Shown: piece after piece, positions 1 to 64,000 of the stretch
Layout: every line of letters begins with the position of its first letter
How positions within the stretch are numbered: position 1 is the stretch's first letter
Virus record (IMG/VR): IMGVR_UViG_3300002494_000005
Coordinates: 1-64,000 of that record
DNA length: 64,000 nucleotides
Source: a virus
Reading direction: 5' to 3' (one strand)
Program-made: the position numbers and the translations under genes
The notes under the pieces: generated by a model
What the model was told of the DNA's origin: nothing
The model's database searches: none
Seen by the model: the letters and a program-made list of their open reading frames with translations, nothing else

Positions 1-650
1 CTTGACACCAGCGGCGCCGAGGCACCGTAAGGCGAGCCGGGCGTGTGCCAACCCGGCTACACACCTCTTCATATCTCTTTTCTTCTCTAGTCTCTCCCAT
101 TGTTTTCCGCTTGGGTGGTGGTGGTGGGAGGCTGAGGACGCGGCTGTGGGCGGGAAGCCGCGTAGCCACTGGGGTAAAAGCCGCCTGTGGGCGGTCCACT
201 GTATCCTGCGGAGGCGGTGGTGGTGGGCGGTTAAGCGTCGAGGTGGGCGGGACGAGACGCTGCACTGTTTACCGCATATACGCTTGTGCCCACGATTTAC
301 GGCATATTCTTGTTGTTTTTCACAGTAGTTTTCTCCTTTTTGCTTTTCAGTTTGGCGGAGGAGGGGGTGGTATAGCGCCGAGGCGGGTGGGCCAAGGCGC
401 CGCGAGCCGGCCGAAGGGCGGGCCACTGTATTCCGCGTAGGCGGTGGCGGGGGAGGTTAAGCCGCGAGGTGGGCGGGCCAAGCGGCAAAAGCCCTCCCCG
501 CCCCAAAGGGGGGCCGGAGGCCAGGCCCCCCCACCCACGCCCCCACCCCGCGGGCCAGGGCGGGGGCTGGATGGTGGGTGCGGGGCGGTGCCGCCCCCAC
601 CCCCCTACTTAAAGTTAATGCCGTGCCGCATGTTTTTCCTCCTTAGACTT
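1..650. repeat. G-rich degenerate repeat region, no convincing gene
   Basis: This stretch is far more GC-rich than the rest of the window. Four degenerate copies of a G-rich block can be read near 105-165, 205-255, 350-400 and 430-485. Each has runs such as GGTGGTGGTGG or GGCGGTGGCGGGGG followed by GAGGTGGGCGGG-like sequence. Two of them (near 112 and 355) are preceded by a pyrimidine-rich tract. The two copies starting near 198 and 423 also share the preceding CCACTGTAT. From 490 to 600 there are long C and G runs able to fold on each other. Open frames here are low-complexity, lack ribosome binding sites and are treated as chance. G-quadruplex formation is possible but only inferred. Confidence 0.6.
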
Positions 651-655
651 TAGTT

Positions 656-688
656 CCCCTAGGGTACCCCGGTGGAGTACCCTAGGGG
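656..688 (-). terminator. Perfect 12-bp hairpin, probable terminator
   Basis: CCCCTAGGGTAC and GTACCCTAGGGG pair perfectly around a 9-nt loop, just beyond the leftward gene ending at 712. No U tract follows on either strand, so it may be a factor-dependent terminator or an mRNA 3' stabilising structure. Confidence 0.5.
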
Positions 689-701
689 GCCTTACCGCCT
701 A

Positions 702-727
702 GGCCGCCCCCTTACAAGAGGGCGGCC
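702..727 (-). terminator. Hairpin spanning a stop codon
   Basis: GGCCGCCC and GGGCGGCC form an 8-bp stem whose loop contains the TAA stop (712-714) of the leftward gene. Together with the hairpin at 656-688 it makes a tandem stem-loop end to that transcript. Confidence 0.4.
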
Positions 728-1140
728 ACGTCCTCGGCCGTCCACGGCCGGATGTCCTTCCGGCCGAGGAGGACCTTAACAATCTCCTCATGCCCCTCTA
801 TGAGGGCCTTTCCGTTTGGAAAGGCCTTGATTTTGGCCATTACCTGTCCGCTTTCCAACAACCTCATTATGATTACCCCCCCAGTTGCCGGGGCGCTTAT
901 ACCCCACACTAACCCCGGCACAGAAGCGCCGTCTACCCGAGTGTACGGAATGATAAAGGACAACCATTCCACCCCATCCTTTCCGGCGTAGATATCGCCG
1001 TTAACCAAGTCCGCATCGCTTGGGCCAAACCCGCCGAACAACCAGTCAAGGCCCGAGTTTTTCAAGAAGACTAGAACATTAGCTTTTTGGGCCTTGGCCT
1101 CAGTCTTCTTGGCCGTGTTTTGATTTGCCTTCTTTCCCAT
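712..1140 (-). CDS. Hypothetical protein, 142 aa
   Basis: I do not recognise this protein. It starts with a lysine- and alanine-rich segment (about residues 1-20), followed by a mixed alpha/beta region with no transmembrane segment and no motif I can name. It has an excellent ribosome binding site (AGGAGGT, 7-8 nt before the ATG) and normal protein composition, so it is very likely real even though the flanking DNA is unusual. It is the only gene in the first 37 kb read leftward, and it is followed by two tandem hairpins. Confidence 0.75.
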   Translation of the reverse strand: MGKKANQNTAKKTEAKAQKANVLVFLKNSGLDWLFGGFGPSDADLVNGDIYAGKDGVEWLSFIIPYTRVDGASVPGLVWGISAPATGGVIIMRLLESGQVMAKIKAFPNGKALIEGHEEIVKVLLGRKDIRPWTAEDVAALL

Positions 1141-1690
1141 TCTGAACCTCCTTTACGGCCCGCACTTTTGCCCTTAGGCGGCGGGCCGTACCCTCACCCT
1201 TAGAACAGGCCTGCACGCTCACTGAGGGCGGTTCGCTGCAGCGCCGAGGGTTATCCCCCTGCCTGTCAGCTTAGCTTCCCCCCTACCGGCTTTTCCGGTT
1301 AGCCCCTTCCCTTGGGGCCCTCACCGGGGCCGGTGGCGTCTCAGCCTGTCCTGTTTGTCGGTGCGGGGTTTTGGACCCCCGGGGCTTCCCTCGCCCCTTT
1401 CACCTGCCCTTATGGTAGACCCACCTACGGCCATGCGCTAGGCGAGTTCTGGTCGTCTTGCCTCCACGGCCATGGCGGGAAAATGCCGTGGGGGACGCTT
1501 TTTTCGTGGGGGGCTGGTCTCGGGGTTGGCGGGTCACCACGCAACCTAAAAGTCCCCCTCCTAAAGGTCCTACCATCAAAATGTCAGTGACAAAATCGGG
1601 CCAAGCGCCCCCATTTGTGGTATAATTGTCATAGTTGGATAACCGATGGGGGCGCTACTTGCGTTCTTTGATGTTTTGGGGTTGCTGTCT
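1141..1690. other. GC-rich intergenic region between divergent genes
   Basis: About 550 bases without a convincing gene. ACGGCCCGC and GCGGGCCGT (about 1155-1190) form a 9-bp stem in the leader of the leftward gene. CCACGGC and GCCGTGG near 1467-1494, followed a few bases later by six Ts, look like a weak rightward terminator. One frame (1312-1590) is open for 92 codons but starts with TTG, has no ribosome binding site and has odd composition, so I do not call it. The rightward promoter at 1614-1626 closes the region. Confidence 0.5.
1614..1626 (+). promoter_or_regulatory. Extended -10 promoter
   Basis: TTTGTGG followed by TATAAT (1621-1626) gives a consensus extended -10 element (TGnTATAAT). 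No good -35 box is seen at 17 bp. The same 13-mer recurs at 3692-3704. It lies 79 bp before the start of the endonuclease-like gene and probably drives the packaging operon. Confidence 0.7.
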
Positions 1691-1704
1691 GTTAGGAGGT
1701 GAAC

Positions 1705-2448
1705 ATGCCAGTTCGCATTAACTACGAGGAGAGGCTAGCCAAATATATTCGCGCCGGACTAGAGTTCTTCAAGCGTGAAGGTAGGCCTCCGGCTATGCTA
1801 GACTGGAAGGGACAGAACCGTCAGTATTGGATAGCTAAACACGGTATTAACTACCCCCCAACTACTAACGTAGAACGCCTTTTTGGCTCCTGGGGCAACT
1901 TCTTGTCTGTGCTTGGCATGACTCCCAAGTACCACCCGACCAGACTTGGGTTCATAGCCATGGAGTTGTGTCGTAATCTGTTTGGTGTTGAAGACTTGAA
2001 CTATCAGACAGGAGCGGTAGACGGTTACTGGAACGACCGTCCTGTGGAGATTAAAGGTTCTAGCCTTGAGTTAGCGCCAACGTTTGGTCATTACCGTTGG
2101 AGGTTTCGCCTGCACTATCGCCAGTACAGCAAGCTTGTAGACCATGTGTTTCTGGTAGGCTTTGACCATGGAGAACGCCCACTAATCGTGTGGAGGTTTG
2201 ACAAGCAAGACATTGGCCCTATATTTGATTCTAGGGACAGCATTTCTATCGCTGCCCACGCCCCGTTGCTTGGTAAGCCATACCCATACGTGTATAATGA
2301 GGTGTGGAAGGCTCCGCTCACTTACACGGAGGTGTACGACATTCTGAACGGCGTGCTTAAGGTGCCCTATCGTTCGCTACAGCACGCTCTCGAGCATAAG
2401 AAGTCTAAGCGGAATAAGGAGGTTGACAATGGAACTGAAGACCGTTAG
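1705..2448 (+). CDS. Putative PD-(D/E)XK endonuclease (homing-type?)
   Basis: The 247-residue product has an N-terminal region resembling the helical repeats that accompany homing endonucleases (ending around SWGNFLSVLG, near residue 70). A probable catalytic core follows around residues 105-120, with an aspartate a few residues before VEIKGS, fitting the D-(x)n-ExK pattern of PD-(D/E)XK nucleases. It sits directly upstream of ParB-like and terminase genes, where phages often carry such nucleases. Start ATG 1705 follows GGAGGTGAAC. The last codons overlap the next gene. It may be a free-standing homing endonuclease or a packaging-associated nuclease; the fold assignment is from motif reading only. 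Confidence 0.6.
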   Translation: MPVRINYEERLAKYIRAGLEFFKREGRPPAMLDWKGQNRQYWIAKHGINYPPTTNVERLFGSWGNFLSVLGMTPKYHPTRLGFIAMELCRNLFGVEDLNYQTGAVDGYWNDRPVEIKGSSLELAPTFGHYRWRFRLHYRQYSKLVDHVFLVGFDHGERPLIVWRFDKQDIGPIFDSRDSISIAAHAPLLGKPYPYVYNEVWKAPLTYTEVYDILNGVLKVPYRSLQHALEHKKSKRNKEVDNGTEDR

Positions 2449-3145
2449 CGTTAACGACATCGCTCGTAACCCGTGGAACCCACACTTCGCTGACCAGGAT
2501 GAGCTTGACCGCATTTTGAACAGCATTAAGACGTTTGGCATGGTTGACCCGATTACTGTCGTGGAATGGGATAGGCCTGTACGCTGGCTTGGTAAGGACA
2601 CCGAGCCTGTCACCAAGTACTTGCTGGTGGATGGCGAACAGCGTTATACCGCCATCTCTAAAGGTGTGAAGCGTAAGGAACTCCCTGACGAAGTGCTTGT
2701 GTTGGTGTTAGGCAAACTCTCCGAGTTTGAAGAAGTGGAACTCGCTGAACTCGGAGAACGACTAAACCACGCTCGCGGTACTGGCGAACGGGCTGACATG
2801 ACCGGTCACATTGCCAAGGCCATTATGGAGCGTAAGAAAGTCAGCCTAGACGAGTTGGCTAAAGTTCTTGGTAAGCCAAAACCGTTTCTTGAGGAAGCCA
2901 TCAAAGTCATTGACACTCGCTACAAGATGGTACCGGTACGCCCACAAACTAATACCGAACGCTCTGACGTTGAGTTTCGCCTTATTTTCCCTGATGAAGA
3001 CGCCTACGAGGAGTTCAACGAGTTGGTCGGCAAGGTGCTGAACATGTTGCGGGACGAAGGCTATGAACTACCTGAGACTCGCCGGTACCGTCGCACTTTC
3101 GCTGTCGCCGAAGCCTTGCGCCGGTTTGTGGAGTTTGGACAATGA
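2429..3145 (+). CDS. ParB/sulfiredoxin-fold protein
   Basis: The 238-residue product begins with the typical ParB N-terminal arrangement: an opening strand (VSVNDIARNPWNPH), the helix LDRILNSIKTFGMVDPI, and the nucleotide-binding motif VDGEQRYTAI near residues 65-75. A helical region with DELAKVLGKP resembles the ParB helix-turn-helix. Family members bind DNA and, in chromosomal ParB, CTP. In phages, free-standing ParB-like proteins next to terminase genes have uncertain roles in DNA marking or regulation. ATG 2429 follows AAGGAGG; the preceding TTG at 2423 is rejected. The gene overlaps the small terminase gene by 4 nt (ATGA). Confidence 0.8.
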   Translation: MELKTVSVNDIARNPWNPHFADQDELDRILNSIKTFGMVDPITVVEWDRPVRWLGKDTEPVTKYLLVDGEQRYTAISKGVKRKELPDEVLVLVLGKLSEFEEVELAELGERLNHARGTGERADMTGHIAKAIMERKKVSLDELAKVLGKPKPFLEEAIKVIDTRYKMVPVRPQTNTERSDVEFRLIFPDEDAYEEFNELVGKVLNMLRDEGYELPETRRYRRTFAVAEALRRFVEFGQ

Positions 3146-3687
3146 CTACGCTCAGACGCTACATCCAGCGGGTAGCCGCTAACGATTCGGAAGCCGCGCT
3201 ATTAGAGCGCATGGCTATATACATGGTCCTTGGTTACCGAGACAAAGAAATCTACCACTACTTGCGTGACACTGACGGCTACAACCTGACGTGGGAAGAG
3301 TTCCGTCAGTACTTTGACAAACTTCACAACGTGCAAGCGGCTGTTGGAGCTGAAGCGCTGCAGGATGAAGTGTCCAGCTATTTGCTTTCCATAACCTACA
3401 TGGAAGAACGGCTTAACGACATCCTGCAGACTATGCTCAATAACTACGCCAGACTTATGTCTGGACAGATGTACGATGAAGAAGGTAACCGCATACCACC
3501 GGTACAGGCTAAGGACATTGTTAACCTGACTGGAGCCTTGCAGAGGCTTAAAGCTTCTAAGATTGCTCTCTTGCGAGAGACGCTGGGCAACAAGAATAAA
3601 GCGCCAGCTTTACCGTCGCAGTCGCAAGTAGTAGTTGAAGCCGACTTTGTGGATGTGTTAGATGAAGTTGAGCGTGCAAAAAATTAG
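3142..3687 (+). CDS. terS: Terminase small subunit
   Basis: A 181-residue, largely helical protein immediately before the large terminase. Its N-terminal part (about residues 20-65) looks like a DNA-binding helical domain and a predicted coiled region follows (about 70-150), the usual TerS layout. TerS recognises phage DNA and regulates the packaging motor. Identification rests mainly on position, length and helical pattern, since TerS sequences diverge strongly. Its ATG overlaps the ParB-like stop codon, which implies translational coupling. Confidence 0.75.
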   Translation: MTTLRRYIQRVAANDSEAALLERMAIYMVLGYRDKEIYHYLRDTDGYNLTWEEFRQYFDKLHNVQAAVGAEALQDEVSSYLLSITYMEERLNDILQTMLNNYARLMSGQMYDEEGNRIPPVQAKDIVNLTGALQRLKASKIALLRETLGNKNKAPALPSQSQVVVEADFVDVLDEVERAKN

Positions 3688-3691
3688 TGCG

Positions 3692-3704
3692 TTTGTGGTA
3701 TAAT
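3692..3704 (+). promoter_or_regulatory. Extended -10 promoter between terS and terL
   Basis: TTTGTGGTATAAT is identical to the promoter at 1614-1626 and gives a consensus extended -10. Transcription would start near 3711. Confidence 0.7.
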
Positions 3705-3710
3705 GTAACT

Positions 3711-3800
3711 GGCTGACGGTTAGGGTCAGTCAGGTTTGACGCTGGCCGGATGGTTGGGCAAATGTATTTATGCGCCCTTGGGGGGCCATCCGGCCTTTTA
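3711..3800 (+). ncRNA. Candidate ~90-nt structured RNA or attenuator
   Basis: Between an extended -10 promoter and an intrinsic terminator there is no ORF, only two stem-loops. A small one pairs CTGAC with GTCAG (about 3711-3732). A strong one pairs GGCCGGATGG (3744-3753) with CCATCCGGCC (3786-3795), with a possible inner GGGC/GCCC pairing, and ends in TTTTATT. The transcript would be about 90 nt. It may be a small RNA near the packaging genes, or an attenuated leader of terL. Confidence 0.5.
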
Positions 3801-3801
3801 T
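3744..3801 (+). terminator. Intrinsic terminator upstream of terL
   Basis: A 10-bp perfect stem (GGCCGGATGG/CCATCCGGCC) followed by TTTTATT. It lies only 23 bp before the terL start, so terL expression requires read-through or processing. Confidence 0.75.
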
Positions 3802-3823
3802 TCCCCCGTAACTACGGAGTGCT

Positions 3824-5245
3824 ATGAGTATTCGCAAGTACGCGCCTAGCCAACGTTTCTTTGACCTGCTCGGATACCAGCCGTATCCGTATCAGGCTGA
3901 CATTCATAGTTCCCGTGCCCAGCATAGGGTAGTCGTGGTGGGTAGGCAGTCGGGCAAGTCTACATTAGCCGCTGTAGAAGCTACGTTTGAGTTGCTGTTT
4001 AACAAGACTTCTTGGGGTTGGGTAGTAGCGCCGGTGTACCAGCAGGCTAGTATTATCTTTGACCGTGTAACTGACATGGTCTATCTGGCCGACACCAAAC
4101 TGCCGGGTACTCGCGAGATTCGTGTTTCCCGTCGTAACATGACCATTGAAGTTCGCCACTACGACCAGCAGGGTAGGTTCTTGGGTCGTAGTCGCTTTCA
4201 GGGTAAAACTGGTGAGAACCCCGATAACCTCCGCGGTGCTAGCTTGAACTACCTGATTGTAGACGAAGCGGCGATGGTAGACTCTCAGGTCATCTTTGAG
4301 TCTTTGATGCCTACTCTGACCACGACTAACGGCTGGACTCTGTTTATCAGCACTCCGAAGGGTTACAACTGGTTCTACGACATGTTTCAGCACGCCCTTT
4401 CGCACAGACATCACGAAGACTACCCTTACTTGACGCAGTACGCCGCTTGGCAGTTGGCTACCTGGGACGCTAACCCGTCTATTCCAGACTCTTTCTTTGA
4501 GCAGCAACGTCTTATCATGCCGGAGCGAGTGTTCCGACAAGAGTATGGAGCTGAGTTCTTGGCCGACTCTGGTAGCGTCTTTCAGCGTCTTGACGAGTGC
4601 CCTAAGCTTAAGCCGCTCCGCGTCTCTCCAACGGAACTTCTGCTCAGGTATTCAATACCATACCATCGTTACGTCATTGGCGCTGACTTTGCTCGTCTTG
4701 ACGACTTCTCGGTGTTCACCGTGGTAGACGTGGATACTCGTGAAGTGGTGCGCATTTTGAGGATGAACACCGTTTCCTGGGAACGTCAGTTGGAGGAACT
4801 GGCTAAGCTTTATCGTGAATATCCAGGCGCTTTTGTAGCGGTAGACGCCAGGGGTGTTGGAGACCCGTTGGTAGAAGCCTTAGCTTCCAGAGGCATTCCT
4901 GTTAGTCCTATCCAACTGTCTACCGCCGCCATCAAGGAGCAGCTAATCAACAAGCTAGCTCTTGCCATCGAACACGGACGCATTACTCTACCGGATAACT
5001 ACGAGTACTTGCAGGAGTTTAGAGATTTTGTGTATGAGCGCACGGCCGCTGGTGGCTTGAGGATGCGCGCTGCTGGACGTGGCAAGGACGACCGAGTGTT
5101 GTCCTTGGCCATCGCTTGGTGGTTTGTTCCCGAGGAAGGCGTAGGACATGTCCTTGTACCAGATAACTTTACCATTGAACTGGCCGAAATCCAAGACACT
5201 ATGGGCGATGAGGCGCTAGAGGACATGGAATCTCTACCGGTTTAG
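3824..5245 (+). CDS. terL: Terminase large subunit
   Basis: The 473-residue packaging motor. The ATPase domain has a Walker A-type motif VGRQSGKST (residues 39-47), Walker B LIVDEAA near 145-151 and the coupling motif STPKG near 178. The C-terminal RNase H-like nuclease domain shows acidic residues in GADFARLDDF, FVAVDARG and GKDDRV. The protein powers DNA translocation into the prohead and cuts the concatemer. Length is typical of TerL. No strong ribosome binding site precedes the start (GTAACTACGGAGTGCT before ATG), weaker than most genes here, which fits a regulated leader. Confidence 0.97.
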   Translation: MSIRKYAPSQRFFDLLGYQPYPYQADIHSSRAQHRVVVVGRQSGKSTLAAVEATFELLFNKTSWGWVVAPVYQQASIIFDRVTDMVYLADTKLPGTREIRVSRRNMTIEVRHYDQQGRFLGRSRFQGKTGENPDNLRGASLNYLIVDEAAMVDSQVIFESLMPTLTTTNGWTLFISTPKGYNWFYDMFQHALSHRHHEDYPYLTQYAAWQLATWDANPSIPDSFFEQQRLIMPERVFRQEYGAEFLADSGSVFQRLDECPKLKPLRVSPTELLLRYSIPYHRYVIGADFARLDDFSVFTVVDVDTREVVRILRMNTVSWERQLEELAKLYREYPGAFVAVDARGVGDPLVEALASRGIPVSPIQLSTAAIKEQLINKLALAIEHGRITLPDNYEYLQEFRDFVYERTAAGGLRMRAAGRGKDDRVLSLAIAWWFVPEEGVGHVLVPDNFTIELAEIQDTMGDEALEDMESLPV

Positions 5246-5256
5246 TCGGAGGTGAG

Positions 5257-6660
5257 ATGCGTATACAAGATGCCCCCAAGCTAATTCTTGGAGCCTTTGG
5301 ACTCCTGCGCAACGGTGACACTCAGCACGCTGTACCAACTGACGAGTCTACTCCGCTTGACGACTCCGACTTGAATAAGCTAGTTGGCAATCAGCGTGTA
5401 CCGCTACTCTCCCTTGACCTGGAAGACAACCAAGGCCAGCTTTTGGTTCAGGCTAACGAGCTTGTTGACCCAGACATGACCAGGGAGCGGTGGCTTCAGG
5501 AGTTTCACCACATGCGCCTAGACGACTCGGTGCAAGACGCGTTAAACATCCTGACCACGGCTCTGCATGGCTTCAAGTACTACGTACTACCCGCTAGCGA
5601 TGACGCCAAGGACGTTAAGGTAGCGGCGTTTATTGCCGACCAGCTTGGCATAGGCCGACCTAGCTTTAGCAAGTACGCGCACTTCCGTGTGCTCATGAAG
5701 TCCTACGAGTTAGCCCTTATCTATGGCTACTCGGCTGTGGAGATAGTCACCGATACCAATGGTGGCCTGGCTAAGCTGGTACCTATCCACCCCTTCCACA
5801 TCGTGGACATTGAGCGCGACAACAAGGGTGGGCCTAAGAATCTGATTGTGCGTGGTACTGTCAAGGCTGGCGAGACACAGGTACCCGAGTACAAGGAAGT
5901 TAAGGTACCTTTTGTCAAGATTGTGTACTTTGCCCACGATGACGATGGTAACTTGGACGGCAGAAGCCTGCTAAGGGCGGCTTACGTGCCTTGGCGCATT
6001 AAACGCGCCATGCTCCGTTTGGTCAACGCCGGCTATGAGCGCTTTCTGCTTGGTATTCCGGTGCTTACGGTGCCAAAGACCGTAGTGCCGGGTACCAAGG
6101 AGTGGTCGATGGCGGAAAACACGCTCAAGGCCCTCGCTGCCAAGCCGCGGAGCGGCGTAGCTTTGCCTGAGGGTTGGCAGCTGGAGATTTACACGGTCAA
6201 CTCTCAGATGCCTGATGCCTTACCGTACATCATCAGGCAGGACGTAGCCATCAAGAGGGCCATGGGTGTGTCGATGGCTTCTTTGGGTCTAGACACCTCT
6301 GGAAACTACAAGCAGGCTGACCAGCTTGGTAAGGTGTCTAGAGAGATGGCCCTTAAATTGGCTAGGGAGTTCATAGACTATGTGAACTTGTACCTTGTCA
6401 ACCGTTTGGTTTTCTTGAACTTTCCTAACCTGACTAGGTACCCGTATCTTGGTCTGGTTAGTTCCGCCCAAGCCGACCCGGCAAGTGTGCTTAACGCTTT
6501 CGCTCAGATGCTGTCCGCCGCCGCTGGCGCTGGAGGCTTTAACGAAGAGACATACAACCGCATCGCTGAATTGGCACCTAGGGCCATTAGGGATATGTTG
6601 GGTTTTGAAGAGGACAAGCTGCTGCGACTGGTTGAAGCGCAGAGGAGGAGTGTGTCATGA
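5257..6660 (+). CDS. Portal protein (DUF935 / Mu gp29-like)
   Basis: The 467-residue product sits between TerL and the protease gene and has the features of DUF935-type portals: an N-terminal region leading to SVQDALNILTTALHGF (about residues 90-105), then KSYELALIYGYSAVEIV near 148-164. Twelve copies form the ring through which DNA enters the head and to which connector proteins bind. ATG 5257 follows GGAGGTGAG. The gene overlaps the next by 4 nt (ATGA). Confidence 0.88.
   Translation: MRIQDAPKLILGAFGLLRNGDTQHAVPTDESTPLDDSDLNKLVGNQRVPLLSLDLEDNQGQLLVQANELVDPDMTRERWLQEFHHMRLDDSVQDALNILTTALHGFKYYVLPASDDAKDVKVAAFIADQLGIGRPSFSKYAHFRVLMKSYELALIYGYSAVEIVTDTNGGLAKLVPIHPFHIVDIERDNKGGPKNLIVRGTVKAGETQVPEYKEVKVPFVKIVYFAHDDDGNLDGRSLLRAAYVPWRIKRAMLRLVNAGYERFLLGIPVLTVPKTVVPGTKEWSMAENTLKALAAKPRSGVALPEGWQLEIYTVNSQMPDALPYIIRQDVAIKRAMGVSMASLGLDTSGNYKQADQLGKVSREMALKLAREFIDYVNLYLVNRLVFLNFPNLTRYPYLGLVSSAQADPASVLNAFAQMLSAAAGAGGFNEETYNRIAELAPRAIRDMLGFEEDKLLRLVEAQRRSVS
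6144..6156. repeat. GGA-triloop hairpin repeat
   Basis: GCCGC-GGA-GCGGC, 5-bp perfect stem, inside the portal gene. Member of the dispersed hairpin family described in the findings. Confidence 0.6.
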
Positions 6661-7625
6661 GTGATATTGATAGGACGCTACTTCTTTTTAGTGAGCAGGG
6701 TGAGGTCACCGCCCCACTGAACTTTGAGGAAGACCCTGACACTCCACCTAGCTTTGCCGGCAATAAGGTGTCTAAGCCGATTCCCATCCTGGTAGAGGGT
6801 ACTTTCTACGGGTACACGCCTTCCGGGCGTTCGGTGGAGGTGAAATACGACAGGGCCTTCCTTGAAGCGATGGTCAAGAATACCAAGCGTGATGTGGCCA
6901 TGAACTATGAGCACGTTCGCTATGGTCCTAACACTGTCGGTTGGGTGAAGACAAAGAACGGGAAGTTTTACGTTGACAAGCTTCCCGATGGCAGGTACGC
7001 TCTGTTTGCCCAACTTGAGGTCACGCCTGAGGCGTATGAACGAATTACCTCTGGGCAGTATAGGGACATTTCCGTTGAGGTTGACCGGAGCAAGAGACGT
7101 CTGGTCGGTTTGGCGTTGACTAACTACCCGGCTATTGACGGGATTCATCAGTTTTCTTTGCCAGATGAAGAGACGGAGGTAGGCATGGAGGAGGCTAAGG
7201 TGAAGGACGTTAACGAGGTCGAGGCGCGTTTCTCTGAACAGCTGAACGCGCTTCAGGCTAAGCTGGTCGAGCTTGAGGCCAAGCTGGAAGAGGAACGCCG
7301 TAGGGCTGAGCGGGCTGAACGCCTGCTTCAGTTCTCCGAGAAGCTGGAGCGTTATCAGGGGCGTATTCCCGCCGGCGTGAAGCCCGCTCTGGTTGAGTTG
7401 TACCTGTTTGCCGCGGCGCATGACCAGGAGGTGGTGCAGTTCTCTGACGCTGCCGGAGAGCCCGTCAAGGCTACGCCCGTTGAGCTTATTGACATGCTTC
7501 TGGATGGGTTGGCCACGGTCAACTTCTCCGAGCAGGTGGTAAGCAAGGCCGCTACCACCGATACTCCGGATTTGGACCTGAGCTACGTGGAGGCGGTTAA
7601 GTCTATCGCCAAGAGGCGTCTCTAA
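6657..7625 (+). CDS. Capsid maturation protease with scaffold domain (Mu I-like)
   Basis: The 322-residue product resembles the Mu I family of head proteases. The N-terminal half (to about residue 165) ends in the family-like motif LTNYPAIDG. Next comes a strongly predicted coiled coil (about residues 185-230, rich in E, A, L and R), as expected for a scaffold fused to the protease. Such proteins template prohead assembly and are then cleaved together with other head proteins. Position between portal and decoration/capsid genes supports this. The catalytic residues are not identifiable by eye. Confidence 0.8.
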   Translation: MSDIDRTLLLFSEQGEVTAPLNFEEDPDTPPSFAGNKVSKPIPILVEGTFYGYTPSGRSVEVKYDRAFLEAMVKNTKRDVAMNYEHVRYGPNTVGWVKTKNGKFYVDKLPDGRYALFAQLEVTPEAYERITSGQYRDISVEVDRSKRRLVGLALTNYPAIDGIHQFSLPDEETEVGMEEAKVKDVNEVEARFSEQLNALQAKLVELEAKLEEERRRAERAERLLQFSEKLERYQGRIPAGVKPALVELYLFAAAHDQEVVQFSDAAGEPVKATPVELIDMLLDGLATVNFSEQVVSKAATTDTPDLDLSYVEAVKSIAKRRL

Positions 7626-7637
7626 GCGAGGTGAAGC

Positions 7638-8246
7638 ATGCCTAAGTTCACTGGATTCCAGAAGGTTTTTGGTGTCGGGCAGAAGTTCCACGACTCCCTT
7701 GAAGGCCTGCTTCGGGAGCCGCTGGTGGTTTCCGGTCGGATGACCAACGGGTTTGTTGGTCGGCGCGGTCGGCCTGTTGTCTACGATGCCGCTACCGGCC
7801 GGTTTAGGCCCCTTGTGTTGGCCAAGGTGGTATCTGTTCTTGACGCCGCCACTAAGAAGGTTGAGCTTTCCGCTTACGACGGTGTGGTTGCCGGGCAGCC
7901 TTACAAGCTCATTCTTCGTGACGGTACCACCGCTGACGCTACCGTCACTGCGGTTGTGGCGCCCTCTTACGACCCCGTGTCTACCCTGCAGACTAACCAG
8001 GACTACGTGACCCTGAACATCACCACCACTCCCGCTCCCGACATCTCCCAGGTGGCTTACATCGCTCCCGCTACCTTCACCGCCACCACCAAGGCTGACG
8101 GGTTTGTGTACGAGGACTCCGACTCTGAGACGGTAGCCGTGGCGGTCACGCTTGAGGGGGCCAAGCTTGAGCAGCTGCTTGGAGTCGAACTGTTTGGCTT
8201 TGGCGCTAAGGTGATTAACGGTCTGGTGTTCTTCTACACCGCTTAA
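7638..8246 (+). CDS. Head decoration / auxiliary capsid protein
   Basis: A 202-residue beta-rich protein with many T, V, A and G residues and no predicted helix of note. It lies immediately before the major capsid gene, the position occupied by trimeric decoration proteins in P23-45-like and lambda-like heads, which stabilise the expanded capsid. I cannot align it by eye to a named family, so the role is from position and composition. ATG 7638 has GAGGTGAAGC upstream. Confidence 0.7.
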   Translation: MPKFTGFQKVFGVGQKFHDSLEGLLREPLVVSGRMTNGFVGRRGRPVVYDAATGRFRPLVLAKVVSVLDAATKKVELSAYDGVVAGQPYKLILRDGTTADATVTAVVAPSYDPVSTLQTNQDYVTLNITTTPAPDISQVAYIAPATFTATTKADGFVYEDSDSETVAVAVTLEGAKLEQLLGVELFGFGAKVINGLVFFYTA

Positions 8247-8261
8247 TGGATGAGGTGAAGC

Positions 8262-9428
8262 ATGGCTATCTTTGAGCTGAATGCCGGTTCTGACCTTCGG
8301 TTCCCTACGAAGAAGGAAGTTGAGCGCATTCTCCAGGACCTGGACACCGAGTATTTCGGTTGGGCCGACACCAGCCAGTACAAGCTGGCTTCTAAGTTTT
8401 TCCCTGTCAACGCTATCACGGCCACCGAGCTTGAGATGTATGTGGTCAAGACCCCGCACAAGTACGGGATGACCTACTTCCACGCTCCCGGCACTGAGCC
8501 CAGGACCTGGAACAAGGAGGAGGCTTATGAAGTCTACAAGGCCTCCTTCAAGGGAGCGCACTTCAAGGAGGGCGTGTACTGGGGTGAGGTGGAACTGACC
8601 GAGCTCGCTTCTGTCGCTCCAGGCCTTCGCACCGTGCGCATTCAGGAGCAGGTGGCCGAGGCTTTGGCCGATATGGCCGAGCGCCGTAAGCGCCGCATCG
8701 AATGGATGGTGGCGCAGATTCTCACCACCGGCAACCTGGTGGTTACTCGTACCTTGCCCGACAACCCCGAGGGCATCGAGTTCACTGTCGACTACCGTCT
8801 GCACAACCCTCTAATTACCCTTACCCACAGGTTTGACGAAGTGGATGCTAGCGGCAAGTCTTTGACCGACCCCATCAAGTTCTTTGTTGACCTTCGTTAC
8901 AGCGCCCTTAACGACATGACTGTGGGGCCCGGCAAGTACCTGCCCGCTGAGCTTATCGTCACCTCTAACTTTGTGCGTGTGCTGCGGAATAACACCAAGT
9001 TCTGGGAGGCCTGGTACGGCTTCAACAACCGGGACACCACCAAGGAAGTCACCCCCATCTACTTCTACCCCGACGAGTACATTCTTGACGCCTTCTCTCG
9101 CATGACCGGGCTGAAGGTTACCGTCTACGACCAGGGCTACCTGGACCAGGACGGGACTTTCCACAAGTTTATCCCCGACAATAAGGCTGTGCTCATCTAC
9201 AGCGGTCCTGGCAAGTTTGGTGAGTTTACCATGACCGCTCACGTGCACACTACCGGGGATAGGCTTACGGTCGGTACTGGCCCCTATGTGCTTGTGGACG
9301 ACGGCCGTCGTAAGCCCAACCCCTACTATGCCATTTACCACGGCTTCCACGGCCTGCCCAGGCTTTTGGACTACGACCCCAAGACTATGGCCAACCACCG
9401 TATCAAGTTCTTCCAGTACTCCGCCTAA
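8262..9428 (+). CDS. Major capsid protein (HK97 fold)
   Basis: The 388-residue product has the expected position, length and character of an HK97-fold capsid subunit. A segment around FKEGVYWGEVELTEL (about residues 105-120) is followed by a long charged helix (RIQEQVAEALADMAERRKRR, about 128-150) like the spine helix. A beta-rich P domain follows. No long N-terminal delta domain is present, consistent with a separate scaffold encoded by the protease gene. Codon use is biased towards C-ending codons compared with neighbours, as expected for a highly expressed gene. A terminator-like hairpin follows. Confidence 0.9.
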   Translation: MAIFELNAGSDLRFPTKKEVERILQDLDTEYFGWADTSQYKLASKFFPVNAITATELEMYVVKTPHKYGMTYFHAPGTEPRTWNKEEAYEVYKASFKGAHFKEGVYWGEVELTELASVAPGLRTVRIQEQVAEALADMAERRKRRIEWMVAQILTTGNLVVTRTLPDNPEGIEFTVDYRLHNPLITLTHRFDEVDASGKSLTDPIKFFVDLRYSALNDMTVGPGKYLPAELIVTSNFVRVLRNNTKFWEAWYGFNNRDTTKEVTPIYFYPDEYILDAFSRMTGLKVTVYDQGYLDQDGTFHKFIPDNKAVLIYSGPGKFGEFTMTAHVHTTGDRLTVGTGPYVLVDDGRRKPNPYYAIYHGFHGLPRLLDYDPKTMANHRIKFFQYSA

Positions 9429-9439
9429 TAGTAGGGTAT

Positions 9440-9470
9440 GCCGGGGTGGGTTAAATCCCACCCCGGCCTT
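9440..9470 (+). terminator. Terminator-like hairpin after capsid gene
   Basis: GCCGGGGTGGG and CCCACCCCGGC form an 11-bp perfect stem with a 6-nt loop, followed by CTTCGTT. The poor U tract suggests partial termination, which would make capsid mRNA more abundant than the connector mRNA. Confidence 0.7.
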
Positions 9471-9484
9471 CGTTGGAGGAAGGC

Positions 9485-9706
9485 ATGCGTCTACTGGTGA
9501 CTAACATTGTTTACATTGACCGACTTTACGTGCCTGGTGAATATGTGGAGGTAGACAAGGCCTTGGCCGACAGGCTTGTGAGCTTGGGCGTGGCTGAACC
9601 CGTTGTTGAACCTAAGGCTACTGAGCCTGTACCGGCTGAGGCACTTGAGTCGTCCCAGGAACAAGCGGCGGAGCCGCGGGATAAGCCTCGCCGCCGTAAG
9701 GAGTGA
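9485..9706 (+). CDS. Small head/neck-associated protein
   Basis: A 73-residue protein. Residues 1-45 form a compact domain (strand, YVPGEYVEVD, helix ADRLVSLGVAEPV). The remainder is a low-complexity, proline-, glutamate- and alanine-rich tail ending in a basic PRRRKE. Small proteins of this kind occur between capsid and connector genes in many siphophages; function unknown. A similar small gene lies at 11422-11610. The ATG at 9485 follows GGAGGAAGGC. Confidence 0.75.
   Translation: MRLLVTNIVYIDRLYVPGEYVEVDKALADRLVSLGVAEPVVEPKATEPVPAEALESSQEQAAEPRDKPRRRKE
9665..9677. repeat. GGA-triloop hairpin repeat
   Basis: GCGGC-GGA-GCCGC, 5-bp perfect stem, within the small gene at 9485-9706, in the reading frame giving AAEPR. 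Confidence 0.55.
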
Positions 9707-9709
9707 GAT

Positions 9710-10120
9710 ATGCTCGACCCAGACGCCTTTGTTCCCTATGTGTGGCAGCATATGCCTCCGGAAATAGCTAAGCCGGAAAACGTTACGGTAGACGGGCGTG
9801 CTGGGGTAACCACGACCACTTACAGGCAACTCGCGCGGTACGCTTTTTCTCAGGCTGACCAGCACCTGCGAGTGCGTTTTAACACCCCCCTGCCGGACAC
9901 TGTACCTGACGGTAGCACTTTGCAGTTTGCCCTGTCTCAGTTGATAGCCGCTTACATCTTGCGCCGCTTCGCCGCTTACCAGGCGTTGGCCAAGGACATG
10001 TTTGCCAACGCTTTCGCTACGCTAGACGAGTGGGCGGTACAAGTACTGCAAGGACGGAACGCGGTAGCTGGCCCCACTTTTGTGGAAGATAAGTTTCTAG
10101 CGGAGTTTCCTAAGCTATGA
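9710..10120 (+). CDS. Head-tail connector (adaptor) protein
   Basis: A 136-residue, mainly helical protein directly after the capsid module. Its size and helical pattern fit the gp6/gp15-type adaptors that dock below the portal. It overlaps the next gene by 4 nt (ATGA), as expected for a tightly coupled connector operon. Family assignment is from position. Confidence 0.65.
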   Translation: MLDPDAFVPYVWQHMPPEIAKPENVTVDGRAGVTTTTYRQLARYAFSQADQHLRVRFNTPLPDTVPDGSTLQFALSQLIAAYILRRFAAYQALAKDMFANAFATLDEWAVQVLQGRNAVAGPTFVEDKFLAEFPKL

Positions 10121-10569
10121 ATGTATCTAGACGCGGTCAGGCGCAGATAAGGCGCATTCTCCTCACATCGGCTAAAGGTGCGGCCGGTATGGCTATGCAA
10201 GCGTTGTTGGAGTCTTTAGGCGAAGCCATTGCCTTAGGACTTGACAACGTCTCTCTTCGCGCCACGTCAACGGCTAGGGTGCAGGAGAAAGTGCGCACTA
10301 TGGCCGAACGCCATCTAGCTACACGCGCTAAGAGAGCGTTCTCTGACAAACTGCGTGAGGTGGCTTCCAGCACTTTACTGGCACCCGAAAAGTTCGCTGC
10401 TCACGAACGCCAGCGTCTAAACCCACTCTTCAGTGCGCTAAAACGTCCACTCAAGCCTAGCTCTATAAAAGTTCGTGACTGGGCTAGAGAGAAACACGGC
10501 AGCTACCGTATGTACCGTTGGGGTAGGCTGGACAGTAAAAAGGCGGTAGACCTTGGCAGATTTAGCTAA
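10117..10569 (+). CDS. Connector/neck protein
   Basis: A 150-residue basic, helical protein with many R, K and A residues. It lies in the cluster of four small genes between capsid and major tail protein, where phages encode adaptor, stopper, tail completion and tail terminator proteins. I cannot assign which of these it is from the sequence. Its ATG overlaps the previous stop codon. Confidence 0.6.
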   Translation: MNVSRRGQAQIRRILLTSAKGAAGMAMQALLESLGEAIALGLDNVSLRATSTARVQEKVRTMAERHLATRAKRAFSDKLREVASSTLLAPEKFAAHERQRLNPLFSALKRPLKPSSIKVRDWAREKHGSYRMYRWGRLDSKKAVDLGRFS

Positions 10570-10596
10570 GGTGTTGATACCGGAAGCTTGGCCAGA

Positions 10597-10944
10597 ATGC
10601 TTGGCTCTCCGCGGTATACTAGTATAAGGGCGGAGAAGGTTAGGTTGGAGGGCTGGAGGGGTGGTATACATCACGGCATTGACCGGCCTTTAGCTAGGAA
10701 GCTTATGGCCGGTATGCGTAGCGGTGATATCGCCGCCAACAAGGAACTGCTTGTGGGTTTGCTGAACAAGGAGCAAGCCCAACTTTACGTCAGTTACCGC
10801 TGGATAGTGAAGGGTGCCTCATTTGCTCCGGCTTACTACCAGATATTCGCCAAGCAACCCAGGTTGAACATCTTGGAGAACAAGGGTGTGGCCGCCGTGG
10901 CCCTGTTGCGTGCGTTGAAGGAGGAACTGGATGAGGAACCGTGA
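10597..10944 (+). CDS. Connector/neck protein, start uncertain
   Basis: A protein of about 115 residues in the head-tail connector cluster, with a central helical part and an acidic C-terminus (KEELDEEP). The start is not clear: no good ribosome binding site is seen. ATG 10597 is preferred, and TTG 10588 in the same frame is the alternative. Its 3' end overlaps the next gene by 14 nt. Specific role not recognisable. Confidence 0.6.
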   Translation: MLGSPRYTSIRAEKVRLEGWRGGIHHGIDRPLARKLMAGMRSGDIAANKELLVGLLNKEQAQLYVSYRWIVKGASFAPAYYQIFAKQPRLNILENKGVAAVALLRALKEELDEEP

Positions 10945-11419
10945 GCGTGAGTTTGTCAATGCGCTAGTAACATGGCTGCGTGGTCGAACGTTCTTACTCT
11001 ACGATGGCTTGGCTGTCGGCTTTACAGTGGTCACGGTTGGCCGCTATCCAGAGCGCGCTCCTGGGTTTCCTGTGGCTGTGGTGGTACCTCTAGGCCCTAC
11101 GTGGGAGAACGTGGTGTTGGGTGCTGGAAGTCGTCTTGACCGCGTGGCTCGCAAGGTGCAAGTTGCCATAGAAGTCCACTACGAACATGTAGACGCTGAA
11201 ACTGGGCTTTATCACATGTCTGACATCTTCAACCAGCTGGTAGAAGGCCTTTTGCAGCCTCCTAGAGTGTTGGACGAGGTGATGCTACGAATAGTGGACA
11301 CCGACTACAGTTACGCCATTCAGGACAAGATTACTCAGGACCAAGAGATTCCTGACCTCATTCCTGATTGGGGTTACAAGGGCGTTGGGGTTGTGGTGCT
11401 AGAAGCGGAATGGAGGTGA
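10931..11419 (+). CDS. Tail terminator/completion-like protein
   Basis: A 162-residue alpha/beta protein placed last but one before the major tail protein. An N-terminal helix (REREFVNALVTWLRG), several beta strands (VGFTVVTVG, FPVAVVVPL, VQVAIEVHYEH) and a C-terminal strand (GVVVLEAEW) fit the fold of lambda gpU / tail terminator proteins. These cap the tail tube and end its polymerisation. Assignment is by pattern and position, not by a diagnostic motif. Confidence 0.6.
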   Translation: MRNREREFVNALVTWLRGRTFLLYDGLAVGFTVVTVGRYPERAPGFPVAVVVPLGPTWENVVLGAGSRLDRVARKVQVAIEVHYEHVDAETGLYHMSDIFNQLVEGLLQPPRVLDEVMLRIVDTDYSYAIQDKITQDQEIPDLIPDWGYKGVGVVVLEAEWR

Positions 11420-11421
11420 GT

Positions 11422-11610
11422 GTGGTCAAGGTTCGGTATGTCGGTCCTCTGGAAGAGATTGCACTGCTTGGCTTCTCCGTCGCATATCGCATGAAGCGAG
11501 GAGAGCCTACGCTAGTGCTTGAGGAAGACGCTAATAGGCTCTTGGAAGACCCGGCTTTTGAGCTTGTGGACGACGAGGTTTTTGACAAGTTTCACGAGGA
11601 GGTTGACTAA
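11422..11610 (+). CDS. Small hypothetical protein
   Basis: A 62-residue acidic protein (VKVRYVGPLEEIALLGFSVA at the N-terminus) just before the major tail gene. The GTG at 11422 is chosen because the ribosome binding site GGAGGTGAG lies immediately upstream; ATG 11410 would place that site inside the gene. It resembles the gene at 9485-9706 in size and in having a compact N-terminal domain. Its stop TAA overlaps the next ATG by one base (TAATG). Confidence 0.7.
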   Translation: MVKVRYVGPLEEIALLGFSVAYRMKRGEPTLVLEEDANRLLEDPAFELVDDEVFDKFHEEVD

Positions 11611-12632
11611 TGGCGCGTGGCATTGATTCCATTGTGGTCTTGAAGCAGCAGTCGGCTCAGGGCACCCCGGCTACGCTGGCGGCCAGCGACTACGCGCTTC
11701 CTATTCGCAGCGAAAGCTTGCAGGCTAGGCCAACCATCTACGGTTCCGAGGCCTTGCGTAAGCAGGCCATGCGGGACAAGAAGTTGGCGAGGCTTGGTAC
11801 GCTTGACGTCAGCGGTAGCCTGGAAGTGGAGGCTACTAACCACGGGCTGAGCATCATCCTGCCGCTGGTGTTTGGGCAGGTTAGTACGCTGACGGCTGTG
11901 GGGTCTGATACCGGCGTTACCTGGCCGGCTAATAACTACGGCAAGCGGTATCAGCTTTCTACCGCCGACTTGCCCTACTCCACGGTAGCCGTCTACGATG
12001 GGGAAGTCCGTAAACTTTTCACCGACATGAAGGTATCCCGCCTGAGCCTGCGGGCTGACATCAACCAGCTGGCTCTTCTTAGCCTTGACCTTGTGGGCAT
12101 TCAGGCCAGCGTAGACGGTACCGCCGTCACGGCTACGGTGCCGGCTTCGGAATACGGGTTGTACTTTGAGCACGCTGATGTCCTTATTGGAGACGCTGGC
12201 GGTACGCTGACCAGTGTCCCCGTGCGCTCCTTCAGCTTGGACATTAACACCAACCCCAACACCGACCGGTACCGGCTTGGTAGCCGCTTCCGCAGGGCTG
12301 TGCCCACCGGGCGGTTTGACATCACCGGTAGCGTTGACCTGGACGCTAACAGCTTCCCCGGTGACCCGCAGAAGTTCTACACCGCCGTCCTCAACGGTCA
12401 GTTCTTGAAGCTGAGGTTGGTGTTCTCCGACCCCACCAACACGGTTAGCTACACCGTGGGCACTACCAACCACACCACTAATTCTCAGTTCATCGTGGAC
12501 ATTCCTTTCGCGCTTATCGAGTGGCCCAACCACAACATCAACGGTCCTGACATCATCACCGGGGCTGTGAACTTCACCGCTTACGCTGACGGTAGTACCG
12601 GCGTTTCCATTGACCACATCTACAAGCTTTAA
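11610..12632 (+). CDS. Major tail tube protein
   Basis: The 340-residue beta-rich product has the expected place (after the connector cluster, before the tail chaperones) and the start MARGIDSIVVLKQQSAQGTP typical of long tail tube subunits. It is rich in T, V, S and G with regular alternating strands. About two tube domains' length suggests a C-terminal extra domain. Hexamers stack around the tape measure to make the tail tube. Codon use resembles the capsid gene, in keeping with high expression. A strong intrinsic terminator follows. Confidence 0.85.
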   Translation: MARGIDSIVVLKQQSAQGTPATLAASDYALPIRSESLQARPTIYGSEALRKQAMRDKKLARLGTLDVSGSLEVEATNHGLSIILPLVFGQVSTLTAVGSDTGVTWPANNYGKRYQLSTADLPYSTVAVYDGEVRKLFTDMKVSRLSLRADINQLALLSLDLVGIQASVDGTAVTATVPASEYGLYFEHADVLIGDAGGTLTSVPVRSFSLDINTNPNTDRYRLGSRFRRAVPTGRFDITGSVDLDANSFPGDPQKFYTAVLNGQFLKLRLVFSDPTNTVSYTVGTTNHTTNSQFIVDIPFALIEWPNHNINGPDIITGAVNFTAYADGSTGVSIDHIYKL

Positions 12633-12643
12633 GCTTGACTTAA

Positions 12644-12689
12644 ACGGGGGTACAGGCCAAATATCGGCTTGTACTCCCGTTTTCTTTTT
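12644..12689 (+). terminator. Intrinsic terminator after major tail gene
   Basis: ACGGGGGTACAGGCC pairs with GGCTTGTACTCCCGT (15 bp with two G-U pairs), followed by TTTCTTTTT. It likely lowers transcription of the chaperone and tape measure genes relative to the tail tube gene. Confidence 0.85.
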
Positions 12690-12698
12690 GGAGGTAGT

Positions 12699-13067
12699 GT
12701 GAGACTAGGAGACATTTACGGTATTCCGGTAGAACGTGAGTTTCCTTTCGCCACCTTAAAGTTCTCGCCCATTAACATTGACTACTGGATTCGTCTAGAG
12801 CGGGATTACAAGCGTTCACTTGATGACTTTTCGTCTATCAGTCAAGATAACCCTATTCAGACACTTGACGTCATCCTAGCCATGCTACACTGCGCTACCT
12901 ACCCATATGTGCAAGATGAGTACAGAAGCGAAGCTTGGGCTGACATCCTTGCCACTTACGCGGTAGCGTATCCGGTACTGATTGAATGGTTCTTGAAGTA
13001 TGTTAACGACAGTCTAATAGACCCAAGCAAAAAGCCTAAACAGGGGGTGAAGCGCCCAAAATTCTAA
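12699..13067 (+). CDS. Tail assembly chaperone (G-type)
   Basis: The 122-residue product of the first of two overlapping frames before the tape measure gene, the classical place of lambda G/GT-type chaperones. It is alpha-helical in its middle and ends in a lysine- and proline-rich tail. GTG 12699 follows GGAGGTAGT. A slippery heptamer lies two codons before its stop (see 13055-13061). These chaperones coat the tape measure protein during tail assembly and are absent from the virion. Confidence 0.8.
   Translation: MRLGDIYGIPVEREFPFATLKFSPINIDYWIRLERDYKRSLDDFSSISQDNPIQTLDVILAMLHCATYPYVQDEYRSEAWADILATYAVAYPVLIEWFLKYVNDSLIDPSKKPKQGVKRPKF
13055..13061 (+). other. Programmed -1 frameshift slippery site
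   Basis: The heptamer C CCA AAA (in zero frame CGC CCA AAA TTC TAA) is a canonical X XXY YYZ site. The -1 frame is open only from after a TAA at 13037-13039 through to 13285, so the slip must occur within this short interval. GAAGC...GCTTC downstream could form a stimulatory stem. Confidence 0.75.
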
Positions 13068-13285
13068 ACCCCCGCACTGGAGAAGCTGAAGAGGTGAAGG
13101 GCTTCTCGTGGGAGTTCCTCCTTGACTTAGTAGTCCTCACAGGTCTGCCTCCAGAGTCAGTGCGGGGGATGACGGTACGCGCGGTGTTGACGTTGCTTGA
13201 GAAGAAGCTAGAGCTTGAGAAGGCGCGCATGGAGGCTATGACGGCTTCTCTTGGAATGCAGGCTATGCCGTTGAGCGGGAGGTAA
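13061..13285 (+). CDS. Tail assembly chaperone T-extension (via -1 frameshift)
   Basis: The second frame adds 74 residues to the G-type protein after slippage, giving a fused product of about 195 residues. The extension has a helical C-terminus rich in E, K, L and M and would carry the tape-measure-binding part, as T does in lambda. An independent start (GTG 13094) has only a weak ribosome binding site, which favours the frameshift route. Confidence 0.7.
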   Translation: MLNPRTGEAEEVKGFSWEFLLDLVVLTGLPPESVRGMTVRAVLTLLEKKLELEKARMEAMTASLGMQAMPLSGR

Positions 13286-13288
13286 GCC

Positions 13289-16200
13289 ATGGCGGATGTG
13301 CGTGTGGATGTGGAGCTGACCACCAGCATGAAAGGTGTGCAAACCGAACTCGCTAGAGTTCTCAGGCCCATTGAGCAGCTTCTGCAGAAACTAAGCGGTA
13401 ACGCTACTCTTGACCTACAGTTGACCAAGCAAGGTGCTGGTCTGGTATCTAAGCAGTTAGAGGAGTTCGCTTCTAAAGTCGGTATTGACCAAAAGGAAGC
13501 TAAGAGACTTGGAGAGGCTTTCCGTGTCTTTGTAGCCGACATTGACCGCTACTTGCGCAATGTGCGTCGTGGTGAGTTAGAAGAAGCCGGTAGGCGTCTT
13601 GACTCTGCCATGAAAAGTCTGCAAACCTTTACTGAAGGAATTGCTGCGTGGGATGAAAAACTCAAAGGTGTTACTCTGCCAACCTTTAGAATAACTGCCG
13701 TACGCGATGGTAAAGCCATTATCATTATTGACTCCAAGAAAGTCATTGACGTGGCAGAGGCAATAGAAGCTGATTTGAACCGGTTTTTTACTGACCGCAC
13801 TAAGAAAGAGGCGCAGGAACTTAGGAAGCAGCTGTATTTGCGACTGCAGAGAATTAAGCGAGACGCTAGCCAGGGTAAACTCGATGAGGCTAAGGAGGCT
13901 TTAGAAGGCGTTTACAAGGAACTGAAGACCTCTGGCGGTTTGCCTGACCCACGTCAGCTTAAGGATATTAAGAACGTGCTTAGAGAGTTGAGTGCGCAAA
14001 CTAAAGACCTAGTCGCTAACACGGCCGCTGAACTGCAGAAGCTGGCTAAAGAATACCTGGTCAGCTCCGTGTTGCCTAAGTTTGCTCCAGGAGTAGACCC
14101 TGATGCCCTATTGCGCGCCTATAGCTATCTGGGGGGTTCCAGGCAAGCTTTGCTTGACGCTTTCTTTAACGCGCTAATACAAAACAATCAGTTTAACAAC
14201 ATGGCAGCTGGTCAGACTGCTAAAGGTTTACAGCAGACTGTAGCCAGGCTGGTAGGCCACATAGAGCAGACCATGATGCAAAGCTTGATGAGTACCGAGT
14301 ATGGTCGTGACCTTATCGCTTCCAAAGGTCAGGAAGCGTTTATGGACCAGCTAGCCGGAGCGTACAGTCTTTTGTCCAGTCGGCTTCTGTACGCCAGTCC
14401 GCAAAGTCTACAAAACACGGCTAACATGTTCTTAAAGGACGCTGAAGCCGCTAAGAAGAAGTTTAATATAGCGCTGGATGACGTTCGTGGCATTGGGTTG
14501 GCCCTTAACTCAGTGGCTGAAATGCTAGAAAAGCAGTTTGGTGAGTCGGTCTCCATTATGGAGGCCTTGAGCATGTACGCTCATAGCAATCTCCTAAACG
14601 AGATGGCCGAAAGTAACCCCTTGACCGGAGCATACAGGTTTGGTCGTCAACGCGCTTTGGACACCAGGCACGAAGACTACTTGAGAGCTTTCCTGCCTGG
14701 CCTGTACAACCGTTACCGGCAGCTATCGGCGGCGGGAGACCCAACCGCGCTCAAGTTCCGCACCGAGTTTGTGTCCCGCCTAGGGACCTCGGTGGACGCT
14801 ATGCACGGCCTGCTACTAAACTCGCTGGCCAACTTTGCGTCCGGTATCGGTATCGGAGCTTTCTTTGGCACTGTTTACGCTGTATCTCAATACGTTCAGC
14901 AAATGCAGGAACTCAATAAGCAGCTGCTCGCCTACAAGAAGATACTGGAAATGCGTGGTGAGCAAAGCATGGCCGATAGCGTGAGCGCGCTCCGCGACCG
15001 TCTACTGGAGCTGGCCAAAGCTAGCGGCGTGGCTGTAGAGGAAGTAGCTAGACTGTTTGGTACTGTTGCCCGCAACGGCATGAGCACAGACGGAATGGAA
15101 CGCCTGCTCGGTGTAGTCGGCAGGCTAAACGAAGTGTTTGGCATACCGTTTGATGCCTTGCGTAGTGACATCGCTGAAACTTTATTGCAACACAGGCAGT
15201 ACTTCCTCGGTCCGGACACCATTTCTAGAGTGCTAGAGTACGGCGGACCACAAGCTGACAAAGCTTTGAACATTTTTAACGAGTTGATAAAGATGGCCAG
15301 TAGCGCCGCTTTCTCGTTTGACGAGCTGGCTAAAGCTGTACGTTTTTATCTTGACACTGGTAAACCGGTAAAAGACAGTTTCTACGAAATCGCTAAAGCC
15401 GTGGAATACGGCGGTACCGTTGCTGAGGACATGGCCAAGAAGCTTCACCAGATGGCCGAAGAAACTGTTGATTTTGGTCAAATACTTACCCATGGAGGCG
15501 AATACCAGGAAAACCTTCAGCAGCTGCAAAAGCAACTAGGTCTTACCATATCTTCGCTTGGTCACGACATCATGGCCGGGTTCGGCATTGGCGAGGCGTC
15601 TACCTTCATGGCGACTCTGCAGGCTATGCTGACCGGCTTTCTGGCTTTGGTCAAAGGTCTGCAAGACTTTATTAACGCCGTCCTGAATCTGAAAGTGATT
15701 GGGCCAATGCTGCAGGCTGCCCTCGCTGTCTTGACCGGTACTGGCATAACGGTCCTGGTAGTCTCCATGTTCCGCCTGTTGGCTTTGTTCGCCTCAAGGG
15801 TCATGGAGTCTGTGACGGCTACCACGGCTATACTGCGTAGCGCTAACCTGACTACCGGCATAGCTACGGCTACCAATCTCTTGGTGGCCCTGCGTGTCAA
15901 CCTGGTCAAGTTCTTCACCTCGCTAGGCGCTGTGATAGCGGCTGCCGGTACCGGCGCTATGAGTTTGCTGCGCTCCGGTGGGCTGGCAGCGCTAGCTGGT
16001 GGGGCTTTGGCCGCCGTTCGTGGTGGTATTGGTGCCGCCTTGGCAGGTGGGGCGGCATTACTCGGGGCTATCCCTGGTATTGGCTGGATGGCTTTAGGCG
16101 CCACGGCGTTGGTCGGTACCGGAGTGTACCTAGCCACAAAGAACGCTAGACGTCGCGAAGAGGAGATTAACAAGGCATTAGAGTCTTCGCGACAGCTGAT

Positions 16201-19200
16201 ACCGTCCATTAATCGGGCAGAGTATAAGGGCGGTGTAGTCAACCTTTACTCTCCAGACAACACCACCAGCACTCCGACTTATGCCATTGACCTTGAAAAG
16301 CTGCGTAGTAAGGACGCCACCGACAAGCTGGTAGCCTATATGCTTGGAAAGCTTCAAGGAGCGGATAGACTAGTTTACGAGCAAGCTGCTAACTTAATGC
16401 GCGCCCTTAACATTCAGGATAAGGCCTCGCTGGAGCGGTACCGCGAACAGCTTAAGGAGGAAATGATAAAACTCTCTAAAGACTATGCCACGGCTGACCA
16501 GAAACGTAGAGAACTTATTAATCAGCAGCTGCTGAACTTGACTGCCGTAGCTAACATCGTTAACGCTGTCGGAGATGCTTACGTTGCGGCTGTTCAAAGG
16601 GCTTCCGGTGTGATGCAACAGACGGAAACGCGCGCTTCTCTGGATGCGCAGTACCGGGCTAAACTGACCGAACACGCCACTGAGATGGCCAAGATGACTG
16701 ACCGCGAAAAGGCTGAGTTTCAAAAGAAAATTGCTTTGAAGCTTATCCAGAACACTGTTGGTGACGAGCGTGGAAAGGGTCTGTTTGCCGTGGATTCTGC
16801 GCAATCGTGGCTTACTCAAGTGCTGGAAAACTTGGAACGGGAGCTTAACGACCGGTTGCTGGAAGCGGAATCTTTCTCGACTGAGACCGCTAGAAACTCC
16901 GCTAAACGGGCGGCTTACTCTTGGTACATATCTCAGCTTCAAGCCACAAAAAGCGAACTCACCTCGTTTTTTAAGAAGGCTAAGCTTGACCCCCAACTCG
17001 CTACCAGGCTTAATGGCCTGCTATACGTGAAGACGCGCGAAGCCAAAGCGCGTGTTGAGCAGATAGACAGACAGGTGCGGGATTTTGAGCGCTCTCTCGC
17101 TGACGCCGGCGCTCAGTCTGCTCAGCAGCTAAACAACGTCATGAAGGAAGCTTTCTATGGTCCTACCAGCACACCCAGCCTCGCTGCCAAGCTGCTGGCT
17201 ACCGCTGAGAGCATTCTGAACACTACCGCTAATGACGCCCCTGAAAAAGCTGCAATTGTAGCCAAGCAGGTTAACGCTTACTTGGCCAAGAATCTCGCGG
17301 TAGCGCAAGAGTATGACCGCAAAGTGCAGACCATGCTCAACGAGTTTGCCGCAGCTAAAAGGGTCTCCGACCCTGAAAAGCGGTTCCAAAACTTGAAACT
17401 TGTGGTTCAGAAATACTTGGGTGAGTACTCCAAGAGTCTCAATAAGGTGCCTGGGCTAGCTTTGCAGATTGCCGACCAACTAGAGGCCGCGCTGTTTAAA
17501 GACGGCGGCATGCTGTCGGCCATCAATAGCCTGACAGATTCTACAATCAGAGAGCTTAAGAACATAGCCGAGCGGGTTAAGCAAAAAGACTATGGTCCAT
17601 TTGCCGACTTGGGCAGGGTGATAGAGGGCTTTGCCAAAGGCGTGGAGACACTAGCCAAGGTTGGTGTTATGACCGCCGACTTCAAAAACTTGAGCAGTAA
17701 ATACCAAACGCTTCTCCAAGACGTCAGGCTAACTCAGGTAAAAGGTTTAGACAAGGCTATAACTATTACCAAAGACGAGCTAAAACATTACAAGAGCCTT
17801 TCTAAACTGTCTGACGGGGACAAAGCGTACATGGCCATGCTTGAGGCACACATTAATAACCTTACCGAAATCAAAAACCTGATGGTAGAGTTAGAGAGCA
17901 TAGATAGACAGTTGAGCAGTAACATTGATGCCAAGACCAAAACCGCTTTGTCGTCCAAGCGGCGACAAGAACTAATCGCTAGGAAGATTGAAATTGAACG
18001 TAAACTAGCAGCTTTGCGCGCTGACGCTGAGAAGCGTAGTCAGGATTTGGCAACCGCCACCTCTCAGCTTATGGATACACTCACCGACTACACCGGCAGC
18101 CTTAAAGACGCCATATCCGGGCTACTCTCCGCTATAACTAGCACGCTTGAAGATTTTAAGAACAAGATTAACGACCAAAAAGAAAAACTAGATAGCATGG
18201 TAAAAGCTTACTTGCAGCGTGGAACTCGTGTGTCTCTTGTAGAAGAAGAGGACCAAAGGTATGAGGAACTAAAGAAGTCTATCGATGAACAACGCAAGTC
18301 TGTAGAGCCGTTTAAGAAAGCTTTGGATGAGATAGAAAAACTGTTGAATGGTAACCAAATCAACAACCTTAAGACGGTACTGGAAGCTATAGCTAGCGGT
18401 AAAACTTTGCCAGATACCGCTAGTGATGAAGTGAAAAAGATGTACAATGCTTTGAAGGGAAGCATCTCGGCTGCTTTTGCAGAGGAACTCTTAAGTAAGC
18501 TTGTGTCTGGTGTAGACGTGATAAGTGAGTTTATTGGCAAAGTAAAGGACGAGTTAAACGCCCTTTTCCTTGGCTTTGAAGCAGCAAAACAGAACGCTGC
18601 CCAGCATTACGAAGGTTTGCGCGAAGCTGCTCAGATTCGTGAAAAGGTGCAGCGTTTGGAAGAGTCTAAGAGCAAGCTAATTGAGACGCTATCTGTTGCT
18701 GATGACCTTGAAGCTTATCGTGGTCAAGTAGACGACTTTGTTAGGGAAGCCGGAACCCTGCAAAGCAAACTGAACGAGTTTAAGGCAAAGTACCCCGAGT
18801 TTGACGTTAAGGACATAGAACAGTCGCTAAGCGAAACAAACCAGATTATCGTTGAGTACTTCTCCATGTTTGTGGATAAAGCAATTAACCAGCTACCACA
18901 GCTGTCTGAAGTGCTTAAGCCAACTGACGAAGACTTGAAGAAAATTACCGATGCTTTGAATCTGCTAGACAAAATAGACCAGGAATTGAGCGTTACTAAA
19001 GACCCTAAGGTAAAGGCCGGGCTTAGTAAGCTACGCAAAAATCTAGTGAACGCTTTGGTACAACTGGCAGAAAAAGATGGCGATTCTGTTTTGAGCTACA
19101 TAGAATCTGCCCTTGGCCCAGAGATGTTTGCCAAACTACGAGCAGAGAAGACCCTGAAAGAATTTGGCGACAAGGTAGCGTCTGTTGGCAAGCTATTAGA

Positions 19201-21616
19201 CGTCAAGGTCGAGTCTTTAAGCGACATACCGGCCGCCGAAGAGAGTATTCAGCGTGCCAAAGAAGCGTTAGAACAGCGTAAAAAGGACTTTGAAGCGCTA
19301 AAGAGCAGTGGATTGTATAAAGACACCGCTCTTAGCGCGTATGAGCAGAATTTGGCTGACCTTGAAAAGCGCATAAAAGACACCGAAAAATATGTGAGTG
19401 ACCGAGAGTACCAGCTTCTCCAGCAAATGGACGCTGAACTTTTAAAGGACGCTAGGGAAAGCGTGGATTACACCAATGGGCTTGCTAAAAAACTGCTATT
19501 GGCCGGTAGAGGTATTAATGAAATACTAGAGCTGTACAAGAACGCCATAAACGGTATCTTTAACCTTCCACTTAACACACCAGAAGCTAAAGCTGAAGCT
19601 GCTGAAATAGCAAAGAACTTGGTGGAAGGGCTAACGTCTTTACTATCGGATGGTATTCCCGAGGCCGCTAAAGCGCTAGGAGACATATTCGGTGACCCCA
19701 CTAAATTCCTAACGTCTATTGAAGGTTTTGGCGACGTGAACAGCCCTGACACGCTTGCTCGTGTGAGAAAAGCGGTCATAGATAAGTTTGCAGCTGCAGG
19801 GTTCGAAATTAATGAAACTCAAGCAGAAGCTATAGCTAGAGCCCTCATTTCTAAAGCGACTAAAGACGTTGACGCCGCCTACGAAGCAGCTATTAAAGCT
19901 TTTAACGAAGTCTCTTTTAATGACGTTACGCTGAAGATGAAGCAAGGCGACTTTTCCGCTTTGCAAGAATACTCTAGCAAGATAGACGCAGCTGGCAAGT
20001 CGCTGTCTACTCTGGTCAACTTGGCTGCTCTTGCAGCTAAGTTTGGAATAAAATTGGACGACAAGGTTAAAGACGAGTTTGTGCAGTTTGCTACTGAAAA
20101 TATTAGTAGCGTTGAAAACATGCCAAGCATTCTGCAAGAACTGGTCGAACAGGGAAAGCTGTCCGAACTTGCTGTAACTGAATGGATTGAAAAGCTTATA
20201 GACACGCTGCAGTTTGTCCGCGGCATGCTCTTAAACCTGGCCAAGACTTTGGGACTTAGCGAACAGCAAATAACCGCTTTGCAAACGCAGCTTCTTGACG
20301 CTGAGCGTAAACTTCAAAATGACCTTGTCACGCGCAAAGCTGCATCTCTGCACATGTACCTGCGGGGCGACCTAACCTCTGACGAATATAGCCGCAGGTT
20401 GCGCGGAAGAGAAATCCTGATTGGTGCTAAGTCACTGACCGAATTTACTCAGCTTACTGATGGGCTGGTCCAGTTGTTTACAAAGCTAGAGCGTGTTCCT
20501 GGGCTTAGCGACGCTGCCAGGCGGTCTAGGTTGATTGGTCGTCTATCGGCTGCGGCCCTGCTTGATGACGCGTCCTTGGTAAAGCTAGTAGCGCCAGATA
20601 TATCGGACGAAGAAGTAAAACTCTTTTTGAATAGCGCTACCTCTAAAGAACGTTTAGAAGCGCTCCGCGCTTCTATCAAACGGGCTATTAACGACTTGCA
20701 AGAAGAGGCGCAACAAGAGCTTGAACAAATGATTGACGGGTTGGTAAATAGCCTGCGGGATGCTCTGGCTAACTTGTTCACCTCTATTTTTACTATCCCT
20801 GTCCAAATGCTCAGGTCTTGGCGTGAGCAGCAGAGACAGCTGCAAGAACTGCGCTTTGAACTTCGCCTCGCCGCTTCTGACGTTGACTACTGGCAGAAAA
20901 AGTATGACGAAGCGGTCAAGACTTACGGTGTACTGTCCGATGAAGCCCGACGGTACGCTGAAAAGGTAGCCGAGGCCAAGCGCGCGCATGAAGAGCTAAG
21001 CGAGCGTATCAAGGAAACGGAAAACAACGCTAAGAGTCTGTTCTCTTACCTGCTAGACGCTATCGCGCAGTTCCTTGAAGCCTTGGCTCAGGCTATCACG
21101 CAGCAAGCCGCTTTTAGAGCCGCCACGTGGCTTGTTGACACGGTCATAGGAGCGGCGTTTGGAGGCGGGAATACTGGCGCTGTCACCCCACAGGGCTTGT
21201 CCGTGCAATCGGTCGGCGTCCAACCCCAAGGACAAGCCGCGGTAGCGGCTAGTACACCGACTGGTTATGGCGCTGTTTCTGGTATAATGAGTGTAGGCGG
21301 TGCTGTAGCTACACGCGCTTTAAGCGGAGCCATCGCTTCGCTTGGAGTAGCTTCTCCCATCGCCGGACTGTTGGCCGGGCTTGCGGTAAGCGTTGTTGCG
21401 GACTGGATATCTGACATCGCCGACCGCGCGTTTAACTCCAAGTACTACACCTTCGCTTACGGTACTAAGGGCCGGTTTGACTACACCACCTCGCCGGTGC
21501 GTCTCCAGCAGCCTGTCAATGTCAATGTGCAGGTGCAGGCCGAGCTAGACAAGAACAAGGTTGCTAAGGAGACTACCGACCGGCTGGTCAGGGAGTTGAT
21601 ACACTCGGGAGTGTAA
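13289..21616 (+). CDS. Tape measure protein
   Basis: At 2,775 residues this is the longest gene in the window, and it follows the tail chaperones as expected. It is almost wholly helical, with long heptad-like, charged stretches. Hydrophobic segments lie around residues 505-530 and 770-950 (one rich in GAALAGGAA-type repeats), and a further hydrophobic region is at the C-terminus (about 2640-2720). Such proteins set tail length and enter the host envelope on infection. At the usual ~0.15 nm per residue the tail would be around 400 nm. No peptidase or lysozyme domain was recognised. ATG 13289 follows GGGAGGTAAGCC. Confidence 0.95.
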   Translation: MADVRVDVELTTSMKGVQTELARVLRPIEQLLQKLSGNATLDLQLTKQGAGLVSKQLEEFASKVGIDQKEAKRLGEAFRVFVADIDRYLRNVRRGELEEAGRRLDSAMKSLQTFTEGIAAWDEKLKGVTLPTFRITAVRDGKAIIIIDSKKVIDVAEAIEADLNRFFTDRTKKEAQELRKQLYLRLQRIKRDASQGKLDEAKEALEGVYKELKTSGGLPDPRQLKDIKNVLRELSAQTKDLVANTAAELQKLAKEYLVSSVLPKFAPGVDPDALLRAYSYLGGSRQALLDAFFNALIQNNQFNNMAAGQTAKGLQQTVARLVGHIEQTMMQSLMSTEYGRDLIASKGQEAFMDQLAGAYSLLSSRLLYASPQSLQNTANMFLKDAEAAKKKFNIALDDVRGIGLALNSVAEMLEKQFGESVSIMEALSMYAHSNLLNEMAESNPLTGAYRFGRQRALDTRHEDYLRAFLPGLYNRYRQLSAAGDPTALKFRTEFVSRLGTSVDAMHGLLLNSLANFASGIGIGAFFGTVYAVSQYVQQMQELNKQLLAYKKILEMRGEQSMADSVSALRDRLLELAKASGVAVEEVARLFGTVARNGMSTDGMERLLGVVGRLNEVFGIPFDALRSDIAETLLQHRQYFLGPDTISRVLEYGGPQADKALNIFNELIKMASSAAFSFDELAKAVRFYLDTGKPVKDSFYEIAKAVEYGGTVAEDMAKKLHQMAEETVDFGQILTHGGEYQENLQQLQKQLGLTISSLGHDIMAGFGIGEASTFMATLQAMLTGFLALVKGLQDFINAVLNLKVIGPMLQAALAVLTGTGITVLVVSMFRLLALFASRVMESVTATTAILRSANLTTGIATATNLLVALRVNLVKFFTSLGAVIAAAGTGAMSLLRSGGLAALAGGALAAVRGGIGAALAGGAALLGAIPGIGWMALGATALVGTGVYLATKNARRREEEINKALESSRQLIPSINRAEYKGGVVNLYSPDNTTSTPTYAIDLEKLRSKDATDKLVAYMLGKLQGADRLVYEQAANLMRALNIQDKASLERYREQLKEEMIKLSKDYATADQKRRELINQQLLNLTAVANIVNAVGDAYVAAVQRASGVMQQTETRASLDAQYRAKLTEHATEMAKMTDREKAEFQKKIALKLIQNTVGDERGKGLFAVDSAQSWLTQVLENLERELNDRLLEAESFSTETARNSAKRAAYSWYISQLQATKSELTSFFKKAKLDPQLATRLNGLLYVKTREAKARVEQIDRQVRDFERSLADAGAQSAQQLNNVMKEAFYGPTSTPSLAAKLLATAESILNTTANDAPEKAAIVAKQVNAYLAKNLAVAQEYDRKVQTMLNEFAAAKRVSDPEKRFQNLKLVVQKYLGEYSKSLNKVPGLALQIADQLEAALFKDGGMLSAINSLTDSTIRELKNIAERVKQKDYGPFADLGRVIEGFAKGVETLAKVGVMTADFKNLSSKYQTLLQDVRLTQVKGLDKAITITKDELKHYKSLSKLSDGDKAYMAMLEAHINNLTEIKNLMVELESIDRQLSSNIDAKTKTALSSKRRQELIARKIEIERKLAALRADAEKRSQDLATATSQLMDTLTDYTGSLKDAISGLLSAITSTLEDFKNKINDQKEKLDSMVKAYLQRGTRVSLVEEEDQRYEELKKSIDEQRKSVEPFKKALDEIEKLLNGNQINNLKTVLEAIASGKTLPDTASDEVKKMYNALKGSISAAFAEELLSKLVSGVDVISEFIGKVKDELNALFLGFEAAKQNAAQHYEGLREAAQIREKVQRLEESKSKLIETLSVADDLEAYRGQVDDFVREAGTLQSKLNEFKAKYPEFDVKDIEQSLSETNQIIVEYFSMFVDKAINQLPQLSEVLKPTDEDLKKITDALNLLDKIDQELSVTKDPKVKAGLSKLRKNLVNALVQLAEKDGDSVLSYIESALGPEMFAKLRAEKTLKEFGDKVASVGKLLDVKVESLSDIPAAEESIQRAKEALEQRKKDFEALKSSGLYKDTALSAYEQNLADLEKRIKDTEKYVSDREYQLLQQMDAELLKDARESVDYTNGLAKKLLLAGRGINEILELYKNAINGIFNLPLNTPEAKAEAAEIAKNLVEGLTSLLSDGIPEAAKALGDIFGDPTKFLTSIEGFGDVNSPDTLARVRKAVIDKFAAAGFEINETQAEAIARALISKATKDVDAAYEAAIKAFNEVSFNDVTLKMKQGDFSALQEYSSKIDAAGKSLSTLVNLAALAAKFGIKLDDKVKDEFVQFATENISSVENMPSILQELVEQGKLSELAVTEWIEKLIDTLQFVRGMLLNLAKTLGLSEQQITALQTQLLDAERKLQNDLVTRKAASLHMYLRGDLTSDEYSRRLRGREILIGAKSLTEFTQLTDGLVQLFTKLERVPGLSDAARRSRLIGRLSAAALLDDASLVKLVAPDISDEEVKLFLNSATSKERLEALRASIKRAINDLQEEAQQELEQMIDGLVNSLRDALANLFTSIFTIPVQMLRSWREQQRQLQELRFELRLAASDVDYWQKKYDEAVKTYGVLSDEARRYAEKVAEAKRAHEELSERIKETENNAKSLFSYLLDAIAQFLEALAQAITQQAAFRAATWLVDTVIGAAFGGGNTGAVTPQGLSVQSVGVQPQGQAAVAASTPTGYGAVSGIMSVGGAVATRALSGAIASLGVASPIAGLLAGLAVSVVADWISDIADRAFNSKYYTFAYGTKGRFDYTTSPVRLQQPVNVNVQVQAELDKNKVAKETTDRLVRELIHSGV
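20656..20674. repeat. GGA-triloop hairpin repeat (8-bp stem)
   Basis: AGAAGCGC-TCC-GCGCTTCT, the longest stem of the family, inside the tape measure gene (frame giving EALRAS). Confidence 0.65.
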
Positions 21617-21648
21617 ACCGGATGGCATAAAGCCATCCGGTTTTTCTT
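21615..21648 (+). terminator. Intrinsic terminator after tape measure gene
   Basis: AAACCGGATGGC and GCCATCCGGTTT form a 12-bp perfect stem with a 5-nt loop, followed by TTCTTCT. It begins at the tape measure stop codon. Confidence 0.9.
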
Positions 21649-21661
21649 CTCCCGATAGTCG

Positions 21662-21674
21662 GGCGCGGAGCGCC
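21662..21674. repeat. GGA-triloop hairpin repeat, intergenic
   Basis: GGCGC-GGA-GCGCC between the terminator and the first tail fibre gene. Confidence 0.65.
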
Positions 21675-21702
21675 TTAGCACTGGTATTTGTCAGGAGGTA
21701 CC

Positions 21703-24700
21703 ATGCCTAGGAAGACGCCTATTTACGGCTTTAACCTGTTTTATCACGACGAAAGCATAATCAGCGCTGAAGACGTTCGCCCCGGAAGCGCGTACACTGG
21801 CACACTTCAGCCAGACCCCACTAACACCCTCAACTACAACTTCAAGCTCATGGAAGACTTAGTCCAGTCTATCTTGAACGGTAGGCTGGCCTTTACCAGC
21901 ATCTCCACTGTCCAGGATGTTATAGCTGGTAGGGATGTGGTAGTGGGGCGACAGCTGATTCTTAACCCGGAATATGGTCTGGTACTGAACGCCGACCACA
22001 GGCCGTCTCCTCACATCTTGCTGGATTTCGCTGACGCGCTTGTTTACGCTGGAGACGCGGATAACACGACGCTGACCGTTACCGCAGCTGGAAATAGCAT
22101 TACAAACGGCACGCAAAAGAATCCGTTTAAACCCGATAACAGTGTTCTTGCGCTTAGCGGTAACTCTGTATACCCGGTGGTATTTCTGGTGTCTTCCAGT
22201 GGTACGCTGATTGACACCAGCCTATCGGCTAAAGTACGGCTTTACCTGTCGTTTGACACCGTACCGCAAGGCATATCCGGTGTACGGCTGGAGGCTAGCC
22301 AGGACGGTAGCACCTTCACCACGATTGGTTACTACACGCGAGACCTGGGAAACAAGTATCTGCTCCTTGGACCAGCTATCCTTACTGGCAGCGCCAAAGC
22401 GGTGCGGATAACGCTGGAAGGTACCAACTCTACGTCTACTAACTTCAAGATTAGGCGTGTAGCTTTGCTGCACGAGGGTACACCAGCGCTTGAGGGCTTC
22501 TATTTGCCCAGAGCCGGAGGCTCTGTGTATGGCAACGTAAATGTTCGGGGAAATATCACCACTACCGGTGCCATACAGACACGAGTTATCCAAGGTCATA
22601 ACAACGGAGAAATACTAGTTAATGCGCGTAACTACGGAGTAGAACTCCGTATTGACGAAGACGCGACCATTACAGATAGTTTCAAAGTTACCCGCGGTCC
22701 TAACGGCTCTACCACACTCATGGTGGTGCACAGCAGTGGTAACGTTGGTGTTGGTACTGCCGCGCCAACGCAAAAGCTGGATGTAGCCGGAAATATCCGT
22801 GGTGCGCAGTTTATATCAACCGCCACTACAGGTACCGCCCCATTCCAGGTCAGCAGCTCGACAAAGGTAGTTAACTTGAACGCTGACTTGCTTGACGGGT
22901 ATGATAGCGCTGACTTCCCACGTAAAGATGAAAACGCCACTATTAGAGGTACATGGACGTTTTCTGGTGCGCCAACCTTCTCTTCTACTCCAACAACGCG
23001 GGCCGGGTTAAGAGTAGCTGATGGTGCTGGTCTGTGGACAACCCACGGGTGGCATAAGGCAATAGACTTGGATAAAGGTCAGGCTTTGGTCTGGCGTACT
23101 GGGGGCGGATTGTCAGTTGGTTTGGGTGTTGCCAGGACTACCAACCGCATTTACTTCGCTTCTAGTACAGCGGAGGATGCCAGCACCGACCCTAGCTATC
23201 CGATTGTGTTTGATGTTGGGTCCGGAGACATATTATTTACTCTTGCAAGCTCCAGCATCAAACTTAGTGGCAAGCGAACCATTGACGTTTTTGTTGACCA
23301 CGGCGGGGACACAAACACACGGTATTACTACTTGGGAAAAGTAAATAAAGGCGCTGGAATCTTAAAAGTGCAAGGCATCATGGGAGGGCACACATGGGAC
23401 CAAGGGAGGGCTAATGTAGACTTGCAGTTTTCTGCCCGCGACGGTTTTCGTGTAGACGGCGAAGTCATAGGAAATGTAGGACGTGCAGATATTTACGTGT
23501 ACGACCCAAGTGGAGACCAGTATATATACATCTATCTTGTAACCAAAACTTGGGCGCTAGTCAACTTAGAACTTTCCGCCACTGGTTATAGCGCTGTAAT
23601 AGAATATAACGGAAACTACACAACCACGGAACCGACTTTTGGCGGAAGTCCAATTACGCCAATTTTCAAACTTAGCAACGGTCCTTCTAGTAATATTCTC
23701 TGGACTGACAATAGCGGCGCTTTAACAGTTCCTGCCATCCTTGGCAGAAACACCGGAGAGTTGCTTGTTAGCGGAAGAAACTACGGGGTTGAAGTTCGTG
23801 TTGATGAAGACGCCACCAGTTATGATGCCTTTAGAGTTACTCGGGGTTCTGGCGGTTCCACCACGCTCATGGTGGTACAAAGCGGCGGAAGTGTGGGTAT
23901 AGGTACTACCTCCCCAACGCAGAAACTTGACGTCGCTGGAAACATTAAAGGAACCCAGTTTATATCAACCGCCAGCTCAGGTACCTCCCCAATGGTGGTA
24001 AATAGCACCACTACCGTCATTAATCTTAGCGCTGACATGGTGGATGGTTTACACTCTAGCCAGTTCCTCCGCTCTGACGCTGATACAACTTTTAACGGTA
24101 CCACGCTAACTGTAAACGGAAATATTATCATGGCAGCTGGAAAAACGGTAGACGGTGTGGACATTTCGGTCTTCAAGTCCGCTTACGATGTTCATGAGCA
24201 CAATGGGACCGACGCGCCTAAAGTTAAAGCCGAAAATGTACTCTCGCAGCCGTACAACGGCACCAGTTATAGTACCACTGTCAAGGCTTACCTCGATAGC
24301 CTTCAGACACAAATAAACAACCTGATTCAAGGTGCGCAGACCGCCGACACACTTCTTGTCAACCATCTAACGGTTAATAACACTATATCCGCCGGTACTG
24401 CCACGGCTACGGTTAGCGCTCTCACTGTGAACAGCAACGCCACTGTCAAAGGAGACTTGATAGTTGAAGGTGGAGCTGGTGCCGTCGCGATAAAAGAAGG
24501 CTCGTCGGATAGCACTCCTGGATACCTGGAGAAAGTAGGTGGTACGCTTCGTCTGGCACACACATCCACCAATCCAGTGACGGTGTATCGCGGAACGACA
24601 GCTGGGCAAGCGGATTTTGAAATTTTCAAAGACGCTGGTAGTGGTGAATTGCCAATCTACCTGAGGTTTCACCAAACCACACGCCACTGGGAGTCTATCA

Positions 24701-25410
24701 AGGCCACCAACGGTCTTATATCCTTTGTAAACGGCAACGACACTGATTACATTGACATCAAGGCTAGGCGTGTAACGGCTACCCAAGACTTAGTTGTAGC
24801 TGGTAACACGATAGCTACCCCATCCGGTATTCCATACGCACCACTACCAGCGCTTGGCAATAGAGGCAGAGACATCCTCGTAGACAGGGTGGCGGTGTGG
24901 GGAGATGGTGAGTATCCTTTTGCCCTGGAGTTGTTCAAGTCGGATGGGTGGTTCATAATTCCGCGCCATATCTATTACGGAGCCTTTGGACAAGCCATGA
25001 ACGGTTCTATAGGTCCTAGAAGCGGCGCAACACGTGTCTTGCGTATTTACATAACTGGCGTGGATAACGCCCGTGACGTTTACGACCCAGCAAACCAGTA
25101 CTGGAACAATGGACGTACTACCGGGAGACCGTGGGTGCGTTTGATTAAAGGTAGTAGCACGTGGGATGGGGCTTTAACTCCCACGTGGGGCGGTGGGACT
25201 AACATACGTACTTACGTACTAGAACTCCCTGCCGCATTCTTAGATGGCTACTTTCAGATAGCTTTAGGCATTTGGTGGGACGGTAACAGCCCAAGTTGGC
25301 CGACAGCTAATGTTTCTGGAGACACGGCACCAAATAACTACCTAAACTACGGCGCTGATATTCAATGGACCATCTATCAGGCGTGGTTTGAGACATACGA
25401 TAGGTACTAG
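21703..25410 (+). CDS. Tail fibre protein 1
   Basis: A 1,235-residue elongated, beta-rich protein with repeat units typical of tail fibres: YGVE(L/V)R(I/V)DEDAT, NGSTTLMVV, VG(V/I)GT-PTQKLDVAGNI and LNADLLDGYDSADF recur at about residues 305-420 and 690-780. A domain near 520-640 (VDHGGDTNTRYYYLGKV onward) is shared with fibre 2. The C-terminal 150 residues differ and may be the receptor-binding or attachment tip. ATG 21703 follows AGGAGGTACC; the TTG at 21688 is rejected. It probably recognises the host surface. Confidence 0.88.
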   Translation: MPRKTPIYGFNLFYHDESIISAEDVRPGSAYTGTLQPDPTNTLNYNFKLMEDLVQSILNGRLAFTSISTVQDVIAGRDVVVGRQLILNPEYGLVLNADHRPSPHILLDFADALVYAGDADNTTLTVTAAGNSITNGTQKNPFKPDNSVLALSGNSVYPVVFLVSSSGTLIDTSLSAKVRLYLSFDTVPQGISGVRLEASQDGSTFTTIGYYTRDLGNKYLLLGPAILTGSAKAVRITLEGTNSTSTNFKIRRVALLHEGTPALEGFYLPRAGGSVYGNVNVRGNITTTGAIQTRVIQGHNNGEILVNARNYGVELRIDEDATITDSFKVTRGPNGSTTLMVVHSSGNVGVGTAAPTQKLDVAGNIRGAQFISTATTGTAPFQVSSSTKVVNLNADLLDGYDSADFPRKDENATIRGTWTFSGAPTFSSTPTTRAGLRVADGAGLWTTHGWHKAIDLDKGQALVWRTGGGLSVGLGVARTTNRIYFASSTAEDASTDPSYPIVFDVGSGDILFTLASSSIKLSGKRTIDVFVDHGGDTNTRYYYLGKVNKGAGILKVQGIMGGHTWDQGRANVDLQFSARDGFRVDGEVIGNVGRADIYVYDPSGDQYIYIYLVTKTWALVNLELSATGYSAVIEYNGNYTTTEPTFGGSPITPIFKLSNGPSSNILWTDNSGALTVPAILGRNTGELLVSGRNYGVEVRVDEDATSYDAFRVTRGSGGSTTLMVVQSGGSVGIGTTSPTQKLDVAGNIKGTQFISTASSGTSPMVVNSTTTVINLSADMVDGLHSSQFLRSDADTTFNGTTLTVNGNIIMAAGKTVDGVDISVFKSAYDVHEHNGTDAPKVKAENVLSQPYNGTSYSTTVKAYLDSLQTQINNLIQGAQTADTLLVNHLTVNNTISAGTATATVSALTVNSNATVKGDLIVEGGAGAVAIKEGSSDSTPGYLEKVGGTLRLAHTSTNPVTVYRGTTAGQADFEIFKDAGSGELPIYLRFHQTTRHWESIKATNGLISFVNGNDTDYIDIKARRVTATQDLVVAGNTIATPSGIPYAPLPALGNRGRDILVDRVAVWGDGEYPFALELFKSDGWFIIPRHIYYGAFGQAMNGSIGPRSGATRVLRIYITGVDNARDVYDPANQYWNNGRTTGRPWVRLIKGSSTWDGALTPTWGGGTNIRTYVLELPAAFLDGYFQIALGIWWDGNSPSWPTANVSGDTAPNNYLNYGADIQWTIYQAWFETYDRY

Positions 25411-25431
25411 ACAGGTACTAGGGGGTGATGT

Positions 25432-28035
25432 ATGGCGAAGCTACACGTTAATCGAGGACTCAACCTGACGCTCGATGCCTCTACTACAGACTTTATAGTC
25501 AAAAGCCTCTCTGGACCGAATGACACCCTGCTTCTTAACGGTCGCAACTGGGGAGTAGAGATTCGCATCGATGAAGACAACTATGGTTGGGACATTTTTA
25601 GAATAACTAAAGGGCCAAACGGGTCTACCACGCTTTTCACAGTTTGGAATGACGGTTCTGTTACCACAAACGGCATTCTTAACGTAGGTGGGTTTGACTT
25701 AAAATTAGGTACTTCTGACCAAAGCTCAAGAGGCAATAGCGGTCAATCTCGTGCCTTGGTTAAATTTATCAACTCTACCCTTGTCATCAACTTCGAAGGC
25801 GACTTTACCGGCGGCACACGTGTGGAGGGACCTGGACTTGGCGTTGGTAGCACGAACTACATTTACAACACAACTGTGTCTTACCAGATACCAGGAGCGA
25901 ACGCAAACGCTAAATGGCTTATTGTCGGGGACAACGCTTCTGGTAGTGGCGTTATAAGCTTCAACAACACCAAGGACTCTGACGGTAACATTCTTGGCTC
26001 TATAGTTTGGACTAGAGAAGGGGGGCAAGCTGACGGGCACCGGCAAGTAGCTGGCATTGTAGCTGCTCAGTCTGGTACAGGTGCTATAGCTGGTTCAGAG
26101 TTACGTTTCTATGTCAAAGGTTCGGCTGGGCCTTACCAGGCAATGGTAATAAACCGAGGCGGAAAGGTTGGTATAGGAGTCAGCGCTCCTACGGAAAGAC
26201 TGGAAACTGATGGTAACGTCAAAGCGTCTAGATTTATTTCTACAGCCCCAGCGGGAGTTTCACCTTTACAGGTGTATAGTACGACGAAGGTTGATAACCT
26301 AAACGCCGACCTGCTTGATGGCTACGACAGCTCTGACTTCCCACGCAAGGCCGAAGATGCCATTATTAGTGGTACATGGACGTTCTCAAAAACTGGCGTC
26401 GCTCCATTCAACGTTAGCAGCGCAGTAAAAGTAAACAACCTGAACGCTGACTTGCTTGACGGTTACGATGCTGCCGACTTTACTAGAAAAAACGAAAACG
26501 CCAACATTACCGGGACTTGGACTTTTAACGCTTTAGGTGTCAATAAGCCGAATCCAGAGTACAGACTGGTTGTGGAAGAAGCGGGTAACCGCACCGCTAC
26601 CGCTATCCGTAAAACTAATAACGGCAACGGTGGTAATGGGTCTTTGGACGGTCCCACTCTGTTAGTGGAAAACAGCTATGGTAACCACTCCTACGGTAAT
26701 CTGGCTGAGTTCAGGATAGCAGACAATGGAACTTTTGACCCGCCGAACATCACTTTCACCGCCGGCTGGGCTTCCACTGGCTGGTCTGTGGGAATGGCCG
26801 GAAGCAATGACGCCGACTTTGGAATCGTCAGCAACAGAGGTCCGCGGTTTAATAGCTTCGGCACTCTCCAGCTACGTGTAAAGCCGGATGGGCAGTTGAT
26901 TACCACCGGCACAATCACGCCAGGTATTAGCCCTGGCTTCGCTGGGCACATCAACGGAAGCGGGCCAATCAAGTTTGTCAATGGTGGCGCCGCTCAAGAG
27001 ATATACGTGAAAAAAGTGCGAGCTTCGGCGTCGTGGGCGGTTAACGACGCTAACGACCCCGGAGATGGTGGTGGGTTCTTTAGCGGCAACCTGTTGGTAA
27101 ACGGCAGCTTTTCCGGTAGTAGCGGGTCGTTTAGTAACAACCTTTCGGTAGGTAGCAATCTTTTGGTTGGAGGTCAGGTACGCTTTGGCGATAAGCGCAT
27201 TATCAATGTCTACGTTGACCACGGTGGTGATACTAATACGCGCTACTATTACTTAGGCAAAGTAAGCACGGGCAGTGGAATTTTGAAAGTGCAAGGTATT
27301 ATGGGCGGACACACGCCAGATGAGGGGAGGGCTAACGTAGACGTGCAATTCTCCGCCCGCAGTGGATTCCGCGTGGACGGTGAAGTCATCGGTAAGCTTG
27401 GGCGAGCTGATATCTGGGTATATGCCCCAAGCGGAGACTCGTTTATTTATCTCTACCTGGTAACCAAAACCTGGGCTTTGGTAAACTTGGAGTTGTCCTC
27501 TGTTGGTGTAGCTAGTATTGAATTTGATGGTGGTTTTTCTTACTCTGCCCCGGCGCATACTGGCAGCTTGGTTAAGCTTTCCGAAACGGTTAATGTTCTT
27601 CGTTACAACTCTTTTTTTGATGGGAGTGGGATTCCTGTTACCTATTCAGCTGGTACCGGTGTTACGATTAATGGTTCTTTTAGCTTTGATGCTTACGCAT
27701 TTATGATGGGACCATTTGCATTGATTATCATAGTTCCAAGTTATGTGAACCCAAACTCAGGTTTTTCCGGAGAAGGGCAAATTACCCTTACCATGCCTTT
27801 AACTACCCTGAAAAATGCCCTCGCCTTAAATAGCGCTATGTTCCCGTGGATTAGGTCTGTACAGCTGACCGTGCATCAGGCAATTGATAACATTTACTCC
27901 GATAACCAATATAACTACTTTGGCCCGTTTTACGATGTCTCAAACGACCGTTGGGGTATTCAGGTGTACCGTCCAAAATTTACATACGACGATGCGCCCA
28001 ACTTGCTACACGCTTGGATACTGGCCACTATTTAA
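25432..28035 (+). CDS. Tail fibre protein 2 (paralogue of fibre 1)
   Basis: An 867-residue fibre with the same modular repeats as the preceding gene: WGVEIRIDEDN, NGSTTLFTV, a double LNADLLDGYD unit near residues 295-350, and the shared VDHGGDTNTRYYYLGKV domain near residues 590-690. The C-terminal region (about 700-867) is different from that of fibre 1. The pair clearly arose by duplication with divergence of the tip, and the two may form distinct fibres or a joint one. A ribosome binding site GGGGGTGATGT precedes the ATG. Confidence 0.88.
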   Translation: MAKLHVNRGLNLTLDASTTDFIVKSLSGPNDTLLLNGRNWGVEIRIDEDNYGWDIFRITKGPNGSTTLFTVWNDGSVTTNGILNVGGFDLKLGTSDQSSRGNSGQSRALVKFINSTLVINFEGDFTGGTRVEGPGLGVGSTNYIYNTTVSYQIPGANANAKWLIVGDNASGSGVISFNNTKDSDGNILGSIVWTREGGQADGHRQVAGIVAAQSGTGAIAGSELRFYVKGSAGPYQAMVINRGGKVGIGVSAPTERLETDGNVKASRFISTAPAGVSPLQVYSTTKVDNLNADLLDGYDSSDFPRKAEDAIISGTWTFSKTGVAPFNVSSAVKVNNLNADLLDGYDAADFTRKNENANITGTWTFNALGVNKPNPEYRLVVEEAGNRTATAIRKTNNGNGGNGSLDGPTLLVENSYGNHSYGNLAEFRIADNGTFDPPNITFTAGWASTGWSVGMAGSNDADFGIVSNRGPRFNSFGTLQLRVKPDGQLITTGTITPGISPGFAGHINGSGPIKFVNGGAAQEIYVKKVRASASWAVNDANDPGDGGGFFSGNLLVNGSFSGSSGSFSNNLSVGSNLLVGGQVRFGDKRIINVYVDHGGDTNTRYYYLGKVSTGSGILKVQGIMGGHTPDEGRANVDVQFSARSGFRVDGEVIGKLGRADIWVYAPSGDSFIYLYLVTKTWALVNLELSSVGVASIEFDGGFSYSAPAHTGSLVKLSETVNVLRYNSFFDGSGIPVTYSAGTGVTINGSFSFDAYAFMMGPFALIIIVPSYVNPNSGFSGEGQITLTMPLTTLKNALALNSAMFPWIRSVQLTVHQAIDNIYSDNQYNYFGPFYDVSNDRWGIQVYRPKFTYDDAPNLLHAWILATI

Positions 28036-28071
28036 TACAGTTCAGGTAAGCGAATAGGCAGGTGATACACC

Positions 28072-28617
28072 ATGGGACTGACAGTCGGACAGATACAGAC
28101 CACTTTGGAGCGTAGGTACAGCGAGTTGCGAGTCATTAAGGACTTGCATCGGAACGCCGTCCAGATAGTCATCTCGTACGTTGACGGCTTTTACGCTCAA
28201 GACGGTAGCTGGAGGACAGTGGATTATGGCACGACGACCGTTGAAGGCGACGCGGTGTTGGCCATCATGAGCTTAACGCCAACTCATCTTGGTCTACAGA
28301 CTAACGCTATTGGTCCCGCTTTGGATAAGGCCGTTTATGGCGTACTGAGCGGACAAATTCCGCTGAAAGCGGCGCTTTCTGTGCGTGTGGTAGACCAAGC
28401 CGGTAAGCCAGTAAGCGCTACCGTCAGTGTAGCCAAGGGTGATGTGAAGTACGGCATCCAACAGGGGGCTGAGGTGGTGTTTGACTTGCCGGTATTGGTC
28501 GGTGTGAGAGTAACGGCTGAAGCGGAGGGGTACCAGCCCGCTACTGAAGACATAGCCGTGTTGCAGGGTAATAAGTCTCTGACGCTTACTCTAACGCCAC
28601 TAGGAGAGACAGCTTAG
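28072..28617 (+). CDS. Fibre-associated protein with Ig-like/carboxypeptidase-regulatory domain
   Basis: A 181-residue protein. The N-terminal half begins with a helix and has no recognised fold. The C-terminal half (about residues 100-180) reads as a beta-sandwich of the carboxypeptidase-regulatory or PEGA type (VRVVDQAGKPVSATVSV, VRVTAEAEGYQPATEDI, SLTLTLTPLG). Such domains are common on virion surfaces and bind carbohydrate or other surfaces. Placed after the fibres and before a terminator, it may be a fibre tip or attachment accessory. Function inferred only from fold resemblance. Confidence 0.65.
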   Translation: MGLTVGQIQTTLERRYSELRVIKDLHRNAVQIVISYVDGFYAQDGSWRTVDYGTTTVEGDAVLAIMSLTPTHLGLQTNAIGPALDKAVYGVLSGQIPLKAALSVRVVDQAGKPVSATVSVAKGDVKYGIQQGAEVVFDLPVLVGVRVTAEAEGYQPATEDIAVLQGNKSLTLTLTPLGETA

Positions 28618-28629
28618 CCAGTGAGCGCA

Positions 28630-28660
28630 GAAAGGCGGGGGTAGTCCCCGCCTTTCTTTT
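28630..28660 (+). terminator. Intrinsic terminator
   Basis: GAAAGGCGGGG and CCCCGCCTTTC, 11-bp stem, followed by TTTT. The next gene's ATG is only 12 bp beyond the stem. Confidence 0.9.
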
Positions 28661-28668
28661 GACTGCCA

Positions 28669-29451
28669 ATGTACGCCATCATATCAGACACACACTTTGG
28701 GCTGTCGTCAGCCGACTGGAGGGTGCTAGATATAGCCGAGTCCTACCGTTCTAAGGGCTATACCATTGTGTGGCTAGGAGATGTGTTTGACCTGTGGGTA
28801 GACCCCGGAGCTGGACGGTACGCAGAGTTGGTGTTTCGCCCTGGAGACATCTACGTCGTGGGTAACCACGACTACGGCTACCGTCCTCCGGAGTGGGTGA
28901 GGTTTTACCCCAGAGGTCTGACACTAGAAGCGGCCGGTGAGCGTTGGTATGCCTTGCACGGAGACATACTTGACTTCCCATACCTGTTCGCCTTGCTTAA
29001 GCAAGGCAAGCTGCCACTAAGCCGCGTTAAACGCTGGACTGGTGGCGAATACGAGAACGTATACCGTGTGCTGTCGGTTATGCCTAATCAAGAACTTCAA
29101 GCGCTACTGGCCGGAAAGTTCACATGGACGTTGGCTGCCTGGCTATTCCCGTTACTGTACGCCGCCGTGGGTCCGGCACAAGACGTGCCCACATATCGTG
29201 AGCTTACACCAGGCCCACTGATTCCTAAGGACGTCAAGACCATTGCCGAGCGCGTACTCGCCTTTCACCAAGAGGCTGAAGACGCGCGCGGCTTTGTGCT
29301 CGGGCATCTGCATCGTCCGATGAGCGGTGGGGTTACGCTGGACGGTCGTGTCTACACGGTGCAGGTACTTGGAGCGTGGTGTGACGATTGGCCGCGCACT
29401 GTTGGCGTGTTAGATAACGCTGGTTTTCGGCTGGAGGTTCACGATGTCTGA
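28669..29451 (+). CDS. Metallophosphoesterase (calcineurin-like)
   Basis: The 260-residue product has all motifs of the calcineurin-like family: D7-T-H9 (SDTHFG), GD at 37-38 (WLGDVFDLW), GNHD near 64-67, a later H-G-D (LHGDILD) and C-terminal GHLHRP. The arrangement resembles UDP-2,3-diacylglucosamine hydrolases (LpxH-like), but the substrate cannot be deduced. It lies among tail and lysis genes. No ribosome binding site is seen between the terminator stem and the ATG, yet motif I starts at residue 6, so the start cannot be later. Expression is therefore unusual (leaderless or read-through). Confidence 0.88.
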   Translation: MYAIISDTHFGLSSADWRVLDIAESYRSKGYTIVWLGDVFDLWVDPGAGRYAELVFRPGDIYVVGNHDYGYRPPEWVRFYPRGLTLEAAGERWYALHGDILDFPYLFALLKQGKLPLSRVKRWTGGEYENVYRVLSVMPNQELQALLAGKFTWTLAAWLFPLLYAAVGPAQDVPTYRELTPGPLIPKDVKTIAERVLAFHQEAEDARGFVLGHLHRPMSGGVTLDGRVYTVQVLGAWCDDWPRTVGVLDNAGFRLEVHDV

Positions 29452-29926
29452 CTTTGTGAGGTATGCCTTGGACTACATTATTGACGTGCTGATTCCTTCA
29501 GTACACAAGATTATAGGGCTTGTACTAGCTTACCTGTTTGTTGGACCGGCTACCTTGTACCACCTCGCAGTGTTGGCTATTGTCCTAGACACCGTAACGG
29601 GTGTTGTCAAAGCGATAGCCAAAAAGGAGCTGTCTAGTCGTGTCATGCGCGTAAAGACCATGGCTAAGCTGTTTAGCTATGGTCTGGCGGTAGCCGGGGC
29701 TGGAATTCTTTACCACGCACTTAAAGAGCTAGGAATTGACCCTAACGCAACACTACTCGCCGTCAAGTTTACGTTAGTCAGCGTTATTGTAACGGAAGTG
29801 CTGTCTATGTGGGAGAACATACAAGAAGCTACCGGTCGTAAGCCAATAGCGGCTAAGGCATTTGGCAAGCTATTGAAGTCGTTTAACGACCAGCTGGAGT
29901 CGCTTGACAATAAGCGGGAGGAGTAA
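29444..29926 (+). CDS. Holin (TcdE/phage holin-4 type)
   Basis: A 160-residue membrane protein with about three or four hydrophobic segments (near residues 18-35, 38-52, 70-90 and 105-120). The motif DTVTGVVKAIAKKELSS between the second and third is characteristic of the TcdE/Cph1-type holin family. The C-terminus is charged. Holins make holes in the inner membrane at a set time so that the endolysin reaches peptidoglycan. The gene overlaps the phosphoesterase gene by 8 nt. The endolysin is 6.8 kb downstream, so a separate structural role is not excluded. Confidence 0.75.
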   Translation: MSDFVRYALDYIIDVLIPSVHKIIGLVLAYLFVGPATLYHLAVLAIVLDTVTGVVKAIAKKELSSRVMRVKTMAKLFSYGLAVAGAGILYHALKELGIDPNATLLAVKFTLVSVIVTEVLSMWENIQEATGRKPIAAKAFGKLLKSFNDQLESLDNKREE

Positions 29927-31773
29927 TGCTAGCTGCCAGCCTGACCCGTCCATTAGACCCAAGCCGTGACCAGTACTTATGGAGCAGTTATAGAGACGTA
30001 TCTAACTTTACAGGTGTGTACTGGAAGGCCGGCGGTGGTTTGTACGCTGTCACCGTCAGTAGTGGGCAAACGGAGACCAAGCTGCTAGCTAATGATGTGG
30101 AAGCTAGCAAGGTCCACAGAGTAGAGCTGCTGGACAATGGCAAAGTATATCTTAACGGTACGCTAGTAGCCACTTTCACTAACGCTAGGACTTATGGCCC
30201 AACGCTATACCTAGGCCGTGGGCAGCCAAACGGAAGCGAGTGGACGGGGGGGTGTGGTTTCTTTGAGCTTTCTCCCGCGCTAAAGCAATCAGTTACGACA
30301 ACAGACGCTAACAACGTCAGGGAAGACTTGTTGACTTACCCTAGTAACCTAAGCCGCGCTACAGGTACACCCACCGAGAGAGTATTCGCCAAGACATTAG
30401 AAGCTGGTTCTCTTGGTCTGGTAAGTTCTCAAGCTGAAGTGGAACCAAACCTTGACGCGCCGTTTGAGCTTTGGGTAGACGACACTAAGCTGCTTTATCC
30501 AATAACCCAATGGTCTTTTACGCCTAACGAAGACGTGGTGGTAGATGACGTAGGCTACGGTCCTGTACGAGTAGCGTGGCCAGAACTCCAAGCTTCGGGT
30601 GTACTAAGCTTTACGCTGGATGATGTACCCGCAGCGGATATTCCAACTCTTAGGTCTCTATTTCTGAAACCGAAAACTAAGCGTTGGTTAGCTTTTAGAG
30701 GAAGGCGGTACCAAGCCGATGAGTTTGAGTTTTCTGAACGACCGGACAACACACGCTTTGGCGAACTTTATTCGGTCAGCGTTACTACCAGCGTGTACCG
30801 TCCTTACATCGGCTTGCCTTCAGTGCCTGGTACTCGTATTTGGCCGATACTGTCTATACGCCGCATGCAAGGTTCTGTGCATGCCCGCATTCTGGAAGTG
30901 TTCGTTGTCTACCCAAAGATGTTTGTAGTGCATAGCGAGGGTGTGTACATGCAGGACTTGGAAACTGGAACCTGGGACTTTACTCCTGCTAGTTTAGCTT
31001 ACGGCATAGATGCTATGTACTGGTACACCGAAAGCGATAACACCAGATGGTACGCTATCGCTGTAGCCGATGATAATGCCAATCCGATAGTCTTCTTTCT
31101 GCGTGAAAACAAGTTTACTAGTCGGGTGCTTCGACCTCCTGTACAAGCGACTAAAGGACGTTTTTACGGCAAAAAGCTTTTGCTGGAAACCTCTGGGAAT
31201 GTATACGCGTTGGACATCAATGAGTCGAGTTTGACACCACACCAGCTTAACGCCAGGATTAATCTGGCTGGAACTCCCTTACTACTGTCTTCGACAGAAA
31301 AGAACAACACTGTTTATCCGGCACCAAGCGATATGCTGTGGGCAATACCGGCAGACAATAGGCGTATGCTAGTAGCCAGCACCAACGCTATTGCCATATA
31401 TGAGGTAACAAAAGAACTCAAAGGCTATCGCCTTGATAGGCTAATACGCACTTTGGTAACCGACAACATTGAGCGTGCCGGTTATTTTGGCAAACCAGGG
31501 TTCCTGGAAGGCTACTGGTACACTCGTGTGCCACAGACACGCCCATTGCGCTGGTATCCGGTTGGTAGTGTACCATCTTGGTCTAACCACCGTACCGACT
31601 CTGACGGTGACGGCTGGACAGACGCTAATGAAGTCCTGCGCTATGGGCACATCTTCCACCAAAGCGCGGCGTATCCGGTCTACTGGAGCAACCTACGTGG
31701 CTTCGCCTCTGACGGCTTCGCCTACTTTCCTTACACCGACAAACTGGTGTTCAGAGTTGAGATTCTGCTTTAG
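29926..31773 (+). CDS. Tail protein with LamG-like and Ca-binding motifs (Dit-like?)
   Basis: A 615-residue beta-rich protein. The N-terminal 120 residues read as a concanavalin/LamG-like sandwich (KVHRVELLDNGKVYLNGTL). Residues about 180-300 resemble a distal-tail-type domain (FELWVDDTKLLYPITQWSF onward). A central part may be beta-propeller-like. Near residue 563 is DSDGDGWTDANE, a calcium-binding loop of the thrombospondin-3/EF type. It is probably part of the tail tip. It starts by TAATG overlap with the holin gene after GGGAGGAG. Confidence 0.65.
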   Translation: MLAASLTRPLDPSRDQYLWSSYRDVSNFTGVYWKAGGGLYAVTVSSGQTETKLLANDVEASKVHRVELLDNGKVYLNGTLVATFTNARTYGPTLYLGRGQPNGSEWTGGCGFFELSPALKQSVTTTDANNVREDLLTYPSNLSRATGTPTERVFAKTLEAGSLGLVSSQAEVEPNLDAPFELWVDDTKLLYPITQWSFTPNEDVVVDDVGYGPVRVAWPELQASGVLSFTLDDVPAADIPTLRSLFLKPKTKRWLAFRGRRYQADEFEFSERPDNTRFGELYSVSVTTSVYRPYIGLPSVPGTRIWPILSIRRMQGSVHARILEVFVVYPKMFVVHSEGVYMQDLETGTWDFTPASLAYGIDAMYWYTESDNTRWYAIAVADDNANPIVFFLRENKFTSRVLRPPVQATKGRFYGKKLLLETSGNVYALDINESSLTPHQLNARINLAGTPLLLSSTEKNNTVYPAPSDMLWAIPADNRRMLVASTNAIAIYEVTKELKGYRLDRLIRTLVTDNIERAGYFGKPGFLEGYWYTRVPQTRPLRWYPVGSVPSWSNHRTDSDGDGWTDANEVLRYGHIFHQSAAYPVYWSNLRGFASDGFAYFPYTDKLVFRVEILL

Positions 31774-31782
31774 GGGGTGGGC

Positions 31783-32889
31783 ATGAGAATCAGCTTTTAT
31801 GGCTACGACAACGACGCGGACTTGGTGGTAACCCCACCAAACGAAATCTCTTATCGCGTACCAAACCCGGCTAAGTCTCTTACTACCGTAGCCAGAGGGT
31901 ACAGCTTGCGCAGATTACCAAACGTCAACGGCTTGCAGATAGAACTTAGCTGGGACGCTATACCCGAAAACGAACTAGCCGCTTTGGCGATTATACCGGC
32001 CGACGAGATTCATGAACTGGTCATGGAGTCCGCCACCTATTCAGGCGTCTTTTCAGAGCCGACCAGAGAAATGCAGCCGTACTTAACGTGGGACGGCCAA
32101 CCAACGTATCGGGCTAGACTGACGTTTTTCACAGTCAACGAGTTTGCGCTTGGAGAAGTAAAGCAAATATCGCCCCCCACCAAGCGTGTACTGTCCAACA
32201 CCACTTACCTCAATCAGGCTATCCGAAGCTACCCACCGCAACAGATTAGTCCAGCGTACACGCCTATAGTTCCGCGCGCTTCTACAGGCTTACCTCCAGG
32301 TGTTGGACATCTAGAAGGCTACCGTTGGACGTTCTATGAAGCCGATACCGCTACCGGTGTTTTACGATTTTTTGACGAGTCGTCTGAAGGTTGGTTTAAT
32401 GTCTCTGGTAGTCAGTCTTATCGTGACTGGTATAGCGTGTTTCAAAACAACGTGACGGCTAAAGCTACGTTACAACGAGTGTGGTTTAGTCCTGACTACC
32501 AATGGTCTATTGGTATGCTGCTGTATCGAGACCGAACGCTGGGTGATGGCCCTTTGCTGGAAGTGTGGGACAGCGGACATTATTTGTACTTACACAATGT
32601 GGGAGACACACTAAACATACAGTATATCCGTGTAAACGGAGTAGAGTATGTAGCGTCAAAGACACTAACTGGCGGTTATGACTATCTGTGGCTTCAATAT
32701 TCAGATGGTAACTTCACTTTGGGCTTTAACGGCAATATCAGTACTATAACACCCATCACCAGCGCTACAATTAACACCGACGTGAAGTTTATCCTGGGCG
32801 GTGGTGGAGTATTGCTAGACGACTTGGTGATAGTCAACTCTGTTCAGGTGGACATGGAAGTCGTGCGTAGGTGGCTGCTCGGTCTGTGA
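31783..32889 (+). CDS. Tail tip/baseplate protein
   Basis: A 368-residue protein in the tail-tip cluster. The first 140 residues resemble the Dit-like part of the previous gene (LPNVNGLQIELSWDAIPENELAALAI), so the two may be distant paralogues. The second half (about 180-360) looks like a LamG-type beta sandwich (WRFTFY-like strands, YLYLHNVGDTLNIQYIRVNG). Such sandwiches often bind cell-surface sugars. ATG 31783 follows GGGGGTGGGC; the in-frame GTG at 31777 is inside that site. Confidence 0.6.
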   Translation: MRISFYGYDNDADLVVTPPNEISYRVPNPAKSLTTVARGYSLRRLPNVNGLQIELSWDAIPENELAALAIIPADEIHELVMESATYSGVFSEPTREMQPYLTWDGQPTYRARLTFFTVNEFALGEVKQISPPTKRVLSNTTYLNQAIRSYPPQQISPAYTPIVPRASTGLPPGVGHLEGYRWTFYEADTATGVLRFFDESSEGWFNVSGSQSYRDWYSVFQNNVTAKATLQRVWFSPDYQWSIGMLLYRDRTLGDGPLLEVWDSGHYLYLHNVGDTLNIQYIRVNGVEYVASKTLTGGYDYLWLQYSDGNFTLGFNGNISTITPITSATINTDVKFILGGGGVLLDDLVIVNSVQVDMEVVRRWLLGL

Positions 32890-32897
32890 GGTGCTAT

Positions 32898-35462
32898 ATG
32901 GCTGAGCGTTTAATGTATCTTGATAGCTTTCATGACTTGACAGACGCTACTACCAACATGGAAGCCGGTAGCGTACTGATGCCGATGCCTCAGTTCCTTG
33001 GTCAAGGACAAATAAACGCTGGATTTTTGGCTAACACTGAAAACTATGGAAGCGGACTTTATATAACTAAAACTTCGTCGTACACCGGCATCAATGACAG
33101 ATGGTTTAACTTTTGGGTTAACGTACCGTTAGACAGCGGGTATAGCGTGCAAGTGCACCTAAGGAAGCCTAGTGATGGAGAAAACGACCCGCAGGTACAC
33201 ACTATAGTGGAGCCGGTCAAGCCCTTCATGTCGTTTGACGGCAGACAGCCTGGTACTCACCTTTTCTACCTTCTAGAGAGTGAGTGTGACATTGCAATTT
33301 CCCTTTTGACTTCGGACAACAGGACTGTACCGGATAGCGCCAACAGGATATTTAGAGCAGCAAACTGGCCTTCGGCTTTTTCTTGGACAAGTAAGCCGTT
33401 TCATCTTAGCAACTTTTTAACTGCTGTGACTAAATTGGAACTCAAACTTACCGACGGCAGCGTTCGTTCAGTGGCCCTTGACTGGTACCGCATAGGATAC
33501 ACACTGGGGTTCTTTTCAAACTACACCCCACCAAGTCTGACCTTTGACTCGGTGTGGAAAGCTAAACTTTATCTCGCAAAGGAACAAAGTGGGCCTTACG
33601 TGGAGTTTACTCGTCTTCCACTACCCTCTGAGGTAGTGCAGGGTGAGTACCGTTGGGCTAAGCTAGTCATCTACGGTAACGCGCCTACTACAACCGCCCC
33701 CATTGTCGGCGTAGAAGAAGTGGTAATTGGTCTGACAGAAGAGTACGCTTCTTCCGCTCCGACATTAGAAAAGCGCGTGACCAGGTCTAACCTGTACATT
33801 CCTAGGCTTCAAGTACTCGTCAACGGCGTAGACGTCACCAAATACGTCTCGTCTGTAAGTAACACGGAAATTACAATACTTGACAACTCGGACTGGGTGC
33901 GCAGCGTATTGCAGCAAGGCATGCCAATATCTGTAACGTTAGACGGTCAACTAATTGTTTCTGGTTTGCTTGGAGAAATGCGTAAAGAACAGTATCTAAA
34001 CGGCAATATTATTAGCGCTCATATTTTGCGTCCTATTGATTTCCTAGGCCGTAGCGAAGATGTGGAGATTATAGTGCAGCCTGATGAGCATACCGGCCAG
34101 TTACCATTTTCTGATGACCTTGGCTACATCGCACACCTGGTTAACGCGGTAGTTGCTGGAGCTAGAGTGTTGGCCGATGATAGGACTGGCTGGCGTCCAC
34201 TTTCCATATGGAAGCAGAGACCAGACACTAGAGCCGGAGAACACCGATTTGTGCAGTTGGACACCGACTTTGACTGGCTGCAGTTGTACGCCGTTAATAA
34301 CAGTTCGGTGCGTGAGAAGATAGAGCGTGTAGCTCAGGCTAATGGCTTCTTGGTCTCTTCTTTCGCTGGAAACGTGTACTTGACGCCAATTACGCCATAC
34401 CCAAACGATAACTTGCTAGACTTGTACAACCGGGCTAGGATACTGCACATGACTAAAGACGGTAGGTTTTTCCCTGAGGTGCGGTTTGGTGTGCCTGAGC
34501 TTAGCTATAGCGATTCCGCTCCAAAAGAGATAACCCTGATTGGTCTTGCTGATGCCGTGCCTGACACACTACCGTCGGTTCCTGTAATATTTAAGCGGGC
34601 AGACGGTACATGGACAGACAAACTCGCCATCAATAGTAACTACTCAAGAACACGAGCAGACACGTTTGTGCGCATAGACGGCCAGTACCACCGCGCCGTG
34701 TTTAAGAGCATTGACAAAGTGAATATTGAGCATGTAGAAGGCGTAGACTTGTCACCGTTCTTTCATAATCAGCCATACTACAAGCTCATATATGGCACCA
34801 TATCCGGCTACTACGGGATTACTGCCATAGAGTTTTGGATGTCTGGTGGATTTTTAGAATATGATGAGTTCTACCTATCAGCCGAAGGTACGCTGCTTTA
34901 TCGAGACAGCGGAACTAGGGACGACACAGCGTTGTGGAAAGCTACAGGACAGTACGCGCCTAAATGGGCGCAGCATAGTGACGGCACTAATTTAGTCGGA
35001 CATTTGCTAACTGTTGGAACTCGTTTAAACGGTCCTAAGGAGTCAATAGAAAACCCGTTTGTACCGAAATACGACACGCCTAACGGCGAACAAACTTACA
35101 CGCTAGGCAATTACACGGTGTACAAGAATTATGGTGATAGGTTAACCGACATGTTGGCTACTCGCAAAGCGCTAGAGCGTGTAGTGGCTACAATGCCGGT
35201 AGTCGGGCCGGCAGGATTCAAGGTCAATGACGTGGTCGGTATTGCCCGTCTGCCAGAAGACGGGATAGGCGGCGTTGTGCGTGAAGTGGACTTGTACCTG
35301 GTACTTGAGGAGCCGGAGATACATGTATCTCCCGGTGGTCAAGCGCGGAGCGTTGTACGCATGGGTTACGTAGGCACTGTCCGTGACGGTCAGCCTGTGT
35401 ATGACGACATGGCCGTCTCTTGGAGCAGCCTGCCACCAGGCACCGACACCTGGTACTTGTGA
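32898..35462 (+). CDS. Tail-associated (Tal/central tip) protein
   Basis: An 854-residue protein with a beta-rich N-terminal part. Near residues 295-385 a segment reads VLVNGVDVTKYVSSV, then VTLDGQLIVSGLLGEM, resembling the first domain of gp27/Tal-type baseplate hub proteins. Further beta domains follow, and the gene ends before a small OB-fold gene. It probably closes the tail tube and forms the hub of the tip. ATG 32898 follows GAGGTGCTAT; an in-frame GTG at 32871 lies inside the previous gene. Confidence 0.7.
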   Translation: MAERLMYLDSFHDLTDATTNMEAGSVLMPMPQFLGQGQINAGFLANTENYGSGLYITKTSSYTGINDRWFNFWVNVPLDSGYSVQVHLRKPSDGENDPQVHTIVEPVKPFMSFDGRQPGTHLFYLLESECDIAISLLTSDNRTVPDSANRIFRAANWPSAFSWTSKPFHLSNFLTAVTKLELKLTDGSVRSVALDWYRIGYTLGFFSNYTPPSLTFDSVWKAKLYLAKEQSGPYVEFTRLPLPSEVVQGEYRWAKLVIYGNAPTTTAPIVGVEEVVIGLTEEYASSAPTLEKRVTRSNLYIPRLQVLVNGVDVTKYVSSVSNTEITILDNSDWVRSVLQQGMPISVTLDGQLIVSGLLGEMRKEQYLNGNIISAHILRPIDFLGRSEDVEIIVQPDEHTGQLPFSDDLGYIAHLVNAVVAGARVLADDRTGWRPLSIWKQRPDTRAGEHRFVQLDTDFDWLQLYAVNNSSVREKIERVAQANGFLVSSFAGNVYLTPITPYPNDNLLDLYNRARILHMTKDGRFFPEVRFGVPELSYSDSAPKEITLIGLADAVPDTLPSVPVIFKRADGTWTDKLAINSNYSRTRADTFVRIDGQYHRAVFKSIDKVNIEHVEGVDLSPFFHNQPYYKLIYGTISGYYGITAIEFWMSGGFLEYDEFYLSAEGTLLYRDSGTRDDTALWKATGQYAPKWAQHSDGTNLVGHLLTVGTRLNGPKESIENPFVPKYDTPNGEQTYTLGNYTVYKNYGDRLTDMLATRKALERVVATMPVVGPAGFKVNDVVGIARLPEDGIGGVVREVDLYLVLEEPEIHVSPGGQARSVVRMGYVGTVRDGQPVYDDMAVSWSSLPPGTDTWYL
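35342..35354. repeat. GGA-triloop hairpin repeat, imperfect
   Basis: AGCGC-GGA-GCGTT with one G-U pair, in the Tal gene. Weakest listed member of the family. Confidence 0.35.
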
Positions 35463-35470
35463 GGTGAACT

Positions 35471-35713
35471 ATGAAGGAAGTTCTTGACCGCAGGATTGAC
35501 CACAAAGCTACCGTCTTGTCTGGCGTGGTAAAAACCGTGTTTCAGGACAACGGGTATACTTACTTGAAGGTGTTTGTTCCGACACTAGGCGTGATTCTGC
35601 CATATGTACGCACCTCATTACCGCACAACACACCACTAACTGACGCAAACAGAACATATCCGGTTGGTACTAAGGTCACCATCTTCAAACGCGCTGGACA
35701 GTGGTTTGTGTGA
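35471..35713 (+). CDS. Small OB-fold-like baseplate protein
   Basis: An 80-residue beta-rich protein (ATVLSGVVKTVFQDNGYTYLKVF, then VGTKVTIFKRAGQWFV) whose strand pattern resembles small OB-fold baseplate or tail-tip proteins. It follows the hub protein, with ribosome binding site GAGGTGAACT. Its exact role is unknown. Confidence 0.65.
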   Translation: MKEVLDRRIDHKATVLSGVVKTVFQDNGYTYLKVFVPTLGVILPYVRTSLPHNTPLTDANRTYPVGTKVTIFKRAGQWFV

Positions 35714-35719
35714 TATACT
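35711..35719 (+). promoter_or_regulatory. Extended -10 promoter for the lysis cassette
   Basis: TTTGTGTGATATACT contains TGA followed by TATACT (35714-35719), an extended -10 close to those at 1621 and 3699. No clear -35 is seen. It sits in the only gap before the lysis genes, so it could give them independent late expression. Confidence 0.6.
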
Positions 35720-35749
35720 GAAAGTGTAACACGTGTTTTGGGAGGAACT

Positions 35750-36091
35750 GTGCTGCCGACTCCAGGCTTGAAGATAGCTCAAGACAGATACGTGTGGAAG
35801 CTTACCGGGGAGATTCGTTCTCCTGTCAAGGGCAAGGTAATAAGTGTAGACAAGACCGCTAACGGCTATGTTGTGACCTTGCGAGTATTTGACCGATATG
35901 TGTTTGCGTTTCGCGGTCTAGAAGACGTGAAGGTACGACCGTTTGAGGAGGTTAGGTCAGGTAGGCCATTAGGCGTCGGGAAGGAGGTGGAGTACTGCGT
36001 GTTTCTGCGTGGTAAGGGAGACCCGTTGTTCCTCAAGCCTAAGCCAGGAGTAGCGGTACCGCTTGATGCGTTGCATTCTGTGGAGGTGTAA
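35750..36091 (+). CDS. Degenerate LytM/M23-like domain protein
   Basis: A 113-residue protein whose segment SPVKGKVISV...GYVVTLRVF (about residues 22-45) and later GRPLGVGKEV have the strand-and-turn pattern of M23/LytM peptidase domains. The zinc-binding histidines of that family are missing. It may bind peptidoglycan or act structurally; alternatively it is only a similar beta-fold. GTG 35750 follows GGAGGAACT; TTG 35738 is rejected. It lies directly after the extended -10 promoter. Confidence 0.6.
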   Translation: MLPTPGLKIAQDRYVWKLTGEIRSPVKGKVISVDKTANGYVVTLRVFDRYVFAFRGLEDVKVRPFEEVRSGRPLGVGKEVEYCVFLRGKGDPLFLKPKPGVAVPLDALHSVEV

Positions 36092-36093
36092 GG

Positions 36094-36282
36094 ATGCTGT
36101 GTTTGTTATGCGCAAACAATTTGGACTGTTTTATTAGAGAACAGGTAGAACTATACGCTAAGTCATTGAACACCGAAGTGGCGGTAGTTCAATGCGAAGC
36201 CTTTGAATCGGCAGTTTCTCAGATTGTAGAGGACATTCCCGATGAGGAGTTAGCTGAGCTTTTTGGGGAGGCCTTGAAGTGA
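36094..36282 (+). CDS. Small cysteine-containing hypothetical protein
   Basis: A 62-residue protein with four cysteines (positions 3, 6, 12 and 34) in a set of proteins otherwise poor in cysteine. The N-terminal CLLCANNLDC could be a metal or disulphide site. The C-terminus is acidic. It overlaps the endolysin gene by 4 nt (GTGA), so it is coupled to lysis gene expression. Function unknown. Confidence 0.65.
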   Translation: MLCLLCANNLDCFIREQVELYAKSLNTEVAVVQCEAFESAVSQIVEDIPDEELAELFGEALK

Positions 36283-36818
36283 AGCACCCGTTCTTTGAAG
36301 AGTTGATTCCACACGCTCGGGAGATGCAGCGGAGGACTGGCATTCCCGCTTCCGTGGCATTAGCTCAAGCGGCCTTAGAGAGTGGTTTTGGCAAGTCTCT
36401 GCTTTCCAAACAGGCCAAGAACCTGTTTGGCATTAAGACCGGTAAAAGTTGGAAGGGCGAGATTATTACTTTGCCTACCACCGAGTACTACCAAGGCAGG
36501 CCAGTACGCGTCGTAGCTAGATGGCGGAAGTACCACTCTTACCTAGACGCTTTTCTTGACCTTGCTCGTGTGTACTACAACGGGCTTTACGAGGAAGCCT
36601 TGCCTTATCGGCAGAACCCACGAGAGTTTATCAAGCGGGCAGCTAAGACTTACGCTACCGACCCGAAGTACGCGGAGAAGGTAATCGCGCTCATCGACAA
36701 ATATCGGCTAGACCAATACGACGTACCACCAAGTGAATGGGTATTGGACCATAGCATCGTACCAGAAACCTGGTATCGTGCTTGGGCTAAGGTGTATGGT
36801 GAGGAGGTGAAGGTGTAA
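36279..36818 (+). CDS. Endolysin, glucosaminidase (FlgJ-like)
   Basis: The 179-residue product belongs to the mannosyl-glycoprotein endo-beta-N-acetylglucosaminidase family of phage and flagellar muramidases. It has IPASVALAQAALESGFGKS (residues 22-40, with the presumed catalytic Glu34) and NLFGIK near 47-52. Downstream are KYHSYLDAF and YATDPKYAEKVIALI typical of the family. It cleaves peptidoglycan glycan strands. No signal peptide is visible, so it depends on a holin. GTG start overlaps the preceding stop, with GGGGAGG upstream. Confidence 0.92.
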   Translation: MKHPFFEELIPHAREMQRRTGIPASVALAQAALESGFGKSLLSKQAKNLFGIKTGKSWKGEIITLPTTEYYQGRPVRVVARWRKYHSYLDAFLDLARVYYNGLYEEALPYRQNPREFIKRAAKTYATDPKYAEKVIALIDKYRLDQYDVPPSEWVLDHSIVPETWYRAWAKVYGEEVKV

Positions 36819-37177
36819 TGGACACTCTAGCTCTGATTACCACGTTGGCAGGACTGGTTGTACCCATCGCGGAGTTTATTGGTGGGAAGCTGCTTAAGTT
36901 GGATGGTGCTAAGGCTAGGCTGCTAAGCTGGCTTATCGGCGTGCTTCTTGGCCTTGGCGCGGGTGCTATTGGCTTGGCACCTGACCTGATGCAGGGCGCG
37001 TTGATTGGGTTCCTTGCAGCCCTGGTAGCCAACGGAGTCTTCACCATGGACCAGGTGAAGCGACTCCTAGAGGCCCTCAAGCTGCGGGAGCCTGAGTCTG
37101 TAACAACGGCTCCACAGGGCACTGATGCCAAGCCTATTAACAGGCGGGTGGAAGACATCCTGCGTAACCGGCGATGA
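36818..37177 (+). CDS. Holin-like membrane protein
   Basis: A 119-residue protein with three hydrophobic segments (about residues 4-22, 35-55 and 58-75) and a charged C-terminal tail with many R and E. Its place directly after the endolysin and its size fit a holin or antiholin. Together with the TcdE-like protein at 29444-29926 this phage would have two holin-type proteins. It starts by TAATG overlap with the endolysin gene. Confidence 0.75.
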   Translation: MDTLALITTLAGLVVPIAEFIGGKLLKLDGAKARLLSWLIGVLLGLGAGAIGLAPDLMQGALIGFLAALVANGVFTMDQVKRLLEALKLREPESVTTAPQGTDAKPINRRVEDILRNRR

Positions 37178-37461
37178 AGCGTTTGCTAGTGGCCTTGATG
37201 GTAGCCCTGGGCCTAGGAATGGCTCAGGGCTACGCCCTTGTAGAAGCGGCTACCAACGGGGCGTACCGTCTATACTTGGCTTATGACTTCTCAGTCGCGG
37301 GTTTTGTACTAAGCCCTTACACAGAAGGACGGTACGGGCCTGATGGGTATGACTTAGAGGCTGGACTTGAGTTTTACGCCCAAGACTGGAGGCTTGGTAT
37401 TGCTTGGAGCGCGCGATACGGTCTAATCGCTCGCTCAACCTGGATATTGCGCTGGAGGTAG
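37174..37461 (+). CDS. Exported small beta-rich protein
   Basis: A 95-residue protein with a clear signal peptide (MKRLLVALMVALGLGMAQG, cleavage likely after residue 18-19). The mature part is rich in alternating aromatic and small residues (YRLYLAYDF, LSPYTEGRYG, LEAGLEFYAQDWRLGIAWSA), a pattern of short outer-membrane-type beta strands. Located in the lysis cassette, it may act at the outer membrane of a diderm host as a spanin substitute. No lipobox is seen. It overlaps the previous gene by 4 nt. Confidence 0.7.
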   Translation: MKRLLVALMVALGLGMAQGYALVEAATNGAYRLYLAYDFSVAGFVLSPYTEGRYGPDGYDLEAGLEFYAQDWRLGIAWSARYGLIARSTWILRWR

Positions 37462-37462
37462 T

Positions 37463-37660
37463 ATGGCCAAGAACTGGATTCAACGTGCCATTAAGAAGCC
37501 TGGCTCGTTGCGCGCTTATGTAAAGCGCAAGTATGGCAGCGCTGGGTTTACCAAGGATGGCACCATTAAGAGAGAGGTGCTAGACCGCTTAGCCAAGCGC
37601 AACGACACCATTGGCCGCAGGGCTAGACTGGCTAAGGCGTTGCGGAGAATGAGCAAGTGA
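37463..37660 (+). CDS. Small basic conserved phage protein
   Basis: A 65-residue, very basic protein beginning MAKNWIQRAIKKPGSLRAYV and containing KRKYGSAGFTKDGTIKREVL. This arrangement (KKPG(S/A)LRA, YGxxGFTKxGTI, then RRARLAK) is a recurring small phage and prophage protein, probably nucleic-acid binding or virion-associated; function not established to my knowledge. It is the last gene of the rightward block, with ribosome binding site GGAGGTAGT. Confidence 0.8.
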   Translation: MAKNWIQRAIKKPGSLRAYVKRKYGSAGFTKDGTIKREVLDRLAKRNDTIGRRARLAKALRRMSK

Positions 37661-37664
37661 TGAC

Positions 37665-37697
37665 AGGCCGGGGGCTTAAACCCCCGGCCTTTTCGTT
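37665..37697 (+). terminator. Strong terminator ending the rightward block
   Basis: AGGCCGGGGG and CCCCCGGCCT form a 10-bp stem with a 6-nt loop, followed by TTTCGTTT. It separates convergent gene blocks and could hinder leftward polymerases as well, though no U tract exists on that strand. Confidence 0.92.
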
Positions 37698-37703
37698 TAT
37701 CGG

Positions 37704-38153
37704 CTAGAGGGCACGCGTGAGGTTAATGTAGATGCCGAGCTCTATGTTGGTCAGGTACTCCGCTAAACTAGGTAAGAGTACAGGCAGCTGGTCTTCGGTG
37801 GTTTTCAGCAAGTACGGAAACAGGCGATAAACGCCGGAAGGGTAGACAGCGGGTATGAGCACAAGGATGTAGTAGGTGTCTTCAGATGGATTCTGGCGCT
37901 TTACAAACGCCTTAGCTTCTTCGATGGCGAACTTGTAAGCCTGCTCCAGATAGTCCTCGGTCATTGGGTTGGCAAACCAACGACTGGCAGCGCGAGGGTT
38001 TACAAGCTCGCATTCGCCCTTAATCACCAAGACAGGTATCTCTTCTGGAAACACATCTCGTTCACCCTTCCAGAGTGGCCGGTACTGGCTGACAATGAGA
38101 TTAGGCTCTACTAGCTCAAAGGCTTCTCCGAGTTCAAGCGGCAACGTTTTCAT
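37704..38153 (-). CDS. Hypothetical protein, 149 aa
   Basis: Not recognised. It is a mixed alpha/beta soluble protein with VLVIKGECELVNPRAASRWF in the middle and a hydrophobic-alternating C-terminus. The stretch VIKGE is reminiscent of a nuclease ExK-like strand, but no upstream acidic partner is obvious, so no function is claimed. It is the last gene of the leftward block; its ATG (after GAGGAGGAACTAC) lies within the 3' end of the polymerase gene. Confidence 0.75.
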   Translation of the reverse strand: MKTLPLELGEAFELVEPNLIVSQYRPLWKGERDVFPEEIPVLVIKGECELVNPRAASRWFANPMTEDYLEQAYKFAIEEAKAFVKRQNPSEDTYYILVLIPAVYPSGVYRLFPYLLKTTEDQLPVLLPSLAEYLTNIELGIYINLTRAL

Positions 38154-40392
38154 GTAGTTCCTCCTCAGGTATCGGCGATTCAGCTTTGGACATGGTGCGC
38201 TTGAGTTCTGGCTCGGCGTCTAGCTTAACCCCGTTTACCTCGCGTACCATGGCCTCCAGCATAATTTGCATCACGCGCTTAGCGTGCTTGATGTTAGCTT
38301 GGACGCCTATCTCATCGTGCACTTGGTAAGCCACCCACGCGTCTAACCCTTCTTCCCTGAGCCTGCGGTCAATCTCCACAATGGCCTCTTTGACGACAAA
38401 TGCCGACAGGCCCTGGATAAGGGCGTTCTGACAAGTGCGCAAAGCGGCGTGGTATTGGCGAGACACCTCTCGGTCGTTGGCGATGATGTGAGGCCACAAC
38501 TCTTTCCTAGCCCGCCTAAGCTTTTCAGGCAGGTCTAGTCGCTTGATGTAGCCGTAGATGGGGTACTCCACGTACCCTTTCTCTTCCAGCTCCTTGTACA
38601 CTTCCTCCATCCAGGTCTTGACCCTAGGATACGCCTCAAAGTAGCCGTCAATGAGCTGCTCGGCTTCGTCTTCAGTGAAACCGAAGTTACGCACCAGAGT
38701 GTATCGCGTACCACCGTAGATGAGGGCGAAGTTAACTGTCTTGGCCTTCTGCCTGTAGTCCTTGTACTTCGCCTTAAACTCCTTGTCGTCCAAGTCTAAG
38801 CCTACCTTGAAGGCGTACCTGGCAGTGTAGGCGTGTAAGTCTCGTCCCTGGTTAAGCAAGTTGCGCATGGTTTCATCACCACTGACAGCGGCGCACATCA
38901 CAAGCTCCATGCTGGTGTAATCGGCGGTCACAAAGACGTAGCCGGGGTCAGCCTCAAAGGCCTTGCGAATGTCCACGCCTTGCAGGTATGGCTTTTCGGC
39001 CACCTCTTCAGGGAGGAGACGAGGTAGATTCTGTAGGTTGGGGTCAGAGCTAGACATACGCCCTGAGACGGTACCCACGGTGTTGAAAAACGTGTGAACG
39101 CGGCTATCGGGGTCTAGCTTTTCTATCAGAGAATCGGTGTAGGTGGACACCAACTTCTTGATGGCCTCGTACTCCAGTTTGGCCTGGATGAAGGCATAGG
39201 CGGTGTCCTTTAATTCTAAAGCCCGTCTTGGCGTGAGTTTACGCTGCAGAATGGTTTGCAGAGCAGAGCGGCTGGTAGAAGCCTCACCCGAGTCGGTGGC
39301 TTCTACCACCGGGAATCCAAGGTCTTCGAAGAGTATCTTACGAAGCTGAACGGCTGAGTTAAGCACTGTATCCAGGTTGTACACGCCCATCAGTTTTTCG
39401 GGTGGTAGCAGTTCGGCGAGGTAGCCATAAGCTTTGTTCTTAGTCTCTTCTAGCCGGTTTAGCAGAAGTTCCTTGACTTGGCGCAGATGTTCTTGATTGA
39501 CCAAAACACCACGATAAGTGGCCCTGGTCATTACGTCGTTGACGGGGAGTTCTATTTTCTGGTAAAGCTCATCGAGCTTGGGATGCATGTCCAGAAAGAC
39601 CTGGACACGTTCCCACAGGGCGTAGGTGTTCATTACGTCGTCTAGAGCGTATTCAGCTGCAATGTTTACTGGAAAGTAGCGGAAATCGTTAGGAAATGTA
39701 CCGGCGTATTCTACCAGTCCGCGAGCGCGGAGCATTCCGAACACGCTGGAGATTAGTTTGTAAAGCAGGCTATACGATACAGCGCCGCGGTGAATACTCT
39801 CCTTGAAGTAGGCGTACACCTGGTCAAGCCAGTCTTCCCTAAGCCGGTACACTCGCTTACGGTAACGCCTACCGGCCTTGTTCAAGACGTACTCAAAGTC
39901 CTCGGTGAACAGAGACAGCTGTGGTTCCACGAACGAGCTAGTCTGTTCGGTGATGCCCAACGCCGTCTTGGCCCACTCCTTCAAGCTAGAAGGATGGTTC
40001 TCGTCCATGAGGTGCAGGGCAATCATGGTGTCGTCACCGTAGGACTGCTCAAAGGGAATGCCTAGTGTCTGGGCCAACACTAGCCGGTCATAGCTAGCGT
40101 TGTGGTAGATTGGACGCACATGTTGCAGGAGCTCGGCGAGGAAGTCCTTAACGCCATCCAAGGACACGTTCTCCGGCTGGTATTCCAATCCGCCAAAGTT
40201 TTCATGGCCGACAGGAATGTAATAGCCCTCGCTTGGCGAAGAAGCGAGGGCTAGACCGACAAGACGAAACTCGGGCTTGAAGATTTCTAATCCGGTAGTC
40301 TCGGTGTCTATGGCTACTCGATTAGTTCCTTTTAGCCGTTTCAGCAGGCTGGATAGTTCCGCTGGCTTCACCACCGTGTACTTTCTGTCCAT
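38134..40392 (-). CDS. polA: DNA polymerase I, family A
   Basis: The 752-residue replicative polymerase. The 3'-5' exonuclease domain is intact by motif: Exo I VAIDTETTGLE (near 27-37), Exo II YHNASYDRL (near 92-100), Exo III YALDDVM (near 245). The polymerase domain has motif A DYTSMELVM, motif B RQKAKTVNFALIYG and motif C YQVHDEIG. There is no 5'-3' exonuclease domain. A phenylalanine occupies the O-helix selectivity position (NF in motif B), as in Taq and E. coli Pol I. ATG 40392 has GGAGGAACACT upstream. The gene begins inside the previous gene (71-nt overlap). Confidence 0.95.
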   Translation of the reverse strand: MDRKYTVVKPAELSSLLKRLKGTNRVAIDTETTGLEIFKPEFRLVGLALASSPSEGYYIPVGHENFGGLEYQPENVSLDGVKDFLAELLQHVRPIYHNASYDRLVLAQTLGIPFEQSYGDDTMIALHLMDENHPSSLKEWAKTALGITEQTSSFVEPQLSLFTEDFEYVLNKAGRRYRKRVYRLREDWLDQVYAYFKESIHRGAVSYSLLYKLISSVFGMLRARGLVEYAGTFPNDFRYFPVNIAAEYALDDVMNTYALWERVQVFLDMHPKLDELYQKIELPVNDVMTRATYRGVLVNQEHLRQVKELLLNRLEETKNKAYGYLAELLPPEKLMGVYNLDTVLNSAVQLRKILFEDLGFPVVEATDSGEASTSRSALQTILQRKLTPRRALELKDTAYAFIQAKLEYEAIKKLVSTYTDSLIEKLDPDSRVHTFFNTVGTVSGRMSSSDPNLQNLPRLLPEEVAEKPYLQGVDIRKAFEADPGYVFVTADYTSMELVMCAAVSGDETMRNLLNQGRDLHAYTARYAFKVGLDLDDKEFKAKYKDYRQKAKTVNFALIYGGTRYTLVRNFGFTEDEAEQLIDGYFEAYPRVKTWMEEVYKELEEKGYVEYPIYGYIKRLDLPEKLRRARKELWPHIIANDREVSRQYHAALRTCQNALIQGLSAFVVKEAIVEIDRRLREEGLDAWVAYQVHDEIGVQANIKHAKRVMQIMLEAMVREVNGVKLDAEPELKRTMSKAESPIPEEELHENVAA

Positions 40393-40942
40393 AGTGTTCC
40401 TCCAAGTCATCTAGGCACCAGTACCAGACACCATTAATGCGCTTAAGGCGCATGCCGTCAAGCTTACCGGCGCGATAGTCGGCTAGCAAAGTTTCCCTAG
40501 GGACACCAAGTAGTTTCGCCGCCTCCTCGCTGGTGACGTAGCGCTCTGGCTTAGCGGAATTATTAGCGCTCCGCGCTAGTTCACCGAGCACACGTCCCAT
40601 GAAAAGGTTAGAAACCGGCACAAAACCGGAAAGAACTAACCCCACCAACGCCTGGTGCAGAGGTAGCCCTTCCGGCAGGCGAAGCATGCTGGTCACCACG
40701 GCAAACCAGACTAGCAGAACACTAGACAGTGAAGCGGTGCGGGCTAGCTTGCTACCGGTAAGCACCGCCACGTAAGAGTAGTAAAGAGCAGACAAGTCTA
40801 GCCCCACCGCCACACCCAAGGCTACCCACACCGACTCTACAAAGGGAAACCCACTGCCAAACTTGCTGTAGGCTTCCCACACGTGCATAAACGACGTGAG
40901 GAGAGTCAAGGTGTAGATGCCCAAGCCTAGTCTTACCAGCAT
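40322..40942 (-). CDS. Membrane protein with C-terminal MerR/excisionase-type HTH
   Basis: A 206-residue protein with about four hydrophobic segments in residues 1-125 (YTLTLLTSFMHVW, VALGVAVGLDLSALYYSY, SLSSVLLVWFAVV, ALVGLVLSGFVPVSNLF). A helix-turn-helix domain of the excisionase/MerR-like type follows at about residues 137-185 (YVTSEEAAKLLGVPRETLL, then YRAGKLDGMRLKRINGVWYW). A membrane-tethered DNA-binding protein next to the polymerase is unusual and might anchor DNA or sense the membrane. ATG 40942 follows GGAGGTAAAA. Its last 71 nt overlap the polymerase gene in another frame. Confidence 0.8.
   Translation of the reverse strand: MLVRLGLGIYTLTLLTSFMHVWEAYSKFGSGFPFVESVWVALGVAVGLDLSALYYSYVAVLTGSKLARTASLSSVLLVWFAVVTSMLRLPEGLPLHQALVGLVLSGFVPVSNLFMGRVLGELARSANNSAKPERYVTSEEAAKLLGVPRETLLADYRAGKLDGMRLKRINGVWYWCLDDLEEHYGQKVHGGEASGTIQPAETAKRN
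40564..40578. repeat. GGA-triloop hairpin repeat (6-bp stem)
   Basis: TAGCGC-TCC-GCGCTA in the linker of the membrane/HTH protein gene (frame giving LARSA). Confidence 0.6.
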
Positions 40943-40959
40943 TTTTACCTCCATTTGAG

Positions 40960-40976
40960 AACGCGCGGAGCGCGTT
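40960..40976. repeat. GGA-triloop hairpin repeat (7-bp stem), at a stop codon
   Basis: AACGCGC-GGA-GCGCGTT in the short gap between the reductase and membrane/HTH genes. It touches the reductase stop codon and so could shape the mRNA 3' end or the next gene's translation. Confidence 0.7.
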
Positions 40977-42961
40977 TACCGTACCGGACAAGCGCCGGTA
41001 GCGCAAGAAGGGTCAAGGTCATCGTCCATGATTCCACCAAGTTCGTCGTAGAAGGCGATGTTTTCATCAAGAAGAGAAAAGTCTGGAAGCTTGGCCACCA
41101 GTTCGTTGTACTGCTCTTTAGTAATGGCCTCAAAGGGCATGAGTGGGTAGGTACTGTCGTCCTTTGGCAGGAACGAGACGGCGACATAGTCGTCCCAATT
41201 TTCCAGAAGCCAGTCTACCACCTGTTCTTTCTCTTCTGGCGAGACGTAGATGGTGACGCTGGTGTTGTGCTGAGTGTAAACAGAGTTTACCAGCCGGTAC
41301 CGCTCTAGTTGTTCGATGGCGGTGTAATCGTGGGCTTTACGTTTAGCCGAGGTTTTGACGGGAAACTCAAAGACCCAAACGTCAGCGGACTCAAGAGAGT
41401 CGTAGCCCACCTCAGGTTTGGGCTCCATACCCAAGGCGCGGAGCGCCTGAGCTACCGAGTCGTGCTTGTTAATCCTAACACGCCTGATGTAGTACGGTGA
41501 GTAAGCCGGATGAACACCGCTGGAAGTTCCGGCCAGAAGGCTAAGCGTTCCTTCAGGCTTGACAGTAGTCACCAACCTAGGCCTAGGAATGCCCAAATAG
41601 TCGGCGTACTCCCTAGCCGCCGTAACGGCTACGTCTCGCATCCAACCGAGAATGTTAGCAAGAGAATGCTCAGGTAAATTGAGCAGGTTAATGAAGTCGT
41701 CAAGACCGGTAAAGCTGACGCCGACAAGCCTGTCTTCGTCCTGCACCTTCTGCCAGTCCTGAAGCGTTTCATGAAACTGGGCAAAAGTGATTCTGACGGC
41801 GTGCCTGGCCAGCGTGCGGATGGTATTCATTAGCTTAGGCTTATTTAGCTTACCGTCCTCAACGTGGGCTGGTAGGCTAACGGTGACCAAGTTACACACG
41901 CCTTTGTTCCGCAACAGAATTTCCGCGCATGGGTTTAGCCCACGGAAGTCCGACCTGCGCTTTTTGGCGGCTTGCTCATTGACGAAACCCGGCTCACCAT
42001 ACTGCAAGATGGCGTCGAAGAAAGTAAGCAAGGTGTCTCGGTCAGGCTTCTCGGAGAACAAGACCGAGTTGTTGGACTGTGACCTCCACGGAGCGTTTTG
42101 CCACCAGGCACCGGTCTTGGCAGCGACAAAGGCTGAGCTGTTCCAGTCGCCGAGGGCAATCTGAGCGCTACGCCGTGTACCGCCGGCCACTACCATCCTG
42201 CCGATAAGGTTAGCGATGTCCAAGGCTTTGACGTCAGTCCAGCCTTCAGAATTGTTATTGCCAAGAATTAAAGCGGCGTTGATGAAGAAGTCCTCAAGTG
42301 GACCAGGACCAGAAGCGAAGCCGCCAAAACGCTTGAGAGGACTACCTAGTGGCCTGACAGAGTTCATGTTGATGTGCAAGAGCTCAAGGTTACGGTTTCC
42401 AAGAAGGTTTAAGAACAGCTGCACCGCCTCTGCCCAGCCTTCCCTGGAATCTCCCACCACCAAAGTAGCTTCCCTACCGTTACGCTTGACGAAGCTATGT
42501 TCGGTGTAAAGCGGGTGCGTAAACCCATAAAACTCGTATGGGTAGACGTGAAGCTTGGGAACTCTGCGGATGGGAAGGTTGGTGTTAAGGGCTTCCACAT
42601 TATCCTTGGTAACTCGGAATCCTACTCCGGCCCCGGACATGAGCAAGATGACCAAGTCGTAGAAGTCTTTGCCTGTCCTCAAGTCGGTGAAAGCGCAGTT
42701 GTAGTTTGCTTGACCGTTATGGGTTATAAAGTCGGTACCACCAGCCCACAGAGTCCTACCGGCTACAAAGCCCCGCAGTTCCATGAGCGTGTTACGCAAG
42801 GACTCGGCTTCGCCGGGCTCAGTAGGAGCTAGGCTGGTGGAGTAGCGGACAACACGGTCCACAACTTCTGGCCAATTCTCCCTGGTACCGTCTAGTTTCT
42901 TGCGGCTGTAAGTCCTGTAGAACACAACCTTACCGAGCGGATTGTTCTTGAACGCGTCCAT
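40976..42961 (-). CDS. nrdJ: Ribonucleotide reductase, class II (B12-dependent, monomeric)
   Basis: The 661-residue product resembles monomeric adenosylcobalamin-dependent ribonucleoside-triphosphate reductases (Lactobacillus leichmannii type). Near residue 90 it has NYNCAFTDL with one redox cysteine and LLMSGAGVGFRV. NPCAEIL carries the thiyl-radical cysteine and catalytic glutamate, GVCNLVTVSL the second redox cysteine, and the C-terminal CATGAC is the mobile cysteine pair. It converts ribonucleotides to deoxyribonucleotides for phage DNA synthesis without oxygen and without a second subunit. ATG 42961 follows GGAGGTGTGC; GTG 42967 lies in that site. A terminator lies just upstream. Confidence 0.95.
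   Translation of the reverse strand: MDAFKNNPLGKVVFYRTYSRKKLDGTRENWPEVVDRVVRYSTSLAPTEPGEAESLRNTLMELRGFVAGRTLWAGGTDFITHNGQANYNCAFTDLRTGKDFYDLVILLMSGAGVGFRVTKDNVEALNTNLPIRRVPKLHVYPYEFYGFTHPLYTEHSFVKRNGREATLVVGDSREGWAEAVQLFLNLLGNRNLELLHINMNSVRPLGSPLKRFGGFASGPGPLEDFFINAALILGNNNSEGWTDVKALDIANLIGRMVVAGGTRRSAQIALGDWNSSAFVAAKTGAWWQNAPWRSQSNNSVLFSEKPDRDTLLTFFDAILQYGEPGFVNEQAAKKRRSDFRGLNPCAEILLRNKGVCNLVTVSLPAHVEDGKLNKPKLMNTIRTLARHAVRITFAQFHETLQDWQKVQDEDRLVGVSFTGLDDFINLLNLPEHSLANILGWMRDVAVTAAREYADYLGIPRPRLVTTVKPEGTLSLLAGTSSGVHPAYSPYYIRRVRINKHDSVAQALRALGMEPKPEVGYDSLESADVWVFEFPVKTSAKRKAHDYTAIEQLERYRLVNSVYTQHNTSVTIYVSPEEKEQVVDWLLENWDDYVAVSFLPKDDSTYPLMPFEAITKEQYNELVAKLPDFSLLDENIAFYDELGGIMDDDLDPSCATGACPVR
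41434..41448. repeat. GGA-triloop hairpin repeat (6-bp stem)
   Basis: AGGCGC-GGA-GCGCCT inside the reductase gene (frame giving ALRAL). Confidence 0.6.
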
Positions 42962-42973
42962 GCACACCTCCGA

Positions 42974-43006
42974 AACAAAAAACGCCTAGGAGTTAGTCCC
43001 CTAGGC
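42974..43006 (-). terminator. Intrinsic terminator between thyX and nrdJ
   Basis: Read leftward, GCCTAGG and CCTAGGC (7 bp, 9-nt loop) are followed by GTTTTTTG. It lies 13 bp before the reductase start, so nrdJ needs read-through or its own promoter, which I do not see clearly. A second 7-bp hairpin (GTGGGCC/GGCCCAC, 43025-43050) precedes it. Confidence 0.8.
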
Positions 43007-43064
43007 AACCAGTTAGACAGGGTGGTGGGCCACTTAAGCTAGCGGCCCACACACCGGACAAGTG

Positions 43065-43814
43065 TCAGCCTTTTTGCGCGTATAGTTCCTCCCACACAGC
43101 TATCGTCACCGGTATTAAAGGCCGGATGAGGTTAAGTATTGCTATAGCGTATTGCCTAATCTCCCACTGAGCGTGAGAGTCTAGGCGTAGCTTCAGGAAG
43201 TGCAGGAGGTTCCTCAGGTCCTGCTTCCAGTAGAACTGGGTGTACACGCTGATGGGCAGGACCATCCTGGCCATTTCTCTGGCTACACCAGCGTCTAGCA
43301 AAGCCTGATACGCCTTGTAAGCGTACTCCAAGGCTTCAGTGTAAGCGTCTGTAGCGTAAGCGTTAGTGAGCGGGTCTAATTGCCCGATACTACCCTGCTT
43401 GTTTTCGGTGTCCTGTAGTCTCCAAACCTCGGGCACGTAGAACTCATCTTCAATTACCGAATACCGGCCAGAAATTTCGTTTACATTGCCAGTGCGGTGA
43501 CGAAACCACTGCCTGGCTACAAATATTGGAGCTTTCACGTGGAACTTGAATTCCACCATCTCGAACGGTGACCAGTGTTCGTGCTGTAGTAAGTAGCGGA
43601 TGAGTTTTTCATCATCGCGTACCGTCTTAGTACCTTTCCCGTAGGACACTCTAGCCGCGCGCACTATCTGCGTGTCTAGAGTCATGCCTTCGGGAATAAT
43701 CCTGGCATTGACCGCCATATGGTCGTCGTAACCGTATGGCGAGGTGTCTATTAGGTCAACGCCATAGCCTACTAGGCGTACAAAGCCCCTGTCAAGAACA
43801 GGAATCTCTTCCAT
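43065..43814 (-). CDS. thyX: Flavin-dependent thymidylate synthase ThyX
   Basis: The 249-residue product has the ThyX signature RHRTGNVNEISGRYS (near residues 105-120). It also has the family features HEHWSPFEMVEFKFHVKAP before it and LRNLLHFLKLRLDSHAQWEIR near the C-terminus. It methylates dUMP to dTMP using FAD, NADPH and methylenetetrahydrofolate. Together with the reductase, kinase and deaminase it forms a dNTP-supply set. Its ATG overlaps the stop of the upstream zinc-ribbon gene (TGATG). Confidence 0.96.
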   Translation of the reverse strand: MEEIPVLDRGFVRLVGYGVDLIDTSPYGYDDHMAVNARIIPEGMTLDTQIVRAARVSYGKGTKTVRDDEKLIRYLLQHEHWSPFEMVEFKFHVKAPIFVARQWFRHRTGNVNEISGRYSVIEDEFYVPEVWRLQDTENKQGSIGQLDPLTNAYATDAYTEALEYAYKAYQALLDAGVAREMARMVLPISVYTQFYWKQDLRNLLHFLKLRLDSHAQWEIRQYAIAILNLIRPLIPVTIAVWEELYAQKG

Positions 43815-44026
43815 CACTTTTTCTTCCCCCTTATCTTAGCGTCTATTCTCCTGGCAGCTTCAGCCAGCTCCGGATTGGATTCGACTACCCAATCCGAGTC
43901 CCAGTCGACATACACGTTGCAGGCCTCACACTTATACAAGGCCCAATAGCGGGGGTGATAGATTAATTTCATCTCACCCCCGCATTGGGGACACGGGACG
44001 GTCTGGACTAAGTACTTAAAGCTCAT
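43814..44026 (-). CDS. Small zinc-ribbon protein
   Basis: A 70-residue protein with two CxxC knuckles (CPQC and CEAC, about residues 12-35), a classic zinc ribbon, then an acidic and a basic helix (PELAEAARRIDAKIRGKKK). Such phage zinc ribbons often bind nucleic acid or RNA polymerase; function unknown here. ATG 44026 overlaps the preceding stop (ATGA); a longer start at 44053 lies inside the upstream gene. Confidence 0.8.
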   Translation of the reverse strand: MSFKYLVQTVPCPQCGGEMKLIYHPRYWALYKCEACNVYVDWDSDWVVESNPELAEAARRIDAKIRGKKK

Positions 44027-44541
44027 GAGTAAGCGAACATGATGGCGTGCCAAAGCGCCCTTACACGACTTCTTAAAGCCTCCACGTCACCATCATTGAC
44101 CAGCGTGGCGTGTACCAACCCTCGCTCCTTAAGACGCGCTAGGTTCTCAGCTTCACGCGGCTCCGCCGCTTCTACACCGGGTCTATACACCTCCACAATC
44201 ACTCCACCGGACTTTACCCACCATTCAGCCTCCTTGAGGTCAAAGACACGGGTATTGACCAGAAATGGTTCTGGCTCACACAAGGCCTTAAAGGCCTCTA
44301 GAAACTCGTCGTAGTGTTCGTATCCATGGCTGACCAAGAAAGGGCGAATGCGCTCTTTCTCGGAACGGTCGGTGGTGAAAGCGCTTATGCCTAGGTTCTC
44401 ACGCAAGTACTGGTCTGCGGAGCGCTTGATTAAGTCTCCCATGCTGACCAGTTTCAGCCTAGGCTCTAATTCTTGAAGCGTGCTTGCTACAAGATTCTTA
44501 CCGCTTTCGGCGTAACCAGTTAAGCCAACCCAGACTCGCAT
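44023..44541 (-). CDS. Deoxynucleoside monophosphate kinase-like P-loop protein
   Basis: The 172-residue product has an N-terminal P-loop (VGLTGYAESGKNLVA, residues 4-18), then VSMGDLIKR and LREN, and a later strand VIVEVYRP. This pattern is like phage dNMP kinases of the T4 gp1/T5 type. It would phosphorylate dNMPs in the dNTP-supply pathway with ThyX and the reductase. ATG 44541 is chosen because the P-loop begins right after it; the in-frame TTG 44562 overlaps the upstream gene. No strong ribosome binding site is seen. Confidence 0.8.
   Translation of the reverse strand: MRVWVGLTGYAESGKNLVASTLQELEPRLKLVSMGDLIKRSADQYLRENLGISAFTTDRSEKERIRPFLVSHGYEHYDEFLEAFKALCEPEPFLVNTRVFDLKEAEWWVKSGGVIVEVYRPGVEAAEPREAENLARLKERGLVHATLVNDGDVEALRSRVRALWHAIMFAYS
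44157..44169. repeat. GGA-triloop hairpin repeat
   Basis: GCGGC-TCC-GCCGC in the kinase gene (frame giving AAEPR on the coding strand, as at 9665). Confidence 0.5.
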
Positions 44542-44548
44542 AGTAATT

Positions 44549-44920
44549 TCAGGCTTGCACAAGCGAAGTAAAGCTGTCAGTAAACAACGAAGACTCGCTA
44601 ATCAAGTCGTACTTACCGTTGGCGTACTTAAGCACGGCGTACCTCTGACTAGGCCCCATAGGAGCGTACATGCCAACTAGAAGGGCAGCGCGTTTGACCA
44701 AGTCCACCGGCAGCCCATTCTTCTCCGCCGACTTTTCTATCGGTACATTGTCTAAGACGTCACGCATCACATTGGTAAACCCACGGACAAAGTCTGTTAG
44801 TTCTTCGTAGCTAGAAAACACAGCTAACACGGTTCCGTACACAGACGGGTAAACCGTGTTTTCGCTAGTTTCCTTGACCATTTGAGGGTAACCTAGCATC
44901 AGCATGTAAACGTCAGACAT
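44549..44920 (-). CDS. Hypothetical protein, 123 aa
   Basis: Not recognised. A soluble, mostly helical protein with a beta-strand start (VYMLMLGYP) and no motif I can name. It has a good ribosome binding site (GAGGAGGTGCT) and lies between an exported or membrane protein gene and the kinase gene in the same operon. Confidence 0.75.
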   Translation of the reverse strand: MSDVYMLMLGYPQMVKETSENTVYPSVYGTVLAVFSSYEELTDFVRGFTNVMRDVLDNVPIEKSAEKNGLPVDLVKRAALLVGMYAPMGPSQRYAVLKYANGKYDLISESSLFTDSFTSLVQA

Positions 44921-44929
44921 AGCACCTCC

Positions 44930-45229
44930 TCACTTGACTCGTGTCTCGCCTAAGAGGCGAAACTTGCCGTAGTCGTCTGGACCATACACCGACACGTACA
45001 AGCCACCGTCTTTGACGCTTAGGGTGCAGGTAAAGTCGTAAACGGAACCCCAGCCATAGTGAATGATGGCTTGAGCGCAAGCGGTGACCAAGTCGTGGTC
45101 CATGTACACCACTGGCCGTATAGCCAGCTGACTAGACTGCGCGGTCTTCTTGTCGTTCAGACAGAAGTACGTCCACAGCGCGTTTGCGAACACCATGAGC
45201 CCTAAAAGCAACAACCAGCGGTTTGCCAT
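44930..45229 (-). CDS. Small membrane-anchored protein
   Basis: A 99-residue protein with an N-terminal membrane segment or signal anchor (RWLLLLGLMVFANALWTYFC, residues 3-22) and a soluble C-terminal domain with a beta-hairpin pattern (LYVSVYGPDDYGKFRLLGET). Function unknown. Its start, after GGAGACTCA, lies inside the end of the previous gene: a 98-nt overlap in different frames. Confidence 0.7.
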   Translation of the reverse strand: MANRWLLLLGLMVFANALWTYFCLNDKKTAQSSQLAIRPVVYMDHDLVTACAQAIIHYGWGSVYDFTCTLSVKDGGLYVSVYGPDDYGKFRLLGETRVK

Positions 45230-45809
45230 TGAGTCTCCTCTCCTTCTTGAAGCAAAGCATGCACCTGTCGCAGGTCACATCAGGATTGGTCTGGTTAGGG
45301 CAAACGAGAACGCTGACCTGGTCGTGTTCAACACGTTTTGGGAAACCTGATGGCACTACCACGACGGTAGGCCACCCATTAGCCAACGCGCGGAGCGCGT
45401 CTTCCAACGACTCGGTAGAAGCGTTGATGGTCAAGTTAGGCAAAGAGTTAAGCAAAGAAGAGTCTAGTCTCCTCCACCCGTGGGTGTAACTCCAACCTTT
45501 TAGGTCTTTTCGGTTGGAGTGTACTTCTAGTATACCAGAAATGGTACTCCAGTCAGGTTGGTCATTAGCAAATAAGTCTCCAGACACCATGTAACGAATT
45601 TTAGAGCCCGGAGGCAACCGCAAAAGCTTGTCTTTCCAATTGTCAGGCGCGGTAGCGCTCCTAGACGAGTGCATAGCTACAGGACCATGCTGAGCGTAGC
45701 AACCGTTATTGAGTAATGGACACTCACTAGGGCAAGCGTCTCCAACAGGACGGTAGGTGCGATACGCGTTTCCAAGCTTTGGGTGAAAGTCGTTTTTGGC
45801 TACCAGCAT
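45132..45809 (-). CDS. Conserved phage cysteine-motif protein (CPxxCP...GCYA type)
   Basis: The 225-residue product has ACPSECPLLNNGCYAQHGP near residues 24-42 and a C-terminal set C..CMLC (near 185) followed by VAFRAHG. I recall a widespread actinophage family (DUF7227-like) with this pattern of N-terminal CP..CP..GCYA and C-terminal CxxC.LC motifs, suggesting an iron-sulfur or zinc site; its activity is unknown to me. ATG 45809 follows AAAGGAGG. The essential-looking C-terminal motif lies within the 98-nt overlap with the next gene, so both frames are constrained. Confidence 0.75.
   Translation of the reverse strand: MLVAKNDFHPKLGNAYRTYRPVGDACPSECPLLNNGCYAQHGPVAMHSSRSATAPDNWKDKLLRLPPGSKIRYMVSGDLFANDQPDWSTISGILEVHSNRKDLKGWSYTHGWRRLDSSLLNSLPNLTINASTESLEDALRALANGWPTVVVVPSGFPKRVEHDQVSVLVCPNQTNPDVTCDRCMLCFKKERRLNGKPLVVAFRAHGVRKRAVDVLLSERQEDRAV
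45386..45400. repeat. GGA-triloop hairpin repeat (6-bp stem)
   Basis: ACGCGC-GGA-GCGCGT in the cysteine-motif gene (frame giving ALRAL). Confidence 0.6.
45489..45520 (-). other. Intragenic hairpin next to a -10-like site
   Basis: ACTCCAACC and GGTTGGAGT form a 9-bp perfect stem inside the cysteine-motif gene. Just upstream in the leftward direction is TGGTATACT (TATACT at 45539-45544), an extended -10 match. The hairpin would lie at the very 5' end of an internal transcript for the downstream genes. Confidence 0.35.
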
Positions 45810-45828
45810 GCTAGCCTCCTTTGAGAAA

Positions 45829-45861
45829 AGAAAAACCCCCAACCAAGATGGTTGGGGGTTT
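45829..45861 (-). terminator. Strong leftward terminator
   Basis: AAACCCCCAACC and GGTTGGGGGTTT, 12-bp stem with a 5-nt loop, followed by TTCTTTTC. It follows the gene ending at 45873 and precedes the cysteine-motif gene by about 20 bp. Confidence 0.92.
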
Positions 45862-45872
45862 GGTATGTTCTC

Positions 45873-46163
45873 TTACTTGAACAAGTCCATGCGGTCGTCG
45901 CCGACTATCTGCAAGAACAGGTAAGCCTGTTTGCCTTCAAGCCTGACTGTGTGGGTGGAATACTCCACCAAGACCAGCTTAGCCGGCTGTGTCACCACCT
46001 GGTAGGTGTGCCACGTCAGCGGATTTAGTCCTCCCCACTGTGTGTAGATAGGCCTAGGTGGGCGAGGGTACTTACCACCGCTAGTCTTGGTATGGGTATC
46101 CTCAGACAAGCCAGACAAACCAGTGATTTGCGTGTAGTCGATATCCTCAATGTACTTAGCCAT
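45873..46163 (-). CDS. Hypothetical protein, 96 aa
   Basis: Not recognised. The first 40 residues are rich in T, G, S and P and probably disordered. The C-terminal half is beta-rich (WHTYQVVTQPAKLVLVEYST, then AYLFLQIVGDDRMDLF). It overlaps the dCTP deaminase-like gene by 8 nt and has its own AGGAGG site. A strong terminator follows. Confidence 0.7.
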   Translation of the reverse strand: MAKYIEDIDYTQITGLSGLSEDTHTKTSGGKYPRPPRPIYTQWGGLNPLTWHTYQVVTQPAKLVLVEYSTHTVRLEGKQAYLFLQIVGDDRMDLFK

Positions 46164-46722
46164 GATTCGTCCTCCTATCAGTGTAAGACTTGGTAGGGCC
46201 TAACTGACCTTGGTAGTGACTATCTGTGTGTCCGTATGGTCGTTCTGGTACCTCCGCTCTGAAGAAGATGAGTTGCGCAAAGCGCATTCCGGCCGTTAGC
46301 CGGACAGGGTGATGTGCATACACCTCAAACACGGCTTGACCCTCAAAACCGGGGTCAAACCAGCCCGCCAAAGCGTGGTCAAAACCTTCACGTCCTCTAG
46401 ACGACTTAAGCGTCAGCAGGGCAGCCGTGTCTTCAGGTATGACCACATACTCTCGGCTATGAAGCAGAGCCATCTGTCCGGGAAGAAGCCAGTATCCGTT
46501 GGTGATGTCCACCAACCTTTCCCGCTTACTCCAACGCTTAGCCGCCTCATCTCCGAGGAGAAGTCGTGTCATTAGCCACGGCGCTCGGTAATGCCAAGGC
46601 CAATCAAATACGATAGCTTGCTCGCCAAGGGTCAGGTCAACGCTGGCCGGGTTTACCTTCGCGTTTTCAGCCAGCTTGAACTGACTCAGAATGTTTTTCA
46701 GGCTTCTGTCGTTCAGTACCAT
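46156..46722 (-). CDS. dcd: dCTP deaminase / dUTPase-fold enzyme
   Basis: The 188-residue product has the dCTP deaminase pattern: NPASVDLTLG (about 22-31), LKSSRGREGFDHALAGWFDPGFEG (about 105-128, with the SSRGR and DPGFxG motifs) and C-terminal YQGQLGPTKSY. It would convert dCTP to dUTP, or hydrolyse dUTP as well, feeding ThyX with dUMP and controlling uracil in DNA. The fold is secure; deaminase against dUTPase activity cannot be settled by eye. Ribosome binding site AAGGTGAG. Confidence 0.9.
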   Translation of the reverse strand: MVLNDRSLKNILSQFKLAENAKVNPASVDLTLGEQAIVFDWPWHYRAPWLMTRLLLGDEAAKRWSKRERLVDITNGYWLLPGQMALLHSREYVVIPEDTAALLTLKSSRGREGFDHALAGWFDPGFEGQAVFEVYAHHPVRLTAGMRFAQLIFFRAEVPERPYGHTDSHYQGQLGPTKSYTDRRTNHG

Positions 46723-47176
46723 AACTCACCTTGCGGAATGGTAAGCTATCACGTGAGATTAGGTAAAAGTACGCTTGGACATCGTGCACCGTCGTAGTCT
46801 TTACCGGTAACTGATTCTCTTGCACCATAAGCCTGACTTCGGCTGTTGGTAGTAAGTAAGCTTCTCGGAAGGCTGAGAGTATGTACAGTACGTAGTCGGC
46901 TTTGGTCCGGTACAACCATCCAGGAACTACCTGCCCACTGGCGTAGACCAGCTTAGTCTCCAAGACCAGATTGCCTGTGCCGTAGGTGTCGTACTTGACT
47001 TCTACCAGGTAACGTTTATCGCCCAAAACAAGAAAGTCAGCATGCAACCATCGCTGGTCTTCTCGCTCTATGGGTATGATGTGACTATCGGGAAACAGCC
47101 GTGGTAGCAATAACTTTTCAGCTAGTCGTTCTCCACGGTCACCTAACTTTAGCGCTTCTGGCCACACTCTGCTCAT
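46667..47176 (-). CDS. PD-(D/E)XK nuclease-like protein
   Basis: A 169-residue protein whose N-terminus (LGDRGERLAEKLLLPRLFP) and core HADFLVLGDKRYLVEVKYD (about residues 45-62) give the E...D...ExK arrangement of PD-(D/E)XK nucleases of the resolvase or VRR type. Its substrate is unknown. It is the first gene after the extended -10 promoter and hairpin at 47200-47254, and its 3' end overlaps the deaminase gene by 56 nt. ATG follows GGAGGTGAC. Confidence 0.75.
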   Translation of the reverse strand: MSRVWPEALKLGDRGERLAEKLLLPRLFPDSHIIPIEREDQRWLHADFLVLGDKRYLVEVKYDTYGTGNLVLETKLVYASGQVVPGWLYRTKADYVLYILSAFREAYLLPTAEVRLMVQENQLPVKTTTVHDVQAYFYLISRDSLPFRKVSYGTERQKPEKHSESVQAG

Positions 47177-47199
47177 GTCACCTCCTATCGTAAGACTAA

Positions 47200-47223
47200 G
47201 GCGGTACCGGCTTCAGTACCGCC
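47200..47223 (-). terminator. Leader hairpin or terminator
   Basis: GGCGGTAC and GTACCGCC (8-bp perfect stem, 8-nt loop) lie between the promoter at 47246 and the nuclease gene start at 47176. No U tract, so perhaps a leader structure or a read-through barrier from upstream. Confidence 0.5.
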
Positions 47224-47245
47224 AAACTAGAGTTTACTTGAATTT

Positions 47246-47254
47246 AGTATAACA
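47246..47254 (-). promoter_or_regulatory. Leftward extended -10 promoter
   Basis: Read leftward, TTTGTGTTATACT contains TGT followed by TATACT, the same form as the rightward promoters at 1621, 3699 and 35714. It would drive the nucleotide metabolism genes from the nuclease gene onward. Confidence 0.6.
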
Positions 47255-47261
47255 CAAACAA

Positions 47262-47813
47262 CTATGTGTTTAGTTTCTTTAGCAAGCGCAACTCGTAGTC
47301 GAAGACGCTAGTAGTCCGCCTTTGACCGGCGGGGTCAAAGAAGTAGAAGACGCCGGGTTCTAACTCCATCAGTTCATCGTGGTCATAGTAACGGTATAGT
47401 CTTGTAAGTACGTCTGGTAACTCCTTTCCATCGTGTAACGCTCGGAAGAAGTTAAATTTAGTCAGTCTCTCTCCAGGTAACACTTCAAGCAGGTGTATCA
47501 GGTTGTTGTCCCCCTGCCAAGCCGGTACCGTCATCACTACCCTCTCGTAGACAACTCCGACTTGCTCGTCGTACTCGCGTTCCTTTAACGACACAAAACA
47601 ACGAAGGTGACGTTTACCGCGGGCAATGTAGTGGACTTCGGTAAACCTTGACGGTACCATATGGCCCCAATAGCTGAATATGGTAGGCAGTTCACCGCGC
47701 TTGTAAGCGTCCTCGTCGTAGAGTTTGAAGTCCGAAAACCATTCAGCTGTGTCGCTCACAGACCACGCTGTCAGGTCTATGTACCCTTCCACAATGGACA
47801 GGTCGTCACGCAT
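47262..47813 (-). CDS. Hypothetical protein, 183 aa
   Basis: Not recognised. A soluble alpha/beta protein with many Y, D, E and R residues and no named motif. The central part has several likely strands (YERVVMTVPAW, LIHLLEVLPGERL) and the C-terminus is a basic helix. It overlaps the primase gene by 37 nt, so it belongs to the replication operon. Confidence 0.75.
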   Translation of the reverse strand: MRDDLSIVEGYIDLTAWSVSDTAEWFSDFKLYDEDAYKRGELPTIFSYWGHMVPSRFTEVHYIARGKRHLRCFVSLKEREYDEQVGVVYERVVMTVPAWQGDNNLIHLLEVLPGERLTKFNFFRALHDGKELPDVLTRLYRYYDHDELMELEPGVFYFFDPAGQRRTTSVFDYELRLLKKLNT

Positions 47814-48727
47814 AGTCCTAACTCCCGCACCTCCCTACAACTGAACTTATGCTCGTTGCGGTAGACGGCGTTTACGGTCGACCTAGCGGCTTTGACACGT
47901 CCTCTCTCGGAGGTCCGCGTGTTGGCGTTGTGTAAAAGGGCGTACTCTTCCAGCATGTCTGTGGCTTCTTCAAGACTCACACCTCTCGCACGGTAGTAAC
48001 TTGCCAGGATGTGGTACACTTGATTCCTGGTACCTGGAGTCGGTATACCGTCTATGTACAAAGTCTGCACACATGGAGGCAGGATTTTAGTCAGGTTAAT
48101 CCAGCGATGGTCATCGGTGTCGTGGTCCATAGCCGACTCCCTGCCTTGGTTTACCGCTACAGACTTTATGGCTTCTGCCAGTCTGGTAGCGTCACCGGCA
48201 TTGTACTCTGACTCTGCGCGAGGGTCAAGGTAGTCGTCTAGCTGGTCCAGCGAGATTAGACGCTTACGCCTACCGGTTTTCCAGTTGACTGTACCCGGTA
48301 CTCGAATCAAGGCGCGGTAGCGGAAGGTAGCCGGGTCGTATGGTATGCCCAACGACTTGGTAAAGGCTTCGTAGTGTTGCCTCCAATCACCGGGAGGCAA
48401 GTTAAGATTGGAGGCCGGCACCACGATGTGAAAGCCCTTGCTACCGGAGTAGTAAAGCAAGGGACGTTCGGCGTATCGGCTAATGGCTAGATACGCTTCC
48501 CTGACCGTCTCCAGGGGCACACCATCCAGGTCTATGACGAAGTCGCTTTCCACCACCTTTTTGTCGCGAGTATACCTGGACACGGACACAAAAGCGTTGC
48601 CCGGAAACGATAGGGTACTGTCTAGCGTGGTCCAATAGCGGAGGCGTACGCCCCCACGGAAGTGAGAGCATACGCCTACCGCTTCACCGCAGACAGGACA
48701 CAGGTCTTCAGGTTCCAGCAGGAACAT
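47777..48727 (-). CDS. Archaeo-eukaryotic-type primase with PriL-like 4-Cys tail
   Basis: The 316-residue product combines three parts. An N-terminal zinc-binding site has C10, C13, C20 and H22. An AEP primase core has FVIDLDG (63-69, the metal-binding DxD) and YYSGSKGFHIVVP (92-104, the SGxxGxH nucleotide-binding motif), then RVPGTVNWKTG. The C-terminal part has LPPCVQTLY (C219), G.RN...LA.YY.A.G and C297, C306, C310. Those four cysteines and the PPC...GxRN pattern resemble the iron-sulfur domain of the primase large subunit. It would make primers for the phage polymerase. Start ATG 48727 is preferred; GTG 48766 is possible. Confidence 0.85.
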   Translation of the reverse strand: MFLLEPEDLCPVCGEAVGVCSHFRGGVRLRYWTTLDSTLSFPGNAFVSVSRYTRDKKVVESDFVIDLDGVPLETVREAYLAISRYAERPLLYYSGSKGFHIVVPASNLNLPPGDWRQHYEAFTKSLGIPYDPATFRYRALIRVPGTVNWKTGRRKRLISLDQLDDYLDPRAESEYNAGDATRLAEAIKSVAVNQGRESAMDHDTDDHRWINLTKILPPCVQTLYIDGIPTPGTRNQVYHILASYYRARGVSLEEATDMLEEYALLHNANTRTSERGRVKAARSTVNAVYRNEHKFSCREVRELGLCVTTCPLWKGT

Positions 48728-49166
48728 CCGTTCCTGCAGAAGTGAGCTCCGCGGAGAAGGTTTCACGAGCCACCGTCAACACCGCCGCGCCAATGGCTAC
48801 GACAGCGTTCCCGTCTTGTAACAGCTCGGGCTTGTAACCCGCCGCTCCGGCCACGAATCCAATGGCAAAGATGGTAGCGGCGAGGTTCCTCAAGATGTCC
48901 TCGCTTACCGCGTCTTTGGTCAGCTGTACGCGGATGTCAGTCCACTGCTTGATGTACGCCTCCAAGGCGGGGTCAAGCTTCTCGCGGATATTACCGAACA
49001 ACAGCTCGTTGTCGCTGACGCCGAGCAATGCTATCCGCTGAATCAAGTCGCTTACCGTCAGTCTTTCTTCACCAGTATCCATCCCACTCTGTTCATTCGT
49101 ATTGCCAGCACTGGATTCTTGCGTATCAGCGTCAGAAACCACGTCGTGTCGAAGCTTCTCGTCCAC
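48708..49166 (-). CDS. Hypothetical protein, 152 aa
   Basis: Not recognised. Residues 1-35 are polar and probably disordered (S, E, D, T, N). A helical middle follows (about 36-90) and then two moderately hydrophobic stretches (LAATIFAIGFVAGAAG, AVVAIGAAVLTVA) that could be membrane-associated helices or a packed core. GTG 49166 with GGAGGT upstream lies inside the resolvase gene, giving a 109-nt overlap. Confidence 0.7.
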   Translation of the reverse strand: MDEKLRHDVVSDADTQESSAGNTNEQSGMDTGEERLTVSDLIQRIALLGVSDNELLFGNIREKLDPALEAYIKQWTDIRVQLTKDAVSEDILRNLAATIFAIGFVAGAAGYKPELLQDGNAVVAIGAAVLTVARETFSAELTSAGTDVPAGT

Positions 49167-49486
49167 GTATCCACCTCCAATCGTAAAAGCAGTCTTAAGT
49201 CGCTACCCGGCATCACCAAGAGCCGGTTACCTTCCGAGTCCTCTATGCCGATAGGAGCCTGTAACTCCCTTAACCAGCAAGGGTAGTTAGAGCGGTACTT
49301 GACCTCAATGGTGAGGTTTAGCTCCGGGACATAGACATCACCCTCAAGGGCTTGTTGAGTATTGCCCTTGAGGATGGTGCCTATAGCCCCGGAGCCATAC
49401 ACTCGTTCCGCCTTAAACCCTTGCTGACGTAGGAGTTTGACCAGCTCCCTCTCGTATCGCTTACCCGTGTTCTTAGGGTTAGGCAT
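49058..49486 (-). CDS. Holliday junction resolvase-like nuclease (Hjc type)
   Basis: The 142-residue product resembles archaeal Hjc-type resolvases. GKRYERELVKLLRQQGF (8-24) contains the first glutamate, the serine or glycine loop YGSGA follows, then GDVYVPELNLTIEVKYR (48-64) with the D and ExK catalytic residues. It would cut recombination or replication junctions, which fits its neighbours (annealing protein, Cas4-like nuclease, primase, helicase). The C-terminal third lies in the overlap with the next gene. Confidence 0.85.
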   Translation of the reverse strand: MPNPKNTGKRYERELVKLLRQQGFKAERVYGSGAIGTILKGNTQQALEGDVYVPELNLTIEVKYRSNYPCWLRELQAPIGIEDSEGNRLLVMPGSDLRLLLRLEVDTWTRSFDTTWFLTLIRKNPVLAIRMNRVGWILVKKD

Positions 49487-49977
49487 CAGATGGGCAGGTC
49501 TTCCATTTCGTACGGCTGAGAGGAGATGGGCTTGACTTCCGTGACTACCAGGTTAGAAAAACCGTTGCGAGACTGCAAGTAGCCCCTAAAGCCTACCGTC
49601 TGACCAAGCAAGGGTTCTAAGTCGTCCCTGCTGGTAATCAAGACCTTGCCCTCTCCGTTGCTTAGCACAGCCTCACTGCTGTTCTTGCCGAACTTTCGCA
49701 CGGCTTCCACATAACCGGTACCGGCCACGGTGGAAGTCTCGTAACCGTCCTGAGCAGCGCTAAGGCTAGTGAGCCTAAGGCTGGTGAAGAAACGATTGCT
49801 ACCCGCCTTGGCGGACACGTCCACGGTGGCGATGACGTTCTTGTGCTCCAAAGAGCGAGCGCGCTCCTGAAGCCATTCACCAAACGCCGCCACCTGGTGT
49901 CCGGCAATTTCCAGCACCAGAGCCTTACCAGCCTGCTTGACCACTGCCAACTTACCGATAATCACACCAGCAGCCAT
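49486..49977 (-). CDS. SSB-like single-stranded DNA-binding protein
   Basis: A 163-residue protein with strand patterns that could form one or two OB folds (VIIGKLAVVKQAGKALVLEI at the start, GKVLITSRDDLEPLLGQTVGF near 110). It has an acidic C-terminal tip, MEDLPI, like the DDxIPF tail with which bacterial SSBs recruit partners. It sits between a Cas4-like nuclease and a resolvase. The SSB role is an inference from the tail and context. ATG after AAGGAGGAGTGAC; it starts 2 nt after the previous stop. Confidence 0.6.
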   Translation of the reverse strand: MAAGVIIGKLAVVKQAGKALVLEIAGHQVAAFGEWLQERARSLEHKNVIATVDVSAKAGSNRFFTSLRLTSLSAAQDGYETSTVAGTGYVEAVRKFGKNSSEAVLSNGEGKVLITSRDDLEPLLGQTVGFRGYLQSRNGFSNLVVTEVKPISSQPYEMEDLPI

Positions 49978-49978
49978 G

Positions 49979-50782
49979 TCACTCCTCCTTCTCTCGTATG
50001 TACCGAACTTTACCGTCCTCGACCACTTGCTTAAAGTCTGGCCAACACATCTGCACGAAAGCGCAGTAACTGCACTGCCAAGGCAAGTATAGCCTGCCGG
50101 TTGGCTTTTTGTTCTTGACTTCCTCTTGCGGACCGTACTCTCGTTCAGGGAGGCTATCAGGCGTAGACCTGATAGCGTTTAAAAACCTAGTCTTTACACG
50201 TTTCACCTCCTCTTCACTGTAAGTCACTGGAAGCACCATCCTATGGCTGGTGTCTTTATTATACAACCACAGGAAGGCTTGCTTGATTCCTGTAGCCTCC
50301 ATGTAGGCGTTGACTTGGGCTACGTAGTCATCCCTAGGACCGTTGCGGGCCATGTCATTGAAAGACTTAGCGTTAGCGGTTTTGATGTCAATGATAAATG
50401 GCCCTTCGGCTGTGTCCACAATTCCGTCGATGTGACCGGGAACACGATAACCCTCACCAATGTCGAGTTCAACCCACATCTCTTCACTGTGGAGCGGGGC
50501 GACTTTCTTGATGAGATTTCTCTCCAAGTCATGCAGGACGTGTCCGAGCAGCAGAACCGACACTCCCCTATGGCCGGTACTGGCCGGGATAGGGTAGTGC
50601 AAGCTATAAGCGATAGCTCTTTGACACTTCCCGGAGGAAGACAGTCTCAGATAGTTGTACTCCGACTCCTCAGCGGCGATGTAGGTCATGTTGAAGCGTA
50701 GCTCTATTTCACCTCCGTCTACGTACAAGCGTTCAAGGTACTCATGCACCCGGATGAGTAGTTCTTCCGGGTTTTCAGGCAT
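49979..50782 (-). CDS. Cas4/RecB-like nuclease with 4-Cys cluster
   Basis: The product of about 267 residues has a first cysteine in SSSGKCQRAIAY (near residue 40), a nuclease core GHIDGIVD...FIIDIKTA with H, D and DxK residues, and a motif QVNAYMEATG. It ends with CSYCAFVQMC, giving the four cysteines of the Cas4/AddB-type iron-sulfur nuclease. Such phage enzymes act in end processing for recombination. No Cas1 or Cas2 gene is near. Start ATG 50782 overlaps the helicase end; ATG 50821 in the same frame is equally possible. Confidence 0.88.
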   Translation of the reverse strand: MPENPEELLIRVHEYLERLYVDGGEIELRFNMTYIAAEESEYNYLRLSSSGKCQRAIAYSLHYPIPASTGHRGVSVLLLGHVLHDLERNLIKKVAPLHSEEMWVELDIGEGYRVPGHIDGIVDTAEGPFIIDIKTANAKSFNDMARNGPRDDYVAQVNAYMEATGIKQAFLWLYNKDTSHRMVLPVTYSEEEVKRVKTRFLNAIRSTPDSLPEREYGPQEEVKNKKPTGRLYLPWQCSYCAFVQMCWPDFKQVVEDGKVRYIREKEE

Positions 50783-51950
50783 GGAAGGTAAGGTATTCTC
50801 CGATGTAGTTGGCTGTAACATGCGTGGTCAGTCCTCCGATGCGATTCTTGGTAGTCCAAATCTCCCGCTGGTGTGGAGACTTGGGCAGGATGAACGACAC
50901 CACCCACGCGTACTGCGGTACTTTGCTTGACCCTTCAATGGCCGTGTTATCAGGCGGCATCGGTTGACCATCCCGGTCACCGTACAACACTCGCTTTACA
51001 CCCTCACGATTCATCTGACTCAAGACTAACCAGACGGTACTGGTGTCTCTCGCGAAGCGGAATATCTGCTTCATGGCGTTTGTGATGAGAGTGTACTGGT
51101 CGGTGTACTCATTGCCGACCAACGACTGCACAAAGTCTAGCACAAACACTTTTGCGCCGTTTTCGGTAAACCGCTCCGCGGTTCCAATAATGGAGTGTAT
51201 GTCGTCGGTACCGCTTACGATGTAAAGTGGCAGGTTAGCCAAGTCATCTTTAAGCTTACTAAGCTTTTCCTTGTTGACCGTCTTCTGGAAGTAAGCCTGT
51301 GGTCCCACATCCGCTCCACCGAGGTGCTGTAAGTAGCGGAGTACACGCACTTGAGCCGCGAGTTCTAGCGTGAAGTCCACTACCGGGTACCCGCTCTTGG
51401 CAGCGTGTAACGCTACTTGCTCTGCGAAAGCGCTTTTGCCAACACCTTCAGGAGCGGCTATCACGTACACACCACCAGGATACAGAGGTCCCCAAACCTT
51501 TTGCAAACCGGCAAGTTCCAGCGGCAAGTCTACCGTGTATCCCGGTTCATTTAAGTCATCAAGAAGCATGCTAATGGTATATTCCTCACCGGTGCTGAAC
51601 GGTTCGGTAGGAAAGCTCGTGATTAAGTCGCTGACCTGACTTAAGTCACGGCGTGTACACGCTTGCTGAACCTTGGTAGCGTGGTGTTCCACCTCTCTCA
51701 GGTAACCCTCCAAGAGCAGGTCATTCACCACTTGTTCTAAGGGCGGTAGCCCTTGGACGATGGCTATGTCTCGCAAGAGCAGAGACTCACCACCAAGCGG
51801 TTGACCATCTATGAGCCTTTCCGCTATACGCCGGTAAGTGGGATTGCTGAAGTAGCGCAACGGTACTCGCATTAGCTGCTTAATTCCATCAGGACCGGCG
51901 TGGTAAGCTGCGGAAAGAGCGGTTAGTTCCAGTCGTTCTTTGGTGTCCAT
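50775..51950 (-). CDS. Replicative DNA helicase, DnaB-like
   Basis: The 391-residue RecA-fold helicase. Its N-terminal helical domain is followed by Walker A APEGVGKSA (near 164-172), FTLELAAQVRVLRYL (motif H1a-like), Walker B VFVLDFVQSL (near 265), LSQMNREG (motif H3) and a C-terminal part with IEGSSKVPQYA and TTKNRIGG (motif H4-like). The protein is somewhat shorter than host DnaB. It unwinds the replication fork and would work with the AEP-type primase and Pol I. ATG 51950 follows AGGAGGCGT. The gene is preceded by a promoter and a 12-bp hairpin. Confidence 0.92.
   Translation of the reverse strand: MDTKERLELTALSAAYHAGPDGIKQLMRVPLRYFSNPTYRRIAERLIDGQPLGGESLLLRDIAIVQGLPPLEQVVNDLLLEGYLREVEHHATKVQQACTRRDLSQVSDLITSFPTEPFSTGEEYTISMLLDDLNEPGYTVDLPLELAGLQKVWGPLYPGGVYVIAAPEGVGKSAFAEQVALHAAKSGYPVVDFTLELAAQVRVLRYLQHLGGADVGPQAYFQKTVNKEKLSKLKDDLANLPLYIVSGTDDIHSIIGTAERFTENGAKVFVLDFVQSLVGNEYTDQYTLITNAMKQIFRFARDTSTVWLVLSQMNREGVKRVLYGDRDGQPMPPDNTAIEGSSKVPQYAWVVSFILPKSPHQREIWTTKNRIGGLTTHVTANYIGEYLTFHA
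51170..51184. repeat. GGA-triloop hairpin repeat (6-bp stem)
   Basis: AACCGC-TCC-GCGGTT in the helicase gene (frame giving TAERF). Confidence 0.6.
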
Positions 51951-51976
51951 ACGCCTCCTAGACGACAAGTAATGCC

Positions 51977-52006
51977 GGGGTGGGGGGCGCTGAAGCCCCC
52001 CACCCC
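51977..52006 (-). terminator. 12-bp hairpin in helicase leader
   Basis: GGGGTGGGGGGC and GCCCCCCACCCC pair perfectly with a 6-nt loop. It lies between the -10 element at 52040 and the helicase start. There is no U tract; it may be a terminator of the upstream gene or a leader barrier. Confidence 0.65.
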
Positions 52007-52039
52007 TCCACCAGACATCCAGACATTTACCCGCTACCC

Positions 52040-52048
52040 ATTATAGCA
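52040..52048 (-). promoter_or_regulatory. Leftward extended -10 promoter for helicase operon
   Basis: Read leftward, ATGCTATAATGGG contains TGC followed by TATAAT (52040-52045), overlapping the stop codon of the Rad52-like gene. No clear -35. Confidence 0.55.
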
Positions 52049-52823
52049 TATCGTACAAGGAGTCAAGGGCTTCTTTCAGGATAGCAGGGTCTTGCACTTT
52101 GCTAAGCCTGTCTACTCCGGCCTTACGAGCAAAATCGGCCAGTAGCTTGGTGGCCTGATTCTTTTTGTCAGGGTCAGTGATGCCCTGATACACCTTTGTC
52201 AAGGAGTCCAGCAAGGTCTTGACTTCCTCATTGACCGGCCGCGGAGCGGCGGACTGCTGTGTATTAGCCGGCTCAGACTTAGTAGTAAAACTTTTAGTCC
52301 GGTTGGTCTTGTCAAAGCCCTGAGCCTGACGTTCGTCTTCGGAGTAGAGGTCCAGACCAAACTGAGGACCCCAATGACGCAGAGTACGCTTCAGAGCATC
52401 GGTGACCGCTTCCTTGATGGCAGACTCCACAGCGTCTGAAACATTGCTCATCACACCCTGACCGGTACCGACATCGCTGTGGGTGTTGTACACATGACCG
52501 GTCTCAGGGTCGTGTACCCTTACCGTGACTAAAGCCGTGTACACGCACACCCATTTCTTGCGGTTCTCGTCAAAACCGAGATGCACCTGCTTAAGCTCAC
52601 CGACCTCGCTAGACCAACCAAGGTGACCAAACGCCTGGTTGGCATTGTTGATAGCGGTATAACCCTCGATGTATGCCAACTGTCTACCGGCCTGCTCCCT
52701 GTACTTGACCACACTAGGGTCAAGCTTGACCTTAAGCTTCTCCTCAATGACCTGAACGTTCACACTCATGTTCTTCTCCTCCTTATGTTCTGCTCCTTCA
52801 CGCTTGCTTACAATTCTGGCCAT
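52041..52823 (-). CDS. Rad52-type single-strand annealing protein
   Basis: The 260-residue product has the RAD52/Rad22 signature: QLAYIEGYTAINNANQAFGH with LGW after it (about residues 47-70), a charged hairpin, VGTGQGVMSNVSDAVESAIK and EAVTDALKRTLRHWG (about 115-155). The C-terminal 100 residues are linker-like with a helical end. It anneals complementary single strands, the usual role of phage recombinases. Two starts have good sites: ATG 52823 (GGAGGTTAAGTAA) and ATG 52769 (AAGGAGGAGAAGAAC). The longer form adds 18 charged residues, so two products are possible. Confidence 0.93.
   Translation of the reverse strand: MARIVSKREGAEHKEEKNMSVNVQVIEEKLKVKLDPSVVKYREQAGRQLAYIEGYTAINNANQAFGHLGWSSEVGELKQVHLGFDENRKKWVCVYTALVTVRVHDPETGHVYNTHSDVGTGQGVMSNVSDAVESAIKEAVTDALKRTLRHWGPQFGLDLYSEDERQAQGFDKTNRTKSFTTKSEPANTQQSAAPRPVNEEVKTLLDSLTKVYQGITDPDKKNQATKLLADFARKAGVDRLSKVQDPAILKEALDSLYDML
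52238..52250. repeat. GGA-triloop hairpin repeat
   Basis: GCCGC-GGA-GCGGC in the linker region of the Rad52-like gene (frame giving AAPRP). Confidence 0.55.
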
Positions 52824-53378
52824 TTACTTAACCTCCAGTGGCTTGAATGCCAAAGCTTCGATGTTGGTCGGACGTTCCGCTAAACGCCAAGATATTGGCT
52901 CTATCATGTTGTGTGGTGGATTCTTGTCCAGCAAGTCGTAGGTGATGGCGTCGTTGTTACCCCGCAGTTTTATCACCTTCTCATGGAAGACCTGATGCAC
53001 GCCTGAACCTATGTATTTGAGAGCAGCTATGTAAGCGCGGTCAATGTCTATGTAAGCCGGCCACTCATCACCATCCTCCTCTCGTACAATCAAAGCCCTG
53101 CTCGGTACCCTCAAGTGTGGTAGCCCCGGTATTAAGGGCCACTGAAAGCCAATTCCACCTCCACGCGGGAACTCTATGACAGAAAACCAGTCATAGAGCC
53201 AGAGGTTCACCTTTAGCGTGATGTATCCGATGTTTACCTTGTGACCAATGTTCATTGTATCGCCGTACAACGGAAGGTAGCCCTTGACGACATAGTGATT
53301 GCCTTGTGGAATTAGCTCCTTGACAGCTCCGTACATGCTAGAGAACACCATTTCAGCGCGGTATTCAGCGCTTTTCAC
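52824..53378 (-). CDS. Hypothetical protein, 184 aa (unknown cluster)
   Basis: Not recognised. A beta-rich soluble protein with an aromatic middle (YITLKVNLWLYDWFSVIEF). It is the last of five consecutive unrecognised genes (52824-56184) upstream of the Rad52-like gene. The start EYRAEMVFSSMYGAVKEL loosely resembles the start of the 54172-54858 product. GTG 53378 overlaps the upstream stop (GTGA) with AAGGAGGTGTGCT ahead. Confidence 0.75.
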   Translation of the reverse strand: MKSAEYRAEMVFSSMYGAVKELIPQGNHYVVKGYLPLYGDTMNIGHKVNIGYITLKVNLWLYDWFSVIEFPRGGGIGFQWPLIPGLPHLRVPSRALIVREEDGDEWPAYIDIDRAYIAALKYIGSGVHQVFHEKVIKLRGNNDAITYDLLDKNPPHNMIEPISWRLAERPTNIEALAFKPLEVK

Positions 53379-54133
53379 AGCACACCTCCTTCTGCGTTGA
53401 CGTAGAAGTCAGACACCATGGCAGTGAAGTACTTATTCCTGTCACGCACTTTGAAGTTACGCCCTAAGGCGCGATTAACGTAGTAAAGCATGTCGGACAG
53501 GGATACTGCTTTTGTCCAAGCGTGACCGGGAAATACCCAATCAAAGAGCGGTTTTGTCGCGTTGTCTCGGTCGTAGGTTTGTAGCCTAGTACCAGACCTG
53601 TGTTCGTAGTACAGGAAGAAGTGCACAGGCCTGACAACAGGTAAGGCTGATGCCCACTCAGGCGGGTACAGGCCGTTCGCCAAGTACGCCGAACCATAGG
53701 CCATTGCACTGGACACACCGGATGTGCTGCTACCTCCAAACTTAACGTAAATTACGGCATTGTCTTCTGGTACAGCCGGTAAGTAGTAATTTACTCCAGC
53801 GCTACGCACATGTACCAGAAGTCCGTCTTTTTCAATTGCCTTGGCAATGTAAGTGCCGGTAAACGGCACATAAATGCTATCGCTAGCGCGATATAGACCG
53901 TTACCGACAGGTTGGAGTGTCACCTCAACATCCGGTTGGTCAGTCACAAAGATGTCTTTGGTGACAATCTCGATGACGTTGTTATTTTCGCTGTAAACAC
54001 CGGTCTGCATGATGTAAGCGCGATGCGTGTAGTAATAACCTTCGCGTTTAGTTTCAATGTGAACAACACCAAAGCTATCACCTTTGTCTACCCACCAGTA
54101 CCTGCGAATTAAGTCCTTGAGGTTCACTTTCAT
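53375..54133 (-). CDS. Hypothetical protein, 252 aa (unknown cluster, paralogue)
   Basis: Not recognised as a known family. The C-terminal ~70 residues (GTRLQTYDRDN, then HAWTKAVSLSDMLYYVNRAL and RDRNKYFTAMVSDFYV) align with the C-terminus of the 54845-55606 product (GTRVEFRSTNP, KSWLDAKDFDDLMVSVNRLM, RTPEKFYALLATKALEV), so the two are paralogues. The rest is beta-rich with many Y, V and D. ATG 54133 follows AGGAGGGCAAAAGCC. Confidence 0.75.
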   Translation of the reverse strand: MKVNLKDLIRRYWWVDKGDSFGVVHIETKREGYYYTHRAYIMQTGVYSENNNVIEIVTKDIFVTDQPDVEVTLQPVGNGLYRASDSIYVPFTGTYIAKAIEKDGLLVHVRSAGVNYYLPAVPEDNAVIYVKFGGSSTSGVSSAMAYGSAYLANGLYPPEWASALPVVRPVHFFLYYEHRSGTRLQTYDRDNATKPLFDWVFPGHAWTKAVSLSDMLYYVNRALGRNFKVRDRNKYFTAMVSDFYVNAEGGVL

Positions 54134-54160
54134 GGCTTTTGCCCTCCTGCCCATACACCA

Positions 54161-54173
54161 GACGCGGAGCGTC
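54161..54173. repeat. GGA-triloop hairpin repeat, at a stop codon
   Basis: GACGC-GGA-GCGTC in the short gap downstream of the gene ending at 54172, overlapping its TGA stop, as the copy at 40960 does for the reductase gene. Confidence 0.65.
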
Positions 54174-54858
54174 AGATTATCCTGTATCCTTTACCGCGCG
54201 CTAACGGCCTGAGTTCTTCCGGCATTCTGTCTATGTATTCTGGAAGCTTCTCTTTCAAGAACTCCTTTAGATGGTCGTTGTTGCTGTACATGCCCATTTT
54301 ATTGTTGGTGTGCACTATTTCTCTGATGAGGTCGTAAGTTGGCAACGACACAAAAGCTGGCCTGGTGAAACGCAAGTTGTAGTCTTCCACCATGAATGTG
54401 GGCAAGTAGCCGATTTTGGTATCAAACACCAACGACAGGTACTTGCCCTCAAGACCATGCACGATGTCCGGTAGCTTAGTGCCGTCAAACACAACGATTG
54501 CCGAGTTTTCTGAGAGAGTGTAAAACGCGTTGCGTTGGAGGATAATAGACCTCTGACGAATCGGACGAATAGACTCATTCTTTACCAGGATGTCAAAGAG
54601 TATAGCGTAGTCCGGGTATAACTGCACAACACACGACATGTTGTACATGGTCAACGTAATCGGATGAACAGAAATTGGTAGAGACAGGTGTTCTGTTGTG
54701 TTTTCGTTTTTAGGAGACAAAGTTAAGTCCACGTCCGAGAGTGTAAACTCGACCATGACTCGTGACTGTGTGTGTTCATTACTATCCAGTTCTTTCATGT
54801 CTTTTACCACACCACCAAATGCCGATATTAGCCGCAGAACTCTTTCACGTGTGCGCAT
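54172..54858 (-). CDS. Hypothetical protein, 228 aa (unknown cluster)
   Basis: Not recognised. The N-terminus is helical (RERVLRLISAFGGVVKDM), the middle is beta-rich (ITLTMYNMSCVVQLYPDYAILF) and the C-terminus helical and charged. Good ribosome binding site GGAGGTTAGTT; overlaps the previous gene by 14 nt, so co-translated with its cluster. Confidence 0.75.
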   Translation of the reverse strand: MRTRERVLRLISAFGGVVKDMKELDSNEHTQSRVMVEFTLSDVDLTLSPKNENTTEHLSLPISVHPITLTMYNMSCVVQLYPDYAILFDILVKNESIRPIRQRSIILQRNAFYTLSENSAIVVFDGTKLPDIVHGLEGKYLSLVFDTKIGYLPTFMVEDYNLRFTRPAFVSLPTYDLIREIVHTNNKMGMYSNNDHLKEFLKEKLPEYIDRMPEELRPLARGKGYRII

Positions 54859-55606
54859 AACTAACCTCCAACGCTTTCGTGGCCAGTAGGGCGTAGAACT
54901 TCTCGGGTGTCCTGACCGTAAGCTTATGACCCATTAGACGGTTTACCGACACCATCAAGTCATCAAAGTCCTTAGCGTCTAGCCAAGATTTACCGACGTG
55001 TGTGATGCCGTACATAAGCTTGTACGGATTGGTAGAACGGAATTCTACTCGCGTTCCGTTTCCGCGTTCGTAGAGCAGTCCTAGCATTCCGTCAACGGCG
55101 TCAATGAACAAGTTAGCGTGCTGTTTAGGAAAAACAGCTCTAATGCTAGGGCTATAACTAGCCTTCACGACCAAAGCAGCTGTATATACAGTGCCATGAG
55201 AGTTGTGCGCGAACAACATTGGCTTATCGTCCGGAAGAGGTAGCACATAGTCGTCGACAAAGCCAACAGGCTCGTTAAAGGTTACCATTCGCTGGTACAG
55301 GTTCTCTCGGTGAAGTAGTTTTATCTCCGCCATGTCTTCAGCTTCCCGCAAGAACCCTTTCTGGTAAAAGACAACACGACTACTTGGTTTAAAGGTACGA
55401 AACACTTCGAGACGGCTAAAGCTACGTGTTCGACCGCTATCGCTAATAAGGTCATACCAAGCGTAGTGTTCGTACTTTCCTTGTCCGTAGCTATGTTCGA
55501 CACTAAAGCCAAGAAAGCCTTTCACTTTGTGACTAGAGCTGTACACACCACTTTCGTGGTAGTGGTAGAGATACGGCATGAAAAGATTGTACAAGTCTAA
55601 CGTCAT
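54845..55606 (-). CDS. Hypothetical protein, 253 aa (unknown cluster, paralogue)
   Basis: Paralogue of the 53375-54133 product through its C-terminal domain (GTRVEFRSTNP...VNRLMGHKLTVRTPEKF). The N-terminal part is rich in H, Y and S (LYHYHESGVYSSSHKVKG). No known motif. ATG follows AAGGAGGAAGACC. The arrangement of alternating related and unrelated genes suggests a duplicated pair of two-gene units. Confidence 0.75.
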   Translation of the reverse strand: MTLDLYNLFMPYLYHYHESGVYSSSHKVKGFLGFSVEHSYGQGKYEHYAWYDLISDSGRTRSFSRLEVFRTFKPSSRVVFYQKGFLREAEDMAEIKLLHRENLYQRMVTFNEPVGFVDDYVLPLPDDKPMLFAHNSHGTVYTAALVVKASYSPSIRAVFPKQHANLFIDAVDGMLGLLYERGNGTRVEFRSTNPYKLMYGITHVGKSWLDAKDFDDLMVSVNRLMGHKLTVRTPEKFYALLATKALEVSYAHT

Positions 55607-55617
55607 GGTCTTCCTCC

Positions 55618-56184
55618 TTATCCGTTGGTCAGTAACTCCTTCCAGAGGTTTGACAGTACACGCTCAGGTCTATTTCCGTTGACCTTAGTGAACAGATTCT
55701 TTGCCTTTCTCTTGAAGCCTAGTGGTCGGTACACTTGTGGTCCGTACACCATGACGAACTTAGCGTCAGGTGATTCTTCAAACGCTATGACCTGTCTAAC
55801 AGACACGTTTGGAGGCAAAGCGCTAACCATGTCAGCCGGAAGCAAGTACGCCCTCTCTGCTTGAAAGACTAGAGCAGCGTCTAGCTTTTGCAAAATTCCC
55901 CTGTTCAAAAACTCTGTGACAGAACCTTCTATGTCGTTAAGTGGAAACAGGTAACCGCTACGCGTGACACCAAGTCCAAAGTTGTGCACATGCTTGGCTA
56001 CCGCAGGTACCTCATCTGGATTTAGCAGCCTACCGTCAACTGTGACTGTCAACACCACGTCATCATAAGTGTGGGGGTGGCTGATGAGAAGCATACGAGC
56101 GATGAAGCCAACGTCTATAAATCCTGCCAGCGTGACCCTGTATCCAAGCGACCTAAGATAGTCGACTATGTGCTCAAGAGTCAT
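55618..56184 (-). CDS. Hypothetical protein, 188 aa (unknown cluster)
   Basis: Not recognised. Soluble alpha/beta protein starting MTLEHIVDYLRSLGYRVTLA; the C-terminus is basic (FKRKAKNLFTKVNGNRP). It is the first gene of the unknown cluster, directly downstream of the structured repeat element at 56210-56321. ATG 56184 follows AGGAGGTGTTC. Confidence 0.75.
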   Translation of the reverse strand: MTLEHIVDYLRSLGYRVTLAGFIDVGFIARMLLISHPHTYDDVVLTVTVDGRLLNPDEVPAVAKHVHNFGLGVTRSGYLFPLNDIEGSVTEFLNRGILQKLDAALVFQAERAYLLPADMVSALPPNVSVRQVIAFEESPDAKFVMVYGPQVYRPLGFKRKAKNLFTKVNGNRPERVLSNLWKELLTNG

Positions 56185-56209
56185 GAACACCTCCTGACAC
56201 CTCTAGAAT

Positions 56210-56321
56210 GCCCCTATAAGCCCGTAAAATGGCTTATACGGCCCTGGAAGAGTTGCCCTAGTGTTAGACACTAGGGTTATCACCCAAGGCCGTATAAGCC
56301 ATTATAGCGGGTTACAGGGCT
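56210..56321. repeat. Structured inverted-repeat element, copy 1
   Basis: Two 38-nt imperfect arms (56210-56247 and 56284-56321) pair over nearly their whole length, with core ATGGCTTATACGGCC/GGCCGTATAAGCCAT. The loop carries an inner hairpin CCCTAGTGTTAGACACTAGGG. The element fills the gap between two leftward genes and runs 2 nt into the stop codon of the VWA protein gene. A related copy lies at 63395-63566. It may be an RNA structure, a bidirectional terminator or a small mobile repeat. Confidence 0.8.
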
Positions 56322-57477
56322 ATTGCAGCTTGGTCACCTTACCGAAGGGTACTTTTTCAATTTCAATGCTATTGGGTGTGAGTACCCACAGCACAGGGTA
56401 GTCAGGTTCTCGTTCGGGAAAGAGACCATAGCCGTCGGTGAAGAACATTAGCATCCGAGGCCTATCATCATTCAAGCGTTCAAACACAGGGCGAAAGTCG
56501 GTACCACCACCTCCCCTGAACTTAACCCGCTGAGCGAAGCTGTCAATGTCGTTTTCATCCAGCTCCACGTCTTCGTGCACCGCTGCATCACAGGTGAGAA
56601 CGCGAAGCTTGATGTGGTCAAACTGCTGCAGAAGTCCGACCACTTCAGACAGGTAAAGCTTAAGCTCATCTGGGCTAATGGAGCCGGAAGTGTCAAAGGC
56701 CACAGCCAGCTCCACCTGTTCGCCTCCAAGAGACGGGAGGACAAAGTCTGCGTCGTGGAACCGCCTGTCAGGTGGAGTGAAAGTAAAGTCGGCGGGGAAA
56801 GTTTCAATTAAGTCCGCCAATTCACGCCTCCAATCGCGAGGCGGGTTGAGTACACCATCCACCACCCTCTCAATGCCTGCCGGTAGCGTTCCACGAAGCT
56901 TAGCGGCTTGCATCGCTTGAGCTAGTCTCTGTTTCACTTCGGCGACAACGTGGTCGTTACCGACAGAAGCGTCTTCCTGAAGAATGTCACCAAACAGGCT
57001 GAAGAGGTCATCATCTTCCTCTTCTCCTTCCTCCTCTTCCAGCTTGGCGTATACCTGCTCAGCGGACATGTTGGCAAACTTATCATCAAGCAGGGCATCG
57101 TCCGGCAGATAAAACTTAGGCTTGCCAAACGTTTTGGCAACCCTGTCAGCCTCCTGCTTGATAAGCCAGTTGATGGCGTAGTCAGCTGCCCAATTCCACC
57201 GCCTAGGCTTCCTACCCCGACGGCGTGGAACGTGCAGGAAGGCAATGTGCAACAACTCATGCATCAAGACAGCGGTGAACTCTTCCCTGGACAAGGAGTT
57301 AGCGAACTCGGTATTAAAGTAGACGTTTAGCCCGTCAGTCCAGGCAGTAGGCATAGGAGACTCACTTGGTTCCTTGAAGCGCACGTCGGTCTGCAAAGCC
57401 AGAGTGGCGAAGAAAGGTGAACTAATAGACAATATGGTCCTAGCGTACTGAAGCTTCTCTTTTACACTTACGCTCAT
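56320..57477 (-). CDS. VWA-domain metallopeptidase-like protein (MoxR partner)
   Basis: The 385-residue product has an N-terminal zinc-peptidase-like domain with HELLHIAFLH (residues 73-82). A middle part has a very acidic stretch (EEEEGEEEDDD, near 150-160). A C-terminal von Willebrand A domain has the MIDAS motif DTSGS (near 250), then GGGGTDF and FFTDG. This layout matches the DUF2201-type proteins encoded with MoxR AAA ATPases; one lies 0.8 kb upstream. The pair may remodel or mature a protein complex. ATG 57477 follows GGGGAGGTTACC. Confidence 0.9.
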   Translation of the reverse strand: MSVSVKEKLQYARTILSISSPFFATLALQTDVRFKEPSESPMPTAWTDGLNVYFNTEFANSLSREEFTAVLMHELLHIAFLHVPRRRGRKPRRWNWAADYAINWLIKQEADRVAKTFGKPKFYLPDDALLDDKFANMSAEQVYAKLEEEEGEEEDDDLFSLFGDILQEDASVGNDHVVAEVKQRLAQAMQAAKLRGTLPAGIERVVDGVLNPPRDWRRELADLIETFPADFTFTPPDRRFHDADFVLPSLGGEQVELAVAFDTSGSISPDELKLYLSEVVGLLQQFDHIKLRVLTCDAAVHEDVELDENDIDSFAQRVKFRGGGGTDFRPVFERLNDDRPRMLMFFTDGYGLFPEREPDYPVLWVLTPNSIEIEKVPFGKVTKLQ

Positions 57478-57493
57478 GGTAACCTCCCCGATT

Positions 57494-57697
57494 CTAAGCC
57501 GTGGGTTTGCGGCTAAACCCGTCAATGACCGTTTGGTTATCGTCAATTGACTCTGATGTAACGACGCTTGTATTATTCGGCAGAATGGAATGCAAGTACA
57601 AGGAGGCAAAAGTCTGCAGCGTCATGGACACTACCTGCAGTATAGCAGCTATTGCTACGACAAACACTAGCACAACGGCCAGCAGAGTTTCCCACAT
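57494..57697 (-). CDS. Small membrane protein, 67 aa
   Basis: A single hydrophobic segment (LLAVVLVFVVAIAAILQVVS, about residues 4-23) followed by a polar tail. ATG 57697 is chosen because the full site GGAGGTGAT lies 8 nt upstream; earlier in-frame starts at 57706 and 57709 lie inside it. It sits between the RNase H and VWA genes. A TGCTATACT sequence (TATACT at 57639-57644) inside it could be a promoter for the VWA gene. Function unknown. Confidence 0.65.
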   Translation of the reverse strand: MWETLLAVVLVFVVAIAAILQVVSMTLQTFASLYLHSILPNNTSVVTSESIDDNQTVIDGFSRKPTA

Positions 57698-57717
57698 GTC
57701 TATCATCACCTCCAGCG

Positions 57718-58215
57718 TTAGTCAGCCTTGTTAAAGGCTCTGTCAACTTTTTTGAGTCTGTTCTTAGCCTCGGGATTATCCTTAAGCCAGTTCAGGGCTT
57801 GGTCTAGCGCCTCCTTAAGCGTCTTGGGAAGATTAAGCTTAGAGTTGACAGTACCGGTCATAATCCAAGTGTACGCTACCTGGCTATCAGTAGCTACCGT
57901 GCCGTCGGTTAATTGCAACGCCCTTACAGCGGCGATGAACTCGCCAATATTCACAGCGTGTTCGTTTACTCCCCAAATGTCGGAGTGCAGAAGCTTACCG
58001 TCATTGTCTACGATACGAATGCTGAGCTTACCATGACGGTAAGAAGCGTCACAGAAAACGTCAGCTACAGTCTCGCCGTTAAACGCCGCTAAAGCGTCTT
58101 CAAGTGTCTTAAACTTCCGGAACCTAGCTCCGCTATACCCGTCTACTTGCATTTTCGCCTCTTCCCAAGTCTCGTACACACCAGGCTTCTTTCCATTCCA
58201 GACAACGTAAGGCAT
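57718..58215 (-). CDS. rnhA: RNase H type 1 with N-terminal viroplasmin-like domain
   Basis: The 165-residue product has an N-terminal hybrid-binding (caulimovirus viroplasmin-like) domain: YVVWNGKKPGVYETWEEA with FRKFKTLEDALAAF. The RNase H core follows: VFCDASY (first Asp), IGEFIAAVRAL (Glu), ATDSQVAY (second Asp), and a final Asp in KKVDRAFN. It removes RNA from RNA-DNA hybrids, for example primers made by the AEP-type primase. ATG 58215 follows AAGGAGCGGACT. Confidence 0.92.
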   Translation of the reverse strand: MPYVVWNGKKPGVYETWEEAKMQVDGYSGARFRKFKTLEDALAAFNGETVADVFCDASYRHGKLSIRIVDNDGKLLHSDIWGVNEHAVNIGEFIAAVRALQLTDGTVATDSQVAYTWIMTGTVNSKLNLPKTLKEALDQALNWLKDNPEAKNRLKKVDRAFNKAD

Positions 58216-58235
58216 AGTCCGCTCCTTCATGGATA

Positions 58236-58269
58236 TGAGGGTGGGACCTATTCAGGTCCCACCCCCTCA
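58236..58269 (-). terminator. Hairpin after MoxR gene
   Basis: TGAGGGTGGGACCT and AGGTCCCACCCCCTCA form a 14-bp stem with a 2-nt bulge and a short loop, between the MoxR and RNase H genes. No U tract follows in the leftward direction. Confidence 0.6.
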
Positions 58270-58282
58270 CTACTAGTCTATT

Positions 58283-59287
58283 TTACCTCACAGCGCTACC
58301 GATGCTGGACAGCGCCTTCCTCCACTCAGGCAGACCAATCAAGACGGTATTGATTGGGGCGCTATTCACACCCAACACGGCTACTGGCAATAGCTCGGTG
58401 GGTACCGTCTCCAAAGCCTTGACAAAGTTCTTGGCCAGAGACTGAGTAGGCTTCTGATTCCTCACCCTACCGACCAGTCCGGTGACATAAGCGTACATCA
58501 CGGACAGGTCGTCGTTCTTATACGGCGGAATTTTGCCGGCGAGGATGGCATCCAGGTCAGGAAGCTTACCGACCAAACGACGGTAAGCCAAGAACTCAGC
58601 TGCCACGTCTCCAATCAACCCACTGATGGCTTCGTAAGAGTCGTCATACGCTAGAATCGCGTTGACGTACTCCCACGACCTTGGAGACGGGAAAGCTTCT
58701 TGGTTGCCCTTCGGTGGCTGGTACAAGTAGTCAGGCCTCCACTTCAGGAACGCCAAGACAACAGAGTCCCACCCATGCTGCAAGCCATACTCGTAAGTGG
58801 TGTCGACGTCAGGTTCAATGGTGATGTGCATCATGCGATTCCTGAGCGGTACCGGCATAGCATGAGTAGCACCCCTGTCTTCCATGCGGTTACCGGCCAT
58901 GATGACAATGGTACCCTCAGGCAGAGGATGACCACCAACCCTACGGTCAAGAGCAATTTCGTAGGCTACCACCTGATTCGCCGGCGGAGCGGTATTCACC
59001 TCGTCAAAGAACAGCAGTGCCGGCTCATCAGGCACGAAGAATGGCTTAGCAAAGTGAGTAACGCCCCTTTCCTTGTCGATGAAAGGAAGTCCCCTCACAT
59101 CAACGACACTAAGGGTGGACAACCTAACATCAATCAAGGGCAGACCAAGCTCTTCAGCTACCTGACGTACAATGCTAGACTTACCGACACCAGGAGGGCC
59201 CCACAGCATGGTAGCCCCCTTGAACTTACCGTCCTTCTGAGCCTTGACAGCGTTCAACAAAACTCCACGAGCCCTAGCGATATTCAT
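58283..59287 (-). CDS. MoxR-type AAA+ ATPase
   Basis: The 334-residue product has Walker A WGPPGVGKSS (29-38), Walker B ALLFFDEVNTAPP (near 90-102), sensor 1 IVIMAGNRMEDRGA and the PVPLRNRMMHITIE segment typical of MoxR ATPases. MoxR proteins act as chaperones for VWA-domain partners; the partner is the product at 56320-57477. In a phage the target is unknown. ATG follows GGGAGGAGAAGC. Confidence 0.93.
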   Translation of the reverse strand: MNIARARGVLLNAVKAQKDGKFKGATMLWGPPGVGKSSIVRQVAEELGLPLIDVRLSTLSVVDVRGLPFIDKERGVTHFAKPFFVPDEPALLFFDEVNTAPPANQVVAYEIALDRRVGGHPLPEGTIVIMAGNRMEDRGATHAMPVPLRNRMMHITIEPDVDTTYEYGLQHGWDSVVLAFLKWRPDYLYQPPKGNQEAFPSPRSWEYVNAILAYDDSYEAISGLIGDVAAEFLAYRRLVGKLPDLDAILAGKIPPYKNDDLSVMYAYVTGLVGRVRNQKPTQSLAKNFVKALETVPTELLPVAVLGVNSAPINTVLIGLPEWRKALSSIGSAVR

Positions 59288-59299
59288 GCTTCTCCTCCC

Positions 59300-60037
59300 T
59301 TACTCCCTGACAGACACTTCGGAATCTTTTACCAGCAGCTTAGCTTCAATGGCCTGCATTTCTGTGTTTACTACCCAAGATGCCTTTCTGGCCACACCGT
59401 CCTTGTTGACGTGCTTTAGTATATCGCGTATAGCGTGCAAGTCTAACAGGGAACCTGTGTAGCCGTTATCCAGTGTGACCATCACAGCTTTTTCGTTCAC
59501 GTAACCATATCTCACCCCCTTGTAGTTATACCAGTACTTACGTTTGGCATGCAGGTACTTTCGTGGTCTTCGTTGTGGCTTATAACCAGCTTTGCTCAAG
59601 TACACCTTAGTGTAACTGGTAACAGCGTTTCGAAGTATCTGCGCGATTTTACTACGCAACGCGTGAAAAGAGCGCTGATGGTAGTTACCGTTTGTGTCTA
59701 TCAAACTGTACAAGTAGACAGTATACGCCGCGTAGATGTGCGTGTTTCTGTTAAGAGCAGCTAAAGGACCATAGATTTGAATGGTAACTGACTGTTCGCC
59801 ATTTTTCAAGTAATCACGTACGCTGCTGGCAAGTACACCAGCGTAGTTTTTGAAGTGCTTGTTAGTTGGCGACGCTAAACGTCGAGTACCGTCACGTCTA
59901 TAGGCCCTCTTTAGTAATCCCCAATGTCTAGGACCGCGGACAGTATACCTAAACGGAAGTTCATGTATTAGCTGTCCTCTATCGCCGGTCATCACAATCT
60001 TAAGTTCCGCTTTCACCGGAAATGCTTGTGTGTTCAT
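59300..60037 (-). CDS. Hypothetical protein, 245 aa (paralogue A)
   Basis: Not recognised. It is clearly paralogous to the next gene (60082-60828): shared LPFRYTV, HWGLLK(R/K)AY, SPTNKHF, GYKPQ(R)RPRKYL(H/R)-type block, and a GY(T/K)GSLLD.H..I motif near the C-terminus. It is basic (K, R) and tyrosine-rich, suggesting nucleic-acid binding. The ribosome binding site is weaker (GAGGACAAAGTGT). It lies in the promoter-proximal (early) part of the leftward block. Confidence 0.8.
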   Translation of the reverse strand: MNTQAFPVKAELKIVMTGDRGQLIHELPFRYTVRGPRHWGLLKRAYRRDGTRRLASPTNKHFKNYAGVLASSVRDYLKNGEQSVTIQIYGPLAALNRNTHIYAAYTVYLYSLIDTNGNYHQRSFHALRSKIAQILRNAVTSYTKVYLSKAGYKPQRRPRKYLHAKRKYWYNYKGVRYGYVNEKAVMVTLDNGYTGSLLDLHAIRDILKHVNKDGVARKASWVVNTEMQAIEAKLLVKDSEVSVRE

Positions 60038-60081
60038 ACACTTTGTCCTCTTTAGGGCCCCTGCCCCAAATGAACCGCCAG

Positions 60082-60828
60082 TCAGAACTCTAGGTCATCA
60101 AACTTTTCCCTTATCGTAACACAACCATTAGTGTGTAAGAGTTCAGCTTCTATCGCTTGTTCTGGAGTATTCACTGCCCAAAACACATAAGAGTTTTGGG
60201 CATACCTAAGTATTTCTGGTAGTATCTTGACGTCAAGCAGTGAACCCTTGTATCCGTAGTCAATGTTAACAAATGCTTCTTTCGGGGTTATCAAGGCTTC
60301 CATTAAGCCCTTGTAACCACGCCACTCTTTACGCTTATCACGCAAGTACTTCCTAGGACGCTTTTGAGGACGGTAGCCCATCTTGTCGAGGTAAACGCTC
60401 ATGAAGGTTACCAAAGCCTTGCGTATCGTGTTTTTCATCAAGCCTCTAATGGCGTAGAACGGGAGCTTATAACGCTGTTTGACACTTGCAAGTGCAAACA
60501 AGTGAAAGACTTTGTTAGCGTAAACGTCTTCTTGTCTATGTTCGTGTACAAGGTTTGGTCCTACTACTTGCACAGAGACGGTACCGTGTTCGCCTAGATA
60601 GTCTAGTAGTGTATTCGTCATGGCACTAGCAAACTTGGTGAAGTGTTTATTCGTTGGTGACGACACATGTCTAACACCGTTAGACTGGTACGCTTTCTTT
60701 AGCAGTCCCCAATGCTTAGCGTGCTTTACAGTGTACCTGAACGGTAACTTATGGAGTAGCGTACCATTATCACTAAGAAACCTAACCCAAAGCTGTACAC
60801 TGACTGGAAATATGTCTTTCTCCTTCAT
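60082..60828 (-). CDS. Hypothetical protein, 248 aa (paralogue B)
   Basis: Paralogue of the 59300-60037 product, co-linear over the full length, which supports choosing ATG 60828 (after GAGGTGAAC) over the upstream ATG at 60966. Conserved blocks: KLPFRYTVKHAKHWGLLKKA (near 24-43), SPTNKHFTKFA, GYRPQKRPRKYLRDKRKEW (near 160-178) and GYKGSLLDVKILPEIL. The block rich in K and R suggests nucleic-acid binding. No known family recognised. Confidence 0.8.
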   Translation of the reverse strand: MKEKDIFPVSVQLWVRFLSDNGTLLHKLPFRYTVKHAKHWGLLKKAYQSNGVRHVSSPTNKHFTKFASAMTNTLLDYLGEHGTVSVQVVGPNLVHEHRQEDVYANKVFHLFALASVKQRYKLPFYAIRGLMKNTIRKALVTFMSVYLDKMGYRPQKRPRKYLRDKRKEWRGYKGLMEALITPKEAFVNIDYGYKGSLLDVKILPEILRYAQNSYVFWAVNTPEQAIEAELLHTNGCVTIREKFDDLEF

Positions 60829-60838
60829 GTTCACCTCA

Positions 60839-61117
60839 CTACCATAGCCACCACCAGAGTGATTTCTTTTCTTCAGCACTGTAACGTTCAAATCTAACTT
60901 CATCTCCCATGCACCAGGCGCGGAGCGCCATCTTCTCTCTACTCCTCCTTCTTCTAGCCTTTTCACGTTTAAAGTCTTTATATCCCTTGCTCCTTATTCC
61001 CTTCTGAGACTTGTAGAACTTTCTCACGTAAGCGTCTATGTCGTTTACCAAGAACATCACTTTAGCCTTCATCCTACGCTTAGCTACCTTCCTTTGCATC
61101 AGCTTCTCCTGATACAT
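60839..61117 (-). CDS. Small, highly basic hypothetical protein
   Basis: A 92-residue protein extremely rich in K and R (for example REKARRRRSREKMALRAW), with an aromatic C-terminus ending WWWLW. It is probably nucleic-acid binding, or may disturb a membrane through its tryptophan tail. As a promoter-proximal gene it is a candidate host-takeover factor. ATG 61117 is 1 nt after the stop of the 26-codon gene upstream (TAGTATG). Confidence 0.65.
   Translation of the reverse strand: MYQEKLMQRKVAKRRMKAKVMFLVNDIDAYVRKFYKSQKGIRSKGYKDFKREKARRRRSREKMALRAWCMGDEVRFERYSAEEKKSLWWWLW
60917..60929. repeat. GGA-triloop hairpin repeat
   Basis: GGCGC-GGA-GCGCC in the basic protein gene (frame giving MALRAW). 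Confidence 0.6.
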
Positions 61118-61118
61118 A

Positions 61119-61199
61119 CTACCACCCCTCTTTGCTAGCTATCACACCAACGACAATGACGATAACAGCGTATATGAAAAGCCACAAAGGTATGTCCAC
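61119..61199 (-). CDS. 26-residue membrane micropeptide
   Basis: A GTG-started frame of 26 codons sits behind a perfect ribosome binding site (AGGAGGTGA, 6 nt spacing). It reads as one hydrophobic helix (IPLWLFIYAVIVIVVGVIA) with a short SKEGW end. It is the first gene of the leftward early block and ends one base before the ATG of the next gene. Single-span micropeptides of this kind can modulate host membrane complexes; function unknown. Confidence 0.6.
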   Translation of the reverse strand: MDIPLWLFIYAVIVIVVGVIASKEGW

Positions 61200-61576
61200 G
61201 ACTCACCTCCTGTCTAGTTATCAAGATACTTAAGCAAGTAGCGGTGATGAAGTTAAGCTAGCTAACTTATTAAGCTGATTAAGTAATATGACTCAGTTAG
61301 CTTAGTAAGTTATCTAGTTAGCTTTAATAATCGACTGTTAATGTCTTAGATATTTCTGATTTGATAAATGAACGTAACTAGATATTAATGTTCAATATTA
61401 GCAAGTAGTGGTGATTAAGTTAAGTTAACTATCTAGCTAGATTAATTTATCTACCGCTACCATCTAGGATAACTAGCTAGATTAATTAATCGAACTAAGT
61501 AACTAGTTAAAGTCACAATTATGTTACTTCTAGCCAGATTAACTAAACAGGCACTATTGTCTAATATTAAACGCTA

Positions 61577-61609
61577 AGACGGCAACGTCTTTAAACGACG
61601 TTGCCGTCT
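61577..61609. other. 13-bp perfect hairpin in early leader
   Basis: AGACGGCAACGTC and GACGTTGCCGTCT with a 7-nt loop. It lies about 50 nt downstream of the leftward promoter at 61661, so it would be in the 5' leader of the early mRNA, or act as an attenuator. Confidence 0.6.
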
Positions 61610-61660
61610 ATAGCTAATTCTGTTTAGTTATTATTCTGTAGCCCCGTTTCTCCGCCATTA

Positions 61661-61689
61661 TGTATAGCATGTATTTTTGTTTTTGTCAA
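61661..61689 (-). promoter_or_regulatory. Leftward sigma-70 promoter P1
   Basis: TTGACA (61684-61689), a 17-bp spacer and TATACA (61661-61666) preceded by TGC. It is followed by TAATGGCGGAGAAACGGGGC, a sequence shared with P2. It would drive the early genes from the micropeptide at 61199 onward. Confidence 0.85.
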
Positions 61690-61928
61690 TAGGTCAATAG
61701 CGAGTAGCTGGTATGAAAAGTGTGAATGGAAAATGTTGTCGGGTTGTGTGAGATATCAATGTTGGGTTGTGTGAGGTGAACTGAAATTGCTGACGTCCCC
61801 CGAAACTATCAAACCCATCACTATAAAATCCAAAGCACTATCTATTTCATACTTACTTGACACATGTCAACTACCTAATCCTGACCCGCTACTTGCTTAA
61901 CGTGTTTAACCGAATTAACTATGTTCGC

Positions 61929-61964
61929 GTGGTCAGTGTCGTCTTCAATAACAACACTGACCAC
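61929..61964. other. 11-bp hairpin
   Basis: GTGGTCAGTGT and ACACTGACCAC with a 14-nt loop, related in sequence (CAGTGTCGT) to the hairpins at 62192 and 62334. Confidence 0.5.
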
Positions 61965-62048
61965 ACTCACTAGCAGCTAGTGTTAGCTACTATGATAGCT
62001 GACTTGGTTAACTTACTTCCAGCCCCGCTTCTCCGCCATTATAATTAT

Positions 62049-62077
62049 ATCATATAGCTTGTTTTTTTGTTTGTCAA
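62049..62077 (-). promoter_or_regulatory. Leftward sigma-70 promoter P2
   Basis: TTGACA (62072-62077), a 17-bp spacer and TATGAT (62049-62054); a TATAAT follows 5 bp further. Downstream is TAATGGCGGAGAAGCGGGGC, nearly identical to the start of the P1 transcript, so both may share an operator or leader element. Confidence 0.75.
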
Positions 62078-62191
62078 GCGTCACTATCATATGTCAGTAA
62101 CGTATTTTTTGCTTGTCAAGAGGTAATATTAACGTGTGATATTAGCACACTACACTATGCCGCTACCGTCATAATACCAGTTGTGATAATA

Positions 62192-62224
62192 GCGACTGGT
62201 GTCGTTTTAAGCGACACCAGTCGC
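62192..62224. other. 13-bp perfect hairpin
   Basis: GCGACTGGTGTCG and CGACACCAGTCGC with loop TTTTAAG. Same family as 62334-62367. Confidence 0.6.
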
Positions 62225-62333
62225 GTGACACGAATAGCTGACAGTCGTCATAGCTGTTAGCTTTAACGACACTGACTACACTGTTATGAACTACATTGAC
62301 CAGCTACTTGCTTTGAACTTAGCCGATAAATAA

Positions 62334-62367
62334 CGACTGGTGTCGTCCTTGAAGACGGCACCAGTCG
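62334..62367. other. 14-bp hairpin
   Basis: CGACTGGTGTCGTC and GACGGCACCAGTCG (one G-U pair), loop CTTGAA. The compensated difference from the 62192 hairpin suggests the structure is what is kept. Confidence 0.6.
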
Positions 62368-62590
62368 CGAAATAGCTATTAGACGGTAGCGGTGATAATA
62401 GCGCTGATTTATGGCTGATGTTAGCTAACTATCCTGACCCGATACTGTCTTAACTGATTTGCTAGACGGTAGCGGTTGGGATTGGACGACACTGCTGGGA
62501 TTAACGACATTGACTTGCAGCATCGTTGTTGTGAACGACATACTCTGCGTTACTCCACCGTTTACCGTGAGCCCACTGTTTACCGCATAG

Positions 62591-62626
62591 AGCCGAGTTA
62601 GCCCCTTGCGGGGCTAACCGGCTTTT
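62591..62626. terminator. Bidirectional terminator-like hairpin
   Basis: AGCCG-A-GTTAGCCCC and GGGGCTAAC-CGGCT pair around TTGC (GCAA tetraloop on the leftward RNA). It starts at the stop codon of the leftward gene 62625-63320. TTTT follows on the + strand. Confidence 0.75.
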
Positions 62627-63320
62627 ACACCTCTCCGAATCCAGTTATGCTTAGGGCAGTACTTGCCATCTTGGAGGCTATTAGTTTAGCCTTCTCAGTA
62701 GAGTACCAGCCCCTTAGGAGTTCACCAGACACCCCGAGCAGAGTGTCAGTGGCGAACTCAATGTGTCTCTCTTCGGCTAGATGGGTAACCGAATAGTTAG
62801 CGGTCACCTCATCTCCTAGCAGCTCAACGATAACCTCAAGGGCCGTCAGGCCCTTGAAGTTACCTCCCCGAGTAACCCTGAAGCCGAATGTGAGTCTGCC
62901 TGGAGCGCTTTCTATCGTGAAACTACCACGGCCAGTAGCCGTGGTGTGGTGCCACACGCACCCGTACTGTCCAACCTTGACTCCCGGGCTGTTAATGCCC
63001 GGGATGTCGTCTTTCATGTAGGTGTGCCTAGTTAACTCAGCAATAGTATCACCCTCTAGAACGAGGTCAAGAAAGTCTTTTTGCGCAGCCTCGCGAATAA
63101 GGTTCGCGAGGCCAGTGGCTTCTCTCGCGGACATTCCCTTCAGATAGAAGGGATTGTCTGGGAGCGCGGCCAACAAGGCCGCGCCCTCCAGTCCCCTTCC
63201 GACCACTTCTACAAAAGAGGGCCAGGTACCCCCAATGTACCTGGCCCACCTATGACCGAGATAGCTAGCGACGGCCACCACAATGGCGGCCAAAGTGAGG
63301 TCGTACTTGCTCTTGTTCAT
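62625..63320 (-). CDS. Hypothetical membrane-anchored protein, 231 aa
   Basis: Not recognised. One N-terminal hydrophobic segment (LTLAAIVVAVASYLGHRWA, about residues 8-26) suggests a membrane anchor with a large soluble domain. The domain has a helical part (about 60-95) and a beta-rich part (about 110-190, for example GRLTFGFRVTRGG). ATG 63320 follows AGGTGAAC. It lies upstream of the AT-rich region and is transcribed towards it, ending in a strong hairpin. Confidence 0.75.
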   Translation of the reverse strand: MNKSKYDLTLAAIVVAVASYLGHRWARYIGGTWPSFVEVVGRGLEGAALLAALPDNPFYLKGMSAREATGLANLIREAAQKDFLDLVLEGDTIAELTRHTYMKDDIPGINSPGVKVGQYGCVWHHTTATGRGSFTIESAPGRLTFGFRVTRGGNFKGLTALEVIVELLGDEVTANYSVTHLAEERHIEFATDTLLGVSGELLRGWYSTEKAKLIASKMASTALSITGFGEV

Positions 63321-63350
63321 GTTCACCTACCTTCCGGGTCTGTTCACTTG

Positions 63351-63389
63351 AAGGGTTGGGTTATCCGGAAACACCCAACCCTTTGTTTT
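63351..63389. terminator. 11-bp hairpin followed by TTTGTTTT on + strand
   Basis: AAGGGTTGGGT and ACCCAACCCTT form a perfect stem; T-rich sequence follows on the + strand. It may stop antisense transcripts, or act as a barrier between the flanking leftward genes. Confidence 0.5.
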
Positions 63390-63394
63390 AAATA

Positions 63395-63566
63395 CCCCTG
63401 TAGCCCCGTAAAACGGCTTATACGGCCTTGGAGACAGTGCCCTAGTGGTAGACATTAGGGCAAGAGTACCAAAATCAGGATTATGCCGATACTCATCGGC
63501 AAAAGCCCGATTTTGGCATCTTTAGGTCCAAGGCCGTATAAGCCATTTTACGCGGTTATCCACAGG
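63395..63566. repeat. Structured inverted-repeat element, copy 2
   Basis: Outer arms (63395-63431 and 63528-63566) share the core ACGGCTTATACGGCCTTGG/CCAAGGCCGTATAAGCC with copy 1 at 56210-56321. The first inner hairpin TGCCCTAGTGGTAGACATTAGGG is almost the same as in copy 1. A second inner arm pair (CCAAAATC/GATTTTGG), enclosing GCCGATACTCATCGGC, is present only here. It fills the gap between two leftward genes. Confidence 0.8.
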
Positions 63567-63588
63567 CTGGTGATAGCCTGTGGATAAC
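63555..63588. other. Inverted pair of DnaA-box sequences in a 14-bp hairpin
   Basis: GTTATCCACAGGCT (63555-63568) and AGCCTGTGGATAAC (63575-63588) are perfect inverted repeats, each containing TTATCCACA, the consensus DnaA box. It lies directly after the stop of the gene at 63595. It could bind host DnaA or simply be a terminator hairpin. Confidence 0.55.
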
Positions 63589-63594
63589 TTTCAC

Positions 63595-63837
63595 TTACTT
63601 ACACTCGCTGAGTATTTTCGCTAGTAATGACCGAACAATGTTTTGGTCAGCCTTGGGCAACTCATAAAGAGTTGCCAAAAGCTTTTTCCGCTCCTGAACG
63701 GTTACCTGCTCTGGAGCGAGCAGCATCACGCCGACCACTTGGTATAGGTCGGCGTACAACTCCCCTAGCCGACTGCCGTCATGGAATGACGCCAATCCGG
63801 CTAGGATATCCAGCAGCACTGTTTCTTTATCACGCAT
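63595..63837 (-). CDS. Hypothetical helical protein, 80 aa
   Basis: Not recognised. Entirely helical pattern (LLDILAGLASFHDGSRLGEL, then VTVQERKKLLATLYELP and QNIVRSLLAKIL), acidic-basic balanced, no membrane segment. ATG follows GAGGGTGAGAG and overlaps the stop of the upstream frame by 8 nt. Could be a small regulator or DNA-binding protein. Confidence 0.7.
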   Translation of the reverse strand: MRDKETVLLDILAGLASFHDGSRLGELYADLYQVVGVMLLAPEQVTVQERKKLLATLYELPKADQNIVRSLLAKILSECK

Positions 63838-64000
63838 CTCTCACCCTCTCCAGAGCTTGGTCCAGCCACTCTGGAGTTATCCGATAACCGTCCACCGTTC
63901 CGGTATAGTGGACGGTACCGGTGGGAGACACTTCCCACCGGTCCCAATAGTCCATGGAACCCCATCCGCTGAATACGGATGAGCTGCCGTCCTCACGCAG
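63830..64000 (-). CDS. C-terminal part of a protein cut by the window edge
   Basis: A leftward frame is open from the window edge to TGA at 63830-63832 (56 codons seen). The visible part reads ...MDYWDRWEVSPTGTVHYTGT and ends WLDQALERVRDA: acidic, aromatic, with a helical end. It overlaps the next gene by 8 nt, as is usual in this operon. The start lies outside, and no family is recognisable. Confidence 0.65.
   Translation of the reverse strand: MREDGSSSVFSGWGSMDYWDRWEVSPTGTVHYTGTVDGYRITPEWLDQALERVRDA

Follow-up and report, generated by a model that had tools for sequence, protein, structure and literature searches.

A long-arm structured element at gene junctions of a phage related to Thermus phage phiFa, and the hyper-structured pre-early region of its genome

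Locus and copies of the element

The window analyzed here is a 64,000-nt stretch, positions 1 to 64,000 of the IMG/VR virus record IMGVR_UViG_3300002494_000005, which is 67,481 bp long. The closest protein relative of the phage is Thermus phage phiFa (terminase 81%, RNA polymerase 54%), and proteins of the window match those of P23-45 and TSP4 too, mostly more distantly. The left terminal repeat of phiFa, whose genes are early genes (PMC7515739), is the counterpart of the right end of the record. There, past the window edge at genome 65245-67332, lies the phage RNA polymerase gene, whose 695-aa product carries a DHDGDD motif; its Pfam RdRP match is weak and below threshold (E 0.0035), and the phiFa homologue is annotated as RNA polymerase. 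At window ~47212-47265, as judged from the flanking ORFs, the XerD-like integrase and tRNA-Lys of phiFa seem to be missing from the syntenic place.

The first copy of the element (56207..56324, minus strand) is a short form, with arms at 56207-56247 and 56284-56324 that are 80% complementary and enclose a conserved inner hairpin, CCCTAGTGTTAGACACTAGGG, at 56256..56276. It starts at the stop codon of a leftward gene (56320..57609, minus strand, DUF2201 metallopeptidase/VWA-like), which lies within the outer end of the element, and the AGGAGG ribosome-binding site of the downstream gene (55618..56190, minus strand, product unknown) follows ~10 nt past it. The second copy (63391..63566, minus strand) is a long form with two inner hairpins and arms at 63401-63432 and 63527-63558 (91% complementary). 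Its first inner hairpin, CCCTAGTGGTAGACATTAGGG (63440..63460), is kept from copy 1; the second is held in a 66-nt insert (63461..63526) that has a 64-nt counterpart in copy 3 and is absent from copy 1. Copies 1 and 2 share 81% identity over their first 70 nt. Upstream of copy 2 is a gene encoding 80 aa (63595..63837, minus strand), a homologue of phiFa gene 41, and downstream a hyper-structured gene encoding 233 aa of unknown product (62625..63326, minus strand). On the mRNA strand a perfect 14-bp hairpin (63555..63588) stands directly before copy 2 and a perfect 11-bp hairpin (63351..63383) directly after it.

The sequence-only reading had described a two-copy element with long arms and an inner hairpin at 56210-56321 and 63395-63566, placed in gaps between leftward genes, with no U tract and too elaborate for a simple terminator. 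Its architecture and placement are borne out: arms of ~40 nt surround one or two inner hairpins, both copies occupy gaps between leftward genes, and no T run follows either copy on either strand, which departs from an intrinsic terminator, as does the arm length. The count of two is superseded: a third copy lies in this genome at 65016-65175, in the opposite orientation, 1 kb beyond the window and ~70 nt downstream of the RNA polymerase gene. The element also occurs in related phages. The hairpin after copy 3 (genome 64961-64989) and one at phiFa 5011-5037 keep a CCCACCC loop and differ in stem letters on both sides, which suggests that this stem is conserved by pairing.

Folding, arm pairing and distribution

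Most folds were predicted at 37 °C, and selected tests were run at 70 °C. On the mRNA strand, copy 1 gave -72.6 kcal/mol (z -10.5) and copy 2 -103 kcal/mol (z -11.7), and none of 200 shuffles was as stable in either case. The longest uninterrupted helix is 21 bp in copy 1 and 26 bp in copy 2. Both strands of the element fold well; the mRNA strand gives the better fold in six of seven copies, and mismatches within the element show no bias for GU over AC on that strand. In the alignment of seven copies, drawn from related sequences, the CTAGTG.TAGACA.TA of the inner hairpin is invariant and 9 of 46 arm pairs carry double-sided changes, compared with 1-3 in versions with a slid partner, a control that favors the tested pairing because the structure was derived from one of the aligned sequences. 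The alignment scores higher for covariation than every slid version, and 15 of 500 shuffles reach its score; the count of doubly changed pairs is unremarkable against shuffles (162 of 500). Pairing of the arms thus has moderate support.

An orthologous element, without annotation, is present in the Oshimavirus phages P23-45, G20c, P74-26 and stolb2, with one short-form copy per unique genome and 64-75% identity to the copies found here. Stolb3 keeps half of it, a single arm with some of the hairpin and then a polypyrimidine tract; in stolb1 the search did not find it. Faint, decayed counterparts were detected by nhmmer in TSP4 and phiFa, the one in phiFa at the site that corresponds to copy 3. 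A covariance-model search of phages had been proposed from the sequence, and the model, built from the same seven copies, matches the three copies here and, beyond this genome, one each in P23-45, G20c, P74-26 and stolb2; it gave no match in stolb1, stolb3 or phiFa, and TSP4 reaches E 1.1 only. Further copies and moderate covariation, whose joint absence was to have counted against the element, were thus both found. The data define a structured element family of thermophilic phages, unannotated until now, that is tied to a region-wide signal described below.

Wider searches gave no copy in plasmids, nor in bacterial genomes searched by the arm pattern. The 44 arm-pattern matches in bacterial genomes are attributed to chance (an estimated ~60 were expected); none was in Thermus and none carried the element. 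In IMG/VR, the matches to the inner-hairpin pattern were chance hits, all to a single unrelated site present in near-identical copies; an arm-pattern match was also by chance, and a further match was P23-45 itself; a scan of IMG/VR with two neighboring proteins gave no match. Rfam returned nothing above the gathering score, the best hit over the element being a plant miRNA family that scored 29 bits, below its cut-off of 54.

The copies within this genome are 83% alike, compared with 64-75% to those of Oshimavirus, and the three were therefore probably duplicated inside the lineage of this phage. Such multiplication would suit a MITE-like or otherwise duplicated selfish palindrome settling between genes, as the sequence-only reading had allowed. 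This genome has three dispersed copies with terminal inverted repeats, one of them inverted, whereas relatives have a single copy per unique genome, and this is weakly in keeping with that idea. The remainder does not fit: no copies were found outside the phage family, a Pfam scan of ten neighboring proteins gave no transposase, no target duplications were seen, neither was a clean empty site at the phiFa junctions, and most Oshimavirus phages share an orthologous position, as does phiFa at copy 3. We consider a selfish origin of this kind improbable.

Candidate roles at transcript junctions

All recognizable copies, in five phages, lie at most ~70 nt past a stop codon, and a simple, strong hairpin precedes each of them except copy 1. 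In TSP4 and the Oshimavirus phages this preceding hairpin carries a U tract, whereas it has none before copies 2 and 3 or in phiFa. A hairpin with a U run also recurs past the ends of P23-45 early genes; it probably corresponds to the 26-nt termination motif that PMC10770324 describes for the intrinsic terminators of these genes. Like those terminators, the element is a hairpin placed after genes; unlike them, it has arms of ~40 nt and no U tract, and in P23-45 it follows such a hairpin. At the phiFa junction homologous to copy 1 there is an ordinary intrinsic terminator with a U tract. The element of the Oshimavirus phages resembles that of the present phage in sequence, inner hairpin, paired arms and a site after an early gene, and differs in being single, short and preceded by the U-tract hairpin.

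Based on these features, we speculate that in Thermus phages of the P23-45/phiFa type the element works in cis as a transcript-junction hairpin module, fixing or protecting 3' ends and perhaps doing so through RNase III-type processing or by helping termination; this is the reading we favor, tentatively and with somewhat less than even confidence. The working form would be the RNA strand. Once the upstream gene was transcribed, its RNA would fold into a ~40-bp stem closed by one or two inner hairpins. This stem would fix the 3' end of the upstream mRNA, either by aiding termination or as an RNase III-type site in read-through RNA, and could block 3' decay at ~70 °C. The predicted fold stability, the position after stop codons, the kept pairing of the arms and the U-tract terminator of phiFa at the copy 1 junction all argue for a transcript-junction role, as do the better folds of the mRNA strand and the mRNA-strand bias of the surrounding region in three of four phages. 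Of the roles named by the sequence-only reading, protection or processing of mRNA ends is retained in the reading favored here, and the phiFa terminator makes a bidirectional terminator possible. The uninterrupted helices of 21 and 26 bp, between co-directional genes, reach the ~20 bp or more expected of an RNase III-type site, and we count this length in favor of the same reading. In phage T7, RNase III processing sites are long imperfect hairpins between co-directional early genes, with no U tract; the element resembles them in these traits, although the T7 sites are shorter and cleavage here is putative. Against a transcript-junction role, most Oshimavirus transcripts may stop before reaching the element, since there it follows the U-tract hairpin; the element lacks a GU-over-AC bias, its covariation is only moderate, and its absence from stolb1 indicates that it is dispensable there.

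The good folds on both strands, the missing mRNA-strand mismatch bias and the conservation of the dyads in sequence as well as in pairing would also be explained if the element acted as DNA, with a part in DNA entry, replication or terminal-repeat processing that it plays as a cruciform or as a dyad bound by protein. The P23-45 copy lies inside the 2735-bp terminal repeat, 280 bp from the repeat end and beside a triplex tract, and copy 2 is close to the place of the repeat end of phiFa. However, the distance to repeat ends varies among the phages (copy 1 is ~7 kb off), the element is absent in stolb1 and halved in stolb3, and a DNA site would leave its constant position after stop codons unaccounted for. 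A known DNA signal of this type is the injection stop signal of T5, palindromic DNA in the pre-early terminal repeat (PMC13250531). The element is likewise palindromic DNA associated with a pre-early terminal repeat, near the repeat end in P23-45 only, but it is present here in multiple copies, the T5 region has no excess folding, and the likeness is not one of sequence. Overall, a DNA-level site appears to us doubtful, with a smaller share of our confidence than the transcript-junction hairpin.

The hyper-structured pre-early region

In a scan of whole genomes, excess folding peaked in the pre-early region of all four phages considered: genome 62.0-67.5 kb of the present phage, phiFa 1-8000, P23-45 1-10000 and TSP4 30000-40000. 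Within the window the region covers 62190..64000 (minus strand) and it continues to the record end at 67481, including copy 3 and the polymerase gene; copies 2 and 3 are its largest structures. Excess folding inside the regions relative to outside gave p values from 0.003 to 3e-13, for regions picked after the scan was seen. Perfect hairpins (stem of at least 9, loop 3-12) number 31 in genome 62-67.5 kb, compared with 19 in the other 62 kb, and the phiFa terminal repeat is likewise hairpin-rich. The mRNA strand is significantly more structured than its complement in P23-45, TSP4 and the present phage, and the difference is not significant in the phiFa region. The hyper-structured 0-10 kb of P23-45 matches the 9-kb region bound by its virion polymerase. 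The T5 terminal repeat, when checked, showed no hyper-structure.

The signal extends through coding sequence. The polymerase gene contains 25 perfect hairpins with stems of at least 8, against a mean of 0.93 and a maximum of 3 in sixty shuffles preserving protein and codon usage; its homologues hold 8 in phiFa (0.8 expected), 7 in TSP4 (0.5 expected) and none in P23-45, where the gene still folds better than shuffles (z -7.5). The 80-aa gene family provides a natural test: the gene is structured in the two phages where it lies inside the region (this phage, z -6.3; phiFa, z -3.5) and not in the two where it lies outside (TSP4, z -0.4; P23-45, z +0.7). Within the polymerase gene, this phage and phiFa do not share hairpin sites (4 of 25, p 0.28), so what is kept is the property rather than the individual hairpins. 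Single-mismatch stems carry GU more often than AC (19 and 8), with a borderline p of 0.05. The pattern recalls the genome-scale ordered RNA structure of RNA viruses in its excess folding through coding sequence with no fixed hairpin positions, but here it belongs to a DNA phage and to the first-expressed region only. No description of pre-early hyper-structure was found in the literature searched, two older P23-45 genome and transcription papers lying outside that search.

The same region raises the question of whether the element is a functionless by-product, the largest of many hairpins left by a selective or mutational pressure that fills pre-early DNA with inverted repeats, as quasi-palindrome correction in replication might. 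The hyper-structure does span coding and non-coding DNA alike, copies 2 and 3 sit within it, and the weak sharing of polymerase-gene hairpin positions with phiFa would be expected. We nonetheless think a by-product quite unlikely: the element keeps its sequence identity across phages where other hairpins do not, copy 1 lies outside the region, and a mutational cause acting on DNA alone is hard to square with the bias toward mRNA-strand structure in three of four phages.

Protection by type III CRISPR depends on targeting of the phiFa pre-early region; strong protection comes only from spacers against terminal-repeat genes, and a spacer against gene 36, at the border, protects partly (PMC7515739). 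According to PMC10770324, phiFa-type phages are without a virion polymerase and their pre-early genes must be expressed in another way. We speculate, with low confidence, that phages of the P23-45/phiFa type keep the entire pre-early message set hyper-structured as RNA, with the element as its largest unit, and that this conceals the earliest transcripts from the effectors of type III CRISPR and from RNases at ~70 °C, or that the unusual two-barrel RNA polymerases of these phages need it to peel the RNA off its template. Any shielding by the regional structure is incomplete, since some spacers that target the structured polymerase gene do protect. Whether pre-early RNA structure serves as a message shield or as an aid to phage polymerases is a directly testable question.

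Other repeats were observed in these genomes. Upstream of successive pre-early genes of phiFa (891-969, 1181-1256 and 1529-1605) are paired hairpins with complementary loops, TAGCCGCCCA and GGGGCGGA, possibly a kissing pair or a promoter-like unit. A small hairpin, GGCGCTCCGCGCC, often followed ~8 nt later by GGAGG or ATGG, recurs in phiFa-type phages: on the minus strand of the window at 40962, 45387, 54161 and 60917, in the genome end segment L013 (where 4962 corresponds to genome 64961) at 4844 and 4891, and in phiFa at 5112, 5164, 16813, 18177 and 31086. It could be the GC-rich promoter or a leader element. Related palindromes (AAGCTAGCTTCGTAGTA...) cluster just past the terminal repeat of phiFa, at 6740-7060, where they may mark an origin or a stop for DNA entry. 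Long AT-rich non-coding stretches with repeats lie at window ~61200-62200 (minus strand) and P23-45 2893-2975, where TTGACA and TATAAT-like boxes stand before ATGGCGGAGAAGCGGGGCTGG. This is a short reading frame (MAEKRGW...) that is conserved, with two occurrences in the present phage and one in P23-45.
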